A stretch of 32,827 nt of DNA from an uncultured Bacilli bacterium (GTDB taxonomy: Bacteria > Bacillota_I > Bacilli_A > ML615J-28 > CAG-698), in contig CANQVC010000017.1 of NCBI GenBank assembly GCA_947627195.1, positions 1 through 32,827 on the forward strand. The letters are read 5' to 3'. Shown piece by piece: positions 1-32,827 of this stretch. Positions within the stretch are counted from its first letter, which is position 1, and each line of letters begins with the position of its first letter. The position numbers were made by a program, and so were the translations under genes. The notes beneath the pieces were generated by a model, which did no database searches, was not told where the DNA came from, and was given only the letters and a program-made list of their open reading frames with translations.

Positions 1-77
1 TTTTGTGCCTATCGTCCAAAAATTTTGTGCCTCATTCTAGTTTTTGGGCACAAAACCACAAAATTTTTTGAAGAGCC
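1..77. mobile_element. Small palindromic MITE-like element, copy 1 (left part outside window)
   Basis: This is a near-identical copy of 2975-3051, differing by a CT/TC swap and one T. Its right end at position 77 reads, on the minus strand, GGCTCTTCAAAAAATTTTG; GGCTCTT-type ends are known for ISL3-family insertion sequences. Inside are inverted arms AAAATTTTGTG/CACAAAATTTT, so the element can fold into a hairpin. No transposase is visible, so it would have to move in trans. It supplies the last 22 codons of the minus-strand gene that runs into it, which shows that it inserted. Confidence 0.6.
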
Positions 78-533
78 AAAATTAATTACAAAACCTGCTA
101 AGCCTATTAAAACTTTATATAATGGTTTAGTTACATATTTCATATAAAAAAGTGTAAGAACGGAAGTTATACCTGAAATAAAGCCCCCAATAGCCCCACC
201 AACAAGAGGAATAATAGAAACTAATGTACGATTATTACCCCATACTAAACTAAATATAAAAATAAAAACTACTATAACTATTTCATACCATTTATTTTTT
301 TGAGCTACTTGAATTCCATTGGTAAAATCATTATTAAAAAATAATTGTGCACCAAATAAAACATTACCTTTTAATTTCACAGGAATATCTTGTTCTGGAG
401 TATGATAAATATATTCTAATTTATTTACTCTTTCTAATTCTTGATTATTAATAAAAATTCTTCTTTTGTTTGAGAAGAAAGGTTCTTCATAACATATATT
501 ACCATATGGTGTATTATAAGCATAAGTTTTCAT
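9..533 (-). CDS. Membrane protein of unknown function, 3' end replaced by MITE-like element
   Basis: A 174-residue protein that I do not recognise. The first ~80 residues are hydrophilic. Hydrophobic stretches follow at about 82-98 (EIVIVVFIFIFSLVWG), about 103-128 (Gly-rich, PLVGGAIGGFISG) and about 135-151, so it has probably three membrane segments. Its start is preceded by an AAAGTAGG-like ribosome site. The native sequence ends near residue 152. Residues 153-174, starting GSSKNFVV and ending KIFGR, are encoded by the repeat at 1-77, so the original C-terminus is lost. The protein may still be made as a truncated form. The neighbours are a defence module and resolvase remains; nothing in the protein itself points to a role. 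Confidence 0.6.
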   Translation of the reverse strand: MKTYAYNTPYGNICYEEPFFSNKRRIFINNQELERVNKLEYIYHTPEQDIPVKLKGNVLFGAQLFFNNDFTNGIQVAQKNKWYEIVIVVFIFIFSLVWGNNRTLVSIIPLVGGAIGGFISGITSVLTLFYMKYVTKPLYKVLIGLAGFVINFGSSKNFVVLCPKTRMRHKIFGR

Positions 534-619
534 TTAAATACCTACTTTCTTATATTATTATAATTAGATTTTACAATATAATATTATAAATGTCAATATA
601 ATATTGATATATAATAAGA

Positions 620-739
620 TTAATTTTTATTATAATTTTTTAATCTTCTAAAAAATGTCGATTTACTTATATTAAGTGTTTTTATTACTTCTTCTATTGA
701 TATTTTATTATCTTTATAATCTGTTATTATTATATAAAA
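620..739 (-). pseudogene. C-terminal helix-turn-helix remnant of a Hin-like serine resolvase
   Basis: The minus strand keeps 39 codons and a stop that read as the DNA-binding tail of a small serine resolvase: ...DNKISIEEVIKTLNISKSTFFRRLKN... This matches the layout of the end of the intact resolvase at 7470-8060 (NKEITNINAAKLLNMTRGTFLKYAK). There is no start codon or catalytic domain; the frame is closed by stops just upstream. It is the scar of a former resolvase gene, which suggests earlier gain and loss of a mobile unit beside the defence genes. Confidence 0.6.
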
Positions 740-764
740 AATTTATAATAAATTTTAGTATAAA

Positions 765-791
765 TGAAAAAAGCATAAATTAATATGCTTT
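765..791 (-). terminator. Intrinsic terminator after the ATPase/TOPRIM operon
   Basis: The stem AAAGCATA/TATGCTTT (8 bp, 6-nt loop) is followed on the minus strand by a T-rich run. It lies 9 nt beyond the stop codon of the TOPRIM-like gene. Confidence 0.75.
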
Positions 792-799
792 CTAAGACA

Positions 800-1582
800 T
801 TATAAAATAATATTTGAATAATCAATTATATCTAATATGCCCAAATCAAACAAAGAAATAACAAGGCATGAAAAATAGTAATAATATTTATTTAATTCAT
901 TATATTTTTCTTCATATTCAAAAATAATGTTATTATTATTTTTCATATTTATATCAAGTTGTTCAAGTGTGAAATTAGTATTAGTTATAATTCTATATCG
1001 ATTTAGAAACACCTGTGCAGCATGAATTAATTTATTTTCATCAACTTTACTAAATGAATATTTTTTAGACTTTGTATATCTTTTAATATCAACTATTTTA
1101 CTATCATTAAAATCCTCATAACAAGATATTAAAAAGCTTTCAATCGATGGATAACTAAGCAATAATAGTCCAGGCATTTCATATCCATTATCTCTAGAAT
1201 TGTAATACTTATTTATAAGTTCTTTAACTTTTATTTTAGAATTCGAATATTGATCTCTATCCCATATATAATAAACTGCTGAATTAGAAATGTCGATTTT
1301 AAATTGACCACTTATTTTATTAAAAATATTTTTTATATACTCATTTTCATCAACAAATTTTATTGCCGAATTATTTGCATTGATTAAAAAAATTGTTGAA
1401 TTGCGATTATCTGGCAAATGATATTTACTTAAATCTGTTTTTTGACTTTTACAAACTACTGTTGTAAATGAAAATATCTCATTAAATATATTCCTAAATA
1501 AACGAAATTCATCTTTTTTTCCTTCTAGGATGAAAACAACCTCACCAATTGATTTTCTTTTATTGATAACTATTTTTTCCAT
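800..1582 (-). CDS. TOPRIM-like nuclease, effector partner of the AAA ATPase (RloB/AbiLii- or DUF4435/AriB-like)
   Basis: About 260 residues. Near the N-terminus the motif VVFILEGKKDEFRLF supplies the conserved acidic residue of a TOPRIM fold. YYIWDRDQYS further on resembles the second DxD block, and PSIESFLIS matches the (S)IExxL element seen in DUF4435-type and OLD-type TOPRIM proteins. The gene overlaps the 3' end of the upstream ATPase gene, so the pair is translationally coupled. I chose ATG at 1582 (23-nt overlap); a GTG at 1607-1609 would add 9 residues, and neither has a good Shine-Dalgarno site. ATPase + TOPRIM pairs are known phage-exclusion systems: AbiL (RloA/RloB) and PARIS (AriA/AriB). 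In those the ATPase senses infection and the nuclease acts on host nucleic acid. Which family this belongs to is not settled by eye. Confidence 0.6.
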   Translation of the reverse strand: MEKIVINKRKSIGEVVFILEGKKDEFRLFRNIFNEIFSFTTVVCKSQKTDLSKYHLPDNRNSTIFLINANNSAIKFVDENEYIKNIFNKISGQFKIDISNSAVYYIWDRDQYSNSKIKVKELINKYYNSRDNGYEMPGLLLLSYPSIESFLISCYEDFNDSKIVDIKRYTKSKKYSFSKVDENKLIHAAQVFLNRYRIITNTNFTLEQLDINMKNNNNIIFEYEEKYNELNKYYYYFSCLVISLFDLGILDIIDYSNIIL

Positions 1583-2711
1583 ATTTCGTTCTAGTCCCAA
1601 ACACTCCACCTAAATACATTTTTTCATAATTTTGTGTTTCCCTAGGTGATTCATCAGAAGCTCTAACAACAGTTGAGCCATTTTCATCATGAAATTCAAC
1701 ATTATAAATCTGATCTGGTCTTATAATTGTTGACTTCATTACACTTGTTAAATGGGTAACAAAAAATGCTTGAGACATATCCATATTTTCCATCAAAAAT
1801 TTAACAATAAACTCTCCTAATTCATTAGAAAAGCCACTACTAAATTCATCAAACAAAATCATTCCATTATTTGAAACAGCATGTTTTAATATTGGTAAAA
1901 TCCTTACTAATGTTTGATTGCCTTCAGACTCAAATTCATATGGGATCCAACAGTTAAGAGATCCTTTTCTAAGAAAAATAATCCTACCATCATTAAAATA
2001 AATTGAATTTGAGCTTTTTATCTCTTCAAATTTGATTTGAGTTGGGAAATTATTTTCTTTTAAGATATTATTTATAAAATTAATATTCTCATTTTTTTCA
2101 AAAAAATCAATGTGTATTTTTTCATTATAATTATACACAATTGATTGTTTATCATATGCGTTAAAATATGCTGAATTTTCTAAAAATGACATCCAATCTC
2201 TCAATACTTTACTATTAGAAAACTTATTCGCAAAGTAATATTTTTTTAAAAACAAAGTGGATTCGTTATAATCTTTTTCATCATAATTAATTTCTTCATT
2301 TCTAAGTTTAATACTAGCCTTATTCAAATCTCTTTTCAATATAACTTCATTATTTAAAATTAAAATTTCTTCTAATATTTTATTAGATTTATCAAAAGAA
2401 AATGAATAAACAATATTTTCTTTATCAATCAAAAATTCATATTTTAACTTAGCTTCATTACAATCACTAAACATACAAATATAGTTTGATAAAGAAATAT
2501 TAGTATCAACAAATAACATGGTAAGTAATAAATTAATAGATTTTATTATTGTTGTTTTTCCTACACCATTGCTACCAAAAAACAAACAGCCTCTAACAAT
2601 CCCATTAGAAACATTATTTTTAACACAACCTTTAAATTTTGTTGCTTCAAAATCAATTACAGTTTCATTCTTAAATGTTTTAAAATTCTTCAATGTAAGC
2701 TTTTTTAACAT
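1560..2711 (-). CDS. AAA_15/AAA_21 (RloA/AbiLi-like) ATPase of a two-gene defence module
   Basis: A 383-residue ABC/SMC-type ATPase without a coiled coil. It starts LKKLTLKNFKTFKNE, the usual AAA_15 opening. Walker A is FFGSNGVGKTT (about residues 44-54). A signature-like SEGNQTLVRILPIL sits near residue 263, Walker B is MILFDEF and a switch-His region FFVTHL follows. The C-terminus has the family pattern RPDQIYNVEF...YEKMYLGGVFG, as in RloA-type proteins (DQIwf...YLxGryG). The start has a strong AGGAGG site. It is first in the operon with the TOPRIM-like gene, the order found in AbiL and PARIS. The assignment to a defence ATPase is firm; the exact system name is inference. Confidence 0.8.
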   Translation of the reverse strand: MLKKLTLKNFKTFKNETVIDFEATKFKGCVKNNVSNGIVRGCLFFGSNGVGKTTIIKSINLLLTMLFVDTNISLSNYICMFSDCNEAKLKYEFLIDKENIVYSFSFDKSNKILEEILILNNEVILKRDLNKASIKLRNEEINYDEKDYNESTLFLKKYYFANKFSNSKVLRDWMSFLENSAYFNAYDKQSIVYNYNEKIHIDFFEKNENINFINNILKENNFPTQIKFEEIKSSNSIYFNDGRIIFLRKGSLNCWIPYEFESEGNQTLVRILPILKHAVSNNGMILFDEFSSGFSNELGEFIVKFLMENMDMSQAFFVTHLTSVMKSTIIRPDQIYNVEFHDENGSTVVRASDESPRETQNYEKMYLGGVFGTRTKYGKNSYQ

Positions 2712-2786
2712 ATTAATCCTCCTGCTATTTTATTTTATTAATATAAAACATATTTTATACATTAAAAAGTAATTTTTTTACGTTTT

Positions 2787-2821
2787 AAAATACAAATGTA
2801 AATTTTTTACAATTGTATTTT
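2787..2821. promoter_or_regulatory. 35-bp dyad upstream of the defence operon, candidate operator
   Basis: Outer arms AAAATACAA/TTGTATTTT (9 bp) enclose inner arms GTAAA/TTTAC around a 3-nt centre. It lies 76-110 nt upstream of the ATPase start codon, where regulation of the operon would be expected. No long T-run follows on the minus strand, which argues against a terminator. The rest of 2712-3154 holds AT-rich sequence, the repeat at 2960-3051 and no gene that I can see. Confidence 0.4.
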
Positions 2822-2959
2822 ATCACACTTTGAATTACATGTAAAGAACTATTTTTAGAATTTAAGCTATGATTAGGGCAATCACAAAGTCATAATCCCA
2901 TTAAACTATAAATTTTGTAAAAAAAAGAATCTAATAATATCTATAACGCAGTGTAAAAC

Positions 2960-3051
2960 GGTTCAAAGAAAAATTTTGTGCTCATCGTCCAAAAATTTTG
3001 TGCCTCATTCTAGTTTTTGGGCACAAAACCACAAAATTTTTTTGAAGAGCC
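2960..3051. mobile_element. MITE-like element, complete copy 2
   Basis: About 92 bp with imperfect terminal inverted repeats. The left end is GGTTCAAAGAAAAATTTTGTG-like; the right end, read on the minus strand, is GGCTCTTCAAAAAAATTTTG. Internal copies of AAAATTTTGTGCC and its complement make it strongly palindromic. The GGCTCTT end resembles ISL3-family termini. I see no clear 8-bp target duplication (flanks TGTAAAAC and TATTTCAA). The same element is present at 1-77. Confidence 0.6.
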
Positions 3052-3154
3052 TATTTCAAGACATCATGTTTTATAAAACCATTTATAACTACATATAGAA
3101 AATTCATAGTTATTTGTCTTAAGTGCCACTTTAAATTAAATCGTATATTTTAAA

Positions 3155-5509
3155 TTAATTATTTTTATTATAATTTTCTTTTTTTATTATATCTAATAAA
3201 TCATTAAAATTAATCCAATAATTTGAATCACTATCAAAATCATGATATTCAATTCCCATATATAAGTAAAATTGTGTCCCCTTTTTTACAACAATCCCAC
3301 CTCTTACTTTTGGTAAATTTCCGCGATTAACATTTATATTTGTTAAATAATTCTTCAATGCGTTTGCTTTGATTGTTGTATCATCTACTCTATATCCAAT
3401 TGGTTTAGTGTCAAATATACCCACACTTCCATCTTTAAATTTAACAATAAAATCTGGTTGAAATGTATTCATTCCATTGTTATATTCAATTCCAAAATTA
3501 ATCCTCATAAGTTCAGCACCATTTTCCCAATACCATTCAACTTCTTCTTGTTTATCTAAATAATGCAAAAAATCTTTTTCTAACTTATTATCTACTAAAT
3601 TATTCTTATTTTTTAAAACATACAATGGTTGGTATAATGATTTTAAACATGGCAATTCCACATGTGTATCAATTGAATAAGGTCTTACTTCTTCAATTTT
3701 AAAATCATAATTATCCCCTTTTTTATATGCTTCTTTTGAAATCATTTCTCTAAATTTTCTTGTTGAATTGGATATTATTTCTGAAAAAATATCTTTATTA
3801 TTAACAACAATTTTCATAATTGATGAAATTCTTTCATTTCTTGGAAAAACATTATAAAATAAATTAAATGCGTCGATAATCGCTGATGTAATAGGAGATT
3901 TAGATCTTACATAAGCTAATCCATTTAAATTTTCTTTAATTATTAAATTATATTGCATAACAACATCATTGTCTGACATTAGCACAGCTGCTTGATTACC
4001 ATATATTAATTTTTCAATATTTGCAGCTTCAATTCCTATATTAGTTTCAGCCAATATTTCATCTTTAATTTTAATTTCTAAATTTAAGCCTCTTTGTTCT
4101 AATTTTAATTGATTATATATTGCATAATTATTTTTATCATCTTCAGTTAAGTTAAAATAATTCATGAATTCATTTATATAAAACTTACTAAATCTAGAAT
4201 CAGCAGAATTATAATCACCTTGTCTTGATCGATAAAAAGATATTAAATGTGTCTGTTCCCATACATAAGTTTTATTGTATTCTTCTTTCATTTTGGAGAA
4301 TTCAGTTTTAATTCTATTAGGATTATAAGTATCTGCTTTGGTCTCAAAACTCCAAATATTAGTAAATATATAAGCATTATCTAATAAATAATTTTCATAA
4401 GATTTAGCTTCTGCCGTTCTTAATATTCTTCCAATAGTTTGAGTTTCGAATGTTTCAGATTTACCTTCTCTAAATTTAACTAATATATGTGCCCTAGGGC
4501 AATCCCAACCTGTAGCAACGGCTGTTTTAAAAACTAAGAATTCTGTTATATCATTATTATTTTTGATATTTTTTTTATCAAAATTATTTTTATCATCACA
4601 CCAAAATTTTAGTTTTCCATTATCTTCATTAATACCTCTATCAAATAAAAAATCTTTAATAACTTTTTTCTTGGCTTCACCTTCATCAACATTAGGTATT
4701 TGAATCAAAACTAATGGATTAATGTTAATATTTAGATTTTTATATTCATTTAGTATTTCTAATCGTTTTTTATATCCTTTTTCTAAAATAAGTATTTCAC
4801 TATCTTTTTCTTGAAGGTTTTTATCATTATTTGTAATTCCTTCATTCACAATAACATCACATTTAATCATTCCTTCATCTATAACTTTTTGTGAATCTAT
4901 TTCAACATCAATATGATTATTAAGTGGTGTAGCCGACATTTCTAATACGATATTAGGATTAATAATAGTATTTATAAATTCTTTTATTCTAGTTTTTTGT
5001 GATGCACCAATGTGTGATTCATCAACAACTAAAATAATTTTTATTCCATCTTTTTTTGTTTCATCAATAACATCAATGAAATTCATTCCTTCTTGATCTT
5101 TCATTAAGTTATTTGCCCATTTACCTGTTTCTTTATCTTTTTGTATTAATTTTTCCCAATTAATAAAAACAATTTCTTTATCTTTAATATACTTTCTTGA
5201 TCCAAAGAAATTATCCTCCAATAATGAGCAAACAGGATTTCCACCTAAATATGTTTTGACAGCATCATAAGATTGCTTATGTAATTCACCTTTTCCTGGA
5301 CACACCCATAAAATGCAAAATTTTTGATTGTTATTTTCACATGCTAACTCTTCAAATAAAGATGCAGCCATGAATGTTTTTCCAGACCCTGTTGGTGCTT
5401 TAAAAACAATTTCTTTCTTTGATTTTAATTGTAATGAAAGTTGGATATAATCTTTTAATTCGTCAACTGCTTCTCTTTGATAATTTTTAAGTAAATATAT
5501 CATTTTCAT
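3155..5509 (-). CDS. res: Type III restriction endonuclease subunit Res
   Basis: A 784-residue superfamily 2 helicase with a C-terminal nuclease. Helicase motifs in order: Walker A APTGSGKT (38-45), DESH box ILVVDESHIGAS (about 158-171), SATPL, and the V/VI region TGWDCPRAHI...QTIGRILRT (about 332-365). Near residues 683-700, PDFIVKFKDGSVGIFDTK gives the PD-(D/E)XK catalytic residues (PD...D.K). Res works with Mod to translocate and cut DNA when sites are unmethylated. Its ATG overlaps the mod stop codon as ATGA, the usual coupling in these operons. It is somewhat shorter than the commonest Res proteins (900 or more residues) but all catalytic parts are present. No frameshift or long homopolymer was noticed. 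Confidence 0.93.
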   Translation of the reverse strand: MKMIYLLKNYQREAVDELKDYIQLSLQLKSKKEIVFKAPTGSGKTFMAASLFEELACENNNQKFCILWVCPGKGELHKQSYDAVKTYLGGNPVCSLLEDNFFGSRKYIKDKEIVFINWEKLIQKDKETGKWANNLMKDQEGMNFIDVIDETKKDGIKIILVVDESHIGASQKTRIKEFINTIINPNIVLEMSATPLNNHIDVEIDSQKVIDEGMIKCDVIVNEGITNNDKNLQEKDSEILILEKGYKKRLEILNEYKNLNININPLVLIQIPNVDEGEAKKKVIKDFLFDRGINEDNGKLKFWCDDKNNFDKKNIKNNNDITEFLVFKTAVATGWDCPRAHILVKFREGKSETFETQTIGRILRTAEAKSYENYLLDNAYIFTNIWSFETKADTYNPNRIKTEFSKMKEEYNKTYVWEQTHLISFYRSRQGDYNSADSRFSKFYINEFMNYFNLTEDDKNNYAIYNQLKLEQRGLNLEIKIKDEILAETNIGIEAANIEKLIYGNQAAVLMSDNDVVMQYNLIIKENLNGLAYVRSKSPITSAIIDAFNLFYNVFPRNERISSIMKIVVNNKDIFSEIISNSTRKFREMISKEAYKKGDNYDFKIEEVRPYSIDTHVELPCLKSLYQPLYVLKNKNNLVDNKLEKDFLHYLDKQEEVEWYWENGAELMRINFGIEYNNGMNTFQPDFIVKFKDGSVGIFDTKPIGYRVDDTTIKANALKNYLTNINVNRGNLPKVRGGIVVKKGTQFYLYMGIEYHDFDSDSNYWINFNDLLDIIKKENYNKNN

Positions 5510-7221
5510 TCACCTCTTTTAATCCCTTCAACAATTTCTTTGTAAATTTCATATATTTTTGAAGGAATTGGTTTTACTATTATTGGCTCATCTTTAAATA
5601 AGTTTTCATCAATATTATTATCAATTGAATAAACATAAACTATTTTATCACCTTTGGTACTTATTACTCTATCTTTAAATTCATTAAATTTTTTTTCGTT
5701 GTAAACATCATTATAAATAAATAAATGTCTATTACCATCGTTAAAATGTGAGGAATAATCATTTCTTTCAACTTCGTTAAAAATATTTTCTGCAATGCAC
5801 AAAAGCGCATCAACTTTTTCAACTAAAATATATTGGGCTTGTAAACTATTTGGATTATCAGCAATGAAACTAGTTTTAAAATAATAAAGATTTGACGGAA
5901 TACCATCACTATATTTACTTCCATCAGGACGTATTCCAGTAATAACTGTTTTTAATCTTGGATAAGTAACATCAGTACAAATGTTATTTTCGTTATTGGT
6001 ACATAAAATAAACCTTCTATGTCCACCATCTTCTTTATTCAGTTCTAGTACTGCTTGTCCTGTTGTTCCTGAACCAGCAAAAAAATCCAAAACTGAAGAA
6101 TTATTATTAGGATGCAAACTTAAAATTCGTTTTATTAATCCAACAGGTTTTGGATAATCGAAATTTACATTTTTGCTTGTTGTTTGTTTCAAAGTTTCTG
6201 TGCCTAATTCTGTATTAACGTTTTGATAATCCCATATGGTAGGGGCAAGTTGAGTACTTTTATTTTCAATATATTTTCGCTCATAAACATTATACATACC
6301 TTTATTATTTTTTCTAACGTATAGACTAGATTTTTCCCTTAGAAATTTTTCTTTCCCCCAACGCCATCTACCATCAGATCCATCAGAAAGAAATGGTAAA
6401 ATTTCTATATCGTCTATAGCACTTCTATCTAAATTTAGTTCATTAAATTGTGGATTAAAATAGATTGGATACCATAAATTCGGAACATCAACTTTTCTGG
6501 CTGCAGCCCCTCTTTTTCTAAGTTCCCATTCTTCATATGCATTTCCTTCATTATCAACATTTTTGAATTTTCTCTTTATAGTTTCTTCATCAATTCTAAA
6601 TCCATTTATAACGCAATTTCTAGTTTTTCTATAAACAATCAAATAATCATGAACTTGTGCAAAATATGAGCTTGATTGTCGACCTCTAGGATTAGCTCTG
6701 ACCATGATATTTGCTAAAAAATTTTTTTCTCCAAATATAGAATCCATTAACAATTTTATATTGGCCTGTTCATTGTCATCAATACTAATAAAAATAATAG
6801 CATCATTTTTCATTAAATCTTTAGCCAATAAAAGTCTTTTGTTCATCATGTTTAGCCATTTAGAATGTCTATATCCATCATCTAAATCTACAAATCTATC
6901 ATTATAACTAAAATCTTTATTTCCAGTATTGTAAGGTGGATCAATATAAATAATATCAATTGATTCTTTTGCTATTGTATTCAATGACATTAATGAATGA
7001 TAATTATCGCCTTCAATTAAAATATTATTATCTGTGCCCAAAACAATTTTTTTACTTTCATCTTGTTCTAAGATAGGAATATTCTTTTCACAGTCTAATA
7101 CCACTTTTTCCTTAGTATTTTCTTTATCCCACACTAATCCATATTTTTTTAATGATTTTAGTTCTGTTTCTAATTCATTAATTCTTTTTATTAAATCTTC
7201 AACTTTATACTCATTTAACAT
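5506..7221 (-). CDS. mod: Type III DNA methyltransferase subunit Mod (adenine-N6/cytosine-N4 beta class)
   Basis: 571 residues. A short coiled coil comes first (about 8-26). The catalytic motif IV, YIDPPYNTG, is at about 92-100 and precedes the SAM-binding motif I, VLDFFAGSGTTG, at about 375-386; that order defines the beta class. The specificity region lies between them. Mod methylates the recognition sequence and is required by Res for recognition and cutting. The ATG is preceded by an AGGAG site and is the first gene of the mod-res operon. Type III mod genes are often phase variable through simple repeats; none of notable length is present here. Confidence 0.93.
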   Translation of the reverse strand: MLNEYKVEDLIKRINELETELKSLKKYGLVWDKENTKEKVVLDCEKNIPILEQDESKKIVLGTDNNILIEGDNYHSLMSLNTIAKESIDIIYIDPPYNTGNKDFSYNDRFVDLDDGYRHSKWLNMMNKRLLLAKDLMKNDAIIFISIDDNEQANIKLLMDSIFGEKNFLANIMVRANPRGRQSSSYFAQVHDYLIVYRKTRNCVINGFRIDEETIKRKFKNVDNEGNAYEEWELRKRGAAARKVDVPNLWYPIYFNPQFNELNLDRSAIDDIEILPFLSDGSDGRWRWGKEKFLREKSSLYVRKNNKGMYNVYERKYIENKSTQLAPTIWDYQNVNTELGTETLKQTTSKNVNFDYPKPVGLIKRILSLHPNNNSSVLDFFAGSGTTGQAVLELNKEDGGHRRFILCTNNENNICTDVTYPRLKTVITGIRPDGSKYSDGIPSNLYYFKTSFIADNPNSLQAQYILVEKVDALLCIAENIFNEVERNDYSSHFNDGNRHLFIYNDVYNEKKFNEFKDRVISTKGDKIVYVYSIDNNIDENLFKDEPIIVKPIPSKIYEIYKEIVEGIKRGE

Positions 7222-7379
7222 TTTAACATACTCCTAATAAGTTGTTAAAGGTACAGATTAATAAACTCTATTTAATTCAGTTATAATTTGATAAAAAAAC
7301 TTTAATAGCTACAAAAAAAGAGATTTAATTTGTATTTATTATCAATTTATGTTAAAATATTTATATAAAAACTAGTTGC

Positions 7380-7395
7380 TAAAGGTGTACCTTTA
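7380..7395. promoter_or_regulatory. Perfect 16-bp palindrome upstream of the resolvase, candidate recombinase or repressor site
   Basis: TAAAGGTGTACCTTTA is a perfect palindrome 75 nt upstream of the resolvase start codon. A half-site-like sequence, GTTAAAGGTAC, recurs at 7244-7254 just upstream of mod. The two could be parts of a res/crossover site or a shared operator in the divergent mod/resolvase intergenic region. This is inference from symmetry and position. Confidence 0.4.
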
Positions 7396-7409
7396 CAAAC
7401 CATTTTCTA

Positions 7410-7436
7410 AAATCATCCATTTTTGGATGATTTTTT
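7410..7436 (+). terminator. Hairpin with T-run in the resolvase leader (terminator or attenuator)
   Basis: The stem AATCATCC/GGATGATT (8-9 bp, 6-nt loop) is followed by TTTT. No plus-strand gene lies upstream, so it either ends a short leader transcript or attenuates the resolvase. A TATAAT at 7439-7444 just beyond it could start a separate short transcript for the resolvase. Confidence 0.55.
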
Positions 7437-7469
7437 GTTATAATAAACATATTTATGGAGGACTAATAT

Positions 7470-8060
7470 ATGAACTATGGATATGTAAGAGTTTCATCTG
7501 CAACACAAAATATTACTAGACAAATGGAAGAAATGTATAAATTAGGATTAAATGATGATTTTATATATATTGACAAACAAAGTGGAAAAGACTTTAATAG
7601 AGAAAATTATCAATTATTAAAAAGTAAATTAAAAAAAGGCGACCTATTAATTATAAAATCAATAGATCGCCTTGGTAGAAATTATGATATGATTATAAAT
7701 GAATGGAGTGAAATAACAAAAATAATTGAATCAAATATTTTTGTTATTGATTTTCCTTTATTAGATACTAGAGTAGAAAATAAAAATCTTGTTGGTAAAT
7801 TCATTAGTGATATTGTATTACAAGTATTAAGTTTTGTTGCTCAAAATGAAAGAGAAAACATTAAAATTAGACAAGCTGAAGGAATTAGAATTGCGAAAGC
7901 TAATGGTGTTCACATGGGAAGACCTAAATATAAATTACCAAATAACTTTGAAGAAATTGTACATAAATTCCACAATAAAGAAATAACAAATATTAATGCA
8001 GCTAAATTATTAAATATGACTAGGGGTACATTTTTAAAATATGCGAAAATGTATAAATAA
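7470..8060 (+). CDS. Small serine resolvase/invertase (Hin/Tn3 resolvase type)
   Basis: 196 residues, the usual size. The catalytic domain opens with YGYVRVSSATQ, with the nucleophile Ser at residue 9 or 10. IKSIDRLGRNYD carries the conserved Arg pair near 67-70, followed by the long E helix with NERENIKIRQAEGI. GVHMGRPK marks the linker to a C-terminal helix-turn-helix (INAAKLLNMTRGTFLKY). A GGAGGA site stands 7 nt before the ATG. It would catalyse site-specific inversion or resolution through a phosphoserine DNA link. It is the only plus-strand gene in the left 31 kb and meets the AAA+ gene tail to tail with no gap. The decayed fragment at 620-739 is from a relative. Its target site is unknown. 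Confidence 0.92.
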   Translation: MNYGYVRVSSATQNITRQMEEMYKLGLNDDFIYIDKQSGKDFNRENYQLLKSKLKKGDLLIIKSIDRLGRNYDMIINEWSEITKIIESNIFVIDFPLLDTRVENKNLVGKFISDIVLQVLSFVAQNERENIKIRQAEGIRIAKANGVHMGRPKYKLPNNFEEIVHKFHNKEITNINAAKLLNMTRGTFLKYAKMYK

Positions 8061-9104
8061 TTAATTATTATTTATTAACATCATATCTTTTATCGTACTA
8101 TCTTTTTCAACAGTATTTAATATTTCAATTTCTTTTAAAGTAAATCCTTGTGATTCTAATGCTTTTAAATCATTAGTATGATTAGAACAAATTGAATTAT
8201 ATAATTTCTTTAAATAATCAAACTCATTATTATTACTAAATGCTAATGAAGTTTTAATAATATTTTTTAATTCACCTGGACTTAATATAGGATTCATTAA
8301 ATTAATGATTTTTTTAAATAATCTAATATTTTTACCAGCGTATTTGAATTTTAGTAAAAATTGATTTAAATATGATTCTGATATTTCAACAAGATCTTCT
8401 TTAGTGTAACGATCAAAATCAATAATTGCATCAAACCTTCTGATAAGAGCTTTATCAAAATATTTGAATAAATTAGTTGTTGCAACTAAAACTATTCTAT
8501 CATCTAAATTATCAAATTCTTTTAATAATGTTGATGTTGCTCTTCCCATTTCTCTAATGTCATTATTATTTGTCCTATCTAATGCAATTGCATCAATTTC
8601 ATCAAATAAAACAATAATATTTTCTGGATATTTATATTTCTTTAATTCATTAAATAAAGATGTAATATTTTTTTGTGTTTGACCTAATTTACTGTCAATA
8701 ACTGTTGAAAAATTAACACTGAATAAATCTCTTTTTAAGATTCTAGCTAGTTGTTTACATGCTTCTGTTTTACCAGTACCAGGAGCACCTCGAAATAGAA
8801 ACTTATTAATACCAACATTATGTCCTATAGCATTTACAACTCCCATAAAATCATTAAAAATTACTTCAGGCAATTTTAAACTATTATTATTAATATTTTC
8901 TTTAATAAAGAAAGTTGAATAATCATCATTTAAATTAGGAATAAAATTTTCAGGAGTTGCTACTAAACTCATGATATAATGAGCTAAAACACTATCTCCA
9001 TTACTATCAAACTCTAATGCTATTTCATTCACTTCTTGACGAAAGCCAATTTCATTTTTTTCAGTATGATATTTAATTAAATTAATTATACTTTTCTTTT
9101 TCAT
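8061..9104 (-). CDS. Stand-alone AAA+ ATPase (classic/FtsH-like ATPase module)
   Basis: 347 residues. Walker A GAPGTGKT is at 106-113, Walker B IIVLFDEID at 163-171, sensor 1 VLVATTN at 205-211 and a second-region-of-homology Arg pair ALIRRFD at about 219-225. The first ~90 residues are a helical N-domain of unknown kind. These features place it with classic AAA proteins that form hexamers and remodel or unfold proteins. There is no protease domain and no protease gene beside it. Similar solitary ATPases occur in mobile and defence regions, but no role can be claimed. The ATG has an AGGAG site. Its stop codon directly abuts that of the convergent resolvase. Confidence 0.85.
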   Translation of the reverse strand: MKKKSIINLIKYHTEKNEIGFRQEVNEIALEFDSNGDSVLAHYIMSLVATPENFIPNLNDDYSTFFIKENINNNSLKLPEVIFNDFMGVVNAIGHNVGINKFLFRGAPGTGKTEACKQLARILKRDLFSVNFSTVIDSKLGQTQKNITSLFNELKKYKYPENIIVLFDEIDAIALDRTNNNDIREMGRATSTLLKEFDNLDDRIVLVATTNLFKYFDKALIRRFDAIIDFDRYTKEDLVEISESYLNQFLLKFKYAGKNIRLFKKIINLMNPILSPGELKNIIKTSLAFSNNNEFDYLKKLYNSICSNHTNDLKALESQGFTLKEIEILNTVEKDSTIKDMMLINNN

Positions 9105-9264
9105 TTTATTTACTCCTAATATAATTATAATATTAAAAATATAGATATTGATGTGTAAAATATAACAATAATATGGAAAAGTTGAAACATCTACAATTGG
9201 AATTATATCATAAATTTAATAAAATACAAGTGTTTTTATCATTTTATTTTCACATTCAAAATAA

Positions 9265-9292
9265 AAGAGTTGACCATATATAATCAACTCTT
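9265..9292 (-). terminator. Intrinsic terminator of the lipoprotein gene
   Basis: The 9-bp stem AAGAGTTGA/TCAACTCTT with a 10-nt loop is followed on the minus strand by TTATTTT. It lies 13 nt beyond the stop codon. Confidence 0.8.
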
Positions 9293-9304
9293 ATTATACT
9301 ATTA

Positions 9305-12300
9305 TTAAGATAAAGCTCTCCATTCACCACTATAGAATATAATAGTTCTTGCAGCTCTAGTTGGATTATCAACTTCATCTCCGTTTAATACTCTACCTAT
9401 ACCCATACTAGAATTACAGAACCAATTTTTACCAACATTTAAGATTTCTAAACAATTTAATTTAGTACATCCACTAAATGTATTAGCTAATATTCTTGAT
9501 ATTTCTTTTGGTAATGTAATTGATACTAAATTAGTTGCATTAATGAAACATTCACTGATAATTAATTTAGTGCCATCATTTACTTTAATTGTATCACTAA
9601 TTTCATCATTATTAGCAGCTATTAAATATGAATCTAAATATAATAATCCATTAGTCCAATTTGTCTTTTCTTGATAGTATCCACAATTTAAGAAAGCATC
9701 TTTGCCAATGAATATTAAATTATCAGGTAATTTAATATCTTTTAAAGATGTACAATCTTTAAATGCTTCTGCACCAATACTTGTAACTGTTGATGGAATT
9801 ATGACACTTGATATATTAGTTCCACGGAATGTTCCTGATGGAATTGATGTAACACCTTCTGGGATATTAATTCTTTCTTCAGCATCATCAATATGGAATT
9901 CATCAGCATAATGTAATGGATTAGAATATTCATTTAAGAAATGAATATTAAACCATTCTGACATTTTACCTTTATATTCAACACGATTTAATGATGTACA
10001 ATTTTTAAATACATTGTAATCAATATATAATAATGATGATGGTAAAATAAGTTCTTTTAAATTAGTGCAATCAATGAATGCTGAATCACTAATTGAAACA
10101 GTACCATCTAATATTTCATATTTTTCTTTTAATGTTTTAGCATCAGCTTTTATTAAATGGTTATTTAAATATAAAACACCATCTACCCAATGATCTTTAT
10201 TATTCATAAATGCTGTATCATAAAAAGCATTTGTACCAATTACATCAACATTTTCTTTTAAATCAATATTATTTAAAGATGTACATCCATAAAATGCTGC
10301 ATAATCAATTGTTAATAAAGAAACAGGGAAATCAAATGAAACTAAGCTCTTACATCCTTGGAATGATGTCATACCAATAATTTTTAGATTAGATTCATCA
10401 TTTTCAAATTTAACTTCTTGTAATTTCTCACAGAATAAGAAAGCATTTATTTCAATTTCTTCAACACTACTAGCAATAGTTAATTTTTCAATTTTACTAT
10501 TTCTAAAAGCATATGAACCAATTGCTTTTACAGGATAACCATTATGCATACTTGGAATAATGATTTCTTTACATGTCATTTCACTATTCTTACCAACTTT
10601 ATAATGTCCACCTTCTTGAATATATACTAATCCATCTTCATGACAATCATCACAATAATTATTAGTAGTATATTTATGTTTATCAGTTTCAATATGATTT
10701 TCATCATGTTGACATATTCTTATATGTTCAGTATCATCTTTCTTTTGCCATTCACCCCATAAATGAGTTAAAGCAGGTATTTCTTCTGTGTATTGATATT
10801 CACAATCTAAACATGTATAAGTTTTTAAACCATTTTCAAGACAAGTAGGTTCATTAACTTCTATTTTGTATTGATGGGAATTAGTTTCTTCATGAGTTGA
10901 ATCATTCTCACAAGTTTTCTTGTGAGTTTGTTCATCAACCATTTCCCATTTACCCCATTTATGTCCTAATGATTTAGCACCTTCACGTGTAAATGAAATA
11001 TGACAATCTTTACAAGATGTTGTTATTTCTTCACTTTCAAAACAATTTCCCGCTTCAACAGTTTCTACCATAACACAATCTTTAGTTTCTGTATGAGTTT
11101 TATCACGTTTACATACATGAGTATGAGTATGTTTGGTATTATCTTCTGGAGTTGAATCACCATCATAAACCCATTCATCATAATCATGTCCTAATGCTGG
11201 AATGGTATTTCTTCTTTCTTCATGTTGACATGTTAAACATGTTAATAAATCATAACCATCATCTTCACATGTTGGAAGAATTGTTTGAGTTTCAAAACTA
11301 CAAACATCTTCTTCTTGATGTTCAGGATTATTCTCACAAATTCTAATATGTTTTTGTTTTGTTGCATCATAATGCCAAGTAGACCATTTATGATCTGTTG
11401 GGTTTGTTAATGTGTCTTCATGAACACCACCACATTCTTCACAAACATTTCTTGTGAATCCACCTGTTGTACATGTAGGTTCAATTACTTCATCTACAAC
11501 AAATTTACAAGGTTGTTTATCTACTTCTTCACATCTCTTACAAATTCTTGTATGATAATGAGTATGTTCATCTTGTTCTGTTTCGCCACCTTCAGTAACA
11601 AATACCCAAGTAACATCTTGATAATTATGTCCTAATGCATCAATACCATCTTCAGTATAAGTAAATTCACATGTTTCACATACATGTGTTAATATTTCTT
11701 TTGTTGTACATGTTGCATCTTCAACGGAAGTTGTGAATTGACAAAGTACACTTTCTTTATGATTTTCATCATTCTTGCATACATGAGTATGATAATGAAT
11801 ACCATCTATTACTTCATGTGTCCAATTTCCATAATCATGATGAAGAGCTGGAATAGTTCCATCTTCTAATTTTGTATGGCATGATGTACATTCTTTATGT
11901 TTTATGCCATCTTCTTCACAAGTAGCTTCTTTGTCAGTAATCCATTCACTAGCTACATGTTTTTTCATTTCAATTGTTATATCTTCAATAATTTCATTTC
12001 CATTTTGGTCATTAAATAATTTGTGACATGTTACACATTCATAATAGGCAATATTACCTTCTTTTTGACATGTTGAATCAACTTTATCATGGAATTTCAT
12101 ATTATGTGATGATACAGGTATTGTAACTTCGGTTACTTCTTCAGCACCTTTATCATCTAAAAATAATTTGTGACAATCTAAACATTCATAATATTTAATA
12201 TTACCTTCTTTTTGACATGTTGCATCAACTTTATCATGAAGTTTCATATTATGTGATAATACAGGTATTGTAACTTCGGTTACTTCTTCAGCACCTTTAT

Positions 12301-12631
12301 CATCTAAAAATAATTTATGACAATCTTGACATTCATAATATTTAATGTTACCCTCATTAATACATGTTGCATCATTTTCATCATGAAGTTTCATATTATG
12401 TGATGTAATAGGTATTGTAACTTCTGTTACTTCTTCAGTACCTTTATCATCTAAAAATAATTTATGACAATCTAAACATTCATAATATGCAATGTTACCC
12501 TCTTTTTGACATGTTGCATCATTTTTGTCATGGAATTCCATGTTATGAACATGTTCTTTTTGACATCCCACTAAGCAAAATAAACTAAATAATAATACTA
12601 ATAAAAAGCTTTTTTTAATAATTTTTGTCAT
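9305..12631 (-). CDS. Large surface lipoprotein: Cys-rich repeats plus BspA-type leucine-rich repeats
   Basis: 1,108 residues. A signal peptide ends in the lipobox LVGC, so Cys23 should be lipidated and the protein held on the outer face of the membrane. Residues 29-224 are four 49-residue repeats (HNMKxHD..ATC..EGN..YYECxxCHKLF..), then several more divergent units of the C..CxxC..H type up to about 680. From about 687 to the end are LRR_5 (BspA/TpLRR) units such as AIGSYAF, LTIDYAAFYGCTSL and SIPSGTFRG. BspA-type repeats in gut and oral bacteria mediate adhesion; the Cys-rich units occur in many Bacillota surface proteins without a defined role. The promoter and long leader are listed separately. 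It probably forms a single-gene unit. Confidence 0.88.
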   Translation of the reverse strand: MTKIIKKSFLLVLLFSLFCLVGCQKEHVHNMEFHDKNDATCQKEGNIAYYECLDCHKLFLDDKGTEEVTEVTIPITSHNMKLHDENDATCINEGNIKYYECQDCHKLFLDDKGAEEVTEVTIPVLSHNMKLHDKVDATCQKEGNIKYYECLDCHKLFLDDKGAEEVTEVTIPVSSHNMKFHDKVDSTCQKEGNIAYYECVTCHKLFNDQNGNEIIEDITIEMKKHVASEWITDKEATCEEDGIKHKECTSCHTKLEDGTIPALHHDYGNWTHEVIDGIHYHTHVCKNDENHKESVLCQFTTSVEDATCTTKEILTHVCETCEFTYTEDGIDALGHNYQDVTWVFVTEGGETEQDEHTHYHTRICKRCEEVDKQPCKFVVDEVIEPTCTTGGFTRNVCEECGGVHEDTLTNPTDHKWSTWHYDATKQKHIRICENNPEHQEEDVCSFETQTILPTCEDDGYDLLTCLTCQHEERRNTIPALGHDYDEWVYDGDSTPEDNTKHTHTHVCKRDKTHTETKDCVMVETVEAGNCFESEEITTSCKDCHISFTREGAKSLGHKWGKWEMVDEQTHKKTCENDSTHEETNSHQYKIEVNEPTCLENGLKTYTCLDCEYQYTEEIPALTHLWGEWQKKDDTEHIRICQHDENHIETDKHKYTTNNYCDDCHEDGLVYIQEGGHYKVGKNSEMTCKEIIIPSMHNGYPVKAIGSYAFRNSKIEKLTIASSVEEIEINAFLFCEKLQEVKFENDESNLKIIGMTSFQGCKSLVSFDFPVSLLTIDYAAFYGCTSLNNIDLKENVDVIGTNAFYDTAFMNNKDHWVDGVLYLNNHLIKADAKTLKEKYEILDGTVSISDSAFIDCTNLKELILPSSLLYIDYNVFKNCTSLNRVEYKGKMSEWFNIHFLNEYSNPLHYADEFHIDDAEERINIPEGVTSIPSGTFRGTNISSVIIPSTVTSIGAEAFKDCTSLKDIKLPDNLIFIGKDAFLNCGYYQEKTNWTNGLLYLDSYLIAANNDEISDTIKVNDGTKLIISECFINATNLVSITLPKEISRILANTFSGCTKLNCLEILNVGKNWFCNSSMGIGRVLNGDEVDNPTRAARTIIFYSGEWRALS
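11960..12547 (-). repeat. Four tandem 147-bp coding repeats in the lipoprotein gene
   Basis: Four in-frame units of 49 codons each encode residues 29-224. The second and third are almost identical in DNA; the fourth has diverged (VTCHKLFNDQNG). Such arrays can gain or lose units by slippage or recombination, so strain variation in length is expected. Confidence 0.85.
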
Positions 12632-12685
12632 GTTAAATCTCCCTTATCTTTAATTTATAATAATAAAAAGCTTTAAAAAATATAA

Positions 12686-12715
12686 AAATATAAAAACAAA
12701 ATTGTTTTTATATTT
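12686..12715 (-). promoter_or_regulatory. 30-bp palindrome in the lipoprotein leader
   Basis: Perfect 14-bp arms (AAATATAAAAACAA and its complement) surround a 2-nt centre, between the promoter at 12729-12757 and the start codon at 12631. Transcribed, it would form a 5' leader hairpin. It could also act as an operator, or as the end of the upstream metallophosphatase transcript, since a T-rich stretch follows. Confidence 0.5.
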
Positions 12716-12728
12716 AATATTTTGTTAT

Positions 12729-12757
12729 ACTATACCACGATTTAAATTTTCTTGCAA
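12729..12757 (-). promoter_or_regulatory. Sigma-70-type promoter of the lipoprotein gene
   Basis: On the minus strand a -35 TTGCAA (12752-12757) and a -10 TATAGT (12729-12734) are separated by exactly 17 nt. Transcription would begin near 12722, giving a leader of about 90 nt. Confidence 0.65.
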
Positions 12758-12796
12758 GAAAAATGCAATAAAAAATCATTTTATATCATTAATTTA

Positions 12797-13534
12797 TTAA
12801 TAATCTATTTCATTATCTTCAATTACAATGACATTTACTTTATTACTATATGCAGTACATGCATCAATTGCAATCATTTCTTTAGTAATAAATGGTTCAA
12901 AATTAGCTTTAGGTCCATATTCACTATATTTATCAGGATCTAAATTATGCCATAAGGCACTACAATGCCAATGACCACATACAATTGTTTTGTCTTTTTC
13001 AAATATTTTTTTATTGTACATTTCTACTGGATTAGCCCATCTAGCTTTTTCAAATCTTTTTTCTGATGCATAACGCCATTCTTCATCATATTTATAATAA
13101 TCTTCATCAATAGGAATCCATCCATGAACAAATATGTAATGTTCTGTTTCATAATAATTCATACATAAATCTAAGATTTCTTGTAATCTTGATTGTTTCG
13201 CAATTTTTTGATAATCAAATTTATCAAATAACAAATCACTATTTAAGAAATGAAATGTTTCTTCTGTCCCATTTAATTGATCAATATATATTTCATGATT
13301 TCTATTAATTAAATTTTGGATTAAATCTTCATGATTACCTCGAATTAAGATAAATTTATCTTTATGATCTAAAATATAATCAATGATATTTTGTGGTTGA
13401 TGTCCTCTATCAAACATATCCCCACATATAATAACTTTATGATTTTTATTATTTAATTTAAATCCTTTTTTCTTAAGAGCTTTAATCCATTCTGTATAAA
13501 ACCCATGAATATCAGAACAAACAAAATATTTCAT
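12797..13534 (-). CDS. PPP-family metallophosphoesterase (serine/threonine phosphatase 1-like)
   Basis: 245 residues with the complete metal-binding signature of the calcineurin-like superfamily: SDIHG (Asp8, His10), GDMFDRG (38-44), RGNHE (65-69), HGWIP and CGHWH. The GDxxDRG and GNHE forms are those of the PPP phosphatases and bacterial PrpA/PrpE-like enzymes, which remove phosphate from proteins or cleave diadenosine tetraphosphate. There is no signal peptide, so it is cytoplasmic. It appears to be a single gene with the EamA gene 43 nt upstream in the same direction, so the two may be co-transcribed. The substrate cannot be told from sequence. Confidence 0.85.
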   Translation of the reverse strand: MKYFVCSDIHGFYTEWIKALKKKGFKLNNKNHKVIICGDMFDRGHQPQNIIDYILDHKDKFILIRGNHEDLIQNLINRNHEIYIDQLNGTEETFHFLNSDLLFDKFDYQKIAKQSRLQEILDLCMNYYETEHYIFVHGWIPIDEDYYKYDEEWRYASEKRFEKARWANPVEMYNKKIFEKDKTIVCGHWHCSALWHNLDPDKYSEYGPKANFEPFITKEMIAIDACTAYSNKVNVIVIEDNEIDY

Positions 13535-13577
13535 AATCTATTCCTTTCTTATAACAAAATATCTAAAAGATTATTTC

Positions 13578-14459
13578 CTATCTTTTTTTAAGAATCGATT
13601 TATCATTAGAAGATAACCAAGCACCAATAATCATTAAAATTAAAGCAATATAATATGTATACAACGGAATATCTTTAAATATTATTAAAGATAATATTGT
13701 ACCAATAAAAGGAGCAATGGCATAATATGCACTAGTCCTAGCAGCACCTAATATTCTTTGGGCATAAACATAGAAAAAGATACTTAAACCATATGAGACA
13801 AAGCCAATTAATAATATAACAAATATTACCCATATAATTGTTATTCTTTCGCCAATTATAAATCCTATAATAAGAGAACCTAAGCCTGAAAAAATACCTT
13901 TTAATAAAACTATTTGTAATGGATCTTTTGATGATATTTTCTTAGTACAATTATTTTCAAACCCCCAACATATACAAGCAATAATAATAAATAATGAACC
14001 AAAAGAAAATTTAAAACTTGATATATCTTCAAAAGATAATAATAAACAAGATAATGTTATAAATATAATACCAATCCATAATCTTAAAGATATTTTTTCT
14101 TTAAATATAACTAATGCTATAATAGCTGTACAAACAATTTCAAAATTGTTTAAGAGGGAAGCATTGGCAGCTGTTGTCATATTTAAGCCAAATAATAAAC
14201 ATATTGGAGCTATAATATCAAGAATAATCATTGATATTACATAAGGTAATTCTTTTTTTGATAATTTAGATTCTTTATTATTTTTATTTACTTTACGAAA
14301 TAAAGCAATAAAACCCATACCTATACCAGCACCAATATATAAAAATCCTGCCATAAGTGTAGGTGACATATAATTAAGTAAAATCTTAGATAAAGGAGAA
14401 TTAATAGCATATAGTATAGCTGCCAATATGGCAAATGATATTCCTTTAACTTTATACAT
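13578..14459 (-). CDS. EamA/DMT-family transporter
   Basis: 293 residues with about ten hydrophobic segments in two EamA halves. The first half has GISFAILAAILYAINSPLSKILL and the typical MTTAANASLLNNFEIVCTAIIAL. The second begins near SFGSLFIIIACICWGFENNCTKKIS and contains GAARTSAYYAIAPFIG. The drug/metabolite transporter superfamily exports small metabolites or amino acids; the substrate is not predictable here. It is a full-length member. The likely promoter is the extended -10 sequence at 14530-14538, and the leader carries a long AT-only palindrome. Confidence 0.88.
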   Translation of the reverse strand: MYKVKGISFAILAAILYAINSPLSKILLNYMSPTLMAGFLYIGAGIGMGFIALFRKVNKNNKESKLSKKELPYVISMIILDIIAPICLLFGLNMTTAANASLLNNFEIVCTAIIALVIFKEKISLRLWIGIIFITLSCLLLSFEDISSFKFSFGSLFIIIACICWGFENNCTKKISSKDPLQIVLLKGIFSGLGSLIIGFIIGERITIIWVIFVILLIGFVSYGLSIFFYVYAQRILGAARTSAYYAIAPFIGTILSLIIFKDIPLYTYYIALILMIIGAWLSSNDKSILKKR

Positions 14460-14478
14460 TTATATTCTCCTCATATAA

Positions 14479-14515
<37 letters not shown>

Positions 14516-14529
14516 ATATTGTTATGTTT

Positions 14530-14538
14530 ATTATAGCA
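14530..14538 (-). promoter_or_regulatory. Extended -10 promoter of the EamA gene
   Basis: TGCTATAAT on the minus strand is a consensus extended -10 element 71 nt upstream of the start codon. No good -35 is present, as is usual for extended -10 promoters. An imperfect inverted repeat at 14547-14590 (TTTAAAAG-A-CTAGA arms) lies immediately upstream and could be its operator. Confidence 0.5.
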
Positions 14539-14600
14539 TATTTCATTTTAAAAGACTAGAAAAACGTATAATATCATCTAGACTTTTAAAGTTTTTTAAC

Positions 14601-14622
14601 AAAAAAAGCTATTGTAGCCTTT
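14601..14622 (-). terminator. Terminator ending putative small RNA 1
   Basis: On the minus strand AAAGGCTA and TAGCTTTT pair (one G-U) around a 3-nt loop, followed by seven T. It directly follows the conserved repeat 14627-14736. Confidence 0.65.
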
Positions 14623-14692
14623 ACATTCTTTCTAAATTTCTAGGTAGTACGAAAAGACTGCATTTATTAATAGACTAAGTACTTTTCTTTAA
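14601..14692 (-). ncRNA. Putative small RNA 1, first member of a two-copy family
   Basis: A promoter-repeat-terminator unit with no open frame. A -35 TTGATA (14722-14727) and a -10 TATAAT (14699-14704) are 17 nt apart on the minus strand. Transcription would start near 14692 and end at the terminator 14601-14622, giving an RNA of about 92 nt. Most of it is about 80% identical to the unit at 16295-16405, with conserved cores AAAGAAAAG, GTCTATTAAT and CTTTTCGTAC. GAAAAG/CTTTTC can pair in both copies. I do not recognise the family. It might instead be a decayed repeat element that kept its ends. Confidence 0.5.
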
Positions 14693-14850
14693 GTCAAAAT
14701 TATATTGTTAAAAAAAAATTTTATCAAAATGAATCGTGACAGAATGTGTATAAAAATATCTTTACATATACTCTTTTTAAGGCATTATCAAGAATTTCCA
14801 ATTAAAATGTACTTTTTATGAAATTATGTAATTACATCATAACAAAAAAA

Positions 14851-14885
14851 CTATTTCATATCATGTTAAGATAGATATGAAATAG
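14851..14885 (-). terminator. Strong intrinsic terminator after the SmpA-like gene pair
   Basis: A perfect 12-bp stem (CTATTTCATATC and its complement) with an 11-nt loop is followed by seven T on the minus strand. It ends the transcript of the two exported-protein genes at 15017-15934. The rest of 14460-15016 is described under the promoter, palindrome and small RNA entries. Confidence 0.8.
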
Positions 14886-15016
14886 CAGCTAGATTTTATA
14901 GTGTAGTTAAATTTATTAAATTATTTTAAAAATTAGATATGTTTTATTTATTATTTTTTTTGAAAGAAAACAAAAAATTTCTAATAACAATTTAACTATA
15001 TTACAAAATAATTAAT

Positions 15017-15523
15017 TTAACTAACTAATGAAAGTCTTATAACATGAATTTGATTGATTGGTTCCTCAAGATTCATTCGGGAAAATTGAAGGCAAAACAT
15101 TGTACCATCTACTAAATTCCATTGAAACCAAATAGCACCTGAGCCAAATTCTTCTTGTGGTTTCCCAATTAGTTCAACAACTTCATCAAAAGTCATTCCA
15201 TATACAATCATGTTTTTAACATCTTCAAATGTTAAGTCATAAGTTAAATTAGGATCACATCTTTCTGTAACACAATGTCCAAAAACTCCATATAAATTTT
15301 CGATTGTTTTTTCTTCAGTAACAAGCTTATTTTCTTTTTCATTATCTTTATTCTCTTCTTTTTCTAATTCATTAGATTCATTTTTAGAGTCAGAAATGTT
15401 TTCTTCGGTATTTTCATCAACTATTGTTTCTTCTATATTATCTTTATTAGAAACTTTATAAACAATACCTAATAAAGCAACACATGTTAGAATAACAACA
15501 CCAAAAAATATTAACTTTTTCAT
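15017..15523 (-). CDS. Membrane-anchored SmpA/OmlA-like (BLIP-fold) protein
   Basis: 168 residues. An N-terminal hydrophobic segment (about 3-23) anchors or exports the protein. A highly acidic, Glu/Asn-rich linker follows (about 28-72). The C-terminal ~90 residues contain IVYGMTFDEVVELIGKPQEE, the helix-turn of the SmpA/OmlA small-domain superfamily, then FGSGAIWFQWNL and a beta-rich end. In that superfamily the domain is a binding module; here the partner is unknown. An AGGAGG site precedes the ATG. The gene lies 24 nt after a related gene, so the pair is probably a duplication. Confidence 0.65.
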   Translation of the reverse strand: MKKLIFFGVVILTCVALLGIVYKVSNKDNIEETIVDENTEENISDSKNESNELEKEENKDNEKENKLVTEEKTIENLYGVFGHCVTERCDPNLTYDLTFEDVKNMIVYGMTFDEVVELIGKPQEEFGSGAIWFQWNLVDGTMFCLQFSRMNLEEPINQIHVIRLSLVS

Positions 15524-15547
15524 GTTTAGTTTTTCCTCCTTTCATGC

Positions 15548-15934
15548 TTATGAAACAACAATTCTTGAAACAACATATGTTTCATTATCATATGCATAAT
15601 GAACTATTAATGTTCTATCATTATTTAGATAATATTGATGAATAATTACACCACTTCCAAATAAATATCCAAGCGTTCCCAAATTAAATGAAACTTCATC
15701 AATTGTCATACCAACTTTAATTGATTCAACTAAATGTGCAGAAATAGTAGGAACTGAATCAATACCTAAAATAGATTCATTTTTATAATAATCGATGTTT
15801 GATATAGGTGTAGTTGAACTAGCCATATTATTCCAAGGAGTAAGCATATAAAAGCCTAAAAAAACATCATAAGCTCCTCTATTACAAGTTGGTAGTGTAT
15901 ATAGGATTATTATTTTACCCAACTCAATAAACAA
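15548..15934 (-). CDS. SmpA/OmlA-like protein, N-terminus possibly degraded
   Basis: 128 residues from a TTG at 15934, which has no convincing ribosome site. The open frame continues a few codons further up (IIFALLFIELGKIIILYTLP), which looks like the end of a signal peptide, then meets TAG. The true start is therefore unclear and the 5' end may be decayed. The C-terminal half has IKVGMTIDEVSFNLGTLG, FGSGVIIHQYYL and a beta-rich tail, matching the domain of the next gene (VGMTxDEV..LG...FGSG). It is probably co-transcribed with that gene up to the terminator at 14851-14885. Confidence 0.5.
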   Translation of the reverse strand: MFIELGKIIILYTLPTCNRGAYDVFLGFYMLTPWNNMASSTTPISNIDYYKNESILGIDSVPTISAHLVESIKVGMTIDEVSFNLGTLGYLFGSGVIIHQYYLNNDRTLIVHYAYDNETYVVSRIVVS

Positions 15935-16238
15935 TAAAGCAAAAATAATTCTTCTAAACTACTCTATTGTATATTTACTTTTATCATTCCTATATATTTA
16001 TTATAAAACATTTCAATAAAATATGCAACTGTTTTATTAATTTTTTCTGATTATTTTATGATATATTTAAAATAGTTATCTTTTAAATGCTTTAATAAAT
16101 TTATGTTAGCCTTGAAAAGTTCGAATCTTATTAATTCATAGAATTGTTGAAAATGGAGCCGTTAAAATGAAACATTTTGTCCTAAATGATTATCTTTAAA
16201 AAGTTCAATAAAATTGCTATTTTTATATAAAAAACATT

Positions 16239-16271
16239 AAAAAAAGCCCTAAAACTATCATATTTTAGAGC
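16239..16271 (-). terminator. Terminator ending putative small RNA 2
   Basis: GCTCTAAAA/TTTTAGGGC forms a 9-bp stem (one G-U) on the minus strand, followed by seven T (16239-16245). Confidence 0.7.
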
Positions 16272-16361
16272 ACATTTGGCTATAAAGCCTATTATTCTTC
16301 CTAAATGTCTAGGTGGTACGAAAAGGCTGCATTCATTAATAGACCAAGTGCTTTTCTTTAA
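16239..16361 (-). ncRNA. Putative small RNA 2, second copy of the family
   Basis: A -10 TATAAT (16368-16373) with a weak -35 TTAGTA 17 nt away lies at the same place in the repeat as in copy 1. The RNA would run from about 16361 to the terminator at 16239-16271, about 122 nt. The shared core 16295-16405 differs from copy 1 mostly by transitions; one outer pair changes on both sides (GGCT/AGCC here, GACT/AGTC in copy 1), as expected if it is base-paired. The rest of 15935-16835 is AT-rich and I see no gene in it apart from the terminator at 16695-16733. Confidence 0.45.
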
Positions 16362-16694
16362 GCCAAAATTATATTGTCATAAAATCAACTTACTAAAGTG
16401 AATCGAAATAGTTAGTAAAATTTATAATTGTTTTTATGATTCTTTTCACATCACAAACTATTAATAATACAATATAAACATATTTTTAAAAGAATTGTTA
16501 AATTGATAATTTATTTTTATTTCTATAAAAATGCGTCCAACTTTCTTGAGTATGTTCAATTATTTCATAAAAGTAATAATACAATAGGGAGATATACGTT
16601 CACTCTGATCCATAAAATGATTAAAAATGCAATATTGTACATGAAATTATAATTTTAAATAGTGCAATGAATTAATCATGTTTATATAAAAATA

Positions 16695-16733
16695 AACCCA
16701 AACTGCTAAACTTTTTGTCTAACAATTTGAGTT
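16695..16733 (-). terminator. Terminator of the recombinase operon, near the element end
   Basis: 17-nt arms pair fully in minus-strand RNA: every difference between the arms is a G-U pair. The loop is AAAAA, and TTTATTTTTATA follows. It lies about 100 nt beyond the last recombinase gene. The end of the integrated element is expected in this neighbourhood. Confidence 0.75.
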
Positions 16734-16835
16734 CACTTTCGCTAAGGGTGTTGCTGATAAATTCATACTATGTTTTTTAATTTTACTTGATTACTTATGT
16801 TTATATGGTTTATTTTAAAAACTAACAAAGTGTTA

Positions 16836-18455
16836 TCATATTATTTCTTCTTCTATTTCATATCCTCCCTTTAATACAATTACTATACTATTTTTCATTA
16901 CTTTAATATATGAAACTATTCTTCTAATCATATCATCATTATAAGTAAGCAAATAATGATTATCATCCATTAAAAATTCCTTAATTTTTTCTATTTCAAT
17001 ATTAATTTCTTTTTTTTCTTTTGACTTTTCTCTCTCAATTTCTAATTCATCTCTCAATGAAACGATTTGTAATGTTAAATTTTTAATTTCTTCATCATAT
17101 CTTTTTTTATCGCCTTTAGTGTTTATTCTCATAGAAATAGTATCATCTCTTAATTTGTTTAGTTCATTAATTTGATTTTCTATTGCATATACATTTAAAA
17201 AACAATCATCTTTAGATATTTCATAAGATAAATTATTTGTTATCATACTTACAATTTCTTCTTTTTCGTCTATAACTTTATTTATACTTCTAATAATAAT
17301 TTGTTTTAATTCTTCATCTTCAATACTAATTGAATGTTTACATATTTTTGCACCATATTTAATTCTGTTTAGACAACGCCATACTATTTTCTTTTTATTA
17401 TTTCTTGTCCAACTTTTTCTTCTATAGCAACTACCACATTCACCACAAACTAATAAATCTGTTAATGCATATTTTCCACTATACTTGCTTTTTTTAGTTA
17501 ATCCATTCATTATTGTTTTCTTTTTTGTACATCTTTTAGCTATTTCAAGTTGTACTGCTTTAAATATACTTTTATCAATAATTGGCTTATGACTATTTTT
17601 TATTAAATATTTTGCCATTTCTCCATGATTAATTTTTTTCTTTTTTGAAATACAATTTTCCGTATATGTTTTTTGTAAAAGCATCTCTCCACAATATCTT
17701 TCATTTGTTAATATTCGTAATATTACAGATTTACTCCATATTTCTTTTCCTCTTGTTGTGGAATAATGATTTGATTCTAAATATTCTTTTATTTGATCTA
17801 CACTTTTACCATCTAAATACATTTGATATATTTTTCTAATTATTTCTGCTTCTTTTTCAACTATTTCTGGTTCGCCATTTGCACCTTTTTTATAACCTAA
17901 AATATTATATCTAAAAGCATATGTCCCTGCTTTCATTCTTTGTTGAATTCCCCATCTAACATTAGCACTTATATTTTCACTTTCTGCTTGAGCTAAAACA
18001 CTATAAAACCCTATAAACATTTCACTATCTATATTAAGCGTATTTATATTTTGTTCTTCAAAGAAAATGCCTATTCCTTTAGCTTTTAATTTTCTAACAT
18101 ATTTTAAACTATCAACCGTATTTCTAGCAAATCTTGCAACTGATTTTGTTAAAATTAAATCGATTTTACCCTTTTCACAATCTTTAATCATTTTTAAAAA
18201 ATTAACTCTACTTTTTGCTTGAGTACCACTAATACCTTCATCTGCATAAATATTAACAAATTGCCAACTGGGATTTTTATAAATCAAGTCTGTATAGTAC
18301 TTAACTTGGGCTTTATAAGATTCTATTTGATCCTCTGTATCAGTTGATACTCTACAATAAGCTGCTACCCGTAAAATTTTATAACTATTTTTTTCAATTG
18401 ATAACATTGGATTGGCTTCTATTTTAGTTACTATCTTTCTTGATTCTATCTCCAT
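16836..18455 (-). CDS. Large serine recombinase (third gene of the triplet)
   Basis: 539 residues, complete. The resolvase domain starts VAAYCRVSTD with the nucleophile at Ser37. YADEGISGT and ILTKSVARFARN carry the conserved Arg residues, and AEEE-like AQAESENISANVRWG follows. The Recombinase domain (about 180-290) holds NILGYKKGANGEPEI and SVDQIKEYLES. The zinc ribbon is CGECG...WRCLNR...KIC, followed by a coiled coil with a hydrophobic C-terminus. Such enzymes integrate and excise elements between attP and attB. It starts 1 nt after the TGA of the gene before it, so it is translationally coupled, and it ends at the terminator 16695-16733. Confidence 0.93.
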   Translation of the reverse strand: MEIESRKIVTKIEANPMLSIEKNSYKILRVAAYCRVSTDTEDQIESYKAQVKYYTDLIYKNPSWQFVNIYADEGISGTQAKSRVNFLKMIKDCEKGKIDLILTKSVARFARNTVDSLKYVRKLKAKGIGIFFEEQNINTLNIDSEMFIGFYSVLAQAESENISANVRWGIQQRMKAGTYAFRYNILGYKKGANGEPEIVEKEAEIIRKIYQMYLDGKSVDQIKEYLESNHYSTTRGKEIWSKSVILRILTNERYCGEMLLQKTYTENCISKKKKINHGEMAKYLIKNSHKPIIDKSIFKAVQLEIAKRCTKKKTIMNGLTKKSKYSGKYALTDLLVCGECGSCYRRKSWTRNNKKKIVWRCLNRIKYGAKICKHSISIEDEELKQIIIRSINKVIDEKEEIVSMITNNLSYEISKDDCFLNVYAIENQINELNKLRDDTISMRINTKGDKKRYDEEIKNLTLQIVSLRDELEIEREKSKEKKEINIEIEKIKEFLMDDNHYLLTYNDDMIRRIVSYIKVMKNSIVIVLKGGYEIEEEII

Positions 18456-18456
18456 T

Positions 18457-19314
18457 TCAATATTCTCCTATCATTATTTCTATTTTTATATCATTTAAAA
18501 AAATAATTTCTACCACACCTGTTTTATTAATTTTAATTTTTTTAATTACCTTTCTAATATATTCATTATTAATATCTTGAATGTTTTTTATCTTTTTTAT
18601 ATTTTCAATGATATATTTTGTTTCACCATTTAAATATGTTTTATAGCTTCGGAATCTTTTACTAGCCATTTCCATAATTATTTTTTTAGTTGTATTAAAA
18701 TTTTCTATTTCGTTTTCCAACAACTTTTTAATATCATTTTTGTATTTCATTTCAGCTAGTAATATTTCTTTATTTTTATCTATATCGTTTTTTTCATTAA
18801 TTTCATTTCTATTTAAAAATTCAATAGATGCAAAATAAATTGATTTAATAAGGTCATCTAAATATATATTTTTTTCACATTTACATCTGTTTTTACACTT
18901 TAATTCTCTTTTCCCATATGAAGTTTTTACTAGATTATATGTTCCACCACAGAAGCTACAATTAATTATTCGCTTTATATTTTTTTCTAAACTACTACAA
19001 ACGATGTTTTTACAACCTTTACTTATTTTTAACTGATTTGCATTAGTAAAATCATCAATATTTATAATCTTAGGATAGTTATTTAAACCAATATATTTTT
19101 TTTCTTCAATAATTCGATTGATTTTGTTCTTATTCCACGTTGCTTGATTTTGGCTAAACGATATATGTCTTTCATTTAATTTATTTGATATTTCTTTTAA
19201 AGACTGTCCGTTTATATAATTTTTAAATATTTCTTTTACAACTTCAGCTTCCTGTGAATGAATTGTAATTGTGCCATTTTGAATATAATATCCATATATT
19301 ATATTTCTATACAT
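18457..19314 (-). CDS. Serine-recombinase homologue lacking the catalytic domain (middle of triplet)
   Basis: About 285 residues. The protein begins directly in the Recombinase DNA-binding domain (NIIYGYYIQNGTITIHSQ, EVVKEIFKNYINGQSLKEIS). It then has a zinc ribbon (CSFCGG...CKNRCKC) and a coiled-coil tail like its neighbours. There is no YCRVS catalytic block, and the preceding DNA belongs to the end of the upstream gene, so the resolvase domain is absent and not merely frameshifted. I chose ATG at 19314 (GGTGA site); TTG 19329 or GTG 19326 would add five or four residues and overlap the previous gene. It may be an accessory DNA-binding subunit, for example a directionality partner. That is inference. 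Confidence 0.8.
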   Translation of the reverse strand: MYRNIIYGYYIQNGTITIHSQEAEVVKEIFKNYINGQSLKEISNKLNERHISFSQNQATWNKNKINRIIEEKKYIGLNNYPKIINIDDFTNANQLKISKGCKNIVCSSLEKNIKRIINCSFCGGTYNLVKTSYGKRELKCKNRCKCEKNIYLDDLIKSIYFASIEFLNRNEINEKNDIDKNKEILLAEMKYKNDIKKLLENEIENFNTTKKIIMEMASKRFRSYKTYLNGETKYIIENIKKIKNIQDINNEYIRKVIKKIKINKTGVVEIIFLNDIKIEIMIGEY

Positions 19315-19318
19315 TCTA

Positions 19319-20860
19319 CTATTCACCAACTTCCATATTTAAATTTAAATCTCCTATTAAACGAAATGTTAATGTTCTGTCGGTTTCAACAAATATTTTA
19401 TCAACCATTCTGTTGAATAACTCTAAATTGAATTCAATCATATAATTTTCTTCTTCAACTATTTTTTTTAATTCTTTTAGCTGTTCTACAATTAATTCAT
19501 CTTTATCTTCTCTAATTAATTTTTTTCTTCCGCTTTTTAAAAAATCTAAACTTTTGCTTGCTTTATTCATTTTTTCAACATAAGATACTTCATCAATTAA
19601 TGAAAGATTGTATAATTCATTATAGGATTCAATCATTTCACTAAGCGAAAAAATCTCTTCATCAATTTCACTTATCTCTTTGTTTGTTTCATTTTCTTTA
19701 TTTTTCAAAATCATAAGAAATGAGATAGTATCATCTATAATAAATTTTTTGATATCTTTTAACTTATTAAACATTTGAATAAAACATTTTTTAATAGAAA
19801 AAGTTGAAAATGGGATAGCATTGCAATCTGTAATAAAATTTCTTTTTTTAGAACACACCCAATATACATCATCTTTTCTTTCGATAGAGCGATAACGTTG
19901 ATGACAATTTCTACATTCAATTTTATTTGTAAAACAAAAATATTTTTTTTCCGTACCATGAAAAAATTTTTCTCTTTTTGCCTTTCTTATTTGCTGAGCT
20001 AAATTATAAATTTCTTTTTCGATAATAGGTTCATGATTATTTTCATAATAATACATAGGAAGTTCGCCTTTATTTAATCTTTTTTTTAATGGTAAACTAT
20101 TAGGAGTATATGTTTTTTGATTAAGAGAATCACCTATATATTTTTCGTTATTTAAAATATATCTAATTTGTTCAATTCGAAAATCTAATTGATTTTCTTT
20201 TTTTAAAATACTTGCAATTTTATATGTCCCCATTCCATTTATATATAATTCAAATATTTTTTTAACAATTTTTGCTTCTTCTTCATTAATTACTAATTCG
20301 TTCTTGTCTAAACGATATCCATATGGTGCATTTTTTAATTTATAAGTTCCATCAGCCATTTTCATTCTAATTGAAGTTGCCATTCTTCTAGATGCTCCCA
20401 ACACTTCATCTTGAGCAAATGCACTTTTAATGTATAGAATCATCTCTGAATTCATATTTTTTGTATCAATATTATCATTTTCAAAAAATACACTAACACC
20501 ACAAGAGGATAAAGTTCTAATAGTTTCTATACATTCCAATGAATTTCTAGCAAAACGTGTAACACTTTTTACAAGTATTCGATCAATCTTTTTATTCATA
20601 CAATCTTTTATTAATCTTTTAAAATCTTCTCTTTTTTCTATTGAAGCTCCACTAATTCCTTCATCTGCATAAATATCAACTAAAATCATTTCTTGACTAT
20701 GATTTTTAATATATTCATTATAATAATTAATTTGCGCAAAAAAAGAGTTTGCTTGATCATTTGAATCTGTACTTACTCTACAATATGGAGCAACTCTTAT
20801 TTTTTTATTTTCATCTTCCATTGATGAAATTACGATTACTTCTTTTTTTGTATTATTCAT
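19319..20860 (-). CDS. Large serine recombinase (first gene of the triplet)
   Basis: 513 residues. The catalytic block APYCRVSTDSNDQ has the nucleophile at Ser30. YADEGISGAS and ILVKSVTRFARN follow. The usual Glu-rich helix here reads AQDEVLGASRRMATS, more divergent than in the 539-residue enzyme. Recombinase domain: APYGYRLDKNELVINEEE. Zinc ribbon: CRNCHQRYR...WVCSKK. A long charged coiled coil follows. Triplets of serine recombinases are known from some Firmicutes ICEs, from memory including streptococcal ones. It is transcribed after the SHOCT-like gene, 11 nt away, and its 3' end overlaps or touches the start of the catalytic-domain-less gene. Confidence 0.92.
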   Translation of the reverse strand: MNNTKKEVIVISSMEDENKKIRVAPYCRVSTDSNDQANSFFAQINYYNEYIKNHSQEMILVDIYADEGISGASIEKREDFKRLIKDCMNKKIDRILVKSVTRFARNSLECIETIRTLSSCGVSVFFENDNIDTKNMNSEMILYIKSAFAQDEVLGASRRMATSIRMKMADGTYKLKNAPYGYRLDKNELVINEEEAKIVKKIFELYINGMGTYKIASILKKENQLDFRIEQIRYILNNEKYIGDSLNQKTYTPNSLPLKKRLNKGELPMYYYENNHEPIIEKEIYNLAQQIRKAKREKFFHGTEKKYFCFTNKIECRNCHQRYRSIERKDDVYWVCSKKRNFITDCNAIPFSTFSIKKCFIQMFNKLKDIKKFIIDDTISFLMILKNKENETNKEISEIDEEIFSLSEMIESYNELYNLSLIDEVSYVEKMNKASKSLDFLKSGRKKLIREDKDELIVEQLKELKKIVEEENYMIEFNLELFNRMVDKIFVETDRTLTFRLIGDLNLNMEVGE

Positions 20861-20871
20861 ATTTTCCTCTT

Positions 20872-21033
20872 TTACTCAATATTAATTACTCTACAGCCTA
20901 GGCTATTAGCATTCCTAATGTTTAATTTTTTTGCTATTTCCTGTGTAATTAATTTTTCATTGCATAATTGTTTTATTATTGATACACTTAAAAAATAAAT
21001 AATTTCATTTCTAATATTTTTGTCTACGCTTAT
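20872..21033 (-). CDS. Small SHOCT-like protein with apparent ATA start
   Basis: 53 codons not called as a standard frame. The sequence NEIIYFLSVSIIKQLCNEKLITQEIAKKLN resembles the small SHOCT-like proteins (...LL..GLIT.EE...) that often precede recombinase genes in Firmicutes elements. A perfect AAAGGAGG site stands exactly 7 nt before an in-frame ATA codon at 21031-21033; no ATG, GTG or TTG is available in frame near it. Either ATA is used as a rare start or the start has mutated. The stop lies 11 nt before the first recombinase gene, so coupling is likely. The family assignment is by eye and not certain. Confidence 0.55.
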   Translation of the reverse strand: MSVDKNIRNEIIYFLSVSIIKQLCNEKLITQEIAKKLNIRNANSLGCRVINIE

Positions 21034-21055
21034 ATATTTTCCTCCTTTTTTAAGT

Positions 21056-21139
21056 GATAGATAAAGCGTAGAATAATAGCATAGCTATCTTAACGCTTCC
21101 ATCTATCGATGTATTCATTATTGATAACTATGCTTTTTT
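21056..21139 (-). promoter_or_regulatory. Structured leader with two interleaved inverted repeats before the recombinase genes
   Basis: Inverted repeat B pairs 21056-21069 (GATAGAT.AAGCGT) with 21093-21107 (ACGCTT..ATCTATC). Inverted repeat A pairs 21078-21089 (AGCATAGCTATC) with 21123-21134 (GATAACTATGCT, one mismatch), followed on the plus strand by TTTTT. One arm of A lies in the loop of B, so the two folds exclude each other or form a pseudoknot. The structure sits just upstream of the AGGAGG site of the SHOCT-like gene. It could be a cis-regulatory RNA or a recombinase binding region. The rest of 20861-21167 holds only the small gene. Confidence 0.5.
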
Positions 21140-21167
21140 CACTAGTTATTAATTTTATTTTAACATA

Positions 21168-21392
21168 TTATTTTTTGTTTGTTTCATAAATTTCTTTTAA
21201 TCTTTGATATCCTGTATATATTAAGTCTACCTTTTTAAGATTATATTTTTTTAAGAATTCGTTAATTTCATTTGCGTCTTCTTTAGGAAGAGTAGTATTA
21301 AATTGTAATTTACTATTTTTGATCTCTTCCTTATGTTTTTCATTATATTTTCTCCAAGCTCTTTGTTGTGCTGTTTCTTCTTGTCTTTTCAT
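21168..21392 (-). CDS. Small ribbon-helix-helix-like regulator
   Basis: 74 residues. A basic N-terminal stretch (QQRAWRKYNEKHKEE) is followed by a strand-like LQFNTTLP and two helices, EDANEINEFLKKYNLKK and VDLIYTGYQRLKEIY. This is the arrangement of Arc/CopG ribbon-helix-helix DNA-binding proteins. It has a clear paralogue at 31647-31874. A GGAG site precedes the ATG. As part of the TnpV-led operon it is a candidate to bind the palindrome in that operon's promoter (22133-22152); this is inference. Confidence 0.65.
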   Translation of the reverse strand: MKRQEETAQQRAWRKYNEKHKEEIKNSKLQFNTTLPKEDANEINEFLKKYNLKKVDLIYTGYQRLKEIYETNKK

Positions 21393-21401
21393 TTTTTACT
21401 C

Positions 21402-21518
21402 CTATCTATCTATTATACTAATCATAAGTGTTACAATACTTAAAATACAATAAAATATTATTGAAAATATCATTAAGTTTATCTTTCCTAAAAAACCCAT
21501 AATTTTGACTGTTTTCAT
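21402..21518 (-). CDS. Small single-span membrane protein
   Basis: 38 residues: a short basic start (MKTVKIMGFLGKIN), then one hydrophobic stretch, LMIFSIIFYCILSIVTLMIS, ending IIDR. The GAGGAG site 7 nt before the ATG is excellent, and the frame fits tightly between its neighbours (4 nt after the stop of the 63-residue gene's frame, 9 nt before the next start). The function is unknown; a small membrane regulator or toxin-like peptide are both possible. Confidence 0.6.
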   Translation of the reverse strand: MKTVKIMGFLGKINLMIFSIIFYCILSIVTLMISIIDR

Positions 21519-21522
21519 TTTG

Positions 21523-21714
21523 TTACTCCTCATTAATTTTAATTTCATTTTTTAAATTATTGATTATAGTTTTTATCTCTTTATCTATAAGCTCTATAAC
21601 TCGAAAATATAAATTTATTTCACTTGGTGAAGTAAATTCATTTTCCATTCGTTCTCTTATTAAACATAATTCTTCTAAATCATCTATTCCATCAATTATT
21701 TTTACTATTTTCAT
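21523..21714 (-). CDS. Small acidic helical protein, unknown
   Basis: 63 residues, almost wholly helical and charged (DDLEELCLIRERMENEF, ELIDKEIKTIINNLKNE), with no recognised motif. It has an AAGGTAAGG-type ribosome site and lies 24 nt after TnpV and 4 nt before the small membrane protein, so it belongs to the same operon. It could be an accessory recombination or regulatory protein; the sequence gives no more. Confidence 0.6.
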   Translation of the reverse strand: MKIVKIIDGIDDLEELCLIRERMENEFTSPSEINLYFRVIELIDKEIKTIINNLKNEIKINEE

Positions 21715-21738
21715 GTTTATGACCTTACCTTTAATTTT

Positions 21739-22098
21739 TTAATCTGAATATACTAATTCATTTAAAATTCTATTTTCAATAATCATTTTTACTTCATTTT
21801 CTCTCAATAAATCTGTAACATAATTCCCTGTCTTTCGATATTCTTTTTTAGTTGATAGATTGTTATACATCGTTGAATACATTTTATCAGCCTCAAAATC
21901 AATATTATGAAGATATTCAATTAATGAATTACCAAGCGCTATATATTTACCATAATTGTGATTTTCTAGATATTCTTTTGCAAGAATTCCATATTTACCA
22001 AATACTTCTTTTTTGATTTTACTTCCTTTTTGATAGCCAATTATTTCCTCCTTACTAAACAGTGTTTTTTCTTTTTTTAATTCTTTAGAATTTTGCAT
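21739..22098 (-). CDS. tnpV: TnpV family transposon protein
   Basis: 119 residues matching the TnpV layout known from clostridial transposons. A basic start is followed by KYGILAKEYLENHNYGKYIALGNSLIEYL, HNIDFEADKMYSTM and the typical end ENRILNELVYSD (compare ...NSIRNRAEEIILNELIYS). TnpV is found next to serine-recombinase modules, where its role is unproven. The gene has a GGAGGA site and a consensus promoter with palindromic operator directly upstream, so it heads the operon that leads to the recombinases. Confidence 0.75.
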   Translation of the reverse strand: MQNSKELKKEKTLFSKEEIIGYQKGSKIKKEVFGKYGILAKEYLENHNYGKYIALGNSLIEYLHNIDFEADKMYSTMYNNLSTKKEYRKTGNYVTDLLRENEVKMIIENRILNELVYSD

Positions 22099-22129
22099 TC
22101 TGTTCCTCCTATCAACTTAAGTCACTAAT

Positions 22130-22158
22130 ATTATATCGCACTAGTACGATATTGTCAA
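22130..22158 (-). promoter_or_regulatory. Consensus promoter with palindromic operator for the TnpV-recombinase operon
   Basis: On the minus strand TTGACA (22153-22158) and TATAAT (22130-22135) are perfect consensus boxes with a 17-nt spacer. The spacer and the edge of the -10 form a 20-bp palindrome, ATATCGCACTAGTACGATAT (22133-22152), broken at only one pair. A strong promoter blocked by a repressor in the spacer is the likely design; the ribbon-helix-helix protein of the operon is a candidate repressor. Confidence 0.85.
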
Positions 22159-22175
22159 GTATTTTGTCTTATTTT

Positions 22176-24869
22176 TTAACTAATTAAAAAAGCTACTCCT
22201 CTTACTAAATATGGTATCGCTACAATAATAACAAAAATTATAACCAATCCTATTATATAGTTTACTAACATTTTTTTAGCCTTTGCTTTATCTTCATTTT
22301 TATGAGCAATAATAATTGCTATTCCCATAGCAATACTCCAAATTCCACATGTTGCCAGTAAAATCCATATAATATAAGGAATATAAGTATTTGTTATATT
22401 TATGACATAATTAGCTACTTTTTCATATTGATTACCTATTTTTTCTACATAAATATCACCGCACAATGAACATTGATATGTTCTTTCAATAACTCCATCT
22501 TCATTTTTTTCTTCTATTAATTCATAATTATGCGAAAGAATAGGAATAATTTGATTATATGAATCACTACATTTATCGCAGACAAATAGCCTTTCGCCAG
22601 TCGCTTCACAAGTTGCTTCATTTACTATTTTACTTATGTAACTATGTCCATAAGGTAAAATTTCATTTTCTAAAAACTCATAATTACATATACTACACAC
22701 ATGAAATGTTCCTCCACTTTCAGTGCAAGTAGGTTCTTTTTCTTTTTCTTTAAAGCTGTGTCCGATAGCTTCTGTTACTTCGTCAATATAATTATCTTCA
22801 CATCTTACACACTTATAAAGAGTATAACCTCTATCCATACATGTAGGCAAAACTACTTTTTTATCATATGAATGTCCTAAAGCATTAGTATAATAATCTT
22901 TGTAACTATTTTTACATACTTCACATTCATAATAGGTAAAGCCTTTTTCTAAACAACTTGCTTCAACAATTGTTTCATTATAACTATGTTGAACTAGGTC
23001 TGTTACATTTGTTCTTAATTTTGCACCACACGTTATACATTCATTTAATGTATATCCCATTTCTATACAACTTGGTTTAATAATATTTACGACTTTATAT
23101 TTATGAGATATTGTAAAATCGTAATTCCTAGTTTTAAAATATGAATTAATTACAACCACATGATATGTATTTTCTTCACGAATAATTGCTCCACTATAAT
23201 AAACTACTCCATTAATCCTAACGTCATAGTCCATATCAGTCCAACTTAATTTATAATAATTTGAGTTTTCAAAATATTCAATATTGATTTCTGGAAACGG
23301 AAACTCTAATTCAATCCATACTTCGTCACTTTTATTTTGATATTTATCAACTGCATAAAATCGATAAATTCCTTCATCCATTTGAGTTGTAACATTGAAT
23401 ATTATGTCTGATGAATTATGAAATATAGAATCATTAGGTCCTTTGTAGTATAAAGTAAATTTACTCGCATCACTAGCGCTAACTGAAAAATCATTACTTG
23501 TAGATGATCCAAATGAAGCCCCATTACTAATCAATATTGGAGCCTCATTATCTAATGTCACTGAATATGTTATTGATTTATTTCCAGCAACATCATAACA
23601 ATAAATCATATAAGTTCCATTTTCTGTATATCTATCTACTTTAGTTATTAAACTATAAGTATCAGATGATGGTGTTTTTAAAAATATACTGCTAACAGTA
23701 CTTCCAGTACCATCAAAAGAAAATGTAATATATTTCGCATTTGTAAATCCATTATTTAAAACAACATCAGTTTCACCATATATTTTAATAAGTGGTGCTT
23801 TACTATCTAAATATACTTCTCTTTCAGCAGAATAATTTCCAGCTTTATCAATTGTTCTAAATGAATATGTTCCATTAGTGCTATTAGCTTCTATCAATTC
23901 ACCATTGTATATCTCCCAGCCTGAATTAGGTTTCTTACATTCTAAGCGTTCAATTCCACTTTCATTATCTGTTCCTTTATATCTAAAACTATAATTTACA
24001 ATACTTCCTGACATTCCATTTCCACTAGAATTATATAACATACCCGTTGGAATTTTATCATCATAATTTACATAATATGTACTACTTTTGTTTTGTGCTT
24101 TATCAATTGCATAAAATTCATATAATCCTATTTTCCCTTTTTGAATTGTTATGGGATTATCTACTTTCTCATATGAACTTGAATCAGGAGATTTCATATA
24201 TAGATCAACTCCATTATTTCCATTATCACTTGCACTAACAATAAAACTTGTATTTTTATAATAATCTGTTTTATTTGTAGAAGCACCCATAATAATTGGC
24301 TTTGTACTATCTATTATGAATGAATATGAAATATTATATGTTGTAGTACTTTGTGTATAATTTGGATATGATGACATATAATCACCTGAGTGCCATTCTA
24401 AATTAATATAATATGCTCCATCACTTAATGTGCCATTAAATAGGCAAGTTGGTTGACTTGCTGTATTGCTACTTGTTACAACTGTCCCATTTATATTACG
24501 TATAGAATACGAATTAATTGTTGAGCCTCCTCGAATAGTATAATCCGTCTCAACAAATATAGAAACACTATTAAAATTAAAAATACTGCCAGATGCAGCT
24601 TCAACAGTTGATTCCTTTGACAATGGTTTTTTTAAAGTTATTTTTAGTGTCTTGGGATAATAACTTCCTGCTTCAAGTACACTATCACTTCCATTTGTAA
24701 TTGTAGGTGATGGCATTCCATATCCTATAAATGATTTTGTATAATCTACTTTCAAAAGATAATTTGTTGGTGTTGCAGCTTTTACAAAATTTTTCTCAGA
24801 TGTAAATATTAAGCCAAAAGTCAAACTTACAACAACAATTGCCACAACTATTTTAATGATTTTTTTCAT
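22176..24869 (-). CDS. Large exported protein: Ig-like repeats, Cys-rich repeats and a C-terminal pilin-like domain
   Basis: 897 residues. A signal peptide ends near FVKAATPT. After a beta-rich N-domain, Ig-like repeats run over about 185-545, each ending in a phrase such as YLDSKAPLI or TLDNEAPIL and containing YxFYAIDKAQNKS. From about 597 to 805 are Cys-rich units (C-x9/10-CxxC-...-H). The last ~80 residues hold two membrane segments around IIIAHKNEDKAKAKKML...YIIGLVIIFVIIVAIPYLVRG, closely matching the separate 98-residue pilin-like protein at 28756-29052 (IAIAHRNEEKINARDMI...IIGIVIIFVVAMGAPLLIKG). It lies last in the conjugation operon, 17 nt after virB4. An exposed adhesin carried on a pilin-type base is the likely reading; this is inference. 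Confidence 0.85.
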   Translation of the reverse strand: MKKIIKIVVAIVVVSLTFGLIFTSEKNFVKAATPTNYLLKVDYTKSFIGYGMPSPTITNGSDSVLEAGSYYPKTLKITLKKPLSKESTVEAASGSIFNFNSVSIFVETDYTIRGGSTINSYSIRNINGTVVTSSNTASQPTCLFNGTLSDGAYYINLEWHSGDYMSSYPNYTQSTTTYNISYSFIIDSTKPIIMGASTNKTDYYKNTSFIVSASDNGNNGVDLYMKSPDSSSYEKVDNPITIQKGKIGLYEFYAIDKAQNKSSTYYVNYDDKIPTGMLYNSSGNGMSGSIVNYSFRYKGTDNESGIERLECKKPNSGWEIYNGELIEANSTNGTYSFRTIDKAGNYSAEREVYLDSKAPLIKIYGETDVVLNNGFTNAKYITFSFDGTGSTVSSIFLKTPSSDTYSLITKVDRYTENGTYMIYCYDVAGNKSITYSVTLDNEAPILISNGASFGSSTSNDFSVSASDASKFTLYYKGPNDSIFHNSSDIIFNVTTQMDEGIYRFYAVDKYQNKSDEVWIELEFPFPEINIEYFENSNYYKLSWTDMDYDVRINGVVYYSGAIIREENTYHVVVINSYFKTRNYDFTISHKYKVVNIIKPSCIEMGYTLNECITCGAKLRTNVTDLVQHSYNETIVEASCLEKGFTYYECEVCKNSYKDYYTNALGHSYDKKVVLPTCMDRGYTLYKCVRCEDNYIDEVTEAIGHSFKEKEKEPTCTESGGTFHVCSICNYEFLENEILPYGHSYISKIVNEATCEATGERLFVCDKCSDSYNQIIPILSHNYELIEEKNEDGVIERTYQCSLCGDIYVEKIGNQYEKVANYVINITNTYIPYIIWILLATCGIWSIAMGIAIIIAHKNEDKAKAKKMLVNYIIGLVIIFVIIVAIPYLVRGVAFLIS

Positions 24870-24886
24870 TTTCTCTCTCCTTTCAT

Positions 24887-27502
24887 TTATTGGTCTTCAA
24901 ATAATCTTTTTACACTTTCCAACGTTACTATTTTTATCATATTTCTTAACTCTGTTGAACCAATGAAAAATGTTTCTCCTGTAGCTGCTGATATAATCAT
25001 TCTTTGTTCTTCATCGTTGAAACTTTCGCCCGCTTTATAAACATCAAGTACATCTTTCATATCTGGTGCAGATAATTTAAATATAAAAGTATATTGACTA
25101 TTCTTTAAAATTGTAGAGGTTTTATTTCTTAGTTCTTCATTCCCATTCCAGTCTGCTATATTTTGTGTTGCTGGTATAAATGCACCATTATATTTTCTTA
25201 TTCTTTTATTCATTGAATAAAAAAAGTCGAGCGCTATTGGAAACTTACTATCAATGAACAAATGTGCCTCATCACATACAATCATTGTCCTTAAATTACT
25301 ACCATTTCTATTCAATTCTCTTGCATTAATTATTTCCTGTTCAATAAATCGAAAGACTAATAACATTTGAGCATTTGCAACTACATTATTTTTGTTTGCA
25401 AATAAAGATTGAAAATTGAAATCTATTAAATTAGCATTTACTTCCAATGTCGATGGAGCATTCCAAATATCTGAATATCTTCCATTCACAAATTTTTCTA
25501 AATAAAGTTCTGCCGTTCTTAAATCTTTTAATGACAAATTATCTAAAGACGATTTATCTTTATTTTTAAGAACATTTAATAAATCACTAAAAATAGGATA
25601 GTCATTTGCTGATAAAGAACTGCAATCCGTTTTCTCTGTAATACCTTTTAATGCATATGCTTCAACCGCTAAATTATTAATCAATTCTATAACATCACTA
25701 CTTGCTCCTACCATTACAATTTTAAAGAATGATTCGAGCATTTTAAGATGTGTATTAAACGTAATAACAGAATCAGCTATAGATCCATCTTCTGATAAAA
25801 TTTTATAAATATGAAATGGATTAATTCTTCCTTCTTTTGCGTTTCCTACATCAATAATATTTCCATAAAGATTTTTGGTTAGATGAATATATTCCGCTTC
25901 TGGATCTAAAATAATTACTCTAGTATCATTTGCCCATTCATTGCTTATTAAGCTTTTAAGAAAAAATGATTTTCCACTTCCACTTTTACCTATTATCATA
26001 GCATTTGAGTTTTGATAAAGATTACCCCTTTTCCACAAATTAAAAATAAAGGGATAATGATTATTTTTGTTTTCCCCAAGCATAATACCTCCATCATCCA
26101 TTACAAATGTTTTAACAAAAGGAAAAACTGCTGCAAGAGTAGAGCTATTAATTCCTCTTTCATAATTAATCAAATTTTTCTCTGGATTAATGCTTGATAT
26201 TTTAAAGCCATCAATTTGTAAACCATATAATGTTGAAATTTTAAAATTTTTAGACATGATTTCTCTTTTAACTTTTTTCTTATAATTAATGTCATTTAAA
26301 TAGTTATATGTGGTAATTGTAAAACTAACATCAAATAAGTTTTCATTTTCAGCTTGTAACCTATCTAGCAAAGTATTCATTGATTCACGATGTATTTGTG
26401 CTTTGTTTTCTTCACTTGCCTTTTCACTTATTATTTCCTTTGTTTCCATTTCTGATATACACTTATCTATTCTTTTAATTGCTTTATATTTATCAACTGG
26501 TTTAATTCTCATAACAACTTTTGTATTGGGAATATTAAATATTTCACTGCCCCAAGCATTTTTAGCTCTTAATGGATAATCACTTATTATCATTGTTGAA
26601 GCTTCAATATTATCTATCATATATTTATTTGCATTAAAAGTCACTTCATTAGGTTCTATCCAATTCACCAATTCATTTTCTGGGATATTTTTTATTTCTC
26701 TTTCATCAAAATTTCTTGAATTAGAATATTTTAAAAATATAGCAACTTCATTCTGATTTAAAATTTTACTATCTATTCCACATCTTGTCATTCTACTTGC
26801 TATATTAATTGTTACATTATCTAAATCAAGTTCGTTTTTACCATAAATAACAAAATAAAAATCAGATAAATATTTTTTTCTAACATTATTTAATTTATCA
26901 ATTCTATCTATTCTTTCCTGCAAAATTTCAGCTTTGATTTTTTGAATTTCTTTTTTCTCATCTTCTTTAATATTATTTAACCTTTCAAATAATTCTTTAG
27001 AATAAATATCTAGATTTACTGGTCGATCTATTTTTACTATATCTAAAAATTGAGTTGCATCTAATTCTTTTAAGGCATTCTCAAAATAATCAATATCTAG
27101 ATTTTGTTCATTAATATCTTCTATTCCAAAGTTTTTCTGCCCTATTTTTATAACTCTTCCAAAATAACCATTTTGATATTCAATTGTTCCACTTGTTTTT
27201 ATATTTTTTAATGAAACAATTCTATTAATATTTTCTTTTGGCTTTTGACTATTTTTTTTAAATTTCTTTTTTGAAAAAAGAAATTTAATGTTTTCAAATA
27301 TATATGAATAAAATATACCATCACTCGTTGGCATAAACATAACTATTGATAAAAATAACAGAAAAATTGCAAAACCCCATTTGTTTTGAGTTATTAAAAT
27401 AAAAATAAGCATAAATACTATTAGCGCAACAATAACATCAATAATGCTATACGATTTCCATACAGTGTTTTTTACTTTGATTTTTTTAGGTATTATTCTC
27501 AT
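24887..27502 (-). CDS. virB4: Conjugal transfer ATPase VirB4/TraE (Mbov_0397-like) with N-terminal PrgI-like membrane part
   Basis: 871 residues. Residues 1-75 contain two membrane segments (SIIDVIVALIVFMLIFILI and WGFAIFLLFLSIVMF) like a fused PrgI/VirB3 domain. The VirB4 N-domain follows. The ATPase core has Walker A MIIGKSGSGKSFFLKS (about 505-520), IILDPEAEY, Walker B MIVCDEAHLFI (about 740-750) and PATQNIADW. VirB4 powers assembly and substrate transfer of the type IV secretion channel at the membrane. It starts 2 nt after the VirB6-like gene stops. The order pilin-membrane protein-VirB4 is that of the Mycoplasma bovis ICE families Mbov_0395-0397. Confidence 0.93.
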   Translation of the reverse strand: MRIIPKKIKVKNTVWKSYSIIDVIVALIVFMLIFILITQNKWGFAIFLLFLSIVMFMPTSDGIFYSYIFENIKFLFSKKKFKKNSQKPKENINRIVSLKNIKTSGTIEYQNGYFGRVIKIGQKNFGIEDINEQNLDIDYFENALKELDATQFLDIVKIDRPVNLDIYSKELFERLNNIKEDEKKEIQKIKAEILQERIDRIDKLNNVRKKYLSDFYFVIYGKNELDLDNVTINIASRMTRCGIDSKILNQNEVAIFLKYSNSRNFDEREIKNIPENELVNWIEPNEVTFNANKYMIDNIEASTMIISDYPLRAKNAWGSEIFNIPNTKVVMRIKPVDKYKAIKRIDKCISEMETKEIISEKASEENKAQIHRESMNTLLDRLQAENENLFDVSFTITTYNYLNDINYKKKVKREIMSKNFKISTLYGLQIDGFKISSINPEKNLINYERGINSSTLAAVFPFVKTFVMDDGGIMLGENKNNHYPFIFNLWKRGNLYQNSNAMIIGKSGSGKSFFLKSLISNEWANDTRVIILDPEAEYIHLTKNLYGNIIDVGNAKEGRINPFHIYKILSEDGSIADSVITFNTHLKMLESFFKIVMVGASSDVIELINNLAVEAYALKGITEKTDCSSLSANDYPIFSDLLNVLKNKDKSSLDNLSLKDLRTAELYLEKFVNGRYSDIWNAPSTLEVNANLIDFNFQSLFANKNNVVANAQMLLVFRFIEQEIINARELNRNGSNLRTMIVCDEAHLFIDSKFPIALDFFYSMNKRIRKYNGAFIPATQNIADWNGNEELRNKTSTILKNSQYTFIFKLSAPDMKDVLDVYKAGESFNDEEQRMIISAATGETFFIGSTELRNMIKIVTLESVKRLFEDQ

Positions 27503-27504
27503 AT

Positions 27505-28683
27505 CTAACTTTCTTCTCCTTCACTAGTTTCACCATCTTCATTATCTAGTGTTTCCTTATATTTATTGCTATCATCATTTTCTTTCTTTTCATTATTTCC
27601 TTTTCTATGAGTAACGTTTCTAACACCTTTTATTAATTTCGAAGCGACTCCAATTGTCATTGCACTTGCAATTCTTGTACCATAAAAAGCACTTCGCAAA
27701 AATGTACCACCTGCATGCATATCATCTGCTTGTCCAAACATTTTTGCAAATAATGCTTGTCCACTAGGAATAACTAATGCTCCTCCTATTATCATAAAAA
27801 TTAAAAATATCGAATTTGCGAAATTCGATGCCCCAACAACACGCATTTTTGAAATCATTGGGAAAATCAAAACAAAAATATTAACTGAAAAAATTGTTCC
27901 ATATGATAATAAAATCTTTGTAATAAAACTTTCACGCCATACTTTAAATCTTGCACCATCATCTAATGCTATTGTAGACATAGAAAAAGGTAAACTAATA
28001 TATAAAAGCATTATTTCATATACTCTTTTTGCTAAATTAACTATTGCAACAACTAAAGCTATCATTAAACCAATTGATGCAATCATTGCAGGTAAATACA
28101 TAAAGCTATTGGGATTTACCATTCCATTGCATTTCCACCCCGTTGGCCATATTCCAAATAATGCTTTGTTATAATCACCAAATATTTCTCTAACAGATAG
28201 TGACGAAACATTTACCTCATTTATACTATATCCATTTAGCCACTCACCTACACAAGCATTGAATACAGCATTTGATAATTTTGTTGTATTTCCTATTTCA
28301 AATATTTTAGAAACCAAAACTAAAATAGAATTTGATATTAATATTCCCAAAATAACTACTGCAAGCATAGCCATTGTTCCAAGTAATGATAGAAAAAATT
28401 TACCTAATATTGAAGACAGATTTCTATTACTTGCAATAAAATTTTTTATTATTGCACAAATTGTAAATATACAGGTCAAACCTATTGCCAAAATAAAAAC
28501 ACACCAAAATATAGTTCCAACAGTACTATCAGATGCTAAAAATTCAATAATATTAACTTCCTTACCCTGATATGTAACGTTTGTTACTCCTGCAATTGCA
28601 CTAAAAATTTCCATAATTCCATCTATTAATTTTAAAAACCAAATAAATATCAGTAAAATTAATTCTTGAAAAAAAATTAACAT
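27505..28683 (-). CDS. VirB6/TrbL-like conjugation membrane protein (Mbov_0396-like)
   Basis: 392 residues with about seven or eight membrane segments, for example ELILLIFIWFLKLIDGIMEI, FWCVFILAIGLTCIFTICAII and MIASIGLMIALVVAIVNLAK. A central loop has WPTGWKCNG, then LLYISLPFSMSTIALDDGARFKVWRESF, and the C-terminal tail is charged and cytoplasmic (about 345-392). The pattern resembles the ICE transmembrane protein family placed directly before the VirB4-type ATPase in mycoplasma ICEs. It would form the inner-membrane core of the secretion channel. The annotation rests on topology and gene order more than on motifs. Confidence 0.8.
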   Translation of the reverse strand: MLIFFQELILLIFIWFLKLIDGIMEIFSAIAGVTNVTYQGKEVNIIEFLASDSTVGTIFWCVFILAIGLTCIFTICAIIKNFIASNRNLSSILGKFFLSLLGTMAMLAVVILGILISNSILVLVSKIFEIGNTTKLSNAVFNACVGEWLNGYSINEVNVSSLSVREIFGDYNKALFGIWPTGWKCNGMVNPNSFMYLPAMIASIGLMIALVVAIVNLAKRVYEIMLLYISLPFSMSTIALDDGARFKVWRESFITKILLSYGTIFSVNIFVLIFPMISKMRVVGASNFANSIFLIFMIIGGALVIPSGQALFAKMFGQADDMHAGGTFLRSAFYGTRIASAMTIGVASKLIKGVRNVTHRKGNNEKKENDDSNKYKETLDNEDGETSEGEES

Positions 28684-28707
28684 TTATATTCCTCTTTCTT
28701 TAATAAT

Positions 28708-28736
28708 GCCACTAGGAAAGATTATTTCTTAGTAGC
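28708..28736 (-). other. Intercistronic hairpin between pilin and VirB6-like genes
   Basis: In minus-strand RNA, GCTACTAAGAAA pairs with TCTTTCCTAGTGGC (12 pairs, one mismatch, one G-U). There is no T-run, so it is probably not a terminator. A stable hairpin right after a pilin-type gene could protect the upstream mRNA and favour pilin over channel proteins. Confidence 0.5.
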
Positions 28737-28755
28737 TTTTATCATTTTCCCTTAT

Positions 28756-29052
28756 TTAGGCGCCTATACCAACCCAGCTTGCTAAACCTTTGATTAATAA
28801 TGGAGCTCCCATAGCTACAACAAAAATAATCACTATTCCAATAATTAAATTTTTAATCATATCACGTGCATTAATCTTTTCCTCATTACGATGTGCTATT
28901 GCGATTTTAATACCTACATATGCACCCCATACAACTACAACTGCAGCAAGTGCCATTACAATATAAATCCAAAAACTATTCATCAATTCATTTAATTTAG
29001 TTATAATCCCTTGTAGAGATTCATTTAAAGTTGCTTCTGCTAAAAATTTCAT
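28756..29052 (-). CDS. Pilin-like conjugal transfer protein (Mbov_0395/VirB2-like)
   Basis: 98 residues. A short amphipathic N-part (LNESLQGIITKLNELMNS) is followed by a membrane segment, FWIYIVMALAAVVVVWGAYVG, a basic cytoplasmic loop, AHRNEEKINARDM, and a second segment, LIIGIVIIFVVAMGAPLLIKG. Two hydrophobic helices joined by a short charged loop is the VirB2/TrbC pilin design, and the NEEK loop is typical of the ICE pilin-like family. It would form a short pilus or the outer conduit. It lies just upstream of the VirB6-like and virB4 genes. The same domain recurs at the C-terminus of the 897-residue protein. Confidence 0.82.
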   Translation of the reverse strand: MKFLAEATLNESLQGIITKLNELMNSFWIYIVMALAAVVVVWGAYVGIKIAIAHRNEEKINARDMIKNLIIGIVIIFVVAMGAPLLIKGLASWVGIGA

Positions 29053-29072
29053 TTATTTAATTCCTTTCTTTT

Positions 29073-30557
29073 TTATTTTCTTTTTTTTATTTTTATAAAT
29101 ATAATAATTCCACTAATTCCAAGGCCTAATAATACAATTGTCAAAATAATAGGCACAATTACCTTTACTTTATTATCGTTTTTATTAGTACTAGGTAATA
29201 CTTCTTGTTTATCTTTTTCATTATCATTTGCATTTTCTTTATCACTTGGCGAGACATTTTCAATATCTTGATCTAAATCTTTATCGTTATCTACTGGTAC
29301 ATCTTGAATTGGTTCATCTTCTTTTGGAGGTGATACTTCTTCACCAGAATAATTACTATTTTCAATAACAAAACTAGTTATAATTACACCTTTTTTATTT
29401 AATATAGTTATTTGACAATTGTCTTGCAATATTGAAAAATCCACATAACCATATTGATTTATTTCCAAAATTATACTTTTATCATTAATTGTTGTAGCAA
29501 TAAGTTCTAATTCATTATTATTCACATTACCACATTCACATCTATTACTAATAAATAAAAGCTTTCTTATTTCGTCTAATTCTGTATAAAGCATATAATC
29601 GTGAATATGTTCTACTACTTGTGGTGGATCATTATAACTATTATCTTGACTTGTTGAAAAATTTGATAAATAACTATAATCACATCTATTACAAACGTGT
29701 TTAATACACCCTATCGTTCCATTATCCGAATTAATTAATACGTCAAAAAATTCATGTCCTAATGGTTTAATATAATCCGTAACATATCTATCGTTACATA
29801 CACTACATAAATGTTCCGTAAAACCATATGATGAACATGTAGCACTTATTTTATTTTCAGTATAGCTATGACCAAGTGGCATCGTATATTTACCCTGATA
29901 ACTATAATCACACGCTTCACAACGATAAGTTGTAAATCCACCCTCTAAACAATTAGGCTTCTTTTCATCCTCGTTAAATGTATGTCCTAATTTACTAATA
30001 TAATTATCGTTATATGAATAACCACAAGCATCACACAAATGATGCGTATATCCATCCGTTTCGCATGTTACTTCTTTTATTTCATCTATATAATGATGTC
30101 CTAAGGCTTCACTAAATTCATCTGTATATTCATATCCACAAGTTGTACAAAAATATGTTGTATAACCTTTATGAGTACATGTGGGCTTTACAACTACTGA
30201 TTTGTACGTGTGATTTCTTTTTTTACTTGTAATTTCTTTGTAATTAAAACCACACATCCGACATGTATAACTAATATAAGATCCATCTTCACAACTCACA
30301 TCAATAACTTTTTCTTCAAAATCATGATTTAATCGCTCTATGTAATTATCCTTATAAGTTTCATTACAATAAACACAAGTATAGATTGTATATCCATCAC
30401 TTGAACAAGTTGCACTTATTTCTTTTTGCTCATATAAATGTTTACAATCTTCATTTTCTTTAGCATAAATATTTGTTTTTAAATATCCTAAAAAAATTGA
30501 TATAATAAAAACACTAACAATTATGCCATAAATAAAATATTTTTTTATTTTTCTCAA
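29073..30557 (-). CDS. Cys-rich repeat surface protein of the conjugation operon, possible LPxTG-like anchor
   Basis: 494 residues from a TTG start with a perfect AAAGGAGG site. A signal peptide or anchor occupies about 8-28. Seven Cys-rich units of about 41 residues follow (about 38-330), each C-x9/10-CxxC-x12/14-H with the phrase LGHxY. A beta-rich domain and an acidic, Pro/Asp/Asn-rich linker follow. The end has LPSTN, a hydrophobic helix (VIVPIILTIVLLGLGISGIIIFI) and KIKKRK, the order of a sortase sorting signal but with Asn in place of Gly. The protein is thus either wall-linked or simply membrane-held. Position between coupling protein and pilin suggests a role in cell contact during transfer. 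The repeat family itself has no known function. Confidence 0.82.
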   Translation of the reverse strand: MRKIKKYFIYGIIVSVFIISIFLGYLKTNIYAKENEDCKHLYEQKEISATCSSDGYTIYTCVYCNETYKDNYIERLNHDFEEKVIDVSCEDGSYISYTCRMCGFNYKEITSKKRNHTYKSVVVKPTCTHKGYTTYFCTTCGYEYTDEFSEALGHHYIDEIKEVTCETDGYTHHLCDACGYSYNDNYISKLGHTFNEDEKKPNCLEGGFTTYRCEACDYSYQGKYTMPLGHSYTENKISATCSSYGFTEHLCSVCNDRYVTDYIKPLGHEFFDVLINSDNGTIGCIKHVCNRCDYSYLSNFSTSQDNSYNDPPQVVEHIHDYMLYTELDEIRKLLFISNRCECGNVNNNELELIATTINDKSIILEINQYGYVDFSILQDNCQITILNKKGVIITSFVIENSNYSGEEVSPPKEDEPIQDVPVDNDKDLDQDIENVSPSDKENANDNEKDKQEVLPSTNKNDNKVKVIVPIILTIVLLGLGISGIIIFIKIKKRK

Positions 30558-30578
30558 TATATTCCTCCTTTGTTTAAA

Positions 30579-31292
30579 TTATTTAGTTGCTAAATTTTGC
30601 AATTCCATTAATTCTGGCATTGCAATTTTTGATATGTATTCAGCTAGATCTTCTATTTTTTGGGCAATGGTTAAATCGTATTTATCTATTAATTCATATA
30701 AAATTATTATTTTATCTTCAAAACGTGTTTCAATTAATTTTTCACGATCTTTCTTTTCAAGCATTGTTGATAAAAATTCAATTCTTTTATTAACATCATC
30801 TATAATTTCATCCCATTTTTTATCAAGTTCTTTTAACTTATTAATATCATACTCCTCATTAATCACGTTATCTTCATCTAATTTATTAATTTCATCGATT
30901 ATTTTATCGTATGTACTTACTCCATCCTTATTTATAATATCAAAGACATAATTTTCTTTTTCGAATAATCTTGCTTCTCTTTTAGACGTGTTTTTTTTAT
31001 CTTCACTAAAATAAAAATGTTTTAATTCATAACTAGGAGTAAAAACTGCCCAAATTGGTTCATATCCTCTTACTGAAACTATTGCATTTCCTTTCTCATT
31101 GCCATTTAGTCTTTCAAGCATACCCATTGTAATAAGCGGTTGATTACTTGCCCCTGTATTACTTGATGCCGATGTTGTAATACTTGTATTAACTGAAAAG
31201 TTCTTAATTTTTTTGTTACCACATAATTCACTAAATTCTTTTCGTGTTTCATTATCATCACTACCAATGAATATTTTTACATTCCTATTCGC
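30579..31292 (-). pseudogene. virD4: C-terminal fragment of a VirD4/TraG coupling protein
   Basis: About 237 residues remain. NVKIFIGSDDNETRKEFSELCG, then LITMGMLERLNGNEKGNAIVSVRGYEPIWAVF, is the C-terminal end of TraG/VirD4 coupling ATPases, which bring the DNA-relaxase complex to the secretion channel. A charged helical tail follows. The Walker motifs and N-terminal membrane anchor are missing. The open frame could start at an ATG at 31322, but that codon lies inside a terminator hairpin of the neighbouring foreign operon and the first ~10 residues are not coupling-protein-like. The break at about 31290-31297 coincides with a jump in G+C. It is either an insertion/deletion junction or an assembly join. 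Confidence 0.75.
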
Positions 31293-31304
31293 TCCGTAGG
31301 GATA

Positions 31305-31337
31305 GAAAAACGACGCAATCATTTCTGACTGCGCCGT
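31305..31337 (-). terminator. Strong terminator of the small-gene operon at the junction
   Basis: A 12-bp stem (ACGGCGCAGTCA/TGATTGCGTCGT, two G-U) with a GAAA loop is followed by TTTTT on the minus strand. Its G+C content is unlike the DNA to its left. It ends the transcript of the genes at 31388-31874. Confidence 0.8.
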
Positions 31338-31387
31338 TCTGCGTTTTTCTTATTATATCAGTTAAAAACAGTTATCTCATTGAAAAT

Positions 31388-31627
31388 TCAATCGTCATCA
31401 TTAGGCAAGTGCCATCCGTGTTCACGATGAATGCTCGGTGCTTGCGGTTCTTCGTTTTCCCAAGCCCTTTTACTCATTTCTCTGTCAAATCTGCCCAACG
31501 TTGTATGACATTCTTCTCGATAATCATCATCAAAATTCGGATTGCAAAAATCCTGACGAACCTTTTCTCGTTCAGCACTTAATTCCTCATCAGTCGCATT
31601 GCTAATCCACTTATCTTTATACTTCAT
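31388..31627 (-). CDS. Small conserved protein of clostridial type, unknown function
   Basis: 79 residues, hydrophilic: KWISNATDEELSAEREKVRQDF, then TTLGRFDREMSKRAWENEEP and an end HREHGWHLPNDDD. Proteins of this look are common in Clostridia mobile regions, but I know no function. It has a GGAGGAAAT site, lies 19 nt after the ribbon-helix-helix-like gene and shares its promoter and terminator. Its codon use is clearly richer in G+C than that of the conjugation genes. Confidence 0.7.
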   Translation of the reverse strand: MKYKDKWISNATDEELSAEREKVRQDFCNPNFDDDYREECHTTLGRFDREMSKRAWENEEPQAPSIHREHGWHLPNDDD

Positions 31628-31646
31628 TTATTTCCTCCATAGAACT

Positions 31647-31874
31647 TTACTTGGATTCGTTATCGGATTTGTGCTTTAAGGCTTCATATCCATCTCGGAT
31701 AAAATCAACCTTTGTCATCCCATTTTCTTTAAGAAAAGCGTTTATTTCGTCAAAAAGTTCTCTCGGTATCATCGTTTGAAAATTCCCGCACTTCGCCTTA
31801 CGCTTTTCCTTATTCTTTTCCTCATACTTACGATTCGCACGACGTTGCGGTGTATCTTCTTTTCTTGTTACCAT
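31647..31874 (-). CDS. Ribbon-helix-helix-like regulator, paralogue of the gene at 21168-21392
   Basis: 75 residues. It aligns along its length with the 74-residue protein inside the element: RKEDTPQRRANRKYEEKNKEK against RQEETAQQRAWRKYNEKHKEE, then IPRELFDEINAFLKENGMTKVDFIRDGYEALK against LPKEDANEINEFLKKYNLKKVDLIYTGYQRLK. The strand-helix-helix order fits Arc/CopG repressors. It has an AGGAGG site and is first in its operon, behind a promoter that overlaps an hsdS inversion repeat. Confidence 0.68.
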   Translation of the reverse strand: MVTRKEDTPQRRANRKYEEKNKEKRKAKCGNFQTMIPRELFDEINAFLKENGMTKVDFIRDGYEALKHKSDNESK

Positions 31875-31921
31875 AATCGCCTCCTACAAGCGAAATATTA
31901 CATAGAGCAAATTCTCTATTG

Positions 31922-31950
31922 ATTATACCATAAATGATAATTTAGCGCAA
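31922..31950 (-). promoter_or_regulatory. Promoter of the small-gene operon, overlapping the left hsdS inverted repeat
   Basis: On the minus strand TTGCGC (31945-31950) and TATAAT (31922-31927) are 17 nt apart. The 18-bp inverted repeat 31930-31947 fills the spacer and half of the -35. Inversion of the hsdS cassette would change the -35 to ATTCGC, so the promoter may be stronger in the present orientation. Confidence 0.6.
31930..31947 (+). repeat. Left inverted repeat of the hsdS cassette
   Basis: ATAAATGATAATTTAGCG encodes the HsdS linker INDNLA in the plus-strand frame. An exact inverted copy lies at 32664-32681. Confidence 0.85.
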
Positions 31951-32661
31951 ATGCTTCGGTTGCTTTACGAGCAATGGTTTTATCGGTTTGAGTTCCCAAA
32001 TGAGCAAAATTTACCGTATAATCGAGCAAACGGAGAATTGGAATGGAACGATAAACTGAAAAGACGTATTCCCAAAGGATGGAAAGTTCAGACAATGCTT
32101 TCTAACGAGTTGTTTTCAGTTATTTCAAGTGGTATAGACCGCTTTTCGACTAAAAAATATTATGCTACGGCAGATATTATCGGTACTTCGATTGGCGAGG
32201 GAAGCGATATTGAATATGAAACAAGAGAAAGCCGCGCTAATATGCAACCTGTCATCAATTCGATTTGGTTTGCAAAAATGAAAAACAGCATTAAGCATTT
32301 GTTCCTAAACAAAGAGATGAGTTCTTTTGTCGATAACTCTATTCTTTCGACAGGCTTCTATGGGTTAAAGTGCAACGAAATCTCTTTTGAATATATCGCT
32401 TCCGTTGTTTCTGCACCTATATTTGAAATCACAAAAGATAGATTATCTCACGGAGCAACACAACAAGGAATTGGCGATGATGATATGGCAAATATAACTC
32501 TTTTAATTCCCGATGACACAATTCTTCGTAAGTATCACGAAGCAACAAAAGGTTTTTTTGCTAAGATATCAAACAATATTTTGGAAAATAAGCGGCTAAT
32601 TGCTATCAGAAACTTTTTACTTCCGCTTCTAATGAACGGTCAAGCAGCCATTGCCGAGTAA
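31951..32661 (+). CDS. hsdS: Type I restriction specificity subunit HsdS, C-terminal half (second recognition domain)
   Basis: 236 residues from the first ATG; the frame is open further left through the inverted repeat (INDNLAQ). LLYEQWFYRFEFPNEQNLPY...LKRRIPKGWKVQTM is the phrase that opens the second target-recognition domain of HsdS. The domain then runs to GATQQGIGDDDMANITLLIP and ends in a conserved coiled coil (LRKYHEATKGFFAKISNNILENKRLIAIRNFLLPLLMNGQ). The first half is missing. There is no ribosome site or promoter for it in this orientation, so it is probably a silent cassette. Inversion between the flanking repeats would join it in frame to the minus-strand linker at 32640-32777. 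Confidence 0.85.
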   Translation: MLRLLYEQWFYRFEFPNEQNLPYNRANGELEWNDKLKRRIPKGWKVQTMLSNELFSVISSGIDRFSTKKYYATADIIGTSIGEGSDIEYETRESRANMQPVINSIWFAKMKNSIKHLFLNKEMSSFVDNSILSTGFYGLKCNEISFEYIASVVSAPIFEITKDRLSHGATQQGIGDDDMANITLLIPDDTILRKYHEATKGFFAKISNNILENKRLIAIRNFLLPLLMNGQAAIAE

Positions 32662-32777
32662 TTCGCTAAATTATCATTTATACAATTGTTGCGTTCAATT
32701 TTTTTCGTCAACAGCGATAAAATCTTTACAATCTTCTTTTGCTCCAAAATATGTGGAATTGAGCTGGCTATGTAAAT
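32640..32777 (-). pseudogene. hsdS: HsdS central-linker fragment joined to the right inverted repeat
   Basis: The minus-strand frame reads IASSIPHILEQKKIVKILSLLTKKIERNNCINDNLA, the end of a first recognition domain plus the central coiled coil of HsdS. After the repeat it runs into a short out-of-context tail (NYSAMAA) and stops. The frame is closed upstream by TGA at 32778-32780, so the first recognition domain is not in frame in what can be seen; a frameshift or a decayed donor copy would explain that. The other minus-strand frames beyond 32695 are open to the window edge but I do not recognise them. Confidence 0.6.
32664..32681 (-). repeat. Right inverted repeat of the hsdS cassette
   Basis: This is the exact inverted copy of 31930-31947. 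It also encodes INDNLA, in the minus-strand frame. The 716 bp between the two repeats form the predicted invertible segment. Confidence 0.85.
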
Positions 32778-32827
32778 TCAATAATTCTTGCCTCATCTCG
32801 CTTCTCAATGTAGCATCCAAATTTGAA

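Follow-up and report, generated by a model that had tools for sequence, protein, structure and literature searches.

A conjugative-type element of an uncultured Bacilli bacterium carries, on its minus strand and enclosed by two complete large serine recombinases (A and C), a recombinase paralogue devoid of catalytic domain (M), which would be, with a probability that we put at roughly 55% from its sequence and a predicted model, a naturally occurring subunit made up of the C-terminal domain alone, binding att DNA and acting together with A and C. The usual view of a serine integrase is that of a single-protein machine assisted by a small directionality factor. A conserved subunit consisting only of the C-terminal domain, if this reading is true, would allow the role of that half of the enzyme to be tested on a protein found in nature, would account for the three integrase genes of some elements and might offer a separate handle on direction or site choice for the integrases used in genome engineering. 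More generally, a gene annotated as 'recombinase family protein' or 'DNA invertase' may lack a catalytic domain.

Transcription on the minus strand runs in the order A, M, C, and the features of the window (the whole stretch of 32,827 nucleotides that was analysed) on which the argument relies are as follows.

16836..18455, minus strand: C, large serine recombinase of 539 residues with Resolvase and Recombinase domains, zinc ribbon and YCRVS motif (Pfam, motif)
18457..19314, minus strand: M, 285 residues from the ATG at 19314, recombinase paralogue without catalytic (Resolvase) domain
18595..18861, minus strand: predicted coiled coil of M, a long antiparallel helix pair, residues 157-245 (model)
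18883..18960, minus strand: zinc-ribbon cysteines of M, C124, C127, C145 and C149 (alignment, model)
19015..19290, minus strand: recombinase domain (RD) of M, residues 14-105 of the 290-residue form (model, Pfam)
19319..20860, minus strand: A, large serine recombinase of 513 residues with Resolvase and Recombinase domains, weak zinc ribbon and YCRVS motif (Pfam, motif)
20872..21033, minus strand: X, SHOCT_2-like ORF of 53 codons just upstream of A, with GGAGG before its ATA start
21739..22098, minus strand: TnpV-like (PF14198) gene of the element (Pfam)
22176..31322, minus strand: type IV secretion genes of the same element, among them the next four
22176-24869, minus strand: pilin-like tail
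24887-27502, minus strand: VirB4/TraG-like ATPase
28756-29052, minus strand: pilin
30579-31322, minus strand: coupling-protein C-terminus

An earlier sequence-only reading had described two complete serine recombinases around a 285-residue protein, which is what we find (the ATG at 19314 gives exactly 285 residues), although the coordinates it gave, 18457-20860, cover A and M and leave out C, the full triplet being 16836-20860. It was also right that the genes overlap or touch: 4 nt lie between the stop of A and the start of M, 1 nt between the stop of M and the start of C, and the M ORF can be extended to a TTG at 19329 (290 residues, the mechanical ORF start), in which case it overlaps A. 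In the source genome (1.84 Mb) there is no other copy of M, two further matches being C and A themselves. The host element has both integrase and secretion genes, and since the latter lie right of the trio, the module is part of a conjugative-type element; no relaxase was observed in the window, whose end lies within the element. To the left of the module are a type III restriction-modification-like pair (ResIII and DNA methylase, 3155-7221, minus strand) and a small resolvase (7470-8060, plus strand).

What is M? A and C each match Resolvase (PF00239) and Recombinase (PF07508) in Pfam, with Zn_ribbon_recom clear in C and below the cut-off in A, and both have the YCRVS motif; M is without that motif and matches Recombinase only (residues 26-88 of the 290-residue form), which bears out the absence of a catalytic block. 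The same holds for the 41 M proteins (that of the window plus those of other loci) used for alignment, profile tests and the structure model, none of which matches Resolvase and all of which match Recombinase. In the window M, the zinc ribbon goes uncalled by Pfam, which calls it in 13 of the 41, but its four cysteines (290-residue numbering) are there, and the aligned columns keep C127 in 41 proteins, C124 in 39, C149 in 36 and C145 in 26. An AlphaFold model of the window M (pLDDT 90.5, 41-row alignment) has a recombinase domain, a zinc ribbon, helices 157-205 and 211-245 and a C-terminal strand region, the two long antiparallel helices forming the predicted coiled coil, which is inserted in the zinc domain, so that the three parts that M had been said to keep are accounted for by Pfam, by the cysteines and the model, and by the model, respectively. 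In a Foldseek search of the PDB, this model has serine integrases at all of ranks 1-22, as do VIA-align rows 1-23 (Z 15.3 to 8.2), and its residues 7-282 align to residues 169-535 of the SPbeta integrase, i.e. the portion behind the catalytic domain. The M sequence profile reaches the SPbeta integrase (E 3e-14) and, over 8-268, structures of the A118 integrase C-terminal domain (E 2e-4 to 3e-4). Judged by these structure and profile matches, M is in sequence and predicted fold the C-terminal half of a serine integrase.

M thus shares with the SPbeta (SprA/YokA), A118, Bxb1 and phiC31 integrases their recombinase domain, zinc ribbon and coiled coil, but differs in that it has no catalytic domain and a shorter RD and tail. 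By medians, its RD is ~30 residues and its CxxC-to-end stretch ~40 residues shorter than in A and C, and DNA contacts may as a result be weaker or different. The nearest curated model is the SCC recombinase CcrA (NCBIfam NF047344), matched by 40 of 41 M proteins (best E 2.2e-14), while the CcrB model matches seven and the CcrC model three; CcrA has a catalytic domain, however, and M scores far below its cut-off (the window M matches positions 155-437 of 442 with 29 bits, against 700 bits). Staphylococcal CcrAA was considered as a precedent and set aside: the one paper with both terms does not mention a missing catalytic domain in the part available. Another relative is PHROG 7701 (137 positions), which short forms of M match end to end (all three that were tested, E 1e-47 to 3e-53); each of the 41 long M gives a partial match. 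This family corresponds to the recombinase domain only, without the catalytic part, and its label 'DNA invertase' is misleading.

How widespread is this layout? A close homologue of the window M was found in none of 60 related genomes, a partial match in 17 of them. An equal layout is present on the Ruminococcus albus 7 plasmid pRUMAL02 (L053), with a middle gene of 291 residues, and on unannotated gut contigs; Flavonifractor plautii ATCC 29863 (L120) is another commensal that carries the module. A scan independent of M, with the recombinase plus zinc-ribbon part of seven C enzymes as query, fetched 121 loci, 80 from genomes (the best 80 of 387) and 41 from viral contigs. The comparison of homologous triplets proposed in the sequence-only reading largely favours a middle gene without Resolvase domain, which precedes C in 85 of these 121 loci (one, L100, added by hand), although the query enzymes come from triplets with M and the scan therefore leans to that clade. 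In detail, 72 loci read large serine recombinase (LSR)-M-C, with L100 a further such locus misread owing to an overlong ORF, and in another 12 M precedes C but A is cut, missing or damaged. An LSR lies directly upstream of C in 18 (L100, three junctions with another element and 14 doublets), a recombinase-domain gene is absent within 900 bp in 10, eight are cut by a contig edge and one has no ORF. Apart from L100 and the junction L129, no genome locus (0/80) has a complete LSR in the middle place. The doublets, all on viral contigs, stand against a universal M, and the idea that their first members are CcrA-like ancestors of M is unsupported, as the four tested fit CcrB better.

In total, 144 loci gave 87 triplets LSR/Resolvase-less/LSR at 86 loci, forming 57 clusters when C is grouped at 90% identity; since a middle gene without Resolvase domain (no hit at E 0.01 in 87) was the criterion for inclusion, the absence of this domain from M is no separate finding. 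What could have varied in the set is the flanking enzymes, and they are complete: C keeps seven catalytic positions including the serine in 87/87, and A has its catalytic serine intact in 80/80 cases whose ORF reaches it, the seven A without N-terminus lying at contig edges (four) or being truncated (three). Packing is tight, with an A-M spacing of -25 to +30 nt in 76 of the 87 triplets (exactly -4 in 38) and with no more than 50 nt between M and C in 80, and it is only in this sense that the earlier statement that the three are made together holds. M ranges from 137 to 350 residues (median 269). Five short M of 137-140 residues have neither zinc ribbon nor coiled coil, a sixth (143 residues, L034) lies at a contig edge, and six further M have 173-216 residues; the existence of forms of 137-143 residues without these parts means that the coiled coil is not essential to all M. 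One M (L153) is split into two ORFs. In another run (L131:293-6788), two M genes occur in the order LSR-M-LSR-M-LSR, and in the tree described below the central LSR belongs to the A group.

The histories of the three genes also run in parallel. In a quick tree of 109 rows, built from the recombinase domain onward and with no root inferred, all 26 M and three short M fall to the same side of a branch supported at 97, A and C group according to position, and the window groups with L187 and L191 for each member (support 100 for A, 98 for M and 100 for C); two long-branched M rows (L086 and L087) are of uncertain placement. Distances are correlated in 54 triplets (Mantel r 0.88 for A-M, 0.87 for A-C and 0.83 for M-C, each at the permutation floor), and by these sequence comparisons the history of M follows that of A and C. 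M is the fastest-evolving of the three, with a mean identity of 30% vs 41% for A and 47% for C. Purifying selection, which had been proposed as a check, is evident in pairs among relatives only (22 pairs, the window in none, of which those with dS of 0.05 to 2 were used): the median dN/dS is 0.156 for M (18 pairs, range 0.10 to 0.35) vs 0.159 for A (14 pairs) and 0.103 for C (18 pairs). Judged from the sequences of these relatives, M is under constraint like A's. The outcome named beforehand as fatal, full-length middle genes in relatives and decay in this copy, was unseen, since the middle gene is conserved, constrained and Resolvase-less; and because the trio is conserved in many related bacteria, M is very probably a functioning component rather than a wreck.

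The sequence-only reading stated that triplets are known in some ICEs, and they are. Those of Streptococcus resemble ours in having three adjacent genes of the serine recombinase family that point the same way and lie at the margin of conjugative elements, and in that members (external, middle and internal) group by position; they differ in that, as far as the part of the report available goes, all 42 serine integrases have a Resolvase domain, which the middle one here never has (PMC4701971). Two loci in our set of contigs (L177 and L194) have full triplets, with three Resolvase domains, presumably of the Streptococcus kind, and these form a separate clade with support 99. Being a clade of their own in the quick tree, they leave an origin of M from their middle member unsupported. 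A middle gene without catalytic domain in a serine recombinase triplet was not found in the literature searched, which left most subscription papers outside its coverage and so is weak evidence of novelty.

How might such a protein work? The C-terminal half of LSRs carries att DNA recognition, and their coiled coil guides synapsis, controls direction and blocks the reverse reaction (PMC3783163). In the mechanism that we favour, the integration module of the conjugative-type element is a tightly packed X-A-M-C set in which (i) A and C are the catalytically complete serine integrases, (ii) M, as the natural counterpart of an isolated integrase C-terminal domain, would bind att half-sites or adjacent DNA without cutting, (iii) M would contact A and C, the three proteins making up one recombination complex and (iv) M would, within this complex, shape synapsis, site choice or direction. 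A more ambitious version, which we hold only tentatively, is a division of labour between two cutting subunits and an obligatory DNA-binding-only M, whose part would be to keep hold of att DNA and to steer synapsis; some lineages would add a catalytic-domain-only subunit without the serine, R (see below). Such a division would turn a serine integrase into a multi-protein complex rather than a single enzyme.

The competing explanation that survives best, although we consider it rather unlikely, is that M acts outside the productive complex as a brake or autoregulator, sitting on att half-sites or on the operon promoter and limiting A and C. A competitor would naturally take the form of a DNA-binding domain that has no catalytic activity, and M is encoded within the same operon-like block as the enzymes that it would limit, but a brake does not need the strict middle position of M nor the parallel histories of A, M and C. 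Somewhat less likely still is that M serves synapsis or site choice only, direction being set by X. Serine integrases are known to have small accessory proteins as their directionality factors, and X is a competing, better candidate for this function than M. X-like ORFs precede A in 59 of the 87 triplets (40 of 57 clusters), the window included, and SHOCT_2, tested on three X, matches one above the Pfam cut-off and two below it, among them that of the window (E 0.002). The start codon, behind a good ribosome-binding site, is ATA in the window and in L191, and TTG in L187. Yet 28 of the 87 triplets have no X within 1.8 kb upstream, and a direction-setting X is compatible with M as a DNA-binding subunit of the complex rather than opposed to it. 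Finally, that M is the decaying remnant of a third full recombinase is very improbable, for, although full triplets exist and M evolves faster than its neighbours, decay is ruled out as a general account by 87 cases of M with intact frame, by a constraint equal to A's and by the tree, in which the full triplets stand apart. A frameshift or an unseen catalytic remnant between A and M is likewise excluded, since these genes touch in most triplets and leave no room for it.

The att DNA that M would bind, as a subunit working with A and C, was sought by the comparison with an empty site that had been suggested, and neither attL/attR nor an empty site was found; the contig ends inside the element. 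The only genome of the same genus shares the neighbouring EamA gene (79%) but has no flanking DNA past it, and the flank adjoining C (15000-16560 of the window) is repeated at several other places of the source genome. Near-identical triplets, when compared, revealed an IS-like insertion in one case (L100) and a cargo insertion in another (L089), with clean ends in neither. The cargo of the latter, ~70-3425 bp after C, looks by eye like arsenic resistance, and the block has a terminator-like repeat at both ends.

Some triplets have in addition small genes with a Resolvase domain only (R), before A or between M and C. In 14 of the 57 clusters, 23 were flagged, none in the window; two are exceptions, one a piece of A (L130) and the other part of another element (L110). 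The remaining 21, in 13 clusters (L098, L104, L106, L107, L111, L112, L114, L117, L122, L138, L139, L141, L143, L144, L145, L151, L152, L175, L051, L052 and L055), are ~117-189 residues long, with one longer ORF, and 19 are without the active-site serine (one by an alignment gap); R of L114 keeps the serine and has lost the neighbouring arginine, and that of L122 keeps both. Of 14 pairs, 13 give a dN/dS of 0.20 to 0.62 and one has no synonymous change, so by this sequence measure R is under weaker constraint than M. R may possibly represent dead catalytic-domain-only partners.

A last observation concerns six loci with a disrupted recombinase gene, the break being in each at one and the same codon of the Resolvase-domain stretch encoding Tyr-Ala-Asp-Glu-Gly. 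The interrupted gene is C in L125, L129 and L177, A in L110, R in L105 and an LSR in L194, and in all but L125, which starts too close to show them, full-triplet genes are present upstream of the junction (five of six loci). Judging from these junction sequences, an element with a full triplet appears to enter resident recombinase genes at a single codon position and thereby to break them.

Follow-up and report, generated by a model that had tools for sequence, protein, structure and literature searches.

The locus described here raises the question why a large exported protein of a conjugation operon should end in a domain that resembles the small pilin encoded in the same operon, and what such a protein would do in the mating apparatus. 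The gene lies on the minus strand (the earlier note named no strand) at positions 22176..24869 of the window, by which we mean the whole analyzed stretch of 32,827 nucleotides from an uncultured Bacilli bacterium. It was called as an open reading frame of 897 aa, and the same fusion follows virB4 in related elements. The earlier note had placed a signal peptide, Ig-like repeats and Cys repeats ahead of the tail, and all of them could be found. The predicted signal peptide (residues 1-34, 24768..24869, this and all following parts on the minus strand) is hydrophobic from residue 4, followed by a VKA-A site. It leads into a variable N-terminal region (residues 35-190, 24300..24767), which AlphaFold2 models as beta structure and which has a mean pairwise identity of 0.27 in the family. 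Residues 191-592 (23094..24299) form Ig-like beta domains of the OmpL47 type according to the family model NF047446 (45.8 bits, cut-off 40), the modeled beta strands and Foldseek. A Foldseek search of the PDB with the full model matched fragments of the Aureispira grappling-hook protein GhpA with low TM scores, and the informative part of this result is just the generic rod of the Ig/Fn3 type. The region that follows (residues 593-808, 22446..23093) contains five C-x9-C-x2-C repeats, most of them with a conserved His 12-14 residues further on, and C601, C611, C614, H704, C715, C725, C728, H742, C754, C764, C767 and H780 are invariant in 23 homologues; this region is likely to bind metal. The same type of repeat is common to both surface proteins of the element (29073-30557 and 22446-23093), is found in a BspA-type LRR surface protein elsewhere in the window (9305-12631), and is represented by few or no Cys pairs in the large surface protein of sister elements without the fusion.

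The protein ends in the pilin domain (residues 809-897, 22179..22445), a two-helix hairpin with a charged loop, AHKNEDKAKAKKM, which is matched by the Pfam family T4SS_pilin (PF18895) with an E-value of 5.6e-4 and 20.4 bits, under the cut-off of 26.6. In the AlphaFold2 model an all-beta ectodomain is followed by helices at 814-857 and 861-896, whose counterparts in the 98-aa pilin-like protein of the operon are helices 2-53 and 59-93. As the pTM of the two models is low (0.40 and 0.53), we took secondary structure alone from them. An LPxTG motif is absent from the last 60 residues of the fusion, Pfam reported no adhesin domain in the 897-aa protein, and VirB5 families were matched neither in the fusion (Pfam and NCBIfam) nor in the 23 homologues (Pfam).

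The operon runs on the minus strand in the order surface protein with Cys repeats, pilin, VirB6, VirB4 and fusion. The first of these genes (29073..30557) encodes 494 aa with Cys repeats, a single transmembrane segment and a basic tail, ending LPSTN-TM-KKRK in a sortase-like manner; its match to NF053819 is weak and it has a counterpart in related elements. The stand-alone VirB2-like pilin of 98 aa (28756..29052) was recognized by NF045849 (E 2e-6) and PF18895 (E 1e-5) and is modeled as a hairpin. It is followed by a VirB6-like membrane protein (27505..28683; NF045848, 178 bits, cut-off 90) and by a VirB4 ATPase of the Mbov_0397 type with a VirB3/PrgI-like N-terminus (24887..27502; NF045975, E 2.5e-168, 561.6 bits and thus just below the cut-off of 590). 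Fusion, VirB4, VirB6 and pilin genes are co-directional, separated by gaps of 2-72 bases, which agrees with the claim of the earlier note that both genes belong to one operon. Downstream of the fusion lie a TnpV-like gene (21739..22098, minus strand; PF14198, 38 bits), similar to ORFs after the fusion gene in L003 and L080, and three tandem large serine recombinases of 513, 290 and 539 aa (16836..20860, minus strand; PF00239/PF07508), the probable integrases of the element. The order of ORF sizes in this downstream region, TnpV-like gene and recombinases, is shared with the more complete relative L080, which has a resembling trio of 539, 302 and 535 aa and, upstream, a relaxase-position gene, a VirD4-sized gene, a surface protein and a pilin. 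In L076 the relaxase-position gene gives a weak match to PF03432, followed by a gene that clearly encodes VirD4. The window also contains a Type III restriction-modification-like pair (ResIII and N6_N4_Mtase, 3155-7221) and an AAA_21 ATPase with a small partner, RloB-like by eye (800-2711).

Upstream of the operon, the window holds just the C-terminal part of the VirD4 coupling protein (30579..31322, minus strand; TraG-D_C, 31 bits), corresponding to residues 502-735 of an intact relative. Residues 1-505 together with the relaxase gene are found at the end of another contig of the same genome (G000:C16:1-1690, L193). As the parts of virD4 are located on two contigs, the gene is interrupted, either by inserted DNA or through misassembly of the draft genome, and on this ground the copy of the element in the window may be inactive or immobile. 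An intron as the cause was rejected, as there was no Rfam match. The DNA at the break (window 31293-32827; G000:C16:1-1690) contains small ORFs and one ORF that looks like a type I restriction S subunit by eye and has no match in Pfam.

Is the tail of the fusion truly related to the stand-alone protein? BLASTP aligns the C-terminal 69 residues of the fusion to the 98-aa protein with 30/69 identical positions (43%, E 9e-8). Both tails are short and hydrophobic, and composition alone can make two-helix hydrophobic segments match; therefore, we ran shuffle and hairpin controls. The alignment of residues 809-897 with the 98-aa protein scores 160, compared with a top score of 103 among 5,000 shuffles preserving the hydrophobic/polar pattern and a best score of 63 among 911 real non-pilin two-helix hairpins from the fetched loci. 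A profile-profile comparison of the fusion tails with the stand-alone proteins resulted in a probability of 99.2% (E 1e-19, 85 columns), and a search of the entire 1.84-Mb genome with the fusion-tail profile hit two places only, the fusion tail and the 98-aa gene. These controls and the profile E-value rule out a chance resemblance of two hairpins, and a fusion made by chance or assembly in a single genome can practically be dismissed too, as the fusion recurs in more than 20 independently assembled genomes. The likeness of the two C-termini on which the earlier note was built is thus borne out by significant profile similarity. Judged from their sequences, the last ~85 residues of the fusion are a true homologue of the 98-aa pilin-like protein, and we are almost certain of this homology and of the conserved context of the fusion.

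A further question is which component of the type IV secretion system (T4SS) this shared domain represents. A VirB3-like small membrane subunit would be in line with the description of CDS13 and CDS15 of mycoplasma ICEs as VirB3-like (PMC12857230). The first ~100 residues of the VirB4 match VirB3/PrgI-type proteins, which elsewhere are encoded before virB4, with 97% probability (E 4e-11), whereas the pilin-like proteins reach 0.3% against VirB3-like proteins. As the VirB4 of this element already carries VirB3 at its N-terminus, the small protein should be VirB2-like and not VirB3. T4SS_pilin also matches 22/23 fusions at E 0.01 or better (best 3.5e-7). The profile comparison thus rules out the pilin as a VirB3, and we regard it as very unlikely that small protein and tail are VirB3-like subunits and not pilins. 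With ~70-120 aa expected for a VirB2-like pilin, the 98-aa protein has a fitting size and the fusion (511-1,096 aa) does not; the two-helix hairpin with a charged loop occurs in both proteins according to AlphaFold2 and the distribution of charges, and a topology with both termini outside would go with it. A VirB2-like protein is the better assignment, although the window's own scores lie under the curated cut-offs (25.8 bits for PF18895, cut-off 26.6, and 27.3 bits for NF045849, cut-off 40). The term conjugative pilin in the earlier note is fair as a family name (T4SS_pilin, Mbov_0395 family), although the single-sequence matches in the window stay below these cut-offs. A sequence search of the PDB with the pilin profiles gave no significant match and no solved VirB2 pilin, and Foldseek with the helical, low-pTM pilin model found nothing, as expected of a bare hairpin. 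In four genomes that read TGA as Trp (L033, L034, L035 and L038), the iterated pilin profile recognizes a small protein encoded close to VirB6 (E 1e-14 to 1e-17), which suggests that the small protein of the mycoplasma-type ICE is VirB2-like rather than VirB3-like.

To see how far the fusion extends beyond the window, GTDB genomes were searched with VirB4 as anchor, which gave 80 loci, and the iterated pilin profile was run on the ORFs of these and of 40 same-class loci. We anchored the context analysis on VirB4 and the pilin domain because a homologue search with the whole protein returned mostly Cys-repeat matches in unrelated surface proteins. In total, 26 fusion ORFs of 511-1,096 aa were obtained, one of them counted twice under two locus ids. 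Wherever the VirB4 is at least 60% identical to that of the window and virB4 and the downstream region are intact, the fusion is located immediately after virB4, typically with a 4-base overlap, so that the expected linkage to virB4 holds in structurally intact loci. None of the sister elements with a VirB4 of 36-41% identity has a fusion. Deviations were found in L087 and L091 (a Pumilibacter intestinalis isolate), where a stop or frameshift breaks the ORF ahead of the pilin tail (an in-frame TAG in L091), in L099, where the fusion lies ~3 kb past a shortened VirB4 ORF, and in L102, L104 and L106, where VirB4 is truncated and the fusion is absent despite enough downstream DNA. The fusion occurs in Clostridia MAGs of rabbit, ruminant and other origin, in Candidatus Borkfalkia and Pumilibacter intestinalis and, among the Bacilli, in the window, L046/L097 and L052; plasmid records contained no fusion. 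When 24 whole genomes of the clade were searched, 23 gave matches, and in nearly all of them the long pilin-ended frames are accompanied by further pilin genes, which mostly share the contig at a distance of 6-8 kb; G528, G532 and G549, whose loci are cut at the contig end, are the exceptions. Wherever a long pilin-ended protein was seen among the 24 genomes, other signs of the element were there too; homologues mainly outside conjugation operons, which would have spoken against the reading of the earlier note, are not the pattern in this set. The elements with the fusion belong to a single clade of integrative conjugative elements, with hosts among the Clostridia and the Bacilli.

Other enlarged pilins were observed in the same data. 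A second kind of fusion, ORFs of 249-291 aa with an unrelated ectodomain of ~180 aa and the same pilin domain, is located before virB6 in L083, L092, L099 and L107, often as two tandem genes. Furthermore, 45 genomes of another family of this class, f11, contain a separate T4SS (loci L060, L061, L063 and L065), and in the loci examined the gene before virB6, i.e., in the VirB2 position, encodes a signal peptide, an ectodomain and a two-helix tail (791, 438 and 426/224 aa); three of these proteins match T4SS_pilin weakly. Enlarged pilins may thus be a wider theme, and the ectodomain-bearing pilins of the separate f11 system point to more than one origin of the principle. In a group with VirB4 of 36-38% identity an ORF of ~3,200-3,300 aa follows directly 3' of virB4 (L114, L116, L122-L125, L127, L129, L135, L140, L143, L144, L146, L148 and L151), and pilin and VirB6 were not recognized nearby.

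In the pilin tree the fusion tails form one clade (support 95/87, 94% of bootstrap trees), which is nested in the set of the element family's own pilins (100/99); the short alignment (88 columns) means that the exact sister of the fusion tails is not fixed by the tree. The tail of G028/L097 is strongly diverged with a branch of 2.4. According to this topology the VirB2-like pilin of the element was duplicated once, long ago, and the copy was joined to an Ig/Cys-repeat surface protein. Averaged over the same 13 elements, identity reaches 0.82 in the stand-alone pilin, 0.80 in VirB4, 0.73 in the fusion tail and 0.68 in VirB6, but 0.40 in the ectodomain of the fusion and 0.41 in the single-pass anchor with which the neighboring surface protein ends. 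In three close pairs (L093/L094, L090/L103 and L083/L099) the dN/dS of the tail is 0.05-0.08; the ratio is 0.28 for window/L052 and 0.5-0.7 for pairs with the diverged L097 tail, in which the sites are near saturation. The pattern indicates that the pilin part of the fusion is under purifying selection, while the ectodomain differs in sequence and repeat number.

These data bear on whether the tail is just an anchor. It is unlikely, in our estimation, that a pilin-derived hairpin merely holds an adhesin beside VirB6/VirB4 by pilin-type contacts, with neither a filament nor a mixed polymer being formed, but adhesins without pili are the rule in Gram-positive systems (PMC12857230), the tail is predicted to be at least a two-helix membrane hairpin, and docking by pilin contacts is compatible with its conservation. 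A plain anchor, however, would not need the 31/89 invariant columns of the tail, and the single-pass anchor of the neighboring surface protein keeps 3/58. As conservation of the tail far exceeds that of the ectodomain and of the neighbor's anchor, its role probably goes beyond hydrophobic anchoring in the membrane, and it is probably maintained as a pilin-like surface.

We slightly favor, as the best explanation of the whole, that the fusion belongs to the mating apparatus of one family of integrative conjugative elements as a conserved structural component, and its role as a co-assembling contact arm is about an even call. The ectodomain would be exported by Sec, and the two tail helices would remain in the membrane in pilin topology, with the N-terminus outside, the charged loop inside and the C-terminus outside. 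The charges of the hairpin (loop +5/-2, flanks +1/-1 and +1/0) follow the positive-inside pattern, and with an N-out topology one would expect an exported domain to be attached N-terminally, as it is here. Because the fusion-bearing elements normally also encode a plain pilin, the fusion would most simply be a minor subunit that joins the small pilin, in a mixed assembly or on top of it, where VirB6 and VirB4 form the base. The Ig/Cys-repeat rod, roughly as long as a Gram-positive wall is thick, would then project from the pilus or channel and touch recipient cells; an adhesive function seems feasible from the type of repeats and their rapid divergence.

The same ectodomain could instead serve as a wall-spanning conduit, in which several copies ring the channel by their pilin bases and the beta rods form a peptidoglycan sleeve replacing VirB8/VirB5, adhesion being secondary. 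Read by length and neighbors, genes for VirB8-like and VirB1-like proteins are not apparent in the operons, which would leave the two large Cys-repeat proteins as the only sizeable exported parts, and the presumed rod length is of the right order. But an ectodomain of 0.40 identity and variable repeat number in proteins of 511-1,096 aa is unusual for a channel wall, and we consider the conduit rather improbable. The contact arm, by comparison, would merge in one chain the roles that are held elsewhere by VirB5 and wall-anchored adhesins, following the logic of two-domain tip adhesins. FimH-like tip adhesins of chaperone-usher pili likewise have an N-terminal binding domain and a C-terminal pilin domain in one chain, with a pilin fold and assembly route unrelated to those of the fusion.

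Among known conjugation systems the gene order pilin-like protein, VirB6, VirB4 and large surface protein is alike in the mycoplasma-type ICE (Mbov_0395/0396/0397; ICEA CDS15-CDS16-CDS17-CDS19), and with its family models the VirB6 of the window scores above and the VirB4 slightly below the cut-off. Unlike the fusion, the large protein after virB4 in these ICEs has a single C-terminal transmembrane segment and no pilin domain, and their integrase is a DDE transposase (PMC6030558), whereas the element in the window has serine recombinases and no DDE transposase was identified among the scanned ORFs of the window. Disruption of CDS19, a part of the channel module, abolishes transfer (PMC6030558); the large protein is conserved after CDS17, the VirB4 (PMC7648426), and we infer from size and place that it is the positional counterpart of the fusion. 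T4SS_pilin/VirB2-like pilins including the pilin arrays of Patescibacteria (PMC12102498) likewise consist of a two-helix hairpin with a charged loop encoded near virB6/virB4, and some loci have several paralogous pilins, as do some elements here; VirB2 pilins are small, however, and the fusion has ~800 additional exported residues. PrgB of pCF10 and the thioester-domain conjugation adhesin of B. subtilis (PMC8092201) are also large exported repeat proteins within conjugative elements, but PrgB has an LPxTG/sortase anchor and a polymer adhesin domain (PMC12857230), where the fusion has a pilin anchor and no LPxTG. With the pilus-tip proteins VirB5 and CagL the fusion would share the role of a contact-making minor subunit on a VirB6 platform (PMC12857230), although VirB5 has no sequence match to the fusion and is separate from the pilin. 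In open-licence papers we came across no conjugation system with a surface protein ending in a pilin, and the architecture, which is real and conserved, is apparently undescribed.

According to a 2025 review of T4SSs, Gram-positive conjugation systems encode no pili, with the exception of Patescibacteria, and frequently have wall-anchored adhesins (PMC12857230). We counted this statement, together with the fact that no pilus is known for the element family, against the co-assembling contact arm, as we did the missing match to a solved VirB2 pilin and the divergence of the G028/L097 tail. It is a tentative suggestion, which we would not expect to hold, that a genuine conjugative pilus or stub of the VirB2 type is made by these Gram-positive elements and that the fusion is the adhesin built into it, a minor pilin with a contact arm that evolves fast and has the length of the wall. 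If true, a type IV secretion pilus would have a two-domain tip adhesin, and this in bacteria reputed to lack conjugative pili. How Gram-positive conjugation machines find and hold recipients is so far understood only for a few LPxTG adhesins, and the fusion ties a contact arm and a pilin together in one conserved protein. It is also a marker for a widespread, unnamed family of elements in gut Clostridia and Bacilli, and with it the question whether Gram-positive conjugation systems make pili can be reduced to a one-gene test.

Follow-up and report, generated by a model that had tools for sequence, protein, structure and literature searches.

A candidate invertible hsdS cassette at the end of a Bacilli contig, and the recombination-like site family of its inverted repeat

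We find that the right-hand end of the window (the whole of contig C17, 32,827 bp, from a 1.84-Mb assembly in 78 contigs) carries two convergent pieces of a type I specificity gene, hsdS, each abutting one copy of an exact 18-bp inverted repeat. We propose that recombinase-driven inversion at the two copies toggles the product between a full and a half HsdS, a reading that we hold to be very likely from comparison with related loci. The first-pass annotation had suggested a phase-variable type I system with an invertible hsdS cassette, and the relatives support this, as they carry the same site, the same cassette size and the same convergent layout beside hsdM and a tyrosine recombinase. The kind of system is already known from pneumococcus and mycoplasmas; the site family is the part that we did not find described. 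The locus adds a metagenome-assembled genome (MAG) to the phase-variable restriction systems and gives database searches a signature to work with: one recombinase clade, and a site of 14-15 bp where the HsdS linker encodes INxxL.

The cassette, the linker and the repeat pair

The HsdS C-terminal cassette (31930..32661, plus strand) comprises the second target recognition domain (TRD2) and the distal conserved stretch, with 243 aa from repeat to stop (INDNLAQMLRLLYEQWF...AE*) and a first ATG at 31951. Residues 1-241 align to positions 175-397 of the 403-position PADLOC type I specificity profile with an E-value of 1.5e-36; the cassette protein finds no match in Pfam or NCBIfam at E 0.001, none by sequence among solved structures and none in viral contigs. 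Its relatives in 15 plasmid records and one phage record are all less than 60% identical, and with 60 relatives searched it has matches in four genomes, the window's own included. On the minus strand, 32664..32759 encodes the central linker at the end of the N-terminal half of HsdS, which reads IYIASSIPHILEQKKIVKILSLLTKKIERNNC-INDNLA into the cassette and shares 61% identity across 36 residues with the linker of an HsdS half from a Roseburia MAG (L017, below). These two matches bear out the annotated convergence of a second recognition domain with a linker. In the present orientation the linker frame ends INDNL-ANYSAMAA, with a stop at 32640-32642, while in-silico inversion of 31930-32681 gives ...KIERNNC-INDNLA-QMLRLLYEQWF... 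in a single frame through the stop at the cassette end; the in-frame fusion that had been predicted is thus borne out by the reading frames.

The left repeat (31930..31947, plus; ATAAATGATAATTTAGCG) supplies the INDNLA codons at the 5' end of the cassette, and the right repeat (32664..32681, minus) is the same recombination-like site, here as the INDNLA codons at the 3' end of the linker. The arms agree at 18 of 18 positions and the match ends there on both sides, so that the repeat was annotated correctly to the base. The pair is the longest exact inverted pair within the whole window and bounds a cassette span of 752 bases (31930-32681); a single other copy, with two mismatches, is present in the assembly. 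None of 300 dinucleotide shuffles of 31290-32827 contains an inverted repeat of at least 18 nt; of 60 shuffles of the whole window with arms at most 1500 bp apart, 2 do, and the length of the repeat is by itself only moderately improbable in AT-rich DNA. We take the pair to be real because both copies are INDNLA codons at the HsdS linker and because the site recurs in related loci.

Related loci, the site family and a recombinase clade

The Roseburia locus L017 (JAAUZB010000058.1) encodes HsdR, HsdM and a 184-aa HsdS half with the ending INDNLAA*, behind which a cassette 55% identical to that of the window lies in the opposite orientation; a search of its genome for the recombinase clade described below returned distant matches only. 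Its contig starts 3 bases inside the second site (L017:1), and another locus, L106 (G353 contig C1:1-17), likewise begins at a site. Such contig starts may stem from a mixture of orientations in the sample, because so short a repeat should not alone break an assembly.

With at most one mismatch allowed, the site pattern occurs in 106 of the 392 genomes of the phylum that were searched. We fetched 14 stretches, picked mostly for closely spaced site copies, and 10 of them proved to be hsd loci in which the HsdS linker carries the site (L103-L109, L113, L115 and L116); L110, L111, L112 and L114 were discarded as chance site matches outside hsd loci. Nine of the ten encode a tyrosine recombinase of 324-337 aa that is 59-65% identical to that of L108, the tenth, L116, running off its contig first. 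In several relatives the distal site copy lies behind the cassette stop, outside an HsdS frame, and keeps the 15-mer (e.g., L103:9263, L108:8804 and L113:7441). The site-pattern scan of viral contigs lists 39 stretches.

A clade of tyrosine recombinases of about 330 aa sits in type I hsd loci, and we also chose loci by the recombinase profile alone (E 1e-60), which hits 29 times, in 27 of the 392 genomes. Inspection of every one of the 29 stretches shows an inverted pair of the site in each of the 16 best matches (at least 542 bits) and in none of the 13 weaker ones. The profile had been built with nine of these 16; of the remaining seven, five were also listed by the site pattern, and those in G203 and G311 were not listed at these places. 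The same profile finds 35 loci in the viral-contig collection. An identical inverted TAAA-N6-TTTA pair, 400-900 bp apart, is present in 16 of the 29 GTDB loci and in 16 of the 35 viral loci (L198 and its near-copy L199 both counted), and three scrambled-arm controls each give 0/29 and 0/35. Since the arms are part of the motif and a pair was counted only if identical, arm constancy and sameness within a pair hold by construction, and the informative outcome is how many loci have a pair, that the controls are empty and that the middles vary. In the listed loci, pairs that are inverted but differ in the middle number at most 1 per viral locus and from 0 to 18 per GTDB locus. Ten other hsdS stretches, three of them about 3 kb, contain no TAAA-N6-TTTA pair. 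The window carries an identical inverted pair at 31931/32667, within the 400-900 bp spacing and at INxxL codons.

Between loci we find nine middles, or nine 14-mers, all of which fit TAAAYNNNNATTTA (31 loci, L199 left out); that of the window, TAAATGATAATTTA, recurs in L184 and L190. L184 has hsdR, hsdM, a 185-aa HsdS half, an inverted cassette and the recombinase in a row. In L207, two middles, GATA and GAGA, alternate among the site copies of a single locus. The 14-mer consists of dyad arms around a 4-base centre and doubles as the INxxL codons of the HsdS linker. The centre of a tyrosine-recombinase site must match between partners, and constant arms around a locus-specific middle fit the crossover core of such an enzyme. 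No exact inverted repeat of at least 20 bp lies near the recombinase in 8 of the 16 site-bearing GTDB loci (L106, L115 and L151-L156).

The 32 site-bearing rows of a 69-recombinase tree all fall into one branch (support 91/86, short of the mark set by the tool), whose 39 rows include seven that lack an exact pair; none of the 30 rows elsewhere has a pair. Three recombinases of the window's own genome, on C25, C59 and C8, are placed far from this branch. Two loci with more distant recombinases of the same family, L163 and L210, have other exact inverted repeats of 15-49 bp, which suggests that sister clades may use other sites.

Orientation states and the proposed switch

Orientation was scored in 36 loci, nearly all of them chosen for carrying the site, 7 without and 29 with hsdM. 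The hsdS gene next to hsdM is whole (joined) in 11 of the 29 and half (unjoined) in 12. L199 was dropped as a near-copy of L198; L200, L207 and L211 were set aside as unclear, the next ORF being without the site, and two loci that the script had called OFF were also set aside, L151 with 94 residues behind the site in the ORF and L116 with an ORF that runs off the contig, reads on into the cassette and may be joined. The window has the arrangement of the half state, which agrees with the earlier description of it as unjoined, and both orientations are found among related loci. In 10 of the 12 half-state loci the protein stops two residues past INxxL, with six different residue pairs (AA in five, and AY, FI, FV, CY and TA); the exceptions run on for 8 residues in L187 and 11 in L107, and the window for 8. 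So regular an ending of the half-HsdS suggests that the half protein itself may matter.

In the mechanism that we propose, a tyrosine recombinase encoded outside the contig, probably within the inserted element that carries the cassette (below), in its unassembled middle, would recombine the two ATAAATGATAATTTA sites, the arms of which, TAAAY and ATTTA, flank a short middle, GATA, that would be expected to have to match. One orientation would join the N-terminal half in frame to the second recognition domain and give a full, two-domain HsdS; in the orientation seen here the N-terminal half would read a few antisense codons and stop, leaving a half-HsdS. From the related loci we infer that inversion occurs in the source organism and that the recombinase acting on the window sites belongs to the site-bearing clade. 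The half form would be either inactive or a homodimer with another, palindromic specificity. A broader version is speculative and, in our estimate, improbable: a half-HsdS of one recognition domain and half a linker would pair with itself and turn a bipartite asymmetric specificity palindromic, one inversion of 0.6-0.75 kb would toggle two methylomes, and fixed arms with a locus-specific middle would insulate neighbouring systems from one another. A half-HsdS state would then predict a palindromic methylation motif, readable in long-read methylomes.

Inverting type I systems have been described in pneumococcus (PMC4948785, PMC6620402, PMC7096588 and PMC4190663). SpnIII and Spn556II (cod), with the recombinase PsrA, which is CreX, share with the loci described here hsdR, hsdM, hsdS, a recombinase and a truncated hsdS, as well as short inverted repeats within hsdS that swap the C-terminal recognition domain, and recombination at the pneumococcal 15-bp repeat requires the recombinase, according to PMC4948785, PMC6620402 and PMC7096588. 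The sites differ: PMC6620402 gives a 10-bp core, ATTATGGGAA, with CTCTT ahead of it in the 15-bp and 333-bp repeats, whereas the family of the window is TAAAYNNNNATTTA, and the CreX/PsrA core is absent from the window repeat, which reads ATAAATGATAATTTAGCG. The pneumococcal loci, unlike the window, also have longer repeats, of 85 bp and of 298 or 333 bp depending on the paper. For the truncated pneumococcal alleles S7-S9, the account of the alleles in PMC4948785 records no methylation motif. The hsd2 locus of Mycoplasma hominis and the hsd loci of M. pulmonis have the layout of the relatives here, with hsdR, hsdM, three to four hsdS genes described as forming inverted repeats, and psrA between the S genes (PMC11096450). 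NgoAV of Neisseria gonorrhoeae is alike in switching between a full HsdS and a naturally truncated one of different specificity, which is functional and recognizes the symmetric motif GCAN8TGC, and differs in that a G tract rather than an inversion does the switching (PMC6789123). For a role of the half protein, the truncated NgoAV subunit and the truncated pneumococcal alleles are therefore opposite precedents.

The REBASE survey of inverting type I loci (PMC7394358) counted exact repeats from 20 bp upward and, by its authors' own statement, misses shorter ones; the window locus would escape it, because its repeat is 18 bp. Full-text searches of the open-access literature with spellings of the 14-mer, together with topic searches, did not find the site described, and the only text match was an unrelated microsatellite paper.

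Inserted element, contig end and competing readings

The left 31.3 kb of the window is AT-rich (GC 0.25) and includes conjugation genes, and at about 31290 GC climbs, from roughly 0.26 to 0.40. This point falls within a VirD4-like gene, which is split into a C-terminal part at 30579-31322 (profile positions 365-441) and a complementary N-terminal part that opens contig C16 (C16:190-1350, profile positions 15-353). The stretch 31288..31305 (plus) matches C16:145-162, inverted, at 16 of 18 bases by eye, at the same point of the split gene, and marks the left end of a putative cassette-bearing element. As both cut ends of the gene run into these matching inverted 18-bp ends, the element has most likely inserted in the VirD4 gene, with its first 1.5 kb in C17, its final ~160 bp in C16 and its middle unassembled. 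Window 31280-32827 gives no match to the element among plasmids and phages, and window 32680-32827 gives none among plasmids.

The contig ends 146 bp beyond the right repeat, and the linker frame is open backward only to an in-frame stop at 32778-32780. The final ~75 bp (32752..32826, minus) encode, in another frame than the linker, a fragment SNLDATLRSEMRQELLNLHSQLNST that aligns over 25 residues to the MsmX/UgpC/MalK ATPases of ABC transporters, with best E-values of 0.001 in plasmids, 0.0003 in NCBIfam and 0.012 in the PDB, which are modest because the fragment is short. We considered whether a frameshift separates the linker from the last part of TRD1 at the contig end, and rejected this, as the open frame there matches MsmX/UgpC ATPases. 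The last ~75 bp would be either a chimeric contig end or a real truncation of the HsdS N-terminal half. With the contig ending in this way, TRD1, hsdM, hsdR and the recombinase are not seen, and inversion of the copy as assembled would yield no complete HsdS, owing to the out-of-frame ABC-ATPase-like end and the stop at 32778-32780; the window copy may have decayed, or its end may be chimeric.

The first-pass annotation had advised looking to the right for hsdM, a second hsdS and an invertase gene; the contig holds no hsdM, hsdR, TRD1 or clade recombinase, and a search of the 98%-complete assembly by HsdS and HsdM families, recombinase, 18-bp site and DNA finds no partner that matches the window cassette. 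What the search does return are separate loci on C2 and C8, to which the two strong hsdM matches belong, weak hsdM-family matches on C13 and C4, and five recombinases, all distant relatives of the A2 clade, the weaker two of which (C64 and C41) were left out of the tree. The C8 locus (L023, C8:19300-28050) is a second type I locus and a more classical hsdS shufflon, with hsdS ORFs of 527, 416, 184 and 157 aa in both orientations, exact inverted repeats of up to 73 bp and a tyrosine recombinase of its own. It has in common with the kind of locus proposed for the window a type I system, several hsdS genes that face both ways and a tyrosine recombinase, and differs in having no TAAA-N6-TTTA pair, in its longer repeats and in a recombinase outside the clade.

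Of the alternatives, the one that fares best, to which we give an even chance, is compatible with our proposal and would specify it: the locus would be a multi-gene hsdS shufflon whose swapped alternatives include this cassette, and the N-terminal half would be a silent second one, not the one linked to hsdM. Two site pairs are present in 12 of the 16 site-bearing GTDB loci, in 8 of these ~590 bp and 704-737 bp apart, and the window pair, 737 bp apart by the same measure, has non-hsd DNA outside it, like the outer pair of L113. A single pair is visible in the window, however, and four of the 16 GTDB loci as well as L188 and L190 among the viral loci likewise have one detected pair, some of these stretches being cut.

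It is possible, though we doubt it, that the locus is instead a decayed remnant that no longer flips, in which TRD1, hsdM and the recombinase were lost through a deletion that left the linker fused to an ABC-transporter gene. The ATPase fragment does meet the linker, at about 32750-32760, with the in-frame stop behind it, and the partner genes are absent from an assembly that is nearly complete. On the other hand, the two repeats still match exactly and the 243-aa cassette is open throughout, the anomaly is confined to the last ~75 bp of the contig, and the source of the ABC fragment is also absent from the assembly, the nearest copy being only 48% identical. Chimeric contig ends are, moreover, common.

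An assembly artefact, with a cassette truly joined to the linker and placed backwards, is very improbable. The contig comes from a MAG and breaks soon after the repeat, yet an 18-bp repeat is shorter than the usual assembly k-mers and read lengths, and the unjoined order recurs in 12 other loci, some in contigs of 0.7-0.9 Mb (L113 and L107); even a true artefact would point to the presence of both orders in the sample. Chance, or conservation of the INDNLA codons producing a DNA match with no recombination, is hardly credible and was rejected on the shuffles and the comparative evidence: the repeat does consist of conserved linker codons and 18 nt is reached in some whole-window shuffles, but distal copies outside the HsdS frame keep the 15-mer in several relatives, the other hsdS stretches have no pairs, and both orientations occur among loci.

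Recombinase-driven inversion is the reading that we retain for the cassette, and the element that bears it has two further ORFs between its left end and the cassette, one of 79 aa (31388..31627, minus) for which no family was found and one of 75 aa (31647..31874, minus). The 75-aa protein has no match in plasmids, phages or viral contigs, and relatives in two other genomes of 296 searched; a 48% identical relative is encoded at window 21189-21389. The latter lies among three adjacent ORFs of the serine-recombinase family (539, 290 and 513 aa; window 16836-22098), together with a TnpV-like protein, which may offer a hint, no more, to the type of the element. A further locus in the window, at 3155-8060, resembles a type III restriction system, with an N6_N4 DNA methylase (571 aa) adjoining a ResIII helicase (784 aa) and a 196-aa resolvase alongside on the opposite strand.
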